Notes under the pieces: generated by a model
The model's database searches: none
What the model was told of the DNA's origin: nothing
What the model saw: the letters and a program-made list of their open reading frames with translations, nothing else
Program-made: the position numbers and the translations under genes
Assembly (NCBI GenBank): GCA_945948915.1
Contig: CAMFCQ010000015.1
Span: 1-43,313 of the forward strand
Direction: 5' to 3'
From: an uncultured Clostridia bacterium
GTDB taxonomy: Bacteria > Bacillota > Clostridia > Christensenellales > Aristaeellaceae
DNA: 43,313 bases
Shown: in pieces, positions 1-43,313 of the stretch
How positions within the stretch are numbered: position 1 is the first letter of the stretch
Layout: each line of letters begins with the position of its first letter

Positions 1-81
1 TGCGATTTCACAAGACCGTGCCTGCGATTTCACAAGACCGTGCCTGCGATTTCACAAGACCGTGCCTGCGATTTCACGGTC
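1..81. repeat. 22-bp tandem direct repeat, 3.5 copies
   Basis: Three exact 22-bp units (1-22, 23-44, 45-66), each starting TGCGATTTCAC and ending GACCGTGCC, are followed by a half unit (67-77). The last GACCGTG (58-64) is mirrored by CACGGTC (75-81), giving a 7-bp inverted repeat with a 10-nt loop that ends just before the -35 of the hipA-like gene. The array may continue left of the window. There are no spacers, so it is not CRISPR. A DNA-binding array or operator for the downstream gene is inferred from position only. Confidence 0.85.
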
Positions 82-85
82 GCAC

Positions 86-114
86 TGGATAAAGCAGAAG
101 AACTATGCTATACT
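86..114 (+). promoter_or_regulatory. Promoter of the HipA-like gene
   Basis: A -35-like TGGATA (86-91, 4 of 6 to consensus) is followed by a 17-bp spacer and TATACT (109-114). An extended -10 TG lies at 106-107. An AAAGGAGGA ribosome site (134-142) precedes the ATG at 147. The inverted-repeat end of the tandem array abuts the -35, so a protein bound there could block RNA polymerase. Confidence 0.6.
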
Positions 115-146
115 ACACGTATCAATGACGTGAAAGGAGGACTTGC

Positions 147-1187
147 ATGTCACACTATGTCTTGTATAACGATGATCAGGCCGTCGCACGTTTTGACTAC
201 GCGCAGGGTATGATTAAGGCATACGAGCCTGTGCATGGCGATCTGCTGCCCATGCAGATTCGCGCTGCTTCTGCGGATGGCTTTACCAGCTGGATTCGTG
301 AGCGCGCCATTGATCTGAACACCGTGCAGCACCGCAATCTGGTGTCGGACATGCTTGGCTCCCGCGACAAGGTTCACCTTGCGCTCATGACGCATATGTT
401 CAGCATTTCAGATACATTTACATGCTTTGAAGAGGGTGAGTTCATCCCCCGCAGTCTGCTGTGCAATCCAAAGGAGCATGAAGCTGTCAGCGATTATGTT
501 CTGCTGACAAGCGATACCTCTCTGCGAAATGCTGCGCTGATTACGCCCAATGTATCCACGGACGGCAGCTTCACCAAAACATGGAAGTATGAGGATGGCG
601 AATGGTGGCTGTATAAGCTGCAATCCGCCGAGGCAACCCGCAGCGAGGTGGAAATCAGCAAGGTACTCAGGGATTGCGGCTGGGATGCGGCGGAATACCG
701 CTACATTGGCTCCTACCGAAAGCGGATCAAGAGCCGGAATTTCCTTGGGGAGCACGAGTTCTTCGAGCCTTACGATTCCTTTCGCTACGCATTTTCGGAC
801 ATCAGCGAGGATGAGGATATCGTGATGAGCAATATCTCCGTGTTGGGTGAAGCGTGCCGAACCGCATGGAAGCGTATCCTGCTGGCCGATGCACTGTTTC
901 TCAACGGCGACCGCCATATGCGCAACTTCGGCGTGATCCGCTCTACAAAGACAGGCGAGGTGCTGCGTTTGGCTCCGAATTTCGACAACAATCAGGCGTA
1001 CCGTGGCAATCCCGGCGGACGTTATTCCGCGGCCATGCTGCGGCTGTATTGGAAGGCAGCCGATGACGAGGATCGGGCCAATCTGCGTCAGCTGCTTGAT
1101 GCCTGCGAAAAAAACAAGTATCTGGCAGAAGCCTGGCATGCAGGCATAGAAATCATCCATGCTGTCCCCGACCGCAAAAGCCTGTAA
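147..1187 (+). CDS. HipA-like serine/threonine kinase (possible toxin)
   Basis: A 346-aa protein with the hallmarks of the HipA C-terminal kinase fold. A Gly-rich GSFTK segment is followed by WLYK (Lys157, probable ATP contact). The catalytic-loop motif NGDRHMRNFG has Asp255 and Asn260, and a metal-binding NFDNN has Asp280. Known HipA, HipT and CtkA relatives phosphorylate translation-related proteins such as aminoacyl-tRNA synthetases and usually sit beside a HipB-type repressor. No HipB-like gene is next to it here: upstream are 22-bp repeats and downstream is a terminator. The ATG at 147 has a strong ribosome site. It is the only plus-strand gene in this part of the element, so it is a self-contained cargo unit. 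Kinase family membership is fairly secure; a toxin role is inference. Confidence 0.8.
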   Translation: MSHYVLYNDDQAVARFDYAQGMIKAYEPVHGDLLPMQIRAASADGFTSWIRERAIDLNTVQHRNLVSDMLGSRDKVHLALMTHMFSISDTFTCFEEGEFIPRSLLCNPKEHEAVSDYVLLTSDTSLRNAALITPNVSTDGSFTKTWKYEDGEWWLYKLQSAEATRSEVEISKVLRDCGWDAAEYRYIGSYRKRIKSRNFLGEHEFFEPYDSFRYAFSDISEDEDIVMSNISVLGEACRTAWKRILLADALFLNGDRHMRNFGVIRSTKTGEVLRLAPNFDNNQAYRGNPGGRYSAAMLRLYWKAADDEDRANLRQLLDACEKNKYLAEAWHAGIEIIHAVPDRKSL

Positions 1188-1212
1188 AACTGCATATTGC
1201 CCAAACCATGAG

Positions 1213-1258
1213 CCAGGGATGATTCCAGCGAACAAAGCGCAGAATCATCCCTGGTTTT
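1213..1258 (+). terminator. Intrinsic terminator of the HipA-like gene
   Basis: A perfect 13-bp stem (1213-1225 with 1242-1254, arm CCAGGGATGATTC) and 16-nt loop are followed by TTTT on the plus strand. It lies between the convergent ends of the HipA-like gene and the minus-strand gene ending at 1269. Confidence 0.8.
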
Positions 1259-1268
1259 CAGTTTTCTC

Positions 1269-1619
1269 TCAGAAAGAAGTGTCCTGGCACATCCTCTCAA
1301 GCGCCCTGTCCTGTTCATCCAGCGCGGCGCGCTGCGTGCTGGCTGCAAGCAGAATCTCCGTCATGCCGCCCAGCAGTTTGTTCATCTCCTCGTCGCGCAG
1401 GGGAATGGCCGCGACAATCCCCGGGATGCCGACCTGCCCGGCATCCCGTTTCGCAAGCCGGTTTACCAGCTCGGAGAACTCCATACGCTCACCGAACGAG
1501 GGAAGAAAAACGTCGCTTCTGCTGATTGCATCAAACAGCCGGCTGCGTTCGGCGACATCCTTGAAGCCCACCACATAGAACGCCTCATTTCTGGAATTGG
1601 TAAAGGAACGAATCAGCAT
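1269..1619 (-). CDS. Unknown 116-aa protein, last gene of the surface-protein operon
   Basis: A 116-aa soluble, charged protein with no signal peptide or membrane segment; I do not recognise a family. The ATG at 1619 has a good GAGGAGG site about 9 nt upstream. It starts 17 nt after the stop of the anchored CnaB protein, so it is very likely co-transcribed with the sortase/adhesin operon. The N-terminal third reads like a small alpha/beta domain and the C-terminal third is predicted helical with many Glu and Arg. A cytoplasmic accessory role is possible, but nothing in the sequence states it. Confidence 0.65.
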   Translation of the reverse strand: MLIRSFTNSRNEAFYVVGFKDVAERSRLFDAISRSDVFLPSFGERMEFSELVNRLAKRDAGQVGIPGIVAAIPLRDEEMNKLLGGMTEILLAASTQRAALDEQDRALERMCQDTSF

Positions 1620-1636
1620 AACTCAAAACCTCCTCA

Positions 1637-4015
1637 TTACTTCTTCTCGTGCTTTTCTGCGCGGCGCTTGCGGATCAGCCCCGCAGTGCCGCTGATGACC
1701 ATCAGGCCAATGCCCACCCACATCACGCCGGTTACGGCCAGATTCACGCCGGTCTGAATGGTCGTGTAGTTGACGAATTTCCTCATTTCATCAGGCACGA
1801 CATAGGCTTCGTTGATCTTTACCCGGATGACCTCTCCGGAAACGCTGTAGCCCTCAAGCGTTTCGATTTCCTTGATGAAGTATTCGCCCGGCTCAAGATT
1901 ACGGATGCTGACGATGCCGTCCTCGCCGGATTCGTAGGTGCCGATGATTCTGCCGCTGGCATCCTCCACGGTGAACTTCGCGCCCGCCAGCGGCCCGCCG
2001 GAGCTATCCGTCTTCACGAACGCATAGTGATTCGGGATGTTCACGCACATGATGGGCTTGGGCTCCGTCCAGTCATCCCCGACATGAATGCGAATGTCCT
2101 CCATGCGGCAATAGCCATTGGGCGCGGCATTTTCACGGATAATCCAGTCGCCATAGTCGAATTGGCTGAAGGTGAATACGCCATCCTGATTGCTGACAGC
2201 GGTTTCCACCTTTTCCATGTTGCTGGCATTGTACAGGCTGAACGCGATACCGGGCATCGGCGTGCCCGCGGTATCGACCTTGATGCAGGTGATCTTCTTC
2301 TCCCGGTTGATCACGGTTGCAAGGGGCTTGTCGCTGTTGGTATAGCCTTCGTCGATGGTGACGTGAATCACATCCTTGCTCATCAGATACCCGTCGGGCG
2401 CTGTGAGCTCGCGGATCGTGTACTTGCCAACCGCAGCACCCGCGAAACACACCATGCCCTCCGCATCCGACACGGCGGTCATGACCAGCTCGTCTTTCTC
2501 ATCAAACAGGCCGAACTGAGCACCAGCCAGGGCGACACTGTTCTGATCGACCTTCTGAACCAGCAGCTCTGTCGGGCAGTTGGTCAGCGTGGCGATGGGT
2601 GCGTCCGGGTTTTTGAAGGTGCCGTCCACCGTGATCGTGGTTTTTGTAGAGTCCTTCACATAGCCGGGCAGCGGCTTGATCTCCTCGATGGTGTAGGAGC
2701 CGTAGGGAATCTTCTCAAAGGTCGCCAGACCTTCGCTGTCCGTAACAGCGTTCGAATGGAGTGTGCCGTCCTCGCGGAAAAGCCCGTATTCAACGCCTTC
2801 CAGCGGCCTGTGCTGCGGATCGACCTTTTGGATGGAGAACCGGGTAACATCATCCGCAAGCACAGTCTGACCGACTACCTCGCCCTGTTCATTGACGGTG
2901 AAGGTCATCTCGGCCTCATCCAGTGCATAGCCCTCCGGGGCCAGCACCTCCCGGTAGGTGTAGGTGCCGGGGACTGCGGGAAATGCGGGCAGATAACCGT
3001 CCTCGCCGGTATAGTCTCGGCAGACGATTTCACCTTCGCCGTTCCTGACCTCGATCAGCGCGTCGGGCAGGGCTGCAGAGCCGGTAATGTCGGTCTTGGC
3101 AATCTGCACATCAGCATGGACGATCTCATTGTGGATGGGCAACCCCACCCGGAAAACAACCTCATGCTGCTCGTCGGCAAACTCGTCCGTGATGGTGACG
3201 CGGTATCGGGCATCGCTGAGCACCCAGCCCTCCGGGGCAGCCAGCTCCTGCACATAGTATTCGCCGTGGGGATAGTCGCCGGAAAAGGTCAGAGCGCCGT
3301 CCGCATCGGTGATACCGGTTTCGATCAGCGTATCGGCGGGCAGCGTGCCGCCAGCATACTCGATGGGATCGCTGCAATACAGGCCGAAGACAAAGCCCTC
3401 GCCGGGCACGTTCATCAGCCTGGAATGAACCATGCCGTCTTCGTCATGCTGCGTGGTCACGATTTCCTTCTCCTTCGTCAGCGTGATTCGTGCAGACATG
3501 AACTCATTGACGGCAGAAAGGCGGGCCGTCACCACCGGCGTGGTGTGATCTGATGCTGTCAGCGTAATCTCATGGCGCGTTTCATCCAGCACATACCCGG
3601 CAGGGGCAGAAACCTCGGTCACGATGTATTGCCCAAGGGGCAGCGGGTCTGTGACAACGCTGCTGTCCGCCGTCGTGGTCAGCGTTGCAGCCAGCTCGCC
3701 CTCCCGGAACCAGACCGTCTGATCCTTGCCCACGATGTCCTCGGCAGCGCGCACTTCATATACCGCGCCGGGCAGCCAGTCATCCTGATACAGCGGCGTG
3801 TGTACCGTATAGCCCAGCGTATCCCGGTTCTCGCTGAAGCCCTTCAGCACAAAGCCCCACTTGTTGATCTCAATCGTGCCCTTGATGGGCGTGTTGGAAA
3901 CCGGAATCTCCTGTACAGCCATTTCCCCGGCTTCTGCAAACGCCAGGATGGGGATTGCGAGGATAAGAAGCAGAAGCACCAGCAAGGGAAGGCAGCGCGT
4001 TCGTCTCAACTTCAT
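1637..4015 (-). CDS. SpaA/CnaB-repeat surface protein with sortase sorting signal
   Basis: A 792-aa secreted protein. It has an N-terminal signal peptide (about residues 1-28, ending AFA), then about seven CnaB/SpaA-type beta domains, each beginning with a conserved Lys strand (for example IQKVD, VQKVD, FVKTD) and ending with an E-x-x-x-P-x-GY strand typical of self-formed Lys-Asn/Asp isopeptide bonds. The C-terminus is a sorting signal: IQTG (753-756), a hydrophobic span and a KRRAEKHEKK tail. IQTG departs from LPXTG and may suit the linked class B sortase. Domains 1-3 are clearly paralogous to those of the upstream 676-aa protein. It is the only protein of the three with a wall anchor, so it is probably the base of the assembly. 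The ATG at 4015 has a GAGG site. Confidence 0.88.
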   Translation of the reverse strand: MKLRRTRCLPLLVLLLLILAIPILAFAEAGEMAVQEIPVSNTPIKGTIEINKWGFVLKGFSENRDTLGYTVHTPLYQDDWLPGAVYEVRAAEDIVGKDQTVWFREGELAATLTTTADSSVVTDPLPLGQYIVTEVSAPAGYVLDETRHEITLTASDHTTPVVTARLSAVNEFMSARITLTKEKEIVTTQHDEDGMVHSRLMNVPGEGFVFGLYCSDPIEYAGGTLPADTLIETGITDADGALTFSGDYPHGEYYVQELAAPEGWVLSDARYRVTITDEFADEQHEVVFRVGLPIHNEIVHADVQIAKTDITGSAALPDALIEVRNGEGEIVCRDYTGEDGYLPAFPAVPGTYTYREVLAPEGYALDEAEMTFTVNEQGEVVGQTVLADDVTRFSIQKVDPQHRPLEGVEYGLFREDGTLHSNAVTDSEGLATFEKIPYGSYTIEEIKPLPGYVKDSTKTTITVDGTFKNPDAPIATLTNCPTELLVQKVDQNSVALAGAQFGLFDEKDELVMTAVSDAEGMVCFAGAAVGKYTIRELTAPDGYLMSKDVIHVTIDEGYTNSDKPLATVINREKKITCIKVDTAGTPMPGIAFSLYNASNMEKVETAVSNQDGVFTFSQFDYGDWIIRENAAPNGYCRMEDIRIHVGDDWTEPKPIMCVNIPNHYAFVKTDSSGGPLAGAKFTVEDASGRIIGTYESGEDGIVSIRNLEPGEYFIKEIETLEGYSVSGEVIRVKINEAYVVPDEMRKFVNYTTIQTGVNLAVTGVMWVGIGLMVISGTAGLIRKRRAEKHEKK

Positions 4016-4051
4016 CTGTTAACCTCTTTTCTGAATAGGATAGGTAAGGAA

Positions 4052-4077
4052 AAGGCAGCGGTTTGGCCCGCTGCCTT
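4052..4077 (-). terminator. Hairpin between the two CnaB-protein genes
   Basis: A perfect 10-bp stem (4052-4061 with 4068-4077) and 6-nt loop are followed on the minus strand by TTTTCC. It sits in the 69-nt gap after the 676-aa gene. It is probably a partial terminator or processing site that lowers expression of the anchored protein relative to the upstream genes. Confidence 0.6.
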
Positions 4078-4084
4078 CTGCAGT

Positions 4085-6115
4085 TTACTCTTCGAGAGAT
4101 ACCGGCTGCGGTTCGGGCTCCTCAGGAATCCGAACCGTGGTGGAATACCCGTCATCCAGATAATCATCCGGCACGACGGTTTCGACGATCTCATACTCAC
4201 CCCAGGTCAGCAGCGGCGTCTGCGCCATGCCGTTTTCGTCCGTCGTGATCACAGCGACCACCTCACCGTCGCCCTCGCCGTTATGGGAGGGCAGGCCAGA
4301 GATGCGCGTCACGGTGAACTCCGCGCCGGGCAGGCCGTTCCCGGTCTCGCTGTCCGTCTTGACAATGCGGATGACGCCCTGAATCGGCATGTTGGTCACG
4401 GTGCGGGTCACCAGCTCATCCATGCCCACGGTGATTTTCTCGCTCCAGAGCGCATCCTCATAGCCGGTGGGGTTGGCGTGCTCACGCACGATGTAGTCGG
4501 CAGGGAACAGGTCGGGCGATTCCGCGATGCCCTGCTCATTCGTTGTCATCTGCGCAACGCGATCCATGGCATTCCCGTCCTCGTCCACCGAGTAAATGTC
4601 GAACTGAACACCGGCAATCGCGTGCTGATCCAGCGCATCCTGCTTCGTGATCCTGATTCGGCCCGGCGCGTCCTCGTTGACCACCGTCGCCAGCACTGTG
4701 GTGGGATTGAGATAGGTGCCGTCAATCGTCACCGTCCACTCCTCCGTAGACGGATGATAGCCGTAGGGCGTGCTGATCTCGCGGATGGTGTACTCTCCAT
4801 ATGCAATCTGCTGGAACAGCACAGAGCCATCCGCAGCGGAGGTGGCCTCCTGCACCTTGGTTCCTTCACTGTCAAACAGACCGAACACCGCGCCCGCCAG
4901 CGCTTCACCGTTCTGCTTGGCCTTTTTCAGCATCACCTTGTTCAGCTCGTCCCGGATCACGGTATCGCCGGTCACCTTGCCGTCGGCAGTCACCGTGAAG
5001 GTCTTGATCGCGGTATTCAGCGCATAGCCGCTGGGCGCGTAGGTTTCCTTGAAGGTGTAGGTGCCGGGCACAACGGGGATATTGGGAATTTCGCCGTTCT
5101 CATTGGTGTATTCGCGGTAGATGGTGTTGCCGTCCGAATCGTACACCTCGATGAGCGCGCCCGGCAGCTTCTTGGCACCGGTAATGTCCGTCTTGGTGAT
5201 CGTCACGGGCGTGTAGATCAGGCGATTCAGAATCGGGTTTTCCAGATAGACGGTGATGACGTTCTCGCTGACGGCCTTGTTTGCGGAGGTCAGCGTCACA
5301 GGGTACTTCTCCGCGCTGAGCAGCCAGCCGTCCGGCACGGACAGCTCTCTGATGTAGTAATTGCCGTGCGGATACAGGCCGGAGAAGGTCAGATTGCCTT
5401 GCGCATCCGTCGTGCCGGTGGCTACGAGGGTGTTCGCAGGCAGCTTCTGGCTGTCGCCATAGGTGATGATCTCGCCGGTGTACAGGCCAAAGACAAAGCC
5501 CTCGCCGGGATAGACCTCAACCGTCTGGTGGATCATGCCCTCCTGCGTCTGCGTGAGCAGCAGATCCTCTTTCTGCTTGCGCAGGGTCACGCGCACCGGC
5601 AGATAGGTGTTGCTGGCAGATACCTTGACCTCGACAATCGCGGTCTGCTTATCCACGGCAGCCAGCGTAAAGGGATGAGGCGTACTATCCAACACATAGC
5701 CGTCCGGCGCGGAGATTTCCGTGAGGGTATACTTGCCCAGCGGTAGCACCTTGGATTTGACTGAGCCGGTCTTGCTGGTGGTCAGCGTCTCGATCAGCTC
5801 ATCCTTCTGGTAGAACACGGAGCCCTCCTTGCCCACAATATCTTCCGCAGCGCGCAGCTCAAAGACCGCGCCGGCCAGATAGCCATTTTGGAAAACCGGG
5901 CGCATGACGGTATTGCCGTAGGTATCCTGTTCATCCTCGAAGCGAACGAGCTGCAGGCCGGTCTTTTCCAGCAGCACATCGCCTCGCACCGGCGTGTTGG
6001 TCACATTCAGCGTGATGGTCGCCGTTTCGGCAGCCAGAGCGGATGCCGCCATAACGGACAGCAGCAGAAGCATGGTCATGCCCAGACGGAGCAGTCTCTT
6101 CATGAATCTCATCAT
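4085..6115 (-). CDS. SpaA/CnaB-repeat secreted protein lacking a wall anchor
   Basis: A 676-aa protein with a signal peptide (to about residue 28, ending ALA) and six CnaB-like domains with the usual Lys-start and E-x-x-x-P-x-GY-end strands. The first three domains parallel those of the 792-aa neighbour, including the shared phrases AAEDIVGK and GEGFVFGLY. The last domain matches the last domain of the thioester protein (LPGAEFTVTRISG versus LAGAVFSVTRLSG). The chain ends in an acidic, Pro-rich tail with no sorting motif, hydrophobic span or basic tail. The mosaic of domains suggests it is a linker or shaft subunit between the tip and the anchored protein. Two adjacent ATGs (6115, 6112) follow a GAGGAGG site; the gene starts 18 nt after the thioester gene. 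Confidence 0.88.
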   Translation of the reverse strand: MMRFMKRLLRLGMTMLLLLSVMAASALAAETATITLNVTNTPVRGDVLLEKTGLQLVRFEDEQDTYGNTVMRPVFQNGYLAGAVFELRAAEDIVGKEGSVFYQKDELIETLTTSKTGSVKSKVLPLGKYTLTEISAPDGYVLDSTPHPFTLAAVDKQTAIVEVKVSASNTYLPVRVTLRKQKEDLLLTQTQEGMIHQTVEVYPGEGFVFGLYTGEIITYGDSQKLPANTLVATGTTDAQGNLTFSGLYPHGNYYIRELSVPDGWLLSAEKYPVTLTSANKAVSENVITVYLENPILNRLIYTPVTITKTDITGAKKLPGALIEVYDSDGNTIYREYTNENGEIPNIPVVPGTYTFKETYAPSGYALNTAIKTFTVTADGKVTGDTVIRDELNKVMLKKAKQNGEALAGAVFGLFDSEGTKVQEATSAADGSVLFQQIAYGEYTIREISTPYGYHPSTEEWTVTIDGTYLNPTTVLATVVNEDAPGRIRITKQDALDQHAIAGVQFDIYSVDEDGNAMDRVAQMTTNEQGIAESPDLFPADYIVREHANPTGYEDALWSEKITVGMDELVTRTVTNMPIQGVIRIVKTDSETGNGLPGAEFTVTRISGLPSHNGEGDGEVVAVITTDENGMAQTPLLTWGEYEIVETVVPDDYLDDGYSTTVRIPEEPEPQPVSLEE

Positions 6116-6133
6116 TATTGTGTTTCCTCCTCA

Positions 6134-9124
6134 TCATTGGATGGTTACGGTGGTTGTGTACCCGGCATCCAGATAGCCATTCGGCACGCCGGTTTCGGTG
6201 ACGCTGTACTGCCCCCAGGGGAGCAGCCCTGTCTCAGCGATGCCCTGGGCATTGGTCGTGATGGTCGCTACAACCCTGCCGATGTCGGCGGCATTGTCGG
6301 AAGCCGGGCCGGAAAGGCGCGTAACAGAAAAGACAGCCCCAGCCAGCGGTTTGCCGGTCAGGCTGTCCGTCTTGACCACCCGGATGCGGCCCGTGATGCG
6401 TTCATTGGCGAAAGCGACATTGGTGGTCGTACCCGCAGCGACGGTCACGCCGGACGAGGACGATGCAGACAGCGCATAGCCCTCAGGCGCGCTCTTTTCC
6501 CGAACGGTGTAGGTGCCGGGCGTCAGGTCGGCAAAGAGCACCACGCCGTCCGATCCGGTCGTCTTTGTCGCCAGCACAGAACCGCTGCTGCTCAGCAGCT
6601 CAAAGACCGCGCCCTTCAGGAGAATGCCATCCGAAGATTTCTTGGTGACCTTGATTTCGCCCGTGCTCAGCTCAAAGGTGACGCTGGCCGTTTGCAGCGC
6701 ATACGGGGAGCCATAGAGCGGAACCATGATCTTCTGGATGGCCACGCTGGGGATGCCGACGAGGAAATTGGCTTCCTCATCGTCCGAGGAGATGGATTCC
6801 ATGGAGACAGCAAACCGGCTGCTCGATGATGTCACCCGGATGGTATCCCCGCTTTTGACGTAGTAGTAGCTGCCGTCCGAGCCGCCGCTGTTGCCGGTCA
6901 GCGTACCCACCGACCTCGGAATGCGGATCAGGTCGGCATCCGTGGTCAGCGTGACGGTGCCGATGTAGCTGGAGCCGGACACGCTCAGGCTCTGATTGGA
7001 GGCTGTGATCTTGCCCGTGATGGATGCGCGGGCAATGCCGTTTTCCGCAAGCCATCTGGCGTAAGTCAGGTAGACAGCCGGCGCTCCGCCTGAAAAGGCG
7101 TAGAAGTTGTCCATGTCCCAGTAGCTGCGGACATACTGCGAGCCTTCGAGTTGCTTGATCACCTCGCGCATGGCAAACTGTCCGGCCACACGGCTCCAAA
7201 CCTCATTGTTGGAATCGCTGCGATTGAGCGCCATGAAGGGGTAGGTGTGGCGCAGCACCCAGGCCAGCGCGTGCATGGTCTTCGCAGAAAAGCGCACGCC
7301 CGAAACACCGCCGCCGCCGGAGTTGTTGACGAAGTAGTCCATGTCCACCAGTACATACGGGCCTTTTGCGGTCTGGCTTGAACCCGATCCCTCGCCGGGG
7401 CCGGAAAGCGTATGCTCCAGACAGTACACCGTGAAGCCCTCCAGATAGTGCGGCGTGGCATAGATCGTGCCATGAGAGGCAGATTTGGCGATCTGGGGGT
7501 AAGCGCTGTCCCTGCCCGAGCTGCCATACAGGGAGGACTGCCAGGCATAGAAGCCGCCGATGCTGCCGTTGATGTTTTTCAAGGAGAAGCCGTTCATGGG
7601 TGTGGAATACAGGCTGATGTCCATTGCCTGCAGTGCCTCAAGAAACTCCTGCGAATAGGCAAAATCCGTCACTGTACAGGCATCGCTATCCGCGGGGCCG
7701 GTTTCTGCAGCCATGACCCAGCAGGTTGCGTAGTCCGTCCACTTCATGGTGCCATCTGCAAAATCGTCGCCATACAGGAAGCGCACCTCGTACCAGCCAT
7801 TGCCCAGCTCATCGGTGGTGACGGACAGCACCTGCACGGTCGCATCGCTCACAAACTGCCCGAGGTACCCGTCACAGTAATCATCCTCGATGGCGTATTC
7901 GTTGACGTACTCCAGGACGCGCGTATCGGTCGTAACGCTGACATAATCGCCGGGCACGGCAAGCACCGGCGCATCGGGGTTTTCTTCGGGTGGCAGGATT
8001 TCTGTCATATCCGAATCCAGCGGCAGTTTTGCTGCGTCAACAAGTTCACTCTCTTCAGGCAGAAGCTCGGAAGCGTCATCCGGTGTTTCCGTATCCGGTT
8101 GCTGTTCGTCGGGCACAGCGTCCTCAGGCACTTCTGAAGGAGTACCCTCCGTATTCTCTTCAGGTGTTGGGATCTCTGTCATATCCGAATCCGGAAACAG
8201 CACCTCGGCATCACCGGACACTTCCTGTTCAGGCAGAAGTTCGATAGCGTCATCCGGCGTTTCCGTATCAGGCTGCTGTTCACTCGACACAGTATCCTCC
8301 TGTGTTTCCGGAGAATCAACCTCTGCACTCGTTGTCGGCTGTTCACCGCTGACGATGAACAAAGGCATCAGGCCGATGTCCGTCATGCCCTCGCCTACGG
8401 GGAAGAAACTGATCTGCGGAATATCTTCATCCAGCAGATAGCTTCTGTCCAGATCATCCGCGCAGGCATAGCCGCAGATGACTTCGCCCGTTTCATTCAG
8501 GAACCACACCTTCACCGATGCGGGGGCGACAAACTCAGTCGCCAGAACGAGAAAGGCATCCTCCGTCGTGGTGTAGACCAGCGATTCTTCTGTCAGCGCA
8601 GCGTCGCTGTACACGTTGGCCTTGTGGACAGAAGCAACGTAGACATGATCGTGTTCGTCAAGCGCCGCCTGAATCGGGAGCCTGTTGTCAGGTATGGTCT
8701 CCTCGTCGGGAGCCTGTTCCTCTTCACCAGCCTCAACAGGCCCCTCCTCAGCGACCGGCTCATCAGGAAGCACTACCTGTTCTTCAGCACTCTGCGGATC
8801 ATCAGCAGGCATTTCATCAATGTTGTTTTCTGCGGATTCTCCCTGCTCGGAAGCAGGATCATCCACAGCGGGATCGCTGTCGCCATGGGATTCATCGGGT
8901 GCTTCCGATTCCTCCAGGGCGGGTGCATCATCTTTTTGCTCGGCCTCCTGTTCATCGGAAGGAAGCGCCGGCTCAGGTACTGCCTCGCCATCCGTGGCGA
9001 TGATCGGGGGCAGATCGGTGGGCGTTGTGGCTTCCGCCCATGCGCTCACAGGCATACAGCCGAGTGCCATGTTCATCGCCAGCACAAGCGCTGCAAGCCG
9101 TTTGATTTTTCGTCTCAACTGCAT
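6134..9124 (-). CDS. Thioester-domain (TQXA-type) adhesin with CnaB domains
   Basis: A 996-aa secreted protein. A signal peptide (about 1-31) is followed by an acidic Pro/Glu/Asp-rich stalk to about residue 390. The stalk contains an SH3-like segment (about 155-240) and a duplicated block of about 45 residues sharing EQQPDTETPDDA and DSDMTEI. A second SH3-like segment comes before a thioester domain: VYCLE (Cys568) and GQFAMREV (Gln649) are the likely Cys-Gln thioester pair. The C-terminus has two CnaB domains. Known TED proteins are tip adhesins that bond covalently to host ligands. There is no sorting signal, so it needs attachment through its partners. RBS AAGGAGA precedes the ATG at 9124. 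It lies 20 nt downstream of the sortase gene in the same operon. Confidence 0.85.
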   Translation of the reverse strand: MQLRRKIKRLAALVLAMNMALGCMPVSAWAEATTPTDLPPIIATDGEAVPEPALPSDEQEAEQKDDAPALEESEAPDESHGDSDPAVDDPASEQGESAENNIDEMPADDPQSAEEQVVLPDEPVAEEGPVEAGEEEQAPDEETIPDNRLPIQAALDEHDHVYVASVHKANVYSDAALTEESLVYTTTEDAFLVLATEFVAPASVKVWFLNETGEVICGYACADDLDRSYLLDEDIPQISFFPVGEGMTDIGLMPLFIVSGEQPTTSAEVDSPETQEDTVSSEQQPDTETPDDAIELLPEQEVSGDAEVLFPDSDMTEIPTPEENTEGTPSEVPEDAVPDEQQPDTETPDDASELLPEESELVDAAKLPLDSDMTEILPPEENPDAPVLAVPGDYVSVTTDTRVLEYVNEYAIEDDYCDGYLGQFVSDATVQVLSVTTDELGNGWYEVRFLYGDDFADGTMKWTDYATCWVMAAETGPADSDACTVTDFAYSQEFLEALQAMDISLYSTPMNGFSLKNINGSIGGFYAWQSSLYGSSGRDSAYPQIAKSASHGTIYATPHYLEGFTVYCLEHTLSGPGEGSGSSQTAKGPYVLVDMDYFVNNSGGGGVSGVRFSAKTMHALAWVLRHTYPFMALNRSDSNNEVWSRVAGQFAMREVIKQLEGSQYVRSYWDMDNFYAFSGGAPAVYLTYARWLAENGIARASITGKITASNQSLSVSGSSYIGTVTLTTDADLIRIPRSVGTLTGNSGGSDGSYYYVKSGDTIRVTSSSSRFAVSMESISSDDEEANFLVGIPSVAIQKIMVPLYGSPYALQTASVTFELSTGEIKVTKKSSDGILLKGAVFELLSSSGSVLATKTTGSDGVVLFADLTPGTYTVREKSAPEGYALSASSSSGVTVAAGTTTNVAFANERITGRIRVVKTDSLTGKPLAGAVFSVTRLSGPASDNAADIGRVVATITTNAQGIAETGLLPWGQYSVTETGVPNGYLDAGYTTTVTIQ

Positions 9125-9144
9125 GTATTTCTCCTTTTCAATTT

Positions 9145-10074
9145 CTACTCTTGGACTGCCATGACAATCAGCCGTCCGCTGGCTCCGCCATAGCTGCGGT
9201 CGCAGGTAATCAGCGTCAGAATGTGGTCATCTTCTTTCACCTCAACATCCGTACTGTACAGTGCCTTCCGTTTGGCACGGTTCACGAACTGAAGAAACGC
9301 CTTGCCGCTGCCAAATGACGCAGTAGCCGGGTCCCAATCGCTGACCTTCATGTTCAGCACGGCAAAGATGCGGTAGTTACGCCTGCCGTAAATGCTGTCC
9401 AGCGTGATGACGCTGTGCTCCGCGTAATACGCTTCCTGCTTATAGTCAATGAGCGTGCTGAACATCGCGTCGCTATGGCTCAGATGATGGCCATAGATGG
9501 CGATGTTCTGGCTGGGCTGCTGATAATCCGAGCTTTTCAGCGAAAACAGGCATCCCAGCTTGCTTTTCTTCCCGCTAAACAGGTGGCTCAGGTAATACGC
9601 GGAGTCATCCGAGCGCACGACAGGATAGCTGATCACGGTGCCGGGAATCGAAAGCCAAGCAACGAAGTCCTTGTTTTGGGCAAGACACGCCTTCAAATCA
9701 ATGCCGGAATCAAAGACAGCCTCAGCATCAGGGGTGGGAGAAGCGGTCTGCTGGGGATTCGGTGCATTGGGTGATGGGGAGGATGATGTCCAAGCATCGG
9801 TTGCCATGCCCGCCAGAGGATACGACTCTGTTCCCGGCAACGGCGCGGGTTCTGCGCCGTTCTCTGTGCCGCCGGTTGGAGCGGGAAGCGGCATGATCGG
9901 CATAGGGCTGGGGGATGGCGCTTGAAGGCTCATCTCTGCAATCGCCGCATACGCATTCTCATCCGCTCGATACGCGGCTAGCTCCGAGGCAAGCGGCAGG
10001 ACAAACGCTGCTGCACCGCATAGAAAAATGGCGAGCAGCAATATGGAAGGAAGGGCTATTTGATGTTTTTGCAA
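9145..10074 (-). CDS. srtB: Class B sortase
   Basis: A 309-aa membrane transpeptidase. An N-terminal transmembrane anchor (about 8-30) is followed by a Pro/Ser-rich linker (about 50-118), which is longer than usual, and then the sortase barrel. The catalytic set is visible: His196 in YGHH, Cys291 in TLITC and Arg301 in SGRLIV. Its position directly upstream of three CnaB/thioester proteins makes them its likely substrates or partners; only the 792-aa protein shows a sorting motif (IQTG). The start is TTG at 10074, supported by GGAG 7 nt upstream. Such sortase and surface-protein sets are common cargo of clostridial ICEs. Confidence 0.88.
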   Translation of the reverse strand: MQKHQIALPSILLLAIFLCGAAAFVLPLASELAAYRADENAYAAIAEMSLQAPSPSPMPIMPLPAPTGGTENGAEPAPLPGTESYPLAGMATDAWTSSSPSPNAPNPQQTASPTPDAEAVFDSGIDLKACLAQNKDFVAWLSIPGTVISYPVVRSDDSAYYLSHLFSGKKSKLGCLFSLKSSDYQQPSQNIAIYGHHLSHSDAMFSTLIDYKQEAYYAEHSVITLDSIYGRRNYRIFAVLNMKVSDWDPATASFGSGKAFLQFVNRAKRKALYSTDVEVKEDDHILTLITCDRSYGGASGRLIVMAVQE

Positions 10075-10092
10075 GCAATCACTCCAATCAAA

Positions 10093-10115
10093 AGCACACC
10101 CTCATCAGGTGTGCT
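10093..10115 (-). terminator. Hairpin between parB and the sortase gene
   Basis: An 8-bp stem (AGCACACC, 10093-10100, with 10108-10115) and 7-nt loop are followed on the minus strand by TTTTG. It overlaps the parB stop codon. The T-tract is short, so it probably terminates only partly. Confidence 0.5.
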
Positions 10116-11041
10116 CATCGTTCCTGTGCCCTCTGGCGGTTTCTCAGCCAGTTATCCAGCAGCTTTATGATGACCTTTTCCATCTGCTTTGCCGTATAGG
10201 ATTTGGGAAAATACTTTTTCAGCGTGTCATGGCTGAGTGTTACCGAGTTATAAAGAGGTTTCTTTTCCTCAGACATGATCTCCATCACGCCCTGTTCGGA
10301 AAGCGTTCCTTCTTTGCTTTCCTTTTTGATACGTTGGGCCTGCGAAAGCGAGGGAGTCTGCTGCGTGACCTCAAGCGCGTTTTGCAGCCACTGCTGCTCC
10401 TCCGGCTTCAGATAGGAAAGCTCAACGGCGGGCGTAAAGGCCAGTTCGCCGCTATCCACCTTATCACGCAAGGACTGTTCGAGGCTGTTAAGCCGGATAT
10501 AGCGATGAACCACATCCTTGCTAACACCTGCTTCAGCTCCAACAACTTGGTCTGCTCTCAACTTCGTCGCAACTTGCGACGAAGTTAGATCGCGCCTCGC
10601 ACCTTGATGTTTGATGGCTTCCAGCTTCATCTGATATGCCTTTGCCCGTTCACTCGGCAGGATATTCTCGCGCTGGAGATTACTGTCCACCATAATGATT
10701 ACCGATTCATCATCATCGAGATCGCGGACGATGACCGGCATAGTGTCCAGACCTGCCAGTTCACAGGCACGTTTTCGCCGGTGTCCGGCGACGATCTCAT
10801 ACCCGCCATCTTCCAATGGCCGTGCAATGGCTGGCACCAGCACCCCATACTCCTTGACGCTTTCCACGGTTTCCATCATGCGGTCATCATCTACAACGCG
10901 AAACGGATGGTCTCTGAATGGATGCAGCTCAGAAAGCGGAATCTGCTGAATCTGCTCTCGCGCATCCGCCTGCCGGGTTTCCTCCGTGGAAAAGAGATCA
11001 TCGTATGAGGTCAGACTGATGTTTCTGCCGCTGCTTTTCAA
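10115..11041 (-). CDS. parB: ParB/Spo0J-family partition protein
   Basis: A 308-aa ParB-like protein. The ParB nuclease-like domain includes HPFRDHPFRV, the GHRRKRA box (typical GxRRxxA) and ENILPSERA. A helix-turn-helix follows (about residues 160-200, GVSKDVVHRYIRLN), then a C-terminal segment suited to dimerisation. It would load on a centromere site and work with ParA to keep the excised or plasmid-like form of the element. The start is TTG at 11041 with GGAGGTG upstream, overlapping the end of parA by 44 nt. This parA-parB pair is typical of Tn1549-like ICEs. Confidence 0.9.
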   Translation of the reverse strand: MKSSGRNISLTSYDDLFSTEETRQADAREQIQQIPLSELHPFRDHPFRVVDDDRMMETVESVKEYGVLVPAIARPLEDGGYEIVAGHRRKRACELAGLDTMPVIVRDLDDDESVIIMVDSNLQRENILPSERAKAYQMKLEAIKHQGARRDLTSSQVATKLRADQVVGAEAGVSKDVVHRYIRLNSLEQSLRDKVDSGELAFTPAVELSYLKPEEQQWLQNALEVTQQTPSLSQAQRIKKESKEGTLSEQGVMEIMSEEKKPLYNSVTLSHDTLKKYFPKSYTAKQMEKVIIKLLDNWLRNRQRAQER

Positions 11042-11819
11042 GCTGCAACACCTCCTTTGTCAGTGCATGATATGCTTGAGCCACCTTACCCGCGGGATCA
11101 TGTGCGAAGATGCTTTTTCCTTCGGCGCTGATTTCCGCTGCGCGCACTGAACGGGGGATCTCCGTATCGAACACCTTGATTCTGGAACCATAGGTGCTGC
11201 GAAGCAGAGAAGCAATCTCGCGACTGTTGTTTGTACGGCTATCCACCATGGTCAGCAGAACACCATCAATGCGCAGCTTGTGGTTGATGTTTCGCTTTAC
11301 GCGGGCAACGGTAGCCAAAAGCTGCTCAACGCCTTTCGCCGAAAGATACTGAGCCTGCACGGGAATGATGATACGGTCGGCGGCAGCCAGGGCGTTGATC
11401 GTCATCATTCCAAGAGACGGGCTACAATCCAGCAGAATGTGATCATATTCCTTGCTGTAATTGGCAAGCATCTGCTTGAGTGTAGTCTCCCGGCTCATGG
11501 CGTTGACGAGGGACACTTCCATGCCGGCCAGAGTAATGTTCGCAGGAAGAATATCCACGCCTTCCTCATGGTGAAGAATACCTTCCCCGGGAGAAAGTGG
11601 CACATCATTGAGTACCTTGCCCATGAGATCGGTCAGCGTTACTGGCAGGGCATCCGGCTGAGGATGTCCCAGACTGATGGTTGCACTGCCTTGGGGATCA
11701 CAATCAGCAATGAGCACCTTCTTTCCTTCACGGACAAGGTCAATGCCGAGATTCACGCAAGTGGTGGTCTTACCTGTGCCTCCCTTTTGATTGACTAACC
11801 CGATAATCGATGCATTCAT
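10998..11819 (-). CDS. parA: ParA-family partition ATPase
   Basis: A 273-aa deviant-Walker ATPase. The motif KGGTGKTT lies near the N-terminus (MNASIIGLVNQKGGTGKTT), ADCDPQGSAT is Walker A', and LLDCSPSLG is Walker B. I chose the ATG at 11819 because GGAGGG lies just upstream and the family normally starts immediately before the P-loop strand; an in-frame extension to 11888 has no such support. The promoter carries an iteron array and the leader a terminator-like hairpin, so expression is probably controlled by ParB binding and by attenuation. Confidence 0.92.
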   Translation of the reverse strand: MNASIIGLVNQKGGTGKTTTCVNLGIDLVREGKKVLIADCDPQGSATISLGHPQPDALPVTLTDLMGKVLNDVPLSPGEGILHHEEGVDILPANITLAGMEVSLVNAMSRETTLKQMLANYSKEYDHILLDCSPSLGMMTINALAAADRIIIPVQAQYLSAKGVEQLLATVARVKRNINHKLRIDGVLLTMVDSRTNNSREIASLLRSTYGSRIKVFDTEIPRSVRAAEISAEGKSIFAHDPAGKVAQAYHALTKEVLQLEKQRQKHQSDLIR

Positions 11820-11845
11820 CTTATCCCTCCGATCATTTGAGTAAG

Positions 11846-11875
11846 AAAAAACACCGCCAGACTGCTCTGACGATG
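11846..11875 (-). terminator. Terminator-like hairpin in the parA leader
   Basis: On the minus strand a 10-bp stem with two G-U pairs (11866-11875 with 11852-11861), a GCAG loop and a TTTTTT run (11846-11851) lie between the parA promoter and its ribosome site. This is a complete intrinsic terminator inside a leader of about 75 nt, so an attenuation step is likely. The anti-terminating factor cannot be seen. Confidence 0.6.
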
Positions 11876-11901
11876 TCCTCAACTCCATCTTTCACGCTAT
11901 C

Positions 11902-11909
11902 ATTATAGC
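11902..11909 (-). promoter_or_regulatory. parA promoter (extended -10)
   Basis: The minus strand reads TGCTATAAT, an extended -10 with a perfect TATAAT (11902-11907). No good -35 lies at 17 bp, as expected for an extended -10 promoter. The iteron array begins 11 bp upstream, so a bound protein would cover the -35 region. Confidence 0.6.
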
Positions 11910-11919
11910 ACAGCTTTTT

Positions 11920-11969
11920 GTCCAGTTCTGTCCAGAATTGTCCAAAACTGTCCAGAGTTGTCCGAACTT
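11920..11969 (-). repeat. Five 10-bp iterons at the parA promoter (candidate parS/operator)
   Basis: GTCCA recurs on the plus strand at 11920, 11930, 11940, 11950 and 11960, an exact 10-bp period; the fifth copy is GTCCG. On the minus strand this reads as GGACA spaced by one helical turn. Five sites on the same DNA face beside the parA promoter fit an autoregulatory operator and centromere for the ParAB system. Confidence 0.75.
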
Positions 11970-11970
11970 T

Positions 11971-12393
11971 TCAAGCGGACTGCGTTTGAAGTATGCCTTT
12001 TAGCTCTGACAATGCTATTTCATGCCGACTATAGATACTGGATCGACTGAGATGAAGCTCCTTCGCAATGGCTGGCATCCGCTTATGCTCCACATACCGC
12101 AGCTTCAAAATATCGGCGTTCATGGGATCATCAATCCTTTGAAGAAGAGAACAAACCTGACTGCGCAAGTCACTGTACTGCTGTTCCGCTTCGGCATACT
12201 CCTGCTCAGCTTCCATCAGGCGGATAACAGCGTTCTCGTTGGCGGTAACGTCGCGCGATCTTGAAACACATTCACCGCCCAGCACTGCCGAGGCTTTTGC
12301 CGCTGCTGCCCGGCAGAAGGATACCCGCTCTTCCGCTGCAGTCAGGCGGCGTTCTGCAAACCGCAGCTTTTCAAAAAGCGTATCAACCGGCAT
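11971..12393 (-). CDS. DUF1492/sigma-70-like HTH protein
   Basis: A 140-aa protein with a long N-terminal coiled-coil-like helical region (about 1-85) and a C-terminal helix-turn-helix resembling sigma region 4 (DILKLRYVEHKRMPAIAKELHLSRSSIYSRHEIAL, given by its key turns). This layout matches small DUF1492/ArpU-like phage and ICE proteins, which are thought to act as transcriptional regulators. The ATG at 12393 follows AAAGGAGGTGA closely, and ATGTAATG couples it to the end of the upstream 107-aa gene. It ends 2 bp before the iteron array, so it may be co-regulated with parAB. Confidence 0.7.
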   Translation of the reverse strand: MPVDTLFEKLRFAERRLTAAEERVSFCRAAAAKASAVLGGECVSRSRDVTANENAVIRLMEAEQEYAEAEQQYSDLRSQVCSLLQRIDDPMNADILKLRYVEHKRMPAIAKELHLSRSSIYSRHEIALSELKGILQTQSA

Positions 12394-12716
12394 TACATCA
12401 CCTCCTTTTGCAGTCTGTCCAGCAGATCGTATCCATCCAAATCCGACAGAACCGAAAACCATCTGGAAAAGAAGAAATTGCCGGCAGCATCCTGTTTCTC
12501 TTTATATTGCTGCAAGCGCTGCGCCTGACAAGCCAATTCAGATGGAGTCATTTCCTTATTCCTTTTGAGGCGTCCACGGATTCGTTTCATCATCCGGGCG
12601 CGGTTTCGATAATCCTTGACTGCCTGAATGATAATGGCGTCGGCCAGCGCCTGCCATGATTCTGCTTCTACCTTGACGTTACCGTCCACGGCACTCTTTG
12701 TTTTTTCTATAATCAA
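12393..12716 (-). CDS. Small ICE-type hypothetical protein
   Basis: A 107-aa basic protein rich in helices (KDYRNRARMMKRIRGRLKR) with no recognised domain. The start is TTG at 12716 with GGAGAG upstream. It overlaps the next gene in an ATGTAATG junction, showing translational coupling with the DUF1492-like protein. The basic central helix suggests nucleic-acid contact, but I cannot name a function. Confidence 0.6.
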   Translation of the reverse strand: MIIEKTKSAVDGNVKVEAESWQALADAIIIQAVKDYRNRARMMKRIRGRLKRNKEMTPSELACQAQRLQQYKEKQDAAGNFFFSRWFSVLSDLDGYDLLDRLQKEVM

Positions 12717-12758
12717 TCAAAACTCTCCTATATAATTCACATCTTCCATGAAACAGAA

Positions 12759-12790
12759 AAAGCCAACTATTCTTACGAATAGTCAGCTTT
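12759..12790 (-). terminator. Terminator of the Rex-like module
   Basis: On the minus strand AAAGC, a two-base bulge, a 7-bp stem (ACTATTC with GAATAGT), a 4-nt loop and GCTTTTTC form a good intrinsic terminator 21 nt after the stop of the membrane gene. It insulates the AT-rich module from the parAB operon. Confidence 0.7.
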
Positions 12791-12810
12791 CTTATCACAA
12801 AGCCTTATCT

Positions 12811-13530
12811 TCAATCGCCGGTATTGTTCCCATTCTGATCATTCACGATTTTCTTAAGAGCATAATCGATCAAGATCAGTTCCTTTTGCCTTAATTCTTC
12901 TTCCTTTTCTGCATTCTCATCCTCATCTGTGAAATACACAAAACGACAGGCAACATTAGTTCTAAACAGAATAATTGTATTGTATATTGTACTCTTAATC
13001 TCGCACAACACTCGTAAGCTGAACACTAGAAATACGCATATCAATATAGAAGCCAGTACACAGTCAAAGACGAAGTTTTCAGTAAGCCGATAATCATCAG
13101 GGATACACTTCATAGCAATCAGTATCGATAAAGAAAGCAAAATACTCATGAAATACAGAAATAAAACGCTCTCGAAGTATTCTGTACATACTCTTAGTTG
13201 GCTTTTGCCGTCAGATTCAGGAGAATTCGCAAGTAGCTTCATGAAATCGTTATTTAGGAATGACAATAAGATAGAGTACACTGTAAAAAGCACTCCAAAT
13301 ACAGCGATCTGAATAGTAAGGAAAATTTCGATGACATTTCGAAATACTTCTACTGTTTCTTCATGAAAGCCAATGCCAATTGAAAGAACAAGTGCAAGTA
13401 TTCCAGAATAAACCCAAACTCCCCAGTTCTTCTTGTCAGGTTTTATTTCCTTCAAAGCATTGATAAGAAGTTTTTTTGCAGGTGGTACAGTTTTGTATTC
13501 GTCAATTATCTTTTTGAAACTCTCATTCAC
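12811..13530 (-). CDS. Four-helix membrane protein, partner of the 319-aa protein
   Basis: A 239-aa protein with four predicted membrane segments (about residues 38-55, 68-90, 120-140 and 155-175), in two pairs separated by a soluble loop, and a charged C-terminal tail. The start is GTG at 13530 and overlaps the upstream gene by 8 nt, so the two are translated together. The base composition is clearly more AT-rich than the flanks. A soluble protein paired with a four-pass membrane protein resembles the lambda RexA-RexB layout and several abortive-infection pairs. I do not recognise a specific family, so the defence role is inference. Confidence 0.7.
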   Translation of the reverse strand: MNESFKKIIDEYKTVPPAKKLLINALKEIKPDKKNWGVWVYSGILALVLSIGIGFHEETVEVFRNVIEIFLTIQIAVFGVLFTVYSILLSFLNNDFMKLLANSPESDGKSQLRVCTEYFESVLFLYFMSILLSLSILIAMKCIPDDYRLTENFVFDCVLASILICVFLVFSLRVLCEIKSTIYNTIILFRTNVACRFVYFTDEDENAEKEEELRQKELILIDYALKKIVNDQNGNNTGD

Positions 13531-14482
13531 ACCCCATCATCCTTATACTGTCAATTATTTTTTTAATGCTTGGTTTGAATCGTTCATATAGTGCCCTGTT
13601 TTCATCGCTGGTTTGCTTTACAACCGGATCACTCATAGCTTGCTCAATGAAGTAAGCGTCATTCGCGGGTTCAATATTTTGAGATAGTGGCACTTGCTTC
13701 TGCGACACAAAAGATTCCTCTTTTATCCTTGTCTTATTTCCATGAGAGTCGATTACATCCATCGTTACTGTCGCCAATCCCGAAGAACTATTCAACAATC
13801 CTTGAATTTCCTTTTTTGACTCTGGTGAAGTAAACTCAAGTAAAGCATGTTTACTTTTCGTCTTCTTCATTTGCTCATCAATGCCCCGCGCAATAAGCTC
13901 TGGATTTATGTCATTATTTAGAGGAAAGAACTTCATTCGGAGCTTCTTGACTTGCTTAATCGTTTTTAGGACCTCCTCAATATCATTTGGAAGAGGGATA
14001 TCTACGATATTCACAAACGCATACGGAAGCCGTTGATTTTTGTTTTCCTCTTTAAGGTTATGCTGTCGAACATAGTGATGAAGCATCTTGTTGACTGTCA
14101 CCTGAAAACTTCTTACATCCGGACTCTTACCTTCGTTTCTAATGAGAATCATTTTGTGGTTCTTCAAAAATATAATAAATCTCGAATAAGGTGCTGTAGG
14201 GACCTTTTGGGGAGAGTCAACCAGCTTACCATCCTGAATCGTAGTAAGAACGTTATATTGCGTATCCTTAATATAATTTCCCACTAATACATACTCATCG
14301 TTGATTTCCTTTATTTCAACATCACTTACATAAAAGGAAGCCATGCCTCCAGAGTTAACTCTTCGAAAGTCTTTTTCAAGGAAAGCCGGAAACACAATGT
14401 CAGCAAAATGAGTAAGCATCGGCTCATCATTCGGGCCGAATGTAACATTGAAGTTTGCGTAATGCATGATCTTTTCTGGCAT
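13523..14482 (-). CDS. Soluble protein of an AT-rich two-gene module (possible RexA-like sensor)
   Basis: A 319-aa soluble protein of mixed beta and alpha segments. The beta-rich N-terminal half (about 1-140) includes YSRFIIFLKNHKMILI, a central helical part has many Lys, and a Ser/Thr-rich beta segment ends in RIKEES before a helical tail. No enzymatic motif is visible. It is translationally coupled to a four-pass membrane protein. RexA/AbiEi-like sensor proteins paired with a pore former have this arrangement, but this is an analogy from architecture. The ATG at 14482 has only a weak ribosome site; ATG at codon 6 (MHYANF) is an alternative. AT-rich codons mark it as a separate acquisition. 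Confidence 0.7.
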   Translation of the reverse strand: MPEKIMHYANFNVTFGPNDEPMLTHFADIVFPAFLEKDFRRVNSGGMASFYVSDVEIKEINDEYVLVGNYIKDTQYNVLTTIQDGKLVDSPQKVPTAPYSRFIIFLKNHKMILIRNEGKSPDVRSFQVTVNKMLHHYVRQHNLKEENKNQRLPYAFVNIVDIPLPNDIEEVLKTIKQVKKLRMKFFPLNNDINPELIARGIDEQMKKTKSKHALLEFTSPESKKEIQGLLNSSSGLATVTMDVIDSHGNKTRIKEESFVSQKQVPLSQNIEPANDAYFIEQAMSDPVVKQTSDENRALYERFKPSIKKIIDSIRMMGCE

Positions 14483-14804
14483 GGCAAGTCAACTCTTTCT
14501 TAAGTGATAGTTTTGTATTACTTCTCTTACGCCACCCTCCTTTCCTGCTAATTCAAACAATTTATTGCCTATTGTGGAATTAGATTACCCGTTCTTACAC
14601 TAATCCTTTAACATACCGTTCCAATAAACGCAGCATTCGTAGCCAGCAAGGTTTCTTCGTCAGTCAAATCAGCATTGTTTTTTGATTCCTATCCATCATA
14701 TCCTCTTAGTATATGCAGTCATCAGTTGTTTACAAACCTTACTGAGCATCATCACCTATTCCAATCTTCAGCGAGATGTCCGCCGCCAAGTTATCCGTAT
14801 GAAA
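14483..14804. other. Gap with degenerate coding remnants
   Basis: This 322-bp stretch holds no intact gene. On the minus strand, short stop-bounded reading frames look protein-like: one includes LTDEETLLATNAAFIG and another ends ELAGKEGGVREVIQNY just before the 319-aa gene. They lie in different frames, as in a frameshifted relic. A good AAAGGAGG site (about 14538-14545) is followed by no start codon at proper spacing. Confidence 0.35.
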
Positions 14805-15728
14805 TTACAGAATCCCTGCGCTTCGTACCTCCGCATCGTAGTAATTGCTCATCGTCGTTGGTGCATGATAAAGCGTCGTCATCAGGTACTGCCGGATATT
14901 TCGCACCTCCGTGTGCTTCTTGTCCAGGCTCAGGAAGACGTACTCGATGTGATGATAGCTCAGCTTTTTGAATCGGCTCTTGACCACCTCAGCGGGGTAA
15001 TTCTCCCCTGCGACCTTGATATACGGCTTGCGGCTGCACAGCGTTTCCGTCATGATCTCCACGATCTCATCCAGACGTTCATGGTCGTGCGGCGTGTCCA
15101 GCGCATCGTATTCGATTTGCTCCTTGACCTCAGCAAGTGTTCTCCGGTACTCCCGTGCATCCATCTGATCCATATCGCTCATGCCCGTATCGGCTTGCTG
15201 TGCCCTTTGTTTTTGGATCATGATTGGATCAGGATTTGATTTTTGGGTATTTAATTCATACGTATTGGATACCTGAGTATTTAATTGCGCAGGCTTTTCC
15301 GTATACGGCGCATCCGTTCGCGACGTTACCGTATCCGGGGAAACCATATACGGGTTTTCCGTACATGGTGAAGCCGTATCCGGTTCGTCCGTGCCCTGCG
15401 AAACCTTATCCGGCAAATCCGCTTCCGTTTCCTTGTGTGGGCTCTCATAGACGACATACTCCGTGTCCGAGATGCGCCCGCTCCTGTCGCGCAGGCGGTG
15501 ACGGGCGAGATACCCGGCGCTTTCCAGCTCGCGCAGGGCTGCGCCGATGCTGTCCACGCCTTCCTTGCAGATGGCAGCCAGTCCGCGCGTCGTGTAATTC
15601 CAATCCTCCGGCAGGGACAGAATAACGGACAGCAAGCCCTTGGCCTTGAGGGATATTCCCCTGTCCTTGAGATGAACATTGCTCATGACCGTGTAATTCC
15701 GATTCTTCTCTACGCGAAAAACAGCCAC
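14805..15728 (-). CDS. RepA-like HTH protein with DUF6017 C-terminus
   Basis: A 307-aa protein. The N-terminal winged helix (about 1-100, starting MAVFRVEKNRNYTVMSN and including LSLPEDWNYTTRGLAAIC) resembles replication-initiator or DnaD-type domains. A low-complexity Thr/Pro linker (about 105-160) follows, then a C-terminal DUF6017-like domain (about 190-300, with YHHIEYVFLSL). Such proteins are hallmark genes near one end of Tn1549-type ICEs and may start replication of the circular form. The start is GTG at 15728 behind GGAGGA. Its position 410 bp from the tRNA-derived repeat fits the element end. Confidence 0.8.
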   Translation of the reverse strand: MAVFRVEKNRNYTVMSNVHLKDRGISLKAKGLLSVILSLPEDWNYTTRGLAAICKEGVDSIGAALRELESAGYLARHRLRDRSGRISDTEYVVYESPHKETEADLPDKVSQGTDEPDTASPCTENPYMVSPDTVTSRTDAPYTEKPAQLNTQVSNTYELNTQKSNPDPIMIQKQRAQQADTGMSDMDQMDAREYRRTLAEVKEQIEYDALDTPHDHERLDEIVEIMTETLCSRKPYIKVAGENYPAEVVKSRFKKLSYHHIEYVFLSLDKKHTEVRNIRQYLMTTLYHAPTTMSNYYDAEVRSAGIL

Positions 15729-16137
15729 GGTGAATCCTCCGTTTCATGAAATGGTCATTATGAAAAAATGTCGAAAGCACTGAGCCATCGGCGCTACATT
15801 CGTAGTATTCTCCATGAGCACTGCGTTATTGATCCTGTGATCTTCCGTGCTGCCAGCAGATCATATCTTCTATCAAGGCAATTACAAGAGTATAGAGAAA
15901 AGGCGCTCATTTCTGAACGCCTTCGGGAACTCTATTCATTTGCCTCAAAGTATATCCTGTGCTAATCGTCACGCGCTAATGCAGCGTTCTCTGCTACACC
16001 CCTGCTAATCAGGTGTATACGACATCATTGGACTAACGTTGACCCACAGTGCAGATAAATTCATTCTTTCTGGGGAATATGGTGAATTAACCTGCTTCTA
16101 TGCGCATAGAGGGCTGTATAGCAATCCTACCATGGCA
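15729..16137. other. Element end region without genes
   Basis: No supported gene. A 10-bp hairpin with a TTTC loop (15900-15909 with 15914-15923) reads on the minus strand as a GAAA-loop terminator followed by TTTTC, which would stop leftward read-through into the RepA-like gene. An ACACC...GGTGT inverted repeat lies near 15996-16016. A 65-codon plus-strand frame at 15768 has no ribosome site. Confidence 0.45.
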
Positions 16138-16224
16138 TTGGTAAGGATGAGGTCGCCAGTTCGAATCTGGCTATCAGCTCCATAGAAATCACCTTCCGAT
16201 ATAGACGCGGAGGGTGATTTTTTT
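16138..16224 (+). repeat. att-like copy 1: tRNA-Thr(GGT) 3' fragment plus terminator
   Basis: An 87-bp sequence identical to 19743-19829. The first 45 nt are the 3' part of a tRNA-Thr: anticodon loop TTGGTAA, 3' anticodon stem GGATG, T arm GCCAG-TTCGAAT-CTGGC, acceptor strand TATCAGC and TCCA. The rest is a hairpin terminator (AATCACC with GGTGATT) and seven T. The 5' half of a tRNA is missing: upstream TGGCA cannot pair with GGATG. This is how the displaced 3' end looks after site-specific integration into a tRNA gene. Confidence 0.9.
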
Positions 16225-16732
16225 GTGCTGTTATTGGGTTATTTGGCTTGCCCTCCTCTCTTGATCAGAGATTGCCTCTTGCGTCAGACCTCGGCTTTCA
16301 GCTAATTCGATGCTCTTGATGATTATGCGCCGGATGAATGTGCATGGCCGCCTGCTGACAAATCCTGCTCACACGCAGAAATCTTTGCGTCAGGCGCGCC
16401 GCTGTGTATCGGGCGTCAGGGATTGCAGACGTTTTGAGGAATAAATATCATCTGTTCATTCGTCGGATATAGCTATTGAAAAGATGGATTATTCCAGAAA
16501 AAGCATAGAAATATGAAAAAACAGTTGATTTCCATCAAGACGTGTAGTAGAATGTAATGCATATAGAGATGGTTATTTGGCCTGCTTTTGATTTGGGGTT
16601 TACACAAACAAAAGGAGCTGAAGACCTCTAGGCAGCCTTTTAAAGAAGATCATCGGCTGACGTGCGGAAAGCGGGCTTGATCCCGCGGCGGCGTCAGGGG
16701 ACAGGCAATCCGGATATGCCGAGGGCGGAGAC
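16225..16732. other. Leader region of the RiPP cassette
   Basis: This 508-bp stretch has no gene I can support. It holds the promoter at 16525-16553 and a leader of about 175 nt to the PqqD-like start. TTGAT-TTCC-ATCAA overlaps the -35 and is a possible operator. The first 200 bp after the att copy look non-coding. Confidence 0.5.
16525..16553 (+). promoter_or_regulatory. Promoter of the RiPP cassette
   Basis: TTGATT (16525-16530), a 17-bp spacer and TAGAAT (16548-16553) form a good sigma-A-type promoter about 180 bp upstream of the PqqD-like gene. A short inverted repeat (TTGAT...ATCAA) overlaps the -35. Confidence 0.6.
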
Positions 16733-17026
16733 ATGGCAGAAAGCAGGAAAAGGTATCGGATCGGGCAGGAATACGTATTCCGGAGGGTGGCAGGCGAATA
16801 CGTCATCATCCCGGTGGATACGGACAGCCCGATGGAAAATACGCTGATGGCGCCGAATGAGACAGCCGCCTTTATCTGGAAATGCTTTGAGGAGCCCCGC
16901 ACGCTGGAAGAGGTCGTTGCCATGGGCATGCAGGAATACGATGTCGCGGAGGAAACGCTGTACAGCGCCGTGAAGGAATTCGTGACAGAATCGCTGAGAT
17001 ACAGGATTTTGGAGGAGGCGGAGTAA
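16733..17026 (+). CDS. PqqD-like peptide chaperone (RRE)
   Basis: A 97-aa protein with the PqqD fold. It begins with basic strands (YVFRRVAGEYVIIPVD), has the typical middle MAPNETAAFIWKCFEEPRTLEEVV, and ends in a helix. PqqD-type RiPP recognition elements bind the leader of a substrate peptide and present it to a radical SAM enzyme. The stop TAA touches the ATG of the next gene, so the two are coupled. The ATG at 16733 has GGCGGAG upstream. Confidence 0.85.
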   Translation: MAESRKRYRIGQEYVFRRVAGEYVIIPVDTDSPMENTLMAPNETAAFIWKCFEEPRTLEEVVAMGMQEYDVAEETLYSAVKEFVTESLRYRILEEAE

Positions 17027-17539
17027 ATGAAACAGGAATGGAAAGATCCGAGAATTGATGTTCAGAGGTTTATCCCGAGTGAATACGTGGCATCTTGCTT
17101 GGCGTTTGAATCAGGCATTGTTGTCACAGGTAGTGTGTCAGGCATATTGACAGATTGTATGTGCAAACCGGATGGTGCGGGCGCAGGTTGGAAACCACCA
17201 TATGAATGGCAGAGTCCTGATGGGGGGTTCAAGGACGATCATTTCGATTATTTAAGTGGTAATGATGATCGCATTCCTGAGAACGGGAAAAACGGATGGT
17301 ATTCAGATACGGACGAATATGATTTGCTCCCCGATAAACTTAAGGCGCTTATTCATAAGGATTATATAGGACAGATAGCGACGCTTCTTAAAAATTATAT
17401 GTTTACTACAGATGGCGACGGATTTGGAAATACAGTATCAAAGGATTTAAGCAAGAAAGTTTTTTACTGGGGCAATTGGCCAACGCAGATTACGGCAAAT
17501 AATTGTCAAGATTATGGTGTCGGCCCGAACGGCTCCTGA
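17027..17539 (+). CDS. Putative radical-SAM substrate (RiPP precursor-like), 170 aa
   Basis: A 170-aa protein whose N-terminus (W5, P8, VQRFIP, EYVASC to Cys24) resembles the leader-like start W-x-x-P-x-I-x-V-x-x-F-x-x-x-EYVA-x-C seen in clostridial proteins next to PqqD and radical SAM genes. The rest is unusual for a precursor: long, rich in Gly, Asp, Trp and Tyr, with only Cys44, Cys46 and Cys160 beyond Cys24. It has no signal peptide or Gly-Gly cleavage site. It lies between the PqqD-like and SPASM genes and ends at a terminator. It is the best candidate for the modified product; the type of modification cannot be read from sequence. Confidence 0.7.
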   Translation: MKQEWKDPRIDVQRFIPSEYVASCLAFESGIVVTGSVSGILTDCMCKPDGAGAGWKPPYEWQSPDGGFKDDHFDYLSGNDDRIPENGKNGWYSDTDEYDLLPDKLKALIHKDYIGQIATLLKNYMFTTDGDGFGNTVSKDLSKKVFYWGNWPTQITANNCQDYGVGPNGS

Positions 17540-17564
17540 TGATTTTAATCGATATAAAGCATTC

Positions 17565-17591
17565 AACGGATGGCGCTTTGCCATCCGTTTT
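17565..17591 (+). terminator. Internal terminator between substrate and maturase genes
   Basis: A perfect 10-bp stem (AACGGATGGC, 17565-17574, with 17580-17589), a 5-nt loop and a TTTT tail. Peptide operons often place such a partial terminator after the precursor so that it is made in excess over the enzyme. Confidence 0.75.
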
Positions 17592-17609
17592 GTAAATTGA
17601 GGAGAGTCA

Positions 17610-18728
17610 ATGGAAGAGATGGATTACCGGGGAAATATCGAGCTCATGCTCTGCAAAAGGGCGAACGAACAGCGCATCCCCATCTATGGAAATCTGGAGC
17701 TGACGCCCCTGTGCAACATGAACTGTGACATGTGCTTTGTCCGGCTTTCCCCGCAGGAGATGCACAGGCAGGGAAGGCTGAGGAGCGGGGAAGAATGGAT
17801 CGCCATGGCCCGGGAGATTGCCCGGGCGGGCACGCTGTTTGTGCTGCTGACCGGCGGGGAGCCGCTGCTGCATCCGGATTTCCGCGAGATTTACCTCGCC
17901 CTCAAGAAGATGGCGATGATCCTGACCATTAACACCAACGGGACGCTGATCGATGAGGAATGGGCGGATTTCTTTGCCCGGCACAAGCCCCGCAGGATCA
18001 ACATCACCCTGTACGGAAAGGACGAGGCGACCTATGACCGGCTGTGCCATTATCCGGATGGATACCGGCGCGCGAGAAACGCCGTGCGGCTCTTGATGGA
18101 ACGCCATGTGGATGTCAAGATCAACGGCAGCATCACGCCGGGGAATTTTGATGAGCTGGATGAATTGTGCGGGATTGCCGAGGAAACGAATACGGCGTGG
18201 AAGTTTGACACCTATATGTATCCGGCGGCCAAAGAACGCCCGGCGGGCTTTGACCGGCAGGCCCGCCTGTCCCCGCAGCAGGCGGCGGCGGCATGGGTAA
18301 GGGTGATGCAGAGAAAAGAAAAGGAGCATTTCCTCCGGGAGGCCGCCCGGATGCTGGCGCTGGGCCATGCGCCGGCGGGGGAGGCGGTTCCCTCCCCGGT
18401 GAAATGCCGGGCGGGAAAAAGCTATTTTATGATCAACTGGCAGGGAAAGCTGCGGCCCTGCGTGCTGATGGCAGAGCCGCAGACGGATGCCTTTGAGAAG
18501 GGCTTCGCCCATGCGTGGGAAGAAATCACAGACAGGGTATCCCGGATACAACTGAATGCCAGATGCAGCGCCTGTACCATGCGGGAAGTCTGTGAGCCGT
18601 GTGTTGCCAGCGCCTATTGGGAAACGGGCGCATTTGACGGCGTGCCGGAATACAGGTGCCAGTATACCCGCGAGATCCTGCGGCTGCTCGAGGACGCCTG
18701 CGAGAAGGCGGAGGAAGGAAACGGGTAA
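17610..18728 (+). CDS. Radical SAM/SPASM peptide maturase
   Basis: A 372-aa enzyme. The radical SAM motif CxxxCxxC is Cys35, Cys39 and Cys42, and GGEPLL follows for SAM binding. The C-terminal SPASM domain has Cys266, Cys284, the Cys319/322/328/331 cluster and a later Cys near 349, enough for two auxiliary Fe-S clusters. Relatives such as PqqE, AlbA and MftC form C-C or thioether crosslinks in peptides. The ATG at 17610 follows GAGGAGAG. Together with the PqqD-like protein and the 170-aa protein it forms a minimal RiPP cassette with no visible transporter or protease. Confidence 0.88.
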   Translation: MEEMDYRGNIELMLCKRANEQRIPIYGNLELTPLCNMNCDMCFVRLSPQEMHRQGRLRSGEEWIAMAREIARAGTLFVLLTGGEPLLHPDFREIYLALKKMAMILTINTNGTLIDEEWADFFARHKPRRINITLYGKDEATYDRLCHYPDGYRRARNAVRLLMERHVDVKINGSITPGNFDELDELCGIAEETNTAWKFDTYMYPAAKERPAGFDRQARLSPQQAAAAWVRVMQRKEKEHFLREAARMLALGHAPAGEAVPSPVKCRAGKSYFMINWQGKLRPCVLMAEPQTDAFEKGFAHAWEEITDRVSRIQLNARCSACTMREVCEPCVASAYWETGAFDGVPEYRCQYTREILRLLEDACEKAEEGNG

Positions 18729-18830
18729 AGCGGATGCCGTGCCCGGCGCGTGAGCCGGGCAAAAGCACACGGCACGCTGAACCAGGGCGGCTTCGCGCGC
18801 TGAAGGGCTGGTCAGCGGTTTTCCAGCGGC

Positions 18831-18977
18831 GCCATAGGTTGGAAAGTCCCTGCGCATTTGGCTGATGGTCTTATACGCCTTGGAGTTCAGAACACTCGCT
18901 TCTTTGGCAAACTTCTTTGTGATGACGATCGTGTTTTCTTCAAAGTTGATTCGGTATGGCATGCAGTTGTTGCTCAT
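18831..18977 (-). pseudogene. N-terminal fragment of an ICE-type hypothetical gene
   Basis: A real start is visible on the minus strand: AAAGGAG before ATG at 18977, then about 49 codons of plausible protein (MPYRINFEENTIVITKKFAK...AYKTISQMRRDFPTYG). I recall similar starts in small proteins of clostridial mobile elements, usually longer. After about 18831 the frame continues for 300 codons only as the antisense shadow of the radical SAM gene. The gene therefore seems cut off where the RiPP segment begins. Confidence 0.6.
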
Positions 18978-19031
18978 TTGGGGTTGCTCCTTTCTTTGTG
19001 GTTGGATTTCTTCTATCAACCTTACAATTGC

Positions 19032-19069
19032 ATTATATCAGCATAGATGTACGTTAATCAGTACATCTA
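19032..19069 (-). promoter_or_regulatory. Promoter and palindromic operator of the truncated gene
   Basis: The minus strand has TATAAT (19032-19037), and just upstream a perfect 9-bp inverted repeat TAGATGTAC/GTACATCTA (19044-19052 and 19061-19069, 8-nt centre). It overlaps the expected -35 area and so looks like a repressor operator kept from the parent element. Confidence 0.5.
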
Positions 19070-19369
19070 TAGCATAAATCATTCAATAAATAATATACTA
19101 ATACAATTTCATGCAATGTAATGCATTTTAGAAATCCCATATACTTTCAGATTTTTCATAGGGTAGACAGGTCTTCGTGAATTGGACAAAGTAGAGTCCG
19201 CGCATCACTATATTAACGTATAACTCGACTGTATAGAATTGTGTTGATGCATAATTGCCACGCTGCATTAACTTCCATTTTTCAAATGATCATTGAAAAA
19301 AATGATATCGACTTGATCGAATAAACATACGAGATGCTTTGTTTTGCTCAGAGTTGATATGAGGATGAT
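19070..19369. other. AT-rich stretch without genes
   Basis: Low-GC sequence with many stops in all frames and no promoter, RNA or repeat that I can support. It resembles decayed mobile-element DNA. Confidence 0.4.
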
Positions 19370-19648
19370 TCAAAATTCTAAAAATTGTTCAATTGCCAAA
19401 AAGAGGCCCGAAAGCCTCTTTTGGGTAAGATAGATTTTAGCGGAAGAAACAAGCCATCCTTCTTTTTCATCGTCTTGACCAAGTGGGAGATTATGATAAC
19501 ATCTCGCAGGTTGCATGAACAGCTTTCCGGCCATCAGATCTTCTGCATATTCTTTTTTGGCGTAAAGTTGATCAGATATTTCTTTATTCTCAATTACTCG
19601 TGTTTTGTCATTTTTATCGCATAACACATCTTGGAAAGGGGGTAGCAC
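19370..19648 (-). pseudogene. Possible fragment of a mobile-element or defence-type gene
   Basis: A 92-codon minus-strand frame contains a protein-like core, KKEYAEDLMAGKLFMQPARC, similar in style to the N-terminal 'GKLFMN' segment of a family found on gut bacterial mobile elements. The frame has no convincing ribosome site, the rest looks unrelated, and it ends early. I read it as a frameshifted remnant with low certainty. Confidence 0.35.
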
Positions 19649-19742
19649 AGTATCTCTTTAGCGCCAGTCAGTTGGACCTCAAATTTTGCATTATGAATAT
19701 ATCAATAGAATTAGTTTTGTTTTTATTATTTGTTTTTTATCC

Positions 19743-19829
19743 TTGGTAAGGATGAGGTCGCCAGTTCGAATCTGGCTATCAGCTCCATAGAAATCACCTT
19801 CCGATATAGACGCGGAGGGTGATTTTTTT
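19743..19829 (+). repeat. att-like copy 2: tRNA-Thr(GGT) 3' fragment plus terminator
   Basis: Base-for-base identical to 16138-16224. Identity to a tRNA-Thr extends slightly further left here: ATCC precedes TTGGTAA and pairs with GGAT, giving most of an anticodon stem. No D arm or 5' acceptor lies upstream in the T-rich flank, so it is not a functional tRNA. It marks the right boundary of the inserted DNA. Confidence 0.9.
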
Positions 19830-20107
19830 ATGGTATTGCTTACTTTTTGAGGACTGCCTCCGTGTGGGGGCGGGCTCTTTCTGCGTTGATGGGGATGCGC
19901 TGTATACGTTATTCACCGAAAAACAATCACAAAACTGAATTTCTTGGATCTCAAAAAATCCTTGTGCTATCAGGTTTTTTGAGCCCTTTTTTTAATCACA
20001 AATAATCACAAACCGCTTAAATCGTGTTCATGACCATACGGGCTTTATTCATTCCGTGCTTGCGGAATTCCACATAACATCTTTCGGTCAACAATCCACA
20101 ACTTGGA
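19830..20107. other. Relic DNA after the insertion boundary
   Basis: No intact gene. A short minus-strand frame ending RKHGMNKARMVMNTI (stop near 20020) reads like the C-terminus of a lost protein. The region continues into an ArdC-like fragment. Confidence 0.35.
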
Positions 20108-20215
20108 TTAACTTCGAACAACTAATCTACAACAATCATCAAAAGTTTGAGTTTTTGCTTTGAACATATTCTTTTCGGTGATGATGCGGGCTGTGATTTT
20201 TGCGTAAATATCCAT
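20108..20215 (-). pseudogene. ArdC-like antirestriction gene, N-terminal remnant
   Basis: The ATG at 20215 follows AAAAGGAGC and opens a 35-codon frame beginning MDIYAKITARIITEKN. This matches the usual opening of ArdC-type proteins (MDIY-x-KIT-x-RII), zincin-like antirestriction proteins of about 300 aa carried by conjugative elements. The match is lost after about 17 residues and the frame stops at 20108. Confidence 0.55.
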
Positions 20216-20263
20216 ATGCTTTGCTCCTTTTGATTGCGGGGAGCAAGGCTTTGTGGTACATTA

Positions 20264-20269
20264 TATAAT
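20264..20269 (+). promoter_or_regulatory. -10 element of the ROK regulator promoter
   Basis: A perfect TATAAT lies 31 bp before the ATG at 20300. No consensus -35 is found at 16-18 bp, so the promoter may be weak or activator-dependent. Confidence 0.5.
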
Positions 20270-20299
20270 AGTGGAAGAATTGTGAAAGGCGGTGGGCCT

Positions 20300-21436
20300 A
20301 TGAATCCTGAAGCCGCGGGACGCAGCCGGAGGAAGCTGACCATCAGGAGCGTGTATCAGTGTCTGTACGAATCGAAGGAAGGCTGCACCAAGGCGGAGCT
20401 GGCGCAGAAGCTGGGACTCAGCCTGCCCACCATCTATCAATGCATTGCCGAGCTGATGGGAAAGGGCCTCATCTGCTACGCCGGCGAGCTGCAGTCCACC
20501 GGCGGTCGCCGTCCTCAGTGCCTGCAGGTGGTAGCGGACGCCCGGGTAGCCGTCGGCATCTCCCTGATGGAAGACCGGATCCGCATGGTCGTCACCGATC
20601 TGTATCTGAAGGAGCTGCATTATCGCAACCTCCGCCACAATCTGCAGCTGCAGTCCGATGAGCTTGCCGCCTTCCTGGCCGAGAGCCTGGAACAGTTCCT
20701 TCACGACAGCGGCACGGACCGGAAAAAGCTGCTGGGTATCGGCATTGCCATTCCCGGCGTCATCTCGCCGGACCGGAAGCGGCTGCTCCTTGCGCCCACC
20801 CTAGGTCTGCGGAATCTGAACCTCGACTCCCTGACACAGCGGATTTCCTACCCGGTGTTCTGGGAAAACGACGGCACCTGCAGCGGCAAGGCGGAGATGT
20901 TCGTCCGGGGCGGACAGGCCAATATGGCGTATCTGTCCCTGGAGGACGGCGTGGGCGGCGCGGTGCTGATCAGCGGCAAGCCCTATCCGGGCGAGCAGCT
21001 GCGCAGCGGCGAGTTTGGTCACATGTGCGTGGAGCCGGCGGGTCTGCCCTGTGCCTGCGGGCGCCGGGGCTGTCTGGAGGCCTACTGCTCCGCCCGGCGG
21101 TTCCAGAATACCCTCGGCGTCTCTCTGGAGGATTTCTTCAAGGGTCTGCGCAGGCATGTCCCGGAGTATGAGAACCTGTGGTATGACCTGCTGCGGCACC
21201 TGGCCATCGGCGTCAACAACATCCGCATGGTGCTGGACTGCGACGTGGTGCTGGGCGGCTATCTCTCCGAATACCTGGAGCCGTATCTGCCCCAGCTTCA
21301 GGCTTATGCCGCCGCCAACAATACCTTTGAATCCAATGCCGATTATCTGCGCATGAGCGTTCTGCGCCGCCATACCGTTCCCCTGGGCGCGGCGCTGTAT
21401 TTCATTCAGGAATTCCTGAACAACAGCGAGATCTGA
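20300..21436 (+). CDS. ROK-family transcriptional regulator (XylR/NagC type)
   Basis: A 378-aa protein. The N-terminal winged helix (about 12-62, KAELAQKLGLSLPTIYQCIAEL) is followed by a ROK sugar-binding domain with ENDGT, the GEFGHM motif and the zinc motif CACGRRGCLE. Such proteins repress sugar operons until the sugar binds. I moved the start to the ATG at 20300 because GGCGGTGG precedes it and a TATAAT lies inside the longer frame. It faces the pentose operon across a shared bidirectional terminator, so it is the likely regulator of chvE-gguAB-xylB. Its operator has not been identified; a palindrome at 29911-29924 is one candidate. Confidence 0.88.
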   Translation: MNPEAAGRSRRKLTIRSVYQCLYESKEGCTKAELAQKLGLSLPTIYQCIAELMGKGLICYAGELQSTGGRRPQCLQVVADARVAVGISLMEDRIRMVVTDLYLKELHYRNLRHNLQLQSDELAAFLAESLEQFLHDSGTDRKKLLGIGIAIPGVISPDRKRLLLAPTLGLRNLNLDSLTQRISYPVFWENDGTCSGKAEMFVRGGQANMAYLSLEDGVGGAVLISGKPYPGEQLRSGEFGHMCVEPAGLPCACGRRGCLEAYCSARRFQNTLGVSLEDFFKGLRRHVPEYENLWYDLLRHLAIGVNNIRMVLDCDVVLGGYLSEYLEPYLPQLQAYAAANNTFESNADYLRMSVLRRHTVPLGAALYFIQEFLNNSEI

Positions 21437-21475
21437 ACGGATTCGCACCGAAGTGTGCCCTGTAATTCTCACAAC

Positions 21476-21506
21476 AAAAGGCGTGACCGCATTCGTCACG
21501 CCTTTT
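21476..21506. terminator. Bidirectional terminator between convergent genes
   Basis: A perfect 12-bp stem AAAAGGCGTGAC/GTCACGCCTTTT (21476-21487 with 21495-21506) and 7-nt loop give U-tracts in both directions. It ends the ROK gene on the plus strand and the sugar operon on the minus strand. Confidence 0.88.
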
Positions 21507-21561
21507 GCATATGCTGCTGTCTGATGAACAACACGCACACTTCAGTGTTTGCTCATGATCG

Positions 21562-22002
21562 TCATGCCCGTTCGCCCTGCTGCTTGAGCGCCGCCAGCAC
21601 CTGCTTCTGCGCGGGCAGCCGCTCCCATCGGGGATAGGCCTTCTCATACCACGCATGCAAAACCCTGGCGTCCTCGGGACGCAGGCAGGCAATGGCCTGC
21701 CGGGTCAGGCCCTGAACCGCAATGAGCATCCAGTACACCGACGTATGCACATCCGGATAGGCGAATGGCGCCCGATAGATGAAATCAAGCATCTGAAAAA
21801 TCTGCGTGGCGTCCGCCTGATCGGGCAGAGCTTCAAGCAGCGCCTTCATCGCTTCGACAAACGCATCATGACAGGGTGCGTTTCCCAGCTTTTCTCCCAT
21901 GCCGAGCAGCCCGTCAGCGGGCTTCAGGCGTTCCTTCGCCGCTTCAACCTGCTGAAAATAGGTTTCGTACAGCTCAAGGAGCTGCTCCATGGCATCAGGC
22001 AA
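21562..22002 (-). CDS. Unknown 146-aa protein, last gene of the sugar operon
   Basis: A helical, soluble protein of 146 aa, or 142 if the ATG at 21990 is used. I do not recognise a family. The TTG at 22002 lies 7 nt after GGAG and overlaps the isomerase stop by 8 nt, which argues for the TTG start and for translational coupling. Tight coupling to the isomerase suggests an accessory role in the same pathway; the sequence shows no catalytic motif. Confidence 0.65.
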   Translation of the reverse strand: MPDAMEQLLELYETYFQQVEAAKERLKPADGLLGMGEKLGNAPCHDAFVEAMKALLEALPDQADATQIFQMLDFIYRAPFAYPDVHTSVYWMLIAVQGLTRQAIACLRPEDARVLHAWYEKAYPRWERLPAQKQVLAALKQQGERA

Positions 22003-23461
22003 AGGGATTCTCCGTCGGATACGGCAGGGCCTTGGGCTGGTTGTAGGCGATGTCGGCCACGCCGAAGTACTTGAGCACCTCGAAGAGCGCCTTGCCGCAG
22101 TGCGCGAAGGCCACCGCGCCGTGGTGCGGATAGCGCTTCTGGATCAGCACATGGCGGTAGAAGCGGCCCATCTCCGGGATGGCGAACACGCCGATGCCGC
22201 CGAAGGAACGGGTCGCCACCGGCAGCACCTCGCCCTCGGCGATGTAGGAGCGCAGGTTGCCCTCGCTGTCGCACTGCAGGCGGTAGAAGGTGATGTCCGA
22301 CGCGGCAATGTCGCCCTCGAGCGTGCCGCGGGTGAAGTCCGGCTCGCCGCCGTTCTCGAGCAGGCGGTTCTGGATCAGCTGGTACTTGACCGCGCAGCCG
22401 CCGCACATCTTGCAGCTGGGCGTGTTGCCGCAGTGGAAGCCCATGAAGGTGTCGGTGATCTTATAGTCGAACTTGCCGGCGATGTCCTCGTCGTAGATGT
22501 ACTTGGGCACGGAGTTGTTGATGTCCAGCAGCGTCACCGCGTCGCCGGTGATGCACGCGCCGATGTACTCGCTCAGCGCGCCGTAGATGTCCACCTCGCA
22601 GGCGACCGGAATGCCGCGGGAGGCCAGACGGGAATTGACGTAGCACGGCTCAAAGCCGAACTGCTCCGGGAACGCCGGCCAGCACTTGTCGGCAAAGGCC
22701 ACGTACTCCCTCGCGCCCTTGTGGCTCTCAGCCCAGTCCAGCAGCGTCAGCTCAAACTGCGCCATGCGCTCGAGCAGGTCGGTGTAGATCTTGCCGTCCA
22801 TCTCCTTCTGCATGTCGGCCACGACCTCCGGGATGCGCGCGTCGCCGGCGTGCTGCTTGTAGGCCACCAGCAGATCCAGCTCGGAGTTCTCCTCGATCTC
22901 CACGCCCAGCTCATACAGGCCCTTGATCGGCGCATTGCAGGCGAAGAAGTCCTGCGGACGCGGGCCGAAGGTGATGATCTTGAGATTCTTCACGCCGATG
23001 ATCGCGCGGGCGATCGGCACGAACTCGCGGATCATGTCCGCGCACTCCTCGGCGGTGCCCACCGGATACTCCGGGATGTACGCCTTCAGATGGCGCATGC
23101 CCAGGTTGTAGGAGCAGTTCAGCACGCCGCAGTAGGCGTCGCCGCGGCCGTTGATCAGGTCGCCGTCGCCCTCGGCCGCCGCGATGTACATCGTCGGGCC
23201 GTGGAACTTCTTGCACAGCAGCGTTTCCGGCGTCTCCGGGCCGAAGTTGCCCAGGAAGACAACCAGCGCGTTGACGCCGTTTGCGCGCACGTCCGCAATC
23301 GCCTTGACCGCGTCCTGCTCGTTTTCCACGGTGATCGGGCACTCATAGATGCCCTCGCCGTAGGCGGCGACGATGTTCTTGCGGCGCTGCGTGGACAGCG
23401 CGATGGGGAAGCAGTCGCGGGAAACCGCGATGATGCCCAGCTTTACCTCAGGAATGTTCAT
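21995..23461 (-). CDS. L-fucose/L-arabinose isomerase family protein
   Basis: A 488-aa enzyme of the fucose/arabinose isomerase superfamily, shorter than classical FucI (about 590 aa). Its opening (KLGIIAVSRDCFPIALS), the stretch NALVVFLGNFGPETPE, the Cys-rich CGNTPSCKMCGGC and the C-terminal PEMGRFYRHVLI and PHHGAVAFAH are like proteins annotated as the L-fucose/L-arabinose isomerase family. It would convert an aldose to a ketose using a divalent metal. With xylulokinase as the next enzyme, the ketose may be D-xylulose or a close relative, so the substrate could be D-xylose or D-lyxose rather than fucose. The ATG at 23461 follows AAAGGAGA. Confidence 0.82.
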   Translation of the reverse strand: MNIPEVKLGIIAVSRDCFPIALSTQRRKNIVAAYGEGIYECPITVENEQDAVKAIADVRANGVNALVVFLGNFGPETPETLLCKKFHGPTMYIAAAEGDGDLINGRGDAYCGVLNCSYNLGMRHLKAYIPEYPVGTAEECADMIREFVPIARAIIGVKNLKIITFGPRPQDFFACNAPIKGLYELGVEIEENSELDLLVAYKQHAGDARIPEVVADMQKEMDGKIYTDLLERMAQFELTLLDWAESHKGAREYVAFADKCWPAFPEQFGFEPCYVNSRLASRGIPVACEVDIYGALSEYIGACITGDAVTLLDINNSVPKYIYDEDIAGKFDYKITDTFMGFHCGNTPSCKMCGGCAVKYQLIQNRLLENGGEPDFTRGTLEGDIAASDITFYRLQCDSEGNLRSYIAEGEVLPVATRSFGGIGVFAIPEMGRFYRHVLIQKRYPHHGAVAFAHCGKALFEVLKYFGVADIAYNQPKALPYPTENPFA

Positions 23462-23496
23462 GGTACATTGTCTCCTTTCATCTTGTCGGTGTCAAA

Positions 23497-24135
23497 TTAC
23501 AGGTATCGAGCGATGTCGATATTTTCTCCGGTCAGGCCAACCTTTGCGCCGCTTTTCGCCTCGTCGGATTCGGGGTGCGCCAGCAGCCACTTGTTGCGCG
23601 CGGTCATGATTTCGTCCTCCGGGGTCCGGTTTTCCATGTCCGGGCGCTCGGTGTTGGTCAGCCACGGCAGGGCAACCAGCACGCGGAAGCCCTTGCCCGC
23701 GTCACAGTGGCAGGGCGCATAGTGCAGCGTGGTGGCGAAGACCTCCACGAGCACCCCGGCAGGCACCCTGAACGCCTTGACCTTGGCGGTGTCCAGCAGG
23801 CCATTCTCGATTTCTTCCTGTTTCGCCAACAACAGGATAAAATCCTCCGTACCCAGATTAAATTCGCTGTCGCGATGGTATTCCAGGCAGTTGAGGCGGG
23901 TATTGTGGCCGTTGCACCAGCCCAGCTGGACGGGCATGCCGCCGAAGCAGTGCTCGGAAATCTCCATCTCGGCAGGCAGCTCCTGCAGTGCGGGATCCGT
24001 GGGCACATAGCCCACGCCCTCCGGCAGCGGCGTCGTCTTCAGCGCGGCGAGGATCTCCTGCACCGCTTCGTCAAGGCCGGTGACGACCTGACCATAGGCC
24101 TTGAATTCAGGATCAAAAACAGAGTAGATTTTCAT
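23497..24135 (-). CDS. DUF4867 family protein
   Basis: A 212-aa protein matching DUF4867, a cupin-like family found in clostridial pentose/fucose operons. Visible elements are MKIYSVFDPEFKAYG at the start, the conserved CNGHNTRLNCLEYHRDSEFNLG (His and Glu residues suited to metal binding) and the beta strand VPAGVLVEVFATTLHYAPC. A role in sugar isomerisation or epimerisation has been suggested by context; it has no activity I can cite. The start at 24135 is preferred over 24147 because GGAG lies 6 nt upstream. It lies between the small membrane protein and the isomerase. Confidence 0.78.
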   Translation of the reverse strand: MKIYSVFDPEFKAYGQVVTGLDEAVQEILAALKTTPLPEGVGYVPTDPALQELPAEMEISEHCFGGMPVQLGWCNGHNTRLNCLEYHRDSEFNLGTEDFILLLAKQEEIENGLLDTAKVKAFRVPAGVLVEVFATTLHYAPCHCDAGKGFRVLVALPWLTNTERPDMENRTPEDEIMTARNKWLLAHPESDEAKSGAKVGLTGENIDIARYL

Positions 24136-24160
24136 GGTGTTCTCCATTTCGTTGGTGATC

Positions 24161-24406
24161 TCAGGATGCTTCGTCGTTTTCGGTGATCCGGTCGCCGGCG
24201 GCGGATTTTCTTCCCTTCCGATATTGCATCAGGGTATAGGCCGCGAAGGCCGCGCCCGCCAGCGCCAGCGCGCCGCCGGCGCAGTACGCCGTCAGATCCG
24301 ACATAGCGCTGCTGCCGCTCATCTGCGTTTTGCAGATATCCCAGCCCAGATAGACCAGATATCCACATACCAACAGGCGAAGCATGATCCGGGTGTCTTT
24401 GTTCAT
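24161..24406 (-). CDS. Small two-helix membrane protein
   Basis: An 81-aa protein with two hydrophobic segments (about residues 7-25 and 38-58) and a basic then acidic tail. The ATG at 24406 follows GGGAGGG at good spacing; the upstream ATG at 24424 lacks one. It sits 14 nt after xylB within the operon. I do not recognise it. Such small proteins may be accessory to the sugar transporter or unrelated passengers. Confidence 0.6.
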   Translation of the reverse strand: MNKDTRIMLRLLVCGYLVYLGWDICKTQMSGSSAMSDLTAYCAGGALALAGAAFAAYTLMQYRKGRKSAAGDRITENDEAS

Positions 24407-24420
24407 GCGCGCCCTCCCGC

Positions 24421-25896
24421 TCACAGGATGCGCGGATACAGCTCCTTGAGCGCCGGATAGATCTGGCGGAACTGCTGGTATCTCGCCTCATACCGCGCGG
24501 CGATAGCCGGGTCAGGCGTCACCGTTTCAGAGACGGTGACCAGCTTGCGGCAGACCTCCTCCACGCTGTCGTAGGCGCCGCAGGCTACCATCGCCAGCAT
24601 CGCGCCGCCCATGCCGGGGCCCTGCTCCGAGGCGGGGATCGTCAGCGGCATGTTCAGCACATTGGCCATAATTTTGCGCCACAGCGGGCTCTTCGCGCCG
24701 CCGCCGCAGAGCATGCTGCTTGCAAGCGGAATGCCCAGCGATTTGGCGACCTCCACGCTGTCGCGGATGGCGAAGGACACGCCCTCCAGCACCGCCTGCG
24801 TCATGTCCGCGCGGCTGGTGTCCATGCTCATGCCGATGAACGTGCCCCTCGCGTTGGTGTCGTTGATGGGGCTGCGCTCGCCCATGAGGTAGGGCAGGAA
24901 GTAGACGTGGTTTTCGCCCAGCTTGTCATCCGTGATGGGTGCCTGCTCGGCGGTGTAATCGGAGGTCCGGAAGATTTCGTCCATCAGCCACTTGTTGCAG
25001 GAGGCGGCGGAGAGCATACAGCCCATCAGGTGATATCCGCCGTCCGCGTGTGCAAAGGCATGCAGCGCGTTGTTCGGATCCACGCCGAACTGTTTGGAGG
25101 AGATGAACACCGTGCCGGAGGTGCCCAGCGAGATGTTGCATCCGCCGTCGCCCACCACGCCGGTGCCCACGGCGGCGGCGGCGTTGTCGCCTGCGCCGGC
25201 GCAGACCTTCACGCCCTGCGGGAAGCCCAGCAGCTGAGCGATCTCCGGCTTGAGCGTGCCGACCGTCTCATAGCTCTCATACAGCGCGGGCATCTGCGCC
25301 TCGGTGATGCCGCACAGCTCGAGCATTTCCTTCGACCAGCGCTTGTGTGCCACGTCCAGCAGCAGCATGCCCGAGGCGTCGGAATAGTCGCAGCAGTGCA
25401 CGCCGGTGAGGACGTAGTTCACATAGTCCTTGGGGAGCATGATCTTCGCAATTTTTGCGAAGTTCTCCGGCTCGTTTTCCTTCATCCAGAGGATCTTCGG
25501 CGCGGTGAAGCCGGCGAAGGCGATGTTGGCCGTCCGCTCAGAGAGCGTCTTCTTGCCGATCACGCCGTTCAGATAGTCCACCTGCGCGGCGGTTCGGCCG
25601 TCGTTCCAGAGGATGGCCGGACGGATGACGTTGTCGTCCTTGTCCAGCACCACCAGACCGTGCATCTGGCCGCCGGTTCCGATGCCGGCAATCTTGCTCT
25701 TGTCGCAATTTGCCGTCAGCTCCTGCAGGCCGGAAAGCACCGCCGCCTTCCAGTCCTCGGGCGCCTGCTGGCTCCAGCCGGGCTGGGGAAACTCCAGCGG
25801 ATACTCCCGCGTGACCTGCTGATGGATCACGCCGAGCTCGTCCATCAGCAGCAGCTTGACCGATGAGGTGCCCAGGTCAATACCGATATAATACAT
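24421..25896 (-). CDS. xylB: Xylulokinase-like sugar kinase
   Basis: A 491-aa FGGY-family kinase. IGIDLGTSSVKLLL is the phosphate-1 loop. GQMHGLVVLD and ILWNDGRTAAQ are the xylulokinase signature, with the likely catalytic Asp in WNDGR. The C-terminal GGGAKSPLWRKIMANV and GPGMGGAMLA form the ATP site. It phosphorylates D-xylulose, feeding the pentose phosphate pathway. The start at 25896 (MYYIGIDLG) has GGAGTGG upstream; the longer frame to 25926 adds residues not seen in the family. It lies 42 bp after the permease gene. Confidence 0.9.
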   Translation of the reverse strand: MYYIGIDLGTSSVKLLLMDELGVIHQQVTREYPLEFPQPGWSQQAPEDWKAAVLSGLQELTANCDKSKIAGIGTGGQMHGLVVLDKDDNVIRPAILWNDGRTAAQVDYLNGVIGKKTLSERTANIAFAGFTAPKILWMKENEPENFAKIAKIMLPKDYVNYVLTGVHCCDYSDASGMLLLDVAHKRWSKEMLELCGITEAQMPALYESYETVGTLKPEIAQLLGFPQGVKVCAGAGDNAAAAVGTGVVGDGGCNISLGTSGTVFISSKQFGVDPNNALHAFAHADGGYHLMGCMLSAASCNKWLMDEIFRTSDYTAEQAPITDDKLGENHVYFLPYLMGERSPINDTNARGTFIGMSMDTSRADMTQAVLEGVSFAIRDSVEVAKSLGIPLASSMLCGGGAKSPLWRKIMANVLNMPLTIPASEQGPGMGGAMLAMVACGAYDSVEEVCRKLVTVSETVTPDPAIAARYEARYQQFRQIYPALKELYPRIL

Positions 25897-25938
25897 AGCA
25901 ACCACTCCATCCGTAAGGAAAGTCAATGGGAATCTGAT

Positions 25939-27111
25939 TTACTTGGACTCCTGCTTCTTGGAGACCACGTCGAAGATGACGGCCACCAGCAGCACCGCGC
26001 CCTTGACCACCTTCTGGTAGTTCTGGTCGATGCCCATGATGCTCATGCCCAGGTTGATGACGCCCATCAGCACAGCGCCGACGATGACGCCGGCCACGGT
26101 GCCCACGCCGCCGTAAGCGGACGCGCCGCCGATGAAGCAGGAGGAGATGGCGTCCATCTCATAGTTGGTGCCGTAGGTGGGCTGCGCGGAGGCCATGCGG
26201 GCGATGGTCAGGATGCCGGCGAGGCCCGCCAGGAAGCCCATGTTGGTGTAGGCGAAGAAGTAGATCTTGCGGGTATCGATACCGGAGAGCTTGGTGGCCT
26301 TCTCATTGCCGCCCACGGCGTAGAGGTAGCGGCCCATGGTGGTCTTGGAGGTGATGTACGCGTAGATGGAAACCACCAGCGCTACCCAGATCAGCGCGGT
26401 CGGGATGCCCTTGTAGCGGCTCAGGCTGATGAAGAAGAACAGTACCACCGCGATGATGGCGGCATTGCGCAGCACCATGGCGTACAGGGGCTCCAGCGCG
26501 TAGCCCTTGCTCTTGCGGCTGGCGCGGGTGCGCAGCGCCCAGACGACCATCAGCAGGCAGACCGCGATGCCCACCGCCAGGCACAGCAGGTTGATGCCCT
26601 CGCCGCCGAACGGATCGGGGATGTAGCAGTTCGCGCCGCCGCCGAAGAGCACCTTGAAGGTGGCGTTGTTGACGGTCTGGGTACGGCCCTGCAGGATCAC
26701 GTTGGACAGGCCGCGGAAGATCAGCTGACCGGCCAGCGTGGTGATGAAGGGCGGGACGTGAATGTAGGCGATGCAGTACGCCTGGAACGCGCCGACTGCC
26801 AGGCCGATGGCCAGCATGATGATCACGGCCAGGAACAGGTTCATGCCCTGCGCCATGAGCAGCGCGCCGACAGCGCCGGTGAAGCAGACCACGGAACCGA
26901 CGGACAGGTCGATGTTGCCGCCGGTGAGGATGCACAGCAGCATGCCGGTAGCCAGGATGAAGACGTAGGCGTTCTGCGCGATGAGGTTGGTGATATTCTG
27001 GGGCAGAAGGATTTTACCGGAGGTCTGCCACGCGAAGAACAGAACCACCAGCACCAGAATCAGGATCATGGTATTCTTCTGGAGCCAGGCCATAACTTTC
27101 TGCTTTGTCAT
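25939..27111 (-). CDS. gguB: Multiple-monosaccharide ABC transporter permease
   Basis: A 390-aa polytopic protein of the BPD_transp_2 family, with about ten hydrophobic segments. It includes [12 protein letters not shown] and the EAA-like [19 protein letters not shown] typical of sugar permeases of the RbsC/XylH/GguB group. Its length and the insert before LSRYKG fit the GguB type. ATG at 27111 overlaps the gguA stop (ATGA), so the subunits are translationally coupled. It forms the membrane channel for sugar delivered by ChvE. Confidence 0.9.
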
Positions 27112-28661
27112 GATGCACTTTTCCTTTCATCCTTGCTGGATTTCAAAATGCAGGCCATGATGGCCTCCTGAGAGGCGTCCTCCTGCTTGAATTCGCCGAC
27201 GATGCGGCCCTCGTTCATCACATAGATGCGGTCGCTCATGCCGAGGATCTCGGGCAGCTCCGAGGAGATCATGATCACGCTCTTGCCCTGGGCCACCAGA
27301 TCGTTGATGATGCAGTAGATCTCGTATTTTGCGCCGACGTCGATGCCGCGGGTCGGCTCATCCAGAATCAGAATATCCGGATCCGTGAACATCCACTTTG
27401 CCAGCAGCACCTTCTGCTGGTTGCCGCCGGAGAGATTGCCCACATTCTGGCTCACGCCGGTGCACTTGGTGCGCAGCTTCTGCCGGTATTCATCGGCCAC
27501 GCTGTGCTCCTTGTCCTGGTCGATGACGCCCCGGTTGGAGACGCCGTCCAGATTGGCCAGGGTGGTGTTCACCTGAATGGGATTGGAGAGGATCAGGCCA
27601 TTGCCCTTGCGATCCTCGGTGACATAGGCCAGGCCCGCCTTGATGGCGGCGCGGCTGTTCCTCAGGTGCACCTCCTTGCCATTGATGGTCAGGCTGCCGC
27701 TGATGCCCGAGCCGTAGCTCCGGCCAAACAGGCTCATGGCCAGCTCGGTGCGTCCCGCGCCCATCAGGCCGGAGATGCCGATGACCTCGCCCCTGCGGAC
27801 GTTCAGACTGACATTGTCCACGACCTTCTTGTCCTGATAGATCGGATGATGAACGGTCCAGTTCTTGACCTCCATGGCCACCTCGCCGATCCTGACGCCG
27901 GAGCGCTTGGCGAAGCGATCCTCGATGTCGCGGCCGACCATGCCTCGGATGATCCGGTCCTCATCGATGTTGTGGGAGGCGTTTTCGATGGTCTCGATGG
28001 TGGCGCCGTCGCGGATGACCGTGATGCGGTCCGCCACATAGGAGACCTCGTTGAGCTTGTGGGAGATGATGATGCAGGTCATGCCCTCCTGCTTGAAGCG
28101 CAGCAGCAGGTCAAGCAGCGCGCGGGAGTCCTCCTCGTTCAGGGAGGAGGTCGGCTCGTCCAGAATCAGCAGCCGGGCCTTCTTGGCCAGCGCCTTGGCG
28201 ATTTCCACCATCTGCTGCTTGCCCACGCCGATGTCCTTGATGAGCGCCTGGGAGGATTCCTTCAGGCCCACGATCTTCAGGTATTTATCCGCCTCGGCGT
28301 AGGTCTGATCCCAGTCAATGGCGTAGGATTTGCCGCGCTCATTGCCCAGGAACATGTTTTCGCCGATGGTCATGTAAGGGACGAGCGCCAGCTCCTGATG
28401 GATGATGACGATGCCCTTTTCTTCCGAATCCGAAATCTTGGAAAACTTGCAGAGCTGCCCTTCGTAGACGATGTCGCCCTCATAGGTGCCGTAGGGATAG
28501 ATGCCGCTGAGCACGTTCATCAGCGTGGACTTGCCCGCGCCGTTTTCGCCCACCAGCGCGTGGATGGAGCCGCGCTCCACCTGCAGGTTCACGTTGTCCA
28601 GCGCGCGGACGCCGGGAAACAGCTTGGTAATGTTCTTCATTTCCAGGATATAGTCTGACAA
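27108..28661 (-). CDS. gguA: Multiple-monosaccharide ABC transporter ATPase
   Basis: A 517-aa protein with two fused ABC domains. The first has [22 protein letters not shown] and ILDEPTSSL. The second has a degenerate Walker A (GLMGAGRTE), [14 protein letters not shown] and [10 protein letters not shown]. This is the RbsA/MglA/GguA layout, with one degenerate site as usual. It powers import through GguB. The start is TTG at 28661 with GAGGTGA just upstream. A strong double hairpin separates it from chvE. Confidence 0.92.
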
Positions 28662-28692
28662 GGTATCACCTCATTCTGCCCGCTTAAGAAAA

Positions 28693-28741
28693 GCCGCCGG
28701 AGCGCTTCGGAATACGGCCACTCCGCAGCCGCTCCGGCGGC
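28693..28741 (-). terminator. Hairpin 2 between chvE and gguA (attenuator)
   Basis: A perfect 12-bp GC-rich stem (28693-28704 with 28730-28741) followed by TTTTCTT on the minus strand and TTTTTT on the plus strand. It stops part of the transcription leaving chvE, so the transporter and enzymes are made at lower levels than the binding protein. Confidence 0.8.
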
Positions 28742-28764
28742 CTTTTTTCATTGTCCTCAAAAGG

Positions 28765-28798
28765 ATTGGGCAAGGCAGGCCGACCTGCCTTGCCCAAT
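28765..28798 (-). terminator. Hairpin 1 after chvE (mRNA-stabilising type)
   Basis: A perfect 15-bp stem with a 4-nt loop (28765-28779 with 28784-28798) lies 23 nt after the chvE stop. There is only a short CCTTTT after it. It looks like a 3' end stabiliser that shields chvE mRNA from exonucleases rather than a full terminator. Confidence 0.75.
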
Positions 28799-28821
28799 GT
28801 ATCAGCAAGAACTCAAGCGTC

Positions 28822-29871
28822 TTACTTGAGCTGATCCTCGGTGTAATAGCCGGACTCGATGAGCAGCTCGTTGATCATATCCGGGGTGCAGGCGACCGGC
28901 TCGCACAGGAAGCTCGGGATGACACCGGTGCCGTTGTCGTAGGTGGTGGTGTCGTTGATGGGCGGCTCGGTGCCCTTCATCAGCGCGTCAACCATCTCGA
29001 CGACCTTGGAGGCCAGGGTACGGGTATCCTTGAAGACGGACATGGACTGGGTGCCGGCGACCATGTTCTTCACGGAGGCGATGTCGCAGTCCTGACCGGT
29101 CAGCACCGGGTACGCGCCGGTGTAGGAGGAAGCCAGCGCGTTGGCAACGCCCAGCGCGGTGGAGTCGTTGGAGGCCAGCACGGCGTCCAGCTGGGTGCCG
29201 TCGGCGTAGTAGGTGCTCAGGATGTTCTCGAAGCGGGCCTGCGCGGCGTCGGTCGCCCAGTTGGCGGTCGCGACGGTGGCCTTCTCGGTCTGGCCGGACG
29301 GGGTCTTCAGCGTGCCGGCGTCGATGTACGGCTTCAGGACGGAGATCGCGCCGTCGAAGAAGAAGTTGATGTTGTTGTCGCCCGGGTCGCCGGTGATGTA
29401 CTCGATGTTGAAGGTCTTGTCGCCCGCGTTCTCCAGGTCAAGCGCCTTCACGATGAATTCGCCCTGCTTCACGCCGACGTTCCAGTTGTCGAAGGTGGCG
29501 TAGTAGGACACGGCGTCGGAGTTCATGATCAGACGGTCATACGCAATGACGGGGATGCCGGCGGCCTTGGCCTGATCCAGCACGGTGCCCAGCGCCTCGC
29601 CGTCGATGGAGGCGATCACCAGGGCTTCACAGCCGCCGGCGATCATGTTCTCGAGCTGGGAAACCTGGGTGGCAATGTCGTTGGCCGCGTACTGCAGGTC
29701 AACGGTGTAGCCGGCGGCTTCCAGTTCCTTCTTCATGTTCTCGCCGTCCTGATTCCAGCGCTGCAGATCCTTGGTGGGCATCGCAACGCCGACCAGCTTG
29801 CCCTCAGCGAAGGCGGAGCAGGCGACCAGGGCCAGAGCCATGACCAGGACGAGGGCTACGATCTTCTTCAT
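28822..29871 (-). CDS. chvE: Sugar-binding lipoprotein of the ABC transporter
   Basis: A 349-aa periplasmic-binding-protein type 1 family member. The signal peptide has a lipobox-like LVAC, so it is probably lipid-anchored outside the membrane. The mature part has VGVAMPTKDLQRWNQDGENM, IASIDGEALG, VIAYDRLI and TGQDCDIASVKNMV, all typical of ChvE-type sugar receptors. Relatives bind xylose, arabinose, galactose or glucose. The ATG at 29871 follows GAGGAGG. As first gene of the operon, behind a near-consensus promoter and followed by protective hairpins, it should be the most abundant product. Confidence 0.92.
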   Translation of the reverse strand: MKKIVALVLVMALALVACSAFAEGKLVGVAMPTKDLQRWNQDGENMKKELEAAGYTVDLQYAANDIATQVSQLENMIAGGCEALVIASIDGEALGTVLDQAKAAGIPVIAYDRLIMNSDAVSYYATFDNWNVGVKQGEFIVKALDLENAGDKTFNIEYITGDPGDNNINFFFDGAISVLKPYIDAGTLKTPSGQTEKATVATANWATDAAQARFENILSTYYADGTQLDAVLASNDSTALGVANALASSYTGAYPVLTGQDCDIASVKNMVAGTQSMSVFKDTRTLASKVVEMVDALMKGTEPPINDTTTYDNGTGVIPSFLCEPVACTPDMINELLIESGYYTEDQLK

Positions 29872-29910
29872 ACGATTTTCCTCCTCAAAGAGTTTTTTTG
29901 TTGGAGCGAT

Positions 29911-29924
29911 CAGCAGGACTGCTG
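29911..29924. promoter_or_regulatory. Palindrome in the chvE leader (possible operator)
   Basis: CAGCAGGACTGCTG is a 14-bp palindrome with 6-bp arms, about 13-26 nt downstream of the predicted transcription start. It is a candidate binding site for the ROK regulator; only one copy was seen. Confidence 0.4.
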
Positions 29925-29943
29925 TCTCCCCTGTCTGGTCATC

Positions 29944-29972
29944 ATCTTAAATCAGTTTTACATAAATGTCAA
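29944..29972 (-). promoter_or_regulatory. Promoter of the chvE operon
   Basis: On the minus strand a perfect TTGACA (29967-29972), a 17-bp spacer and TAAGAT (29944-29949) form a strong sigma-A-type promoter. The leader to the ATG at 29871 is about 66 nt. Confidence 0.8.
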
Positions 29973-30246
29973 TGACCTATATCCAAATTTTATACGCATT
30001 ATACTTATCTAATAAATTTCTAATCATCTATTTATATGAATCGACCACTAAATTATTCAATTCCCGATCATCTTTTGAAAACTTTTAGTTTTCTGATTTA
30101 TAAAAGTATTTTTATACAGAATAAACACGATCGTATCAGCAGATTTCATCAAAAGCGACAGAAGCACGGAGCGCAGCCTCGAGAATCTCATGAAGATACG
30201 CCTATGGGTTGATGCAAGCTGCTAGTCGGCACAATCCTCTTATTCT
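29973..30246. other. AT-rich upstream region of the chvE operon
   Basis: No gene. An inverted repeat GAAAAC-TTTTA-GTTTTC (30077-30093) and a T-rich imperfect palindrome near 30099-30116 lie 100-150 bp upstream of the promoter and may be regulatory sites or curved DNA. The rest shows nothing I can support. Confidence 0.35.
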
Positions 30247-30292
30247 AAAAAAGCAGCAGACACGCACCGTCTTCCTGATGCATGCCTGCTGC
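30247..30292 (-). terminator. Terminator of the metallophosphoesterase gene
   Basis: A 7-bp stem GCAGCAG/CTGCTGC (30253-30259 with 30286-30292) with a long loop is followed on the minus strand by TTTTTT. It begins about 10 nt after the stop at 30303. Confidence 0.6.
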
Positions 30293-30302
30293 CTGTCAAT
30301 GC

Positions 30303-31496
30303 TCATTCTTCTCCGAGCGCATCAATCCGGCTGTCTCTGATCACGAACCCTGTTGTGTAGGGCACTGCGTCGGCCAGGACCGACGGAATCCACCGGCTGT
30401 AAATCGTCCCCGCGCCCAGCTCGATCATGATCCCGCAGCCGGGATGCGCTTTGAGCGCGTCCGCATAGCGGCTCAGGGTCCCGTGCGCACGGCAATCCAT
30501 CATTTTGAAGTAGAAGTCCTCCGCCAGACGCTGATCCTCCGGCGAAATGCGCTGTTCGCCCTTCAGCTTTTCCACGATTGAGCGGCATCTTTCCTGCTCC
30601 AGACTTGTCTGATAGGGTTCAAACCGAAGCAGGTTCGGATCATCTGGCGCGTATTGCCGCGCCCATTCGCTCATGGCGATGCTGCAGGGCCGGTAGGTCA
30701 ATTCTCCGTCCGCAGTCACCTCCGCATAGCAGCAGGGATAGGAAATCGTCTGATCGACCACCAGCTCGGTCAGGCTGCCCTGCACCGTGACGCACCGCTT
30801 GTGGAGATGCCCGCACAGGTACAGCTCAACGCCGTATTCCTCCAGCAGGCGGATGGCCTTCTCCTTGCCCGCAAACACCGTGTTGTGCGCCGTGCAGAGC
30901 GGATAATGGCCCGCCGCGATCACCTGAACACCCATTTTTCCCGCCGCCTCCAGCTGCCGGCGCGCCCAGGTGAGCGTCTCATCGGACAGGCTGGCATTGC
31001 TCTGCAGGCCCTCATAGCCGTGCGTATCCAGCAGCAGAAGCATCCATCTGCCCAGCAGCACGCTGTAGCTCAGCGACGCAGCGTCCCGGCTGTACGCTTC
31101 CCCATAACCAAAGTCCGCGTACAGCTCGGCAAACCGCTCTGGGCTAACCTCGCCGATGTCGTGATTTCCGGGAATCACCAGCACCCTCATGCCGCTTTGC
31201 TCCGCCGCCCGCAGCTTTTCAAGAAGCGCCTCATGCTGCGACAGCCGCCCCTGATTGGTGTTGTCCCCCAGCAGCAGTACAACGCCGGTTCCGCTTCTCG
31301 CCGCATCCCACAGAAACGCATCGACGATCTGCAAATGATAGGGCTCAAGCGGGTTGACCAGGTTGGTATAGTGAAACGCCGGATTGACATGCAGATCGGA
31401 TGCGGCGGCAAGGCGCAGCACCGTCTGCTCCGCCGGCGCGTGCGCGCACAGCATCGTCAAAAGAAGGCACAGCATGCGCACAATGGCTCTTTTCAT
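30303..31496 (-). CDS. Secreted calcineurin-like metallophosphoesterase
   Basis: A 397-aa protein with a signal peptide (about 1-22) and the full metallophosphoesterase motif set: SDLH, LLGDN, IPGNHD, AAGHYP and GHLH. These bind two metals and hydrolyse phosphate esters. The secreted location and C-terminal extension (about 270-397) suggest an extracellular nucleotide or phosphodiester substrate, but this is not readable from the motifs. The ATG at 31496 follows GAGGAAAC. It is monocistronic, between the sugar operon promoter region and a modular repeat. Confidence 0.85.
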   Translation of the reverse strand: MKRAIVRMLCLLLTMLCAHAPAEQTVLRLAAASDLHVNPAFHYTNLVNPLEPYHLQIVDAFLWDAARSGTGVVLLLGDNTNQGRLSQHEALLEKLRAAEQSGMRVLVIPGNHDIGEVSPERFAELYADFGYGEAYSRDAASLSYSVLLGRWMLLLLDTHGYEGLQSNASLSDETLTWARRQLEAAGKMGVQVIAAGHYPLCTAHNTVFAGKEKAIRLLEEYGVELYLCGHLHKRCVTVQGSLTELVVDQTISYPCCYAEVTADGELTYRPCSIAMSEWARQYAPDDPNLLRFEPYQTSLEQERCRSIVEKLKGEQRISPEDQRLAEDFYFKMMDCRAHGTLSRYADALKAHPGCGIMIELGAGTIYSRWIPSVLADAVPYTTGFVIRDSRIDALGEE

Positions 31497-31535
31497 ATCC
31501 GTTTCCTCATCAAGAAACCAACTTATTGTCTGTGA

Positions 31536-31698
31536 CTGTTTTCAAATCAAAACAGCCCTGTGTAAAGCCACGTCAGGTAACGCTTCGCTCCCTGACTGCC
31601 TTTCTTCTAATCGCTTCGCGATAGGAGAACGTTGGGGCCGCAGCCCCAAACCCCGCCTGGGGATTTCATCCCCAGACCCCTTCTTCGCTTCGCGCTTA
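31536..31698 (-). repeat. Modular hairpin repeat R1
   Basis: A hairpin chain in the spacer after cca. From left: CTGTTTT...AAAACAG, a GTG/CAC stem, GTCAGG...CCTGAC (31572-31596), ATCGC-TTC-GCGAT (31610-31622), TTGGGGC-CGCA-GCCCCAA (31632-31649), CTGGGGAT...ATCCCCAG (31657-31675) and a CTTCGCTTCGCG end. The last bases supply the TAA stop of cca. Confidence 0.85.
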
Positions 31699-33063
31699 TA
31701 GCGCATTTCTATCAGAAAATGCCGTGAAGCCAAAAGCCCTCGCCGCCTGCGCGCAGGCCTCCTCCGGCGTTTCTCCGCACAGCACCCGCCTGCGCGCCTC
31801 TGCAAGCGCACCCTTCAGCCCCGGCCCGGGCGCGACGCCCGCCGCCATCAGCATCCCCGCGTCCGGCACGCTCGCCGCCGCGCGCGCATACGCCGCCAAT
31901 GCGCCCATGACAAACGCTTCCTCGCGGTCGGCGTTTTCCCGCGGCTTGCCGGTGCCGCGCGTATCGCACACCGCCAGCAACGCCAGATCCTGTGCGCAGA
32001 CGGACTCGTCCAGCAGCATGTTCATCTGCGCCGCATTGGCCCGCGTATAGTAGCCGACGTGCACGCGCATGTGCAGGCGGCACATGTCCTGCGCATAGCG
32101 GACCGCCGCCTTCGGCGCGCCCAGCCGCGCGAGCATCGCCCCGCACAGCGGCACGCCCATCTCCGCGTGGCCCGCCGCGTGCCAATTTCCGTGCTCGTCC
32201 TGCCGGGCGGAGACCGCCTTGCCCAGGTCGTGCGTCAGCGCCGCGAGCATGAAGTGCAGCGGATGGCTGCTCCTGTCCTTCACCTCCGCGGCCGCGCGCA
32301 GCGTGAGCATCGTGTGCTCAAACGCGTCGCCTTCCGGGTGGTGCAGCGGATTCTGCTGCACGCCGCAGAGCGCGGCCAGCTCCGCAAACCACGGCTCCAG
32401 CGCATCCGCATCCCGCAGCACGCGGAAGAAAACATCCGGCTCCTGCGCCGTCAGGAGCGCCTTGTTCATCTCGGCGCAGACGCGCGCGGCGCTCAGGCAC
32501 CCCAATGGCATGCGGCGCATCTTTGTGATCGTCTCCGCGTCCGGCGTGAGATGGAACCGCGCGGCAAACTGCGCCCCGCGCAGCACCCGCAGCGGATCCT
32601 CCTCAAAACCGCCGCCCGGTACGGCGCGCAGCACGCCCCGCGCGAGATCGTCCGCCCCGCCCAGCGGATCGACAATCTCGCCCGTCAGCGCGTCGCGCAT
32701 GATGGCGTTCACGGTGAAATCCCGCCGCAGCACCGCCCGCGCGGGGTCGAGGTCTTGATTCACCGCCACGGCGAAGTCCTTGTGGCCCGGCCCTGTGCGC
32801 GTCTCCGTGCGCGGCAGCGCGATGTCGAGCTTCGCGCCCCTGATCGTGTAGATGCCGTAGGCGCGCCCGCTCTCGTCGATCTCGCCAAAGGCGCTCAGCA
32901 GCGCGCGCAGCTCCTCCGGCGCGACACCGTGCACCTCGCAGTCGATGTCGGTGCTCTCAAGGCCCAGCAGGCTGTCGCGCACGCAGCCGCCCACCAGCAG
33001 CGCGCGCCCGCCCAGGGCATGCACGTCCCGCGCAATCGCGCGGATCATTTCCTGCTGATTCAT
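31696..33063 (-). CDS. cca: CCA-adding tRNA nucleotidyltransferase with HD domain
   Basis: A 455-aa class II nucleotidyltransferase. The motif LVGGCVRD and the catalytic DIDCEV (two Asp) lie in the N-terminal head, RRDFTVNAI and DPLRVLRGAQFAARF follow, and a C-terminal HD region has the HTHDLGK-like ALTHDLGK. It adds or repairs the 3' CCA of tRNAs; the HD part may add phosphatase or phosphodiesterase activity. A poly(A) polymerase role cannot be excluded. The ATG overlaps the stop of the 77-aa gene (ATGA). Its stop codon is formed by repeat R1. Confidence 0.85.
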   Translation of the reverse strand: MNQQEMIRAIARDVHALGGRALLVGGCVRDSLLGLESTDIDCEVHGVAPEELRALLSAFGEIDESGRAYGIYTIRGAKLDIALPRTETRTGPGHKDFAVAVNQDLDPARAVLRRDFTVNAIMRDALTGEIVDPLGGADDLARGVLRAVPGGGFEEDPLRVLRGAQFAARFHLTPDAETITKMRRMPLGCLSAARVCAEMNKALLTAQEPDVFFRVLRDADALEPWFAELAALCGVQQNPLHHPEGDAFEHTMLTLRAAAEVKDRSSHPLHFMLAALTHDLGKAVSARQDEHGNWHAAGHAEMGVPLCGAMLARLGAPKAAVRYAQDMCRLHMRVHVGYYTRANAAQMNMLLDESVCAQDLALLAVCDTRGTGKPRENADREEAFVMGALAAYARAAASVPDAGMLMAAGVAPGPGLKGALAEARRRVLCGETPEEACAQAARAFGFTAFSDRNAL

Positions 33064-33293
33064 AGGCGTTCCAGCTCGCCCTGATCCCCGCGCGCGTATG
33101 CGCAGGTGAGCACGTCCGCTCTCGCGATGTGCACAGGCCGCTTCCTGCCCGGCAGCCTCGCGCTGAAGCCCTGACCGTCCGCATCGATTTCCGTCACCAG
33201 CAGGTTCCTTTTGCCCATCCGGCCGTCCTGCATCAGCACCGCGCAGATCTTTCGCCCGTTTTCCAGCGAGTATCTGAGAAATCTGTCAATCAT
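33060..33293 (-). CDS. Small 77-aa protein between membrane protein and cca
   Basis: A small basic beta-rich protein (RYSLENGRKICAVLMQDG...ARADVLTCAYARGDQ) whose style resembles a compact WYL/SH3-like domain; I cannot assign it. ATGA overlaps at both ends show it is coupled to the membrane-protein gene before and to cca after. GGGAG precedes the ATG at 33293. Confidence 0.65.
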   Translation of the reverse strand: MIDRFLRYSLENGRKICAVLMQDGRMGKRNLLVTEIDADGQGFSARLPGRKRPVHIARADVLTCAYARGDQGELERL

Positions 33294-35218
33294 CGTTCTC
33301 CCTCATCGATGCCTGTCGCGTAGACGCGCACGTCCGCATTCTGATAGACCAGGTCGTAGTGCTCGTCGATGTAGGTGAGGTCAACCTCAAACTCGGCGCG
33401 CTCATAGTCGCTGACGTAGATGTAATCGACGCCGTACATGTCCAGCACATACGCATACAGCTCGGGATTCTCGTAGAACTTCCGGCAGTTACCCGCGTGC
33501 TCCCGGTAGTCAAGCCCGTGGAAGAAGACGTACAGATCACTGCCGCAGATGATCTGCCTGCCCGCCAGCGAGCAGACCGGGTTGATGTGCTGCTGGCCGG
33601 TCATGAAGACAGCGTCCTTCTCGGTGTGCCCGTCGATCCACGCGCCGGCCTCCACCGCCGTCTCGGAGAAGAGCTGATAGCCGGAGACGACCTCGCGCGC
33701 AATGGACAGACCGCCGGAGAGCATGCTCACGACCATAAACAGCGCGCACAGCACCACCCTGCCGCGCAGGCCGGCCAGGCGCTGCATGAGGATGGAGCCG
33801 TAGTCCGCCGCCAGGATCACGGTGAACATGTACCAGATGTAGAACAGCTTGTTGTTGTCGTACTCGTTGGGCTGGAAGAGGATCGTCTCTGCGACGAGGA
33901 AGATCGCCGCCATGCCCAGCACGATATCAAGATACCCCCGCCGCCTGGCCTCCAGCACGGCCAGCAGCATCAGGATGAACGGCAGGCCCGCGTTCTTGAT
34001 CCAGAACCAGAAGTAGCCGTCGATCATGCCGCGCCCGCCGGAGTTGTTCACCCAGTTGAACTGGAAGCGCAGCGAGCCGCCCTCCACCGTCTGCTTCACG
34101 GCGCTGCCCAGCACCTGCGGCAGCGCCAGCACCAGCACGATGCCCAGGTACACGCCCGCGCGGGCGAGGATGCCGCGCCAGTCCTCGCGGCCTAAGATCA
34201 GCCTGCCCAGAATAAAGCCGCCGGAGAACAGGCCCAGCGCCAGGAACGTGTGCGTGTGCACCAGCGGCAGGCAGCCGGCCCACAGCGCGAGGATCACCGT
34301 CTGGCGCATGGAGCGCTCGCGCATGGAGGAGATGAGCAGCATCAGCGCCGGGATGCCCATCGCCCAGCCGCCCAGCAGCGCGCGCTGCGGGATCATCAGG
34401 TCGGCGATGACATTGGAAAAGCGCAGGTTGAGGTCCGGCTGATTGGCCGGGGTCTTGTAATAGCCGGTGAAGATCTCCTGAATCTTCTGGAAGTTGTCCC
34501 GGCCCGCGAGATCAAAGTCGTACAGAAAGCCCAGGCCGCCGTTGAAGAAGAACAGCAGCGCCGCCGCTGCGACGGCCAGGCGGCGGTTGCCCAGGATCTG
34601 CCGTGCCAGGAGCATGTAGCCCGCGTAGGTCAGCGCCATGAGCAGCGTGCCCGGGACGATGACGGCCAACTTCAGATTCATGCCCATCAGCAGCATCGTC
34701 GTGCTCAGCGAGTCCGTCAGGTACGGATAATTGAGCGCCGTGCCGTAGAGCAGGTTGTACGTCGGCGGGAATGCCATGTCCCGCATCGAGGTGATGAACG
34801 ACAGGTGCATGCACAAATCGCCGTAGGTGGACTGCCCGCACCAGGCGGAGCCGTCCGCCGCCGGCATGAGCACATGCGTGTACTGCAGATACGCGGACAG
34901 CGCCGTCAGCGGCACAACAAGCGCCGCCATCACCGCCAGCATCTGCCGGTCGTCCTTCGTCATCTGCCTGACCGGCCGGCTGTCGCGGAACCAGATGCTG
35001 GCGCCGGCAATCGCCATCAGCAGCGCCGCCGCCGCGTAATGCGCCTTCAGCGTAAAGCCCCACACGTTGGCGCACAGTGCAGGCAGCACCATTTCCAGGA
35101 GCACGCCCAGGGCCAAACCCAGAAAAGCCCGCACAAGCGGGCTTTTTGAGGGCAGCTGCATGCGGATGATCGTCATGCCGCCGATGAGAAAGAAAAAGGT
35201 ATAGATTCCTGCAGCCAT
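33290..35218 (-). CDS. Polytopic membrane protein (GT-C-like)
   Basis: A 642-aa protein with about twelve membrane segments and a soluble C-terminal domain (about 520-642). The first large outer loop has GDLCMHLSFITSMRD and PPTYNLLYG, an Asp/His arrangement reminiscent of GT-C glycosyltransferases that use lipid-linked sugars (the first-loop Asp is usually catalytic). The C-terminal part has AWIDGHTEKDAVFMTG, much like the soluble domains of such enzymes. A role in cell-surface glycan assembly is inferred. The ATG at 35218 has AAGGAGA upstream. Confidence 0.7.
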   Translation of the reverse strand: MAAGIYTFFFLIGGMTIIRMQLPSKSPLVRAFLGLALGVLLEMVLPALCANVWGFTLKAHYAAAALLMAIAGASIWFRDSRPVRQMTKDDRQMLAVMAALVVPLTALSAYLQYTHVLMPAADGSAWCGQSTYGDLCMHLSFITSMRDMAFPPTYNLLYGTALNYPYLTDSLSTTMLLMGMNLKLAVIVPGTLLMALTYAGYMLLARQILGNRRLAVAAAALLFFFNGGLGFLYDFDLAGRDNFQKIQEIFTGYYKTPANQPDLNLRFSNVIADLMIPQRALLGGWAMGIPALMLLISSMRERSMRQTVILALWAGCLPLVHTHTFLALGLFSGGFILGRLILGREDWRGILARAGVYLGIVLVLALPQVLGSAVKQTVEGGSLRFQFNWVNNSGGRGMIDGYFWFWIKNAGLPFILMLLAVLEARRRGYLDIVLGMAAIFLVAETILFQPNEYDNNKLFYIWYMFTVILAADYGSILMQRLAGLRGRVVLCALFMVVSMLSGGLSIAREVVSGYQLFSETAVEAGAWIDGHTEKDAVFMTGQQHINPVCSLAGRQIICGSDLYVFFHGLDYREHAGNCRKFYENPELYAYVLDMYGVDYIYVSDYERAEFEVDLTYIDEHYDLVYQNADVRVYATGIDEGER

Positions 35219-35240
35219 GGATTTCTCCTTACTTTGCCTG

Positions 35241-35738
35241 TCAGTCCCGGATCAGCTGAAGATTCATCTGCTTTCTGCGGCGGTGCGGCACGTCCGTGCC
35301 CTCCGTCTGTACGCGCTCCTCTTTCGTATGCTCGTCCGTCTGTGCAGGGAACGGCTTGCGCTCCGTTTTCAGCGGCCTGATGTCCGCCTGCTGCACATCC
35401 GCCTTGGCGCGCATCAGGTCGTTGATGGCCTGCTCGCGCCGTCTGCTCTCCTTCTTGCCCGCGCGGATATCGCGCGCCGCCGCCTCCGTGCAGATGGCCT
35501 GCCCGATCAGGGACAGATACCGGCTGTGCGATGCAGCCGCCAGGGCGCAGTCCATCAGCACGACGACGACGATCATGATCAGCACCGCCGGCAGCCACAT
35601 CAAGCCCAGGAATACGCCCAGCGCGCACAGCAGCACACTCAGAATCACCGCTGCGGCGAAATACATCACGCGCACGCGCTGTGCGTTTCTGCGCAGGGCA
35701 ATGGCCGTCTTGTTCGTCAGGCGAATGGCATCTTTCAT
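35241..35738 (-). CDS. Two-pass membrane protein of unknown function
   Basis: A 165-aa protein with two adjacent hydrophobic segments (about residues 25-45 and 48-68) and a long basic C-terminal cytoplasmic tail (KKESRRREQAI...). I do not recognise it. The ATG at 35738 follows AAAGGAGA. It precedes the polytopic membrane gene by 22 nt and is probably co-transcribed. Confidence 0.65.
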   Translation of the reverse strand: MKDAIRLTNKTAIALRRNAQRVRVMYFAAAVILSVLLCALGVFLGLMWLPAVLIMIVVVVLMDCALAAASHSRYLSLIGQAICTEAAARDIRAGKKESRRREQAINDLMRAKADVQQADIRPLKTERKPFPAQTDEHTKEERVQTEGTDVPHRRRKQMNLQLIRD

Positions 35739-35764
35739 CGTCTAAGTCTCCTTTGGGATAGGGG

Positions 35765-35840
35765 AACGTTGGGCTGCCGCCCAAACCTGCCTGAGGGACA
35801 TCGTCCCTCAGACTCCCTTCTTCGCTTCGCGGCGGTTTTA
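35765..35840 (-). repeat. Modular hairpin repeat R2 (partial)
   Basis: A shorter copy upstream of the 165-aa gene. It has TTGGGC-TGCC-GCCCAA and CTGAGGGAC...GTCCCTCAG plus the CTTCGCTTCGCGG end, but lacks the GTCAGG and ATCGC modules. Stem lengths and bases differ from R1 with pairing kept. Confidence 0.8.
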
Positions 35841-35844
35841 ATAC

Positions 35845-36016
35845 TACTCTCAAATAAAATCGGCCATGCAATAACCGGCCGTCAGGTAACGCTTCGCTCC
35901 CTGACTGCTTTTCTTTGATCGCTTCGCGATATGGAGACGTTGGGGGATTTCATCCCCCAAACCCCTAGCCTGGGGACCAGTCCCCAGACCCCTTCTTCGC
36001 TTCGCAGCGGTTTTAA
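35845..36016 (-). repeat. Modular hairpin repeat R3
   Basis: A nearly full copy after the first M42 gene: CGGCC...GGCCG, GTCAGG...CCTGAC (from 35881), ATCGC-TTC-GCGAT, TTGGGGGAT...ATCCCCCAA, CTGGGGAC...GTCCCCAG and the CTTCGCTTCGC end. R2 and R3 lie almost back to back in this 320-bp spacer. Confidence 0.85.
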
Positions 36017-36058
36017 GATAATGTTCATAGGAGCTCACAGGCTCCCTCTTGAGAGCGC

Positions 36059-37051
36059 TTACGCCCTCAGGCAGGCCTTCAGCAGATCGATGCACGCCTG
36101 CACGTCGCGCAGATCGACCGTCTCCGCCTCGCTGTGGATATAGCGGCACGGCACAGAAATCGCGCCCGTCGCGACACCGCCGCGGGTCATCTGCATCACG
36201 CCCGCATCCGTGCCGCCGTAGGGCATGACCTCGCGCTGGGTGGGAATGCCGTTCTCCGCCGCGAGCTTTTCCATCAGCTCGACCACGGAGGGCGTGCAGA
36301 TCACATCGTAGTCCATGATCTTGATGGCCGCGCCCTCGCCCAGCTTCACCGCCATCTTGGTCTTCATCTCCGGCATGTCGCCCGTATCCGTCACGTCGAT
36401 GGCGATGCCCAGATCCGGCTCAGCCGCGTAGGCCGCGGTCTTCGCGCCGCGCAGGCCGACCTCCTCCTGCACGGAGAAGACGGCGATGATGGTGTTCTTT
36501 GTCTTTTCGCCCAGCTCAAGCAGCGCCTGCGCCTGAATGTAGCAGGCAATGCGGTCGTCCATCGCCGGGGAGGCCAGGCGGTGCTCGCCCAGCTTCGTCA
36601 CCCGCGGCTTCATCACGCACACGTCGCCGATGGACACCCTGGCAAGCGCCTCTTCGCGGTTCTGCGCGCCGATATCGACGTACAGATCGGAGACCTTCAG
36701 CTTGTCCTCAGCCTTCTCGTCCGCGCCGATCACGCCACACACGCCGTTTTCAAACACGACGTGACCGCTCACCATCTCGCGGGCGTAGATGCCGCCGACG
36801 CTGCACACGCGCAGATAGCCGTGCTTGTCCGCGTCGATCACCGCCAGACCGATGTGATCCATGTGCGCGGACAGCATGATGCGCTTGCCCGTGCCGTCGC
36901 CCTGCTTCACCGCGATCAAGTTGCCCATCACGTCGGTGCGCACTTCGTCCACATGACCGGCAAGCGCCTCGCGGATCGTCTCCGCCACGCGGCCCTCATG
37001 GCCGGACGGGCCGTAGGCGGTCAGAATTTTCTCCAAAAGCTGCATATTCAT
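36059..37051 (-). CDS. M42 family metallo-aminopeptidase 1
   Basis: A 330-aa M42 (glutamyl aminopeptidase/TET) peptidase. Metal and catalytic motifs are SAHMDHIG, MDDRIACY, VQEEVGLRGA, IDVTDTGD and a C-terminal CRYIHSE with the last His. These enzymes form dodecameric cytosolic cages that trim peptides and bind two Zn or Co. The start at 37051 is preferred (AGGAGGGA 8 nt upstream) over the TTG at 37057. ATGA overlap links it to the second M42 gene. Confidence 0.9.
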   Translation of the reverse strand: MNMQLLEKILTAYGPSGHEGRVAETIREALAGHVDEVRTDVMGNLIAVKQGDGTGKRIMLSAHMDHIGLAVIDADKHGYLRVCSVGGIYAREMVSGHVVFENGVCGVIGADEKAEDKLKVSDLYVDIGAQNREEALARVSIGDVCVMKPRVTKLGEHRLASPAMDDRIACYIQAQALLELGEKTKNTIIAVFSVQEEVGLRGAKTAAYAAEPDLGIAIDVTDTGDMPEMKTKMAVKLGEGAAIKIMDYDVICTPSVVELMEKLAAENGIPTQREVMPYGGTDAGVMQMTRGGVATGAISVPCRYIHSEAETVDLRDVQACIDLLKACLRA

Positions 37052-38091
37052 CGCCAATCCCTCCTGGCTTCAAACTCTGTAAGCACGGCGAGCGTCAGCG
37101 CCTGCGCCGCGTCGATATCGCTTTTCTTGCATACATTCACCGGGCTGTGCGCATACCGGCACGGAATGACGATGGACAGACACGGCACGCCCGCGCCCGC
37201 CAGATGAATCTCGCCCGCATCGGTGCCGCCGCTCGCGCCGCGCTTGATCTGCACGGGAATGCCGTGCTTCTTCGCCGCGCACAGCGCCAGCTCCCGCATC
37301 GCCTGCGGGATGATCGCGCGCCTGTCCATGAACGTGAGCGCCGGCCCGTCGCCGCAGCGTGTCACCTGCTGATGGCTCTTGGCCATGCCCATATCGTTGG
37401 CCGTGGTGGTATCCACGATGACCGCCGCGTCCGGCATGACCCGTCTTGCCGCGATCTTCGCGCCGCGCAGGCCGACCTCCTCCTGCACGGTGAACACGCA
37501 GGTCAGGTCGCCCGCGTAATCGCTCTCGCGCAGCGCGTTCAGCAGAATCATGCAGCCCGCACGGTCGTCCAGCGCCCTGGCCTTCACAAAGCCGTCGCCG
37601 AATTCACGGTACTCGCTTTCAAACGTCGCGTAGCTGCCGGGCGGGCAAAGGCGCTCGGCCTCTTCCTTGTCCTTTGCGCCGATGTCGATGTAGATGTGCC
37701 CGTAGTCCGGCGCCTTCTTGCGGTCCTCCGCGCTCATCAGGTGGATCGCCTTCACGCCGATCACGCCCGGCACGGCCTTCTCGCCGACCAGCACGCGCTT
37801 GGACACGGCGCACCGGGGATCGATGCCGCCCACGCAGTCAAAGCGCAGCAGGCCGTCCTCTCCGGCAAAGCGGACGATGAAGCCCACCTCGTCCATGTGT
37901 GCCGCCAGCATGACGTGCGGCAGCCCCTCGTCCGTGCCCTTGCGGAAGGCATAGAGATTGCCCATCGTATCGCCGTACACGCGGCCTTCCCGATTCTTCA
38001 GGATCTCCTCCGCCTCCCGGCGGATGGCGTTTCGCGCCTCGTCCTCCCAGCCGGAGGGGGCGCGCAGCGCCGTGATTTCACTCAGTAGCAT
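37048..38091 (-). CDS. M42 family metallo-aminopeptidase 2
   Basis: A 347-aa M42 peptidase with AAHMDEVGF, LDDRAGC, VQEEVGLRGAK, VDTTTAND, GGTDAGE and CRYAHSP, all key metal ligands and the catalytic Glu. It overlaps the neighbours on both sides (10 nt with the third gene, 4 nt with the first), so the three are one translationally coupled unit. The ATG at 38091 follows GGAGG. Confidence 0.9.
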   Translation of the reverse strand: MLLSEITALRAPSGWEDEARNAIRREAEEILKNREGRVYGDTMGNLYAFRKGTDEGLPHVMLAAHMDEVGFIVRFAGEDGLLRFDCVGGIDPRCAVSKRVLVGEKAVPGVIGVKAIHLMSAEDRKKAPDYGHIYIDIGAKDKEEAERLCPPGSYATFESEYREFGDGFVKARALDDRAGCMILLNALRESDYAGDLTCVFTVQEEVGLRGAKIAARRVMPDAAVIVDTTTANDMGMAKSHQQVTRCGDGPALTFMDRRAIIPQAMRELALCAAKKHGIPVQIKRGASGGTDAGEIHLAGAGVPCLSIVIPCRYAHSPVNVCKKSDIDAAQALTLAVLTEFEARRDWR

Positions 38092-39125
38092 AGCGTTTCC
38101 TCCCAGCCCTCATCCAGTGCGCAGACTGCCTCGCACATCAGCAGCGCCTGCTTGCGCATCAGCTCCACGGAGCCAATCTCCACCGTCGTGTGCATGTACT
38201 TGAGCGGCAGGCTCATGATTGCGCAGGGCACGCCCAGTCCGGCCACCTGCACCTCCCACGCGTCCGTGTAGCTGTTGCCCGGGGCAACCTCGATCTGTGT
38301 CTTCATGCCGAGCCGCTGCGCATGCGCGCGGATCTGGTCGGTCAGCTTCCTGTGCGCATTGGGGCCGGCAAACAGCGTCGTGCAGTCGAGCGGATACGTC
38401 TCGCCCTCCTCGCAGCCGGGCATGGTGCCGTGCGTCACGTCGATGATGACGGCCATGTCCGGGCTGAGCCGCTCTGCCGCCGTCAGCGCGCCGAAGGAGT
38501 CGATCTCCTCGCGCGCGGAGAGGACGTAGTAGACGTCCGCAGCGTGCAGCCTGCGCCGGATCTGCTGTGCGCAGTGAAGCAGCGTGGCCACGCAGGCACG
38601 GTCGTCGAGCGTCTTGCTGGCGACGAGATCGTTTTCAAGCGCCATCGTGCGGCCCGTGAGCTGCACCGGCGTGCCCGCCGGCACCCTGCGCCGGACCTCG
38701 TCCGCCGGCAGGCCCGTGTCGATGAACAGCTCGTCAACCGGCGTCACCTGATCGCGCGCGGCGCGGTCGGTCAGGTGCGGCGGCATCGCGCCGATCACGC
38801 CGTAGAGCGGGCCGTCCTTGGTCAGGAGCGTCACCTCCTGCGCGGGCAGCGTCTGCGCCGCCACGCCCCTGGAGATGAAGCGGACGCTGCCGTCCTCCTC
38901 CACCAGCGTGGTCATCAGGCCGACCTCGTCGATGTGCGCGCAGAGCATGACCTTCGGGCCCTTTCCGCTGCCGCGCTGTACGGCGATCACGCTCTGATTG
39001 CGGTCAACCTTCGTCTCGTCGCAATAGGGCGCAAACGCCCCGGCCATCGCCTCGGCGACGGACGCTTCATAGCCGCTCATGCCGGGGATCGTGGTCATTT
39101 CCGTGAGAAACTTGAGATAATCCAT
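38082..39125 (-). CDS. M42 family metallo-aminopeptidase 3 (diverged)
   Basis: A 347-aa M42 protein, first gene of the trio. It keeps CAHIDEVG, LDDRACVA and MHTTVE with the metal His, but has AREEIDSFGA in place of VQEEVGLRGA and NSYTDAWE in place of GGTDAG. The catalytic Glu pair is kept, so it is probably active with another specificity. GGAAGG precedes the ATG at 39125. Confidence 0.88.
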   Translation of the reverse strand: MDYLKFLTEMTTIPGMSGYEASVAEAMAGAFAPYCDETKVDRNQSVIAVQRGSGKGPKVMLCAHIDEVGLMTTLVEEDGSVRFISRGVAAQTLPAQEVTLLTKDGPLYGVIGAMPPHLTDRAARDQVTPVDELFIDTGLPADEVRRRVPAGTPVQLTGRTMALENDLVASKTLDDRACVATLLHCAQQIRRRLHAADVYYVLSAREEIDSFGALTAAERLSPDMAVIIDVTHGTMPGCEEGETYPLDCTTLFAGPNAHRKLTDQIRAHAQRLGMKTQIEVAPGNSYTDAWEVQVAGLGVPCAIMSLPLKYMHTTVEIGSVELMRKQALLMCEAVCALDEGWEETLCY

Positions 39126-39176
39126 ACAAGACCTTCCTTCGTTTTAACCGCCCCTTCGCTGTGACGAAGGTGATGC

Positions 39177-39350
39177 TCAGTCCGTATTGCCCTCGCCCGC
39201 GTAATCAAGCGTCTGGTTTTCGCAGACGCTCTGCGTCCGGGGATCAAAGTGCATCTGCTCGTGCGTCTCTTCCGCCGAATAGCTCATCCAGTAGCTGGGC
39301 ACCTGATGCACATAGCCGCACACGCGGCAGCGATAGTAGAACACTTCCAT
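39177..39350 (-). CDS. Small zinc-ribbon-like protein, 57 aa
   Basis: A 57-codon gene. The start at 39350 is fixed by AAGGAGGA 7 nt upstream; the longer frame to 39452 has no such site. CRVCGY near the N-terminus and one further Cys (SVCENQ) with His residues suggest a small metal-binding knuckle. Acidic tail. It lies between CvpA and the M42 trio in the same orientation. The function is unknown. Confidence 0.7.
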   Translation of the reverse strand: MEVFYYRCRVCGYVHQVPSYWMSYSAEETHEQMHFDPRTQSVCENQTLDYAGEGNTD

Positions 39351-39461
39351 GGCTTTCCTCCTTATCGACTCTGTAAATCTCTCCTGTAAAGCGCCGGTTC
39401 CGGCCGCAAAGCAATGGGATTTACATGTCCTGGTCGGTGATGCAGCCGGCATCCTGCCGGT

Positions 39462-40157
39462 TTATCCGATCGAGCTGCGCAGGATGGAGAGAATCAGCTG
39501 GCTGTCAAACATCGGCGCCAGGCGCGAGGCCGCGATCAGCTCCTCGATCTGCGGCACGGGCGCCACTGCCAGCACGATGGGCACCAGCATGAAGAGAATG
39601 AACAGCAGCAGCACGCCGCGCACCAGGCCGAACACGCCGCCGATGAGCGCATCCAGATGCCGCAGCACCGGCAGCTCAAAGACATAGCTGATCAGGTGGA
39701 TGACGAATGTCGCCACGATGTAGGACACAAAGAAGCAGATCAGGAAGCTGAGGATGGAAATCGACACGCTCACAATCGTCTGGCTCAGCAGCTCGGCGAT
39801 GGTCATGCCCGAGGAAGCGGAGCCAAGGCCTGTGATGAACGCGGCCCTGAACGCGGCAGGCAGGTTCGCGCTTGATAGAATCTGTTCAAGCGCGCCTTCC
39901 GTCACCTGAGATACGCTCATCAGCGACAGGTCGAGGCTGCTCACGCGGCTGCCCGCGTCGGTGTAGTACATCAGCGTCTCCACCAGCGTCTCGTTGCCCT
40001 TGAGCCATGCGGCCAGCTGAGGGCTCATGGCGAAGGACAGCGCCGCCGCGCCGATGAGCGCCGCCACGCTCAGCACGCCGCTGATGAAGCCGCGGTGCAT
40101 GCCGTAAATCACGCTGACGGCGATGATCGCCAGAATGAGGATATCGATGATGTTCAT
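39462..40157 (-). CDS. cvpA: CvpA family membrane protein
   Basis: A 231-aa protein with the CvpA opening (IIDILILAIIAVSVIYGMHRGFISG) and four to five membrane segments, including the conserved GGVFGLVRGVLLLFILFML. In enterobacteria CvpA affects colicin V production and envelope stress; in Firmicutes the role is unclear. The ATG at 40157 follows AAAGGAGA. The gene is preceded by repeat R4. Confidence 0.8.
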   Translation of the reverse strand: MNIIDILILAIIAVSVIYGMHRGFISGVLSVAALIGAAALSFAMSPQLAAWLKGNETLVETLMYYTDAGSRVSSLDLSLMSVSQVTEGALEQILSSANLPAAFRAAFITGLGSASSGMTIAELLSQTIVSVSISILSFLICFFVSYIVATFVIHLISYVFELPVLRHLDALIGGVFGLVRGVLLLFILFMLVPIVLAVAPVPQIEELIAASRLAPMFDSQLILSILRSSIG

Positions 40158-40186
40158 GAAATCTCCTTTCGATGAGACAGGATCCT

Positions 40187-40359
40187 GCTGTTTTCAAATC
40201 AGCACATCCATGTGCGAAGCACGTCAGGTAACGCTTCGCTCCCTGACTTCGCTTTCTTTGATCGCTTCGCGATAGAGGAACGTTGGGGGATTTCATCCCC
40301 CAAACCCCTAGCCTGAGGGATTTCATCCCTCAGACTCCCTTCCTCGCTTCGCGCTTATA
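40187..40359 (-). repeat. Modular hairpin repeat R4
   Basis: A full copy between the DUF5711 gene and cvpA: CTGTTTTCAAATCAGC, GTGC-GAA-GCAC, GTCAGG...CCTGAC (from 40223), ATCGC-TTC-GCGAT, TTGGGGGAT...ATCCCCCAA, CTGAGGGAT...ATCCCTCAG and the CTTCGCTTCGCGCTTATAG end shared with R1. Confidence 0.85.
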
Positions 40360-40364
40360 GCCCG

Positions 40365-41558
40365 TCATCGCGGCAGCTCGACGACGTATATTTCCGAGCC
40401 GGAGGCGACGATGGCGCGGTTGTCCGAGATCATGCCCAGCACGCCGGTGACGGCTATGGGCATCGCATGCGCGGTGAACGTCGTCTCGCCGAACCGGCAG
40501 ACATACAGCGCGTTGCTGGCAAAGCCGTACACGGAATGCGTGCCCAGCGCCGCGGCCAGGCATTCGCTGGGCAGGTGCAGCACGCGGTCCACGCTGCCGT
40601 ACATCAGGCGGACGTTGTTGATGCGCACACCCTCGCGGCTCTCCTGCGCGGGAATCAGCAGCTGATAGGTCACGTTGCCCGTCTGGCGCACATCCTCCAC
40701 GGTGTAGCCGTAGATCAGCGTGGGGTTATTTTCCTCGAGCACGCGGTAGTTGTAGTGCATGATCTGGCGTGTGGTGACGACCTCCAGCGTGCCGCCGATT
40801 GAATAGACCTTGTAGGCGATGTGTTCGCCCAGGGAGCTCTTGCCTGTGGAGAGCTTGCCGGGCTGGAAGGTCTGCAGCTCGGTGGAGATGACCGTGCCGG
40901 TCGTATCCAGGCCCAGCACCCACATCAGCTCGGTCTCCTGCGCGCTCGAGGTGGTGACGGTCTTGAAAAATCCGATGTCCAGCAGCGTCTGGTTGCTGAT
41001 GGTCACGTTGTCCACGATCTGGCCCGCATCGTTGATGACGGAGACGACGCCGTTGTCCGCCTCGCCCACGAAGACCGCCACATAGCCGCTGCCCGCGCTG
41101 GCGAACTGGATCGTATCGGACATCTTGTTGTTGTAGATCAGGCGGCCGCGGCTGTTGAGGATGTACAGGTCATTGCCCGACCAGGCGACGATGCGCTCCT
41201 GCGTGGCGTCGTAGTCCGCGTTCGTGCCGATCTGATAGCTCCACTCGTTGCCGCCGGTTGCGGCCATGCAGTGCAGCGTCGTGCCGTCGTAGAAGATCAC
41301 GCTGTTGCCGAAGGGCGTCACGTTCTGGGAGAGCGTCGCGCCGATGCGCGTCACCCGGCCGATGCTGTCGCGGCCCGTGCTGCTGAGCGCATAGCTCACC
41401 GCCAGCACGATGACGACAGCCAGAACCGCCAGCAGCGCCAGCATGCGCAGCTGACCGGGCAGCGCCTTTTTCTTCTTCTTTTTATTGTTCATGCCGTATG
41501 TGCTCAGCGTGCTGTTCGCGCCGGTCATATACTTCACGCGCTTCTTGTTGCGATCCAT
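40365..41558 (-). CDS. DUF5711 family membrane-anchored protein
   Basis: A 397-aa protein. A short basic N-terminus (KKKKKK) and one membrane segment (about 38-58) are followed by a beta-propeller-like outer domain with repeats such as GNSVIFYDGTTLHCM and GSGYVAVFVG, matching DUF5711. The ATG at 41558 is preferred because the longer frame begins with an unsupported TTG. Orthologues are widespread in Clostridia near replication genes; the function is unknown. Confidence 0.75.
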   Translation of the reverse strand: MDRNKKRVKYMTGANSTLSTYGMNNKKKKKKALPGQLRMLALLAVLAVVIVLAVSYALSSTGRDSIGRVTRIGATLSQNVTPFGNSVIFYDGTTLHCMAATGGNEWSYQIGTNADYDATQERIVAWSGNDLYILNSRGRLIYNNKMSDTIQFASAGSGYVAVFVGEADNGVVSVINDAGQIVDNVTISNQTLLDIGFFKTVTTSSAQETELMWVLGLDTTGTVISTELQTFQPGKLSTGKSSLGEHIAYKVYSIGGTLEVVTTRQIMHYNYRVLEENNPTLIYGYTVEDVRQTGNVTYQLLIPAQESREGVRINNVRLMYGSVDRVLHLPSECLAAALGTHSVYGFASNALYVCRFGETTFTAHAMPIAVTGVLGMISDNRAIVASGSEIYVVELPR

Positions 41559-41864
41559 CGTTGATGTTTTGTTCCTTTCCCGCACTTTTCCACTTTTGGA
41601 GATTTCCAAAGCCTGCGCCAAAATGCCTTGGCTGAAAAGCGCCCAAAATCTTTTGGCCTGTCTTCCTTTTTGGGCTGTCCAAAACCCGAAGCGCCCATGC
41701 GCCGTTTTGGGTTATCCAGCGCTTATCCTGATCTTTTCCACAGAGTTTTCCACACTTTTGTGGATAACTGTGGAGAATTTGTGGATGATTGTGGACAACA
41801 ACTGTATAAGTCCTTTTTTTCCTGATATTGCTGGAAAAACGTGTCCTTTCCCAAAAGAAAGCCG
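41559..41864. other. Spacer with DnaA-box cluster
   Basis: This 306-bp spacer has no gene. It holds the DnaA boxes at 41734-41798, two weaker 7-of-9 boxes (41712, 41723) and an inverted repeat CCAAAAC...GTTTTGG to their left. An AT-rich run with TATAAG and seven T follows at 41803-41820 and could be an unwinding element. Confidence 0.6.
41734..41798. promoter_or_regulatory. Cluster of six DnaA boxes (oriC-like)
   Basis: Six 9-mers matching TTATCCACA: TTTTCCACA at 41734 and 41746 (plus), then TGTGGATAA at 41759 (perfect, minus), TGTGGAGAA at 41769, TGTGGATGA at 41780 and TGTGGACAA at 41790. Starts are 10-13 bp apart, close to one helical turn, so all face one side of the DNA. The two groups point toward each other. 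This is the pattern of a DnaA-binding origin module. Confidence 0.8.
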
Positions 41865-42959
41865 TCAGGTGCTGAGCACGCCGTTTTCCACATGGTAGAC
41901 CGCGCCCTGCCGCGCGCCGGCGAGGTCGGACAGATCCGTGCAGGTCACAAACGTCTGCACGCGGTCGATGCGCTCAATCAGCTGGCGGCGCCTGGCCGGA
42001 TCCAGCTCGCTCATCACGTCGTCGAGCATCAGAATCGGCGCCTCGCCCGTCTCGCGCGCGGCCATTTCCAGCTGCGCCAGCTTGAGGGAGAGCACCGCGC
42101 TGCGCTGCTGCCCCTGCGAAGCGAACGTGCGCGCCTCCTTGCCGTTGATCGTCACGCCCATGTCGTCGCGGTGAATACCCACCGTGGTGGTCATCCTTCG
42201 CAGGTCCTCGCTTCTGGATGCGCGCAGGCGGGCAAGCAGCTGCTCCGCGGCGTCCGGCGCGTCCACGGTCTGGGAGATGTACCACAGCCGCAGCTCCTCG
42301 CGTCCGCCGGTCAGCGAGGCGTGCGCCTTTCCGGCCTCTTCGCTCAGAAAGGCGACGGCCTCGCGGCGATTTGCCGCGATTTCCGCGCCCACGCGCGCAA
42401 GCTGCTCGTCCCACATGTCCAGCGTGGGCAGCAGGGACGGATGCCTGGCAATCTCCTTGAGAAGCGCGTTGCGCTGGCTCAGCGTGCGCACCGCGCGCTG
42501 CAGGCTGTAAAAGTACTGCGGACGCAGCTGCGAGAGCTGCATGTCCAGAAACCTTCGCCGCTCCGCCGGGCCGTCCTTGACGATGGAGAGATCCTCCGGG
42601 GAAAACAGCACGCCGCAGACGTGGCCGAAAAGCTCGCCGATGCGCTCCGCCTGGCGCGCGCCGATGCGCACGACCTTCCTTTTCTTCTGCGTGCGGTGCA
42701 AAAGGATCGTCACCTCGTGCGTGCCGTCCATCTGCTGGGTGAGAATCTGCACGCGCGCGTCGTCTGCGCCCCAGCGGATGAGCTCCTCGTCGCGCGGCGT
42801 CCTGTGGCTGCGGCCCAGGCAGCACAGGTGCAGCGCCTCCAGGATGTTGGTCTTTCCCTGCGCGTTCGGCCCGGTGAACACGGTCACGCCGCTGTCAGGC
42901 GTGATGATCGCCTGCTCATAATTTCTGAAATTTTTGAGACTCAGCGATTGAACGCGCAT
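41865..42959 (-). CDS. recF: RecF DNA repair ATPase
   Basis: A 364-aa SMC-like ATPase. FTGPNAQGKTNILEAL is Walker A near the start, SPEDLSIVKDGPAERRRFLD is the RecF signature region, SQGQQRSAVLSLKLA is the ABC signature and ILMLDDVMSELD is Walker B. RecF helps load RecA at single-strand gaps. The ATG at 42959 opens with MRVQSLSLKNFRNY, the normal RecF start. It lies downstream of dnaN, as in most Firmicutes. Confidence 0.95.
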   Translation of the reverse strand: MRVQSLSLKNFRNYEQAIITPDSGVTVFTGPNAQGKTNILEALHLCCLGRSHRTPRDEELIRWGADDARVQILTQQMDGTHEVTILLHRTQKKRKVVRIGARQAERIGELFGHVCGVLFSPEDLSIVKDGPAERRRFLDMQLSQLRPQYFYSLQRAVRTLSQRNALLKEIARHPSLLPTLDMWDEQLARVGAEIAANRREAVAFLSEEAGKAHASLTGGREELRLWYISQTVDAPDAAEQLLARLRASRSEDLRRMTTTVGIHRDDMGVTINGKEARTFASQGQQRSAVLSLKLAQLEMAARETGEAPILMLDDVMSELDPARRRQLIERIDRVQTFVTCTDLSDLAGARQGAVYHVENGVLST

Positions 42960-42989
42960 ACCTTTATTTCCTTTATGTTGAACACTGTT

Positions 42990-43050
42990 TTTAACCGCAC
43001 AAAGCGCAGAGGGGAGTCTGAGGGATGAAATCCCTCAGGCAGGTCTGGAA
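42990..43050 (+). repeat. Modular hairpin repeat R5 (inverted, partial)
   Basis: In the recF-dnaN spacer, opposite in orientation to R1-R4: AAAGCGCAGAGGGGAGT, CTGAGGGAT...ATCCCTCAG (43018-43038) and GGCAGGTCTGG. The following 100 bp has further GC-rich hairpins (43064-43076, CGCCC-AGT-GGGCG; 43110-43122, GCGCCA-A-TGGCGC), which may be diverged modules. Confidence 0.75.
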
Positions 43051-43170
43051 GCGTAGCTGTGCGCGCCCAGTGGGCGATACAGCGCAGTGAAGCTTGGGAA
43101 TCGCAAGGAGCGCCAATGGCGCGACTATGCGAGTTCCCCGGGTCGGCAGCCCAGCGTCCCCAAACGTCCC

Positions 43171-43313
43171 TTATGCGTTGAACACGCGCACCGGCAGCAC
43201 CAGATACAGGTAGCTCTCGCCCTCGGTCGGGCAGACCACGCACGGGCTGACGTTGGAATTGAAGCGCATGAAGACCTCGTCGTCGGAGATCGCCTTGAGC
43301 ACGTCGGTGATGT
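43171..43313 (-). CDS. dnaN: DNA polymerase III beta clamp, C-terminal part
   Basis: The last 46 codons before the stop (TAA, 43171-43173) read ...DEVFMRFNSNVSPCVVCP...LYLVLPVRVFNA. The LYLVLPVRV ending is the highly conserved C-terminus of the sliding clamp, the site where clamp partners bind. The gene continues beyond the right edge. dnaA is expected further right. Confidence 0.92.
   Translation of the reverse strand, partial: ITDVLKAISDDEVFMRFNSNVSPCVVCPTEGESYLYLVLPVRVFNA

Follow-up and report, generated by a model that had tools for sequence, protein, structure and literature searches.

The 3.5-kb RiPP segment described here is best read as the decayed, probably excision-poor member of a pair of integrative elements arrayed in tandem at a single tRNA-Thr(GGT) gene (probability about 0.82). 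The stretch of DNA analysed (the window, 43,313 nt) lies on contig C15. From left to right, the array would consist of an intact tRNA, a live-looking element with the integrase of contig C2 at its left and Rep, ParAB and arm-like sites at its right, att1, the decayed RiPP element, att2 and the chromosome. This arrangement, put forward in the original prediction, is well supported because contig C2 of the same assembly holds an intact tRNA with an integrase and because a relative, G027, has the locus unoccupied; no sequence physically connects C2 with C15. The assembly is 88.7% complete in 158 contigs, so that further array members could be missing. The features are listed in Table 1.

Table 1 Features of the window, with strand and the basis or content of each assignment
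Feature	Position	Strand	Remarks
Right part of integrative element	1..16137	-	Left end beyond contig; Pfam, NCBIfam, PHROGs
SpaA-type surface protein genes	1637-4015, 4085-6115, 6134-9124	-	Pfam/NCBIfam/PHROGs
Class B sortase	9145-10074	-	Pfam/NCBIfam/PHROGs
ParB	10115-11041	-	Pfam/NCBIfam/PHROGs
ParA	10998-11888	-	Pfam/NCBIfam/PHROGs
Sigma-like	11971-12462	-	Pfam/NCBIfam/PHROGs
Replication-initiator-like DUF6017/HTH_36 protein (Rep)	14805-15728	-	Pfam/NCBIfam/PHROGs
Three GCTAAT sites, putatively arm-like	15961, 15975, 16004 (cluster 15961..16009)	+	Right end of left element
att1	16138..16224	+	tRNA-Thr(GGT) positions 32-76 and terminator; junction of left element and RiPP segment
Presumed core in att1	16138-16148		TTGGTAAGGAT
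Left end of decayed element	16225..16429	+	Homologous to the DNA between tRNA-Thr and integrase of intact elements; BLASTN, alignment
Integrase stub	16390..16429	-	Last 12 codons and stop (LQSLTPDTQRRA, then stop); homology stops at 16429
PqqD-like protein, 97 aa	16733..17026	+	Pfam PF05402
Precursor-like peptide gene, 170 aa	17027..17539	+	Conserved-looking leader ending EYVASC
Radical SAM enzyme, 372 aa, probable RiPP maturase	17610..18728	+	Pfam PF04055
Truncated small gene	18732..18977	-	About the first 50 codons of a family present in 5 of 28 congeners
att2	19743..19829	+	Second identical tRNA-Thr 3' part and terminator; chromosomal attR
Chromosomal flank	19830..43313	.	ROK regulator, sugar kinase and ABC transporter, PolyA_pol-head (CCA-transferase-like), three M42 peptidases, CvpA, RecF-like (Pfam SMC_N)

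Duplicated tRNA-Thr 3' ends

The two copies att1 and att2 are, as predicted, identical over 87 bp (a repeat tool gives 97% over 95 bp). The first 45 nt correspond to the part of tRNA-Thr(GGT) that starts in the anticodon loop and runs to its 3' terminus, and the remaining 42 nt comprise a hairpin terminator and a T run. No complete tRNA is found in the window by ARAGORN. The claim that neither copy has a 5' half is borne out, copy 2 merely having four more tRNA-matching bases upstream (19739-19742). An exact 87-mer that begins at a tRNA anticodon loop is not a chance match. Used as a query against the 2.9-Mb assembly, it matches three places, namely both window copies and the tRNA on C2 (45 of the 87 bases), and these three tRNA 3' copies delimit two intervals. 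Both window fragments share one orientation, and the assembly holds an intact tRNA with one displaced fragment per member, as expected of a tandem array; linkage and orientation of the fragments relative to the intact tRNA rest on synteny with G027.

Fragments of this kind are found in 10 of the 29 genus genomes, the present one included, and begin at tRNA position 32 or, in two cases, at 28 or 29. The DNA preceding the fragment differs among the 11 fragments listed, except between G014 and G012. Both observations, together with the integrase genes or stubs that adjoin tRNA-Thr, argue against a non-functional duplication of the tRNA fragment by homologous or illegitimate recombination without an integrase. 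The repeat does include the terminator, which is more than a crossover at the anticodon loop needs and would suit such a duplication, but this origin is extremely improbable.

The 45-nt parts of tRNA and fragment are identical in 6 of the 10 genomes (G000, G010, G028, G014, G026 and G011). They differ at five positions in G021, the fragments of G004 and G016 are damaged, and the tRNA of G012 is cut by a contig end. Elements about 96% alike differ from G000 in this 45-mer at 2 of 45 (G001) and 5 of 45 positions (G155). A tendency of the tRNA 3' halves to stay alike within each genome was considered, and the latter two differences are too little for a stronger claim.

Intact tRNA-Thr locus and chromosomal flank

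An intact tRNA-Thr(GGT) with an adjoining integrase had been predicted, and both are present on C2. The sole intact tRNA-Thr(GGT) matched in the assembly lies at C2:80383-80458, a tyrosine integrase of 491 aa ends about 250 bp downstream of it, and leuS on this contig is named by Pfam. Complete homologues of the integrase have tRNA-Thr(GGT) on the same side in seven of the eight loci with sufficient contig reach, the eighth (L157) showing a partial tRNA match only. One homologue adjoining tRNA-Thr(GGT), with 99% identity, is found in another genus. Among the viral contigs scanned, no relative of the integrase or of the radical SAM enzyme was confirmed. Linking C2 to C15 via a 22-bp tandem repeat at the left edge of the window failed, as the repeat occurs in C15 only.

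Comparison with relatives, by which an empty site was to be sought, revealed an unoccupied locus in G027 (8% contaminated according to its label): leuS, tRNA-Thr, a homologue of the gene at 33290, CvpA, a homologue of the gene at 40365, and a RecF-like gene. The four right-flank genes thus have the same order downstream of leuS and tRNA-Thr, which ties the leuS side of C2 to the right flank of the window. The gene at 33290 is located 13.5 kb from att2 in the window versus 1.4 kb from the tRNA in G027. The right flank of att2 also matches the 3' flank of the intact tRNA-Thr in G026 (74% over 293 bp). In none of the congeners compared was tRNA-Thr found close to counterparts of the genes that adjoin att2 (ROK, sugar transporter), and RecF-type genes are located on the upstream side of tRNA-Thr in G021 and G008. 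The ROK gene failed as a synteny probe, with at most 39% identity in congeners among the matches listed.

Element left of att1

The gene set of the element left of att1 is also clustered in G011, G014 and G024. There, Rep is encoded between ParB and the sortase; in the window, unlike this order, it is the outermost gene, next to the end of the element. The original prediction described an ICE-like module that ends at att1. The 16-kb module is real, but the ICE label is tentative: none of the conjugation genes (relaxase, coupling protein, VirB4) was found in the 16.1 kb of the element on this contig, and the coupling protein and VirB4-like genes of T4SS sets on contigs C47 and C88 are unlinked to it. 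Relatives of these T4SS genes were also not found in 27.1-86.7 kb of the 86.7-kb G014 contig that carries the ParAB/Rep/SpaA set.

The integrase is located on C2 beside the intact tRNA and the right end at att1, and these end types, on unjoined contigs here, are matched through G014. The element left of att1 and the C2 integrase end probably represent opposite ends of a single type of element, because both end types are found on one contig in a deleted relative of G014 (3.1 kb, with a ParA fragment retained, 66% over 102 aa). Its right end shares short collinear matches with that of the window beyond the core (26 bp at 88%, and 12 bp). These aside, the right end of the window element has no BLAST match in the loci compared.

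Gene content and ends of the RiPP segment

The PqqD-like, precursor-like and radical SAM genes predicted between the two copies are real, and a precursor, a leader-binding protein and a modifying enzyme, the components of a RiPP cassette, are indicated by the genes present and by similarly ordered cassettes elsewhere. The same order with a similar leader is found in four of the six other loci read (C70 has another order, and none was seen in G004); leader peptides ending NEYVAAC occupy the equivalent place between PqqD-like and radical SAM genes in C40, C113, G015 and G018. Radical SAM homologues in the genus reach 53% identity. The two small ORFs at the right of the segment belong to no Pfam or PHROGs family, and P0002 has no match at E ≤ 0.001 in the 28 congeners.

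The cassette had further been predicted to lack a recombinase. A complete integrase is indeed absent, but the segment is not simple cargo, as an integrase remnant and arm-like sites in decay stand at its start. Of genes for recombination or transfer, it has the 12-codon stub alone, next to the three RiPP genes and the two small ORFs. The core and the tRNA 3' parts are intact at both ends; the accessory arm-like sites are mostly lost. The stub and the att side indicate derivation from an element with a C2-type integrase and, judged by this homology, the RiPP segment is what remains of an element from that integrase family. The truncated integrase and the decayed sites at the segment's start mark it as an older and damaged array member.

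Among the loci compared, none has a counterpart of the segment's right end, which could therefore derive from a different element. The segment may then be a fusion in which the left end stems from the C2 integrase family and the right end from an element that has another integrase but the same core, a deletion over an internal att site having brought the two together. This is a variant of the array model and compatible with it. In G010 (378 aa, 5.6 kb) and G028 (352 aa, 4.3 kb), other tyrosine integrases do occur in the interval from tRNA-Thr to a 3' fragment that has the same core. The segment's right end is without GCTAAY and resembles none of the right ends found, and the small gene near it is truncated. 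As the second source lacks a positive identification and no relative of the right end is present among the loci compared, the fusion is put forward tentatively.

The same orphan right end, the exact repeat and the 158 contigs of the MAG would also be compatible with a contig misjoined at the 87-bp repeat. Two of the four repeat flanks, however, have sequence-level counterparts, namely the integrase-side DNA after the tRNA-Thr end and the chromosomal flank (G026). The element's right end before att1 has a counterpart in G014, solely by site offsets and short matches. An assembly artefact is thus very unlikely.

Arm-like sites and predicted excision

The motif GCTAAY was chosen by eye on the C2 end, and the term arm-like refers to its putative role as an arm site. 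It occurs seven times in the window, both strands counted. All five elements whose integrase is about 90% or more identical carry four such sites, and the RiPP segment retains one of them: the site at 16301 is kept, one is lost in a deletion of about 41 bp, and those at 16354 (GCTGAC) and 16367 (GCTCAC) are mutated. At the right end of the neighbouring element, the three sites have offsets of -177, -163 and -134 from the att core, compared to -177, -145 and -134 in the deleted G014 relative, the left-end sites of which are at +107 and +138. Both ends assigned to the neighbour retain arm-like sites. On the element side of att2, the nearest 400 bp contain no GCTAAY. Sites are absent from 14 of 23 tRNA loci. 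A 16-base profile built from left ends, tried as a replacement for the short motif, performed no better; of the three right-end sites, it places one at rank 22 in the window and two outside the best 25.

If these sites act as arm sites, the integrase of C2 would be expected to recombine the tRNA-side att with att1, because both retain them. This would rebuild the intact tRNA and leave the RiPP remnant behind. Excision of the remnant alone (att1 with att2) or of the composite (tRNA-side att with att2) would be poor or absent, because the element side of att2 is without arm-like sites. The remnant could still be lost via homologous recombination between the 87-bp repeats.

The original prediction went further and regarded the segment as a CIME excisable by the neighbour's integrase. 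Its structure is CIME-like; its excision by that integrase is doubtful and is expected to be rare or to fail. In favour of excision, the two core sites are identical and undamaged, one arm-like site is left at the left end, and cis-mobilisation of CIME-ICE composites is described in the excerpt of the review PMC5704250. With three of four left sites lost or mutated and none at the right end, where the neighbour retains three, a working CIME that is excised and mobilised by the neighbour's integrase, alone or together with the neighbour, is unlikely.

Proposed history of the array

From this layout, we infer the following order of events for the tandem array. An element of the C2 integrase family would have integrated at the anticodon loop of tRNA-Thr(GGT), with the radical SAM RiPP cassette on board or acquired later. 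During subsequent decay, its integrase would have been deleted to the last 12 codons, one neighbouring small gene would have been cut short, and three of the four left arm-like sites would have been lost. A second element would then have entered at the restored tRNA, displacing the remnant. The integrase, the arm-like sites and the neighbouring gene are broken, but the reading frames of the three RiPP genes are all open. As a speculative reading, this suggests a domesticated island: once the mobile peptide cassette was stranded at the tRNA, selection may have led the host to retain it.

Comparison with known systems

CIME-ICE-target arrays in which the most decayed member is farthest from the target are described in the available parts of PMC7563491 and PMC5704250, and the present locus is a further instance of this known tandem arrangement, not a new kind. 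As far as these parts extend, the composite islands of Streptococcus salivarius (PMC7563491) and the course described in PMC5704250 share an att-bounded decayed element without recombinase, kept cargo and a live-looking tandem partner; the position of the decayed member farthest from the target gene is shared with PMC7563491. The length of 3.5 kb is within the range of 1.2-13 kb given in the former for CIMEs with cargo. In contrast to these tandems, as excerpted, the target gene here, in an uncultured genus of gut Clostridia, is tRNA-Thr(GGT), the cargo is a radical SAM RiPP cassette, the arm-like sites are decayed, and the partner is known from 16.1 kb without conjugation genes. Because of the site decay, mobility of the segment in cis or trans is doubtful.

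Similarly, the tRNA-targeted islands and tandems of Islander (PMC4383910, in part) share the intact tDNA, the displaced 3' fragments, the crossover subsite in the anticodon loop and the tandem members. A tandem is accepted there, in the part available, only if every member has an integrase and a tDNA fragment; by this rule, the RiPP remnant would be passed over. Known radical SAM/PqqD RiPP cassettes likewise combine a PqqD-like protein, a precursor-like peptide and a radical SAM enzyme. They differ from the present one in that its precursor has no NCBIfam match at E ≤ 0.1, and the five matches of its PqqD-like protein and the best 25 of 78 of its radical SAM enzyme are all below the cut-offs. 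Literature on Ventricola or tRNA-Thr elements, EYVAAC leaders and RiPPs with cis-mobilizable elements held nothing on this locus among the best matches.

The locus shows how elements accrete in tandem and decay at a tRNA-Thr site, in a group represented here solely by metagenome assemblies, and places RiPP genes as cargo of such a remnant. To label all att-bounded segments without integrase as CIMEs would overstate mobility; the core together with the arm-like sites offers a sequence criterion that separates movable from stranded remnants.

tRNA-Thr copies and the associated integrase

The two identical 87-bp sequences that the original prediction placed at 16138-16224 (att1) and 19743-19829 (att2) were borne out by re-reading of the sequence and a repeat comparison. 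Each consists of tRNA-Thr(GGT) positions 32-76, followed by 42 nt with a terminator. The window is an entire contig (C15) of a metagenome-assembled genome with 158 contigs, a total length of 2,902,589 bases and 88.7% completeness. The assembly holds one further copy of the tRNA part, inside the intact tRNA-Thr(GGT) that had been expected beside an integrase; it is located on contig C2, together with a tyrosine integrase gene (see table). C2 stops 3.7 kb past this gene.

The integrase is present in 6 of 200 sampled genomes of the family, own genome counted (E<=1e-60). A named genome collection yields nine integrase loci, partly overlapping with these. The genomes compared below (G numbers; loci, L numbers) are one per species. 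Counting each locus once, and only where the integrase gene is complete and the contig extends far enough on the tRNA side, seven of eight have tRNA-Thr(GGT) there (L004 on C2, L091, L105, L138, L139, L140 and L155). In the eighth, L157, tRNA positions 29-61 are partially matched and ARAGORN calls no tRNA. Integrase L141 equals L156, at a contig end; the genes of L158 and L159 are truncated and fall outside the complete-gene count.

Features of the window, the own assembly and compared loci
Feature	Location	Remarks
leuS	C2, before tRNA-Thr	Pfam
209-aa gene	C2, before tRNA-Thr with leuS	no family in Pfam search
Intact tRNA-Thr(GGT)	C2:80383-80458	
Tyrosine integrase, 491 aa	C2, end ~250 bp past tRNA, opposite strand	Pfam Phage_integrase, Phage_int_SAM_3
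PqqD-like, precursor-like, radical SAM genes	segment, downstream of integrase stub	all three frames open
Small gene	segment, after radical SAM gene	~first 50 codons only; relatives in 5/28 congeners
~770 bp without assigned genes	segment, between truncated small gene and att2	
22-bp unit, at least 3 tandem copies	window:1-77 (contig start)	no other place in assembly at <=1 mismatch
Dispersed repeat family (TCAGGTAACGCTTCGCTCCCTGA...)	window:31536-31700, 35760-36005, 40188-40365, 42997-43048	recurs next to leuS (C2) and in several congeners
tRNA-Thr 5'-half copy	L004:8304-8383 (C2)	
4.3-kb element	L085:7018-11421 (G028)	other tyrosine integrase
5.6-kb element	L086:7766-13459 (G010)	other tyrosine integrase
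ParA-ParB-Rep-sortase-SpaA set	L144:6555-19096 with L179:329-2734 (G014)	
Integrase relative, first 142 residues	L158:5851-6542 (JAQXRN010000112.1)	adjoins tRNA-Thr 3' end with terminator of the window's type
Second tRNA-Thr integrase copy, 44-residue fragment	L159:9242-10132 (G020), contig end	adjoins IS66-family transposase gene

The segment between att1 and att2

Directly after att1, window positions 16225-16429 are homologous to the C2 DNA between tRNA and integrase, with 90% identity over the last 115 bp; the homology takes in the final 12 integrase codons and then ends. The segment is therefore a remnant of an element of the C2 integrase family. It had been described as a RiPP cassette without recombinase; the cassette stands, but it is not bare cargo, since the integrase-family att-side DNA and the 12-codon stub remain. 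Among six other cassette loci read, the same gene order, along with a peptide leader F.ANEYVAAC, occurs at C40 and C113 of the own genome, G015 and G018. The C70 cassette has a different gene order, and at the G004 locus no such peptide was seen on reading.

Arm-like sites

All five elements with integrases ~90% or more identical (G000, G001, G020, G155 and G184) carry four GCTAAY sites in their aligned integrase-side ends, as does a decayed copy in G023; three are found in L155 (integrase 72%) and G200 (62%). We take these to be integrase arm sites, from general knowledge of tyrosine integrases. At the left end of the segment, one site is kept (16301), one was lost in a ~41-bp deletion and two now read GCTGAC and GCTCAC. 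Within 300 bp downstream of 23 intact tRNA-Thr loci, three or four sites occur in seven, six with a C2-type integrase and one with its decayed copy; G014 has two, G003 one and 14 have none. On the plus strand of the element side of 11 tRNA 3' fragments, att1 and the G014 fragment have three sites each, and G012 has two in the 163 bp present. The remaining eight fragments, att2 among them, have no plus-strand site (for G026, within 172 bp of sequence); the G004 fragment has one on the minus strand. The Poisson chance of three sites in 410 bp is 9e-6 from the window's own rate, for a motif picked after looking.

The left element

In G014, a 3.1-kb interval between the intact tRNA-Thr and a 3' fragment contains left-type sites at +107 and +138 and a ParA fragment 66% identical to window ParA. 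Right-type sites are located at -177, -145 and -134 in G014 versus -177, -163 and -134 in the window. Beyond the core, these two right ends share just 26 bp at 88% plus 12 bp, collinear; those of G014 and G012 are 92% identical over 171 bp. Because both end types and the ParA fragment occur together in G014, the C2 integrase and the window Rep/ParAB module probably, though not certainly, belong to one element. No conjugation genes could be linked to it. The gene order is ParA-ParB-Rep-sortase-SpaA in the G011, G014 and G024 clusters versus Rep-ParA-ParB-sortase-SpaA in the window. The G014 set has a GGGtGRT gene on one side and is followed on the other by a large serine recombinase gene; the set thus occurs with different recombinases and is not tied to a C2-type integrase.

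The live-looking element would depart by itself and rebuild tRNA-Thr, and the RiPP remnant would remain in place, a consequence different from the original prediction of a CIME excisable by the neighbour's integrase.

Chromosomal side of att2

The sequence that follows att2 aligns with the 3' flank of the intact G026 tRNA-Thr (74% over 293 bp). In G027, leuS and tRNA-Thr are followed by homologues of the window genes 33290, CvpA (39462), 40365 and RecF-like 41865, in the window's order, and no other tRNA-Thr fragment was found along this stretch. Against this synteny, 33290 sits 13.5 kb from att2 but its G027 homologue 1.4 kb from tRNA-Thr, RecF-type genes are encoded upstream of tRNA-Thr in G021 and G008, and the ROK gene adjoining att2 has distant matches alone within the genus.

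Other features at tRNA-Thr loci

The 5' half of tRNA-Thr (positions 1-42) is duplicated, with a ~38-nt partly conserved spacer, directly before the intact tRNA at six loci (L004, L085, L089, L091, L138 and L155) from at least two genera and with more than one integrase type. The duplicate may be a scar left by an element with a complete tRNA. The small elements of L085 and L086 lie between tRNA-Thr and a same-core 3' fragment. At L098, L103, L106 and L090, further degenerate 3' ends of tRNA-Thr occur just downstream of the tRNA or its fragment; they lack the core, follow CTTTTCAAGGAAAAA or a near variant, and suggest additional, more worn array members.

Comparison with known systems

Islander (PMC4383910) lists anticodon-loop sites and tandems but demands an integrase in each member, a rule by which the window array would be missed. 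An IME review (PMC5704250) gives a three-step course of integration, decay to a CIME and second integration. PMC7563491 describes 37 composite structures from 75 genomes, with cargo-bearing CIMEs of 1.2-13 kb and the most decayed members always farthest from the target gene. The window array fits both the three-step course and the composite pattern.
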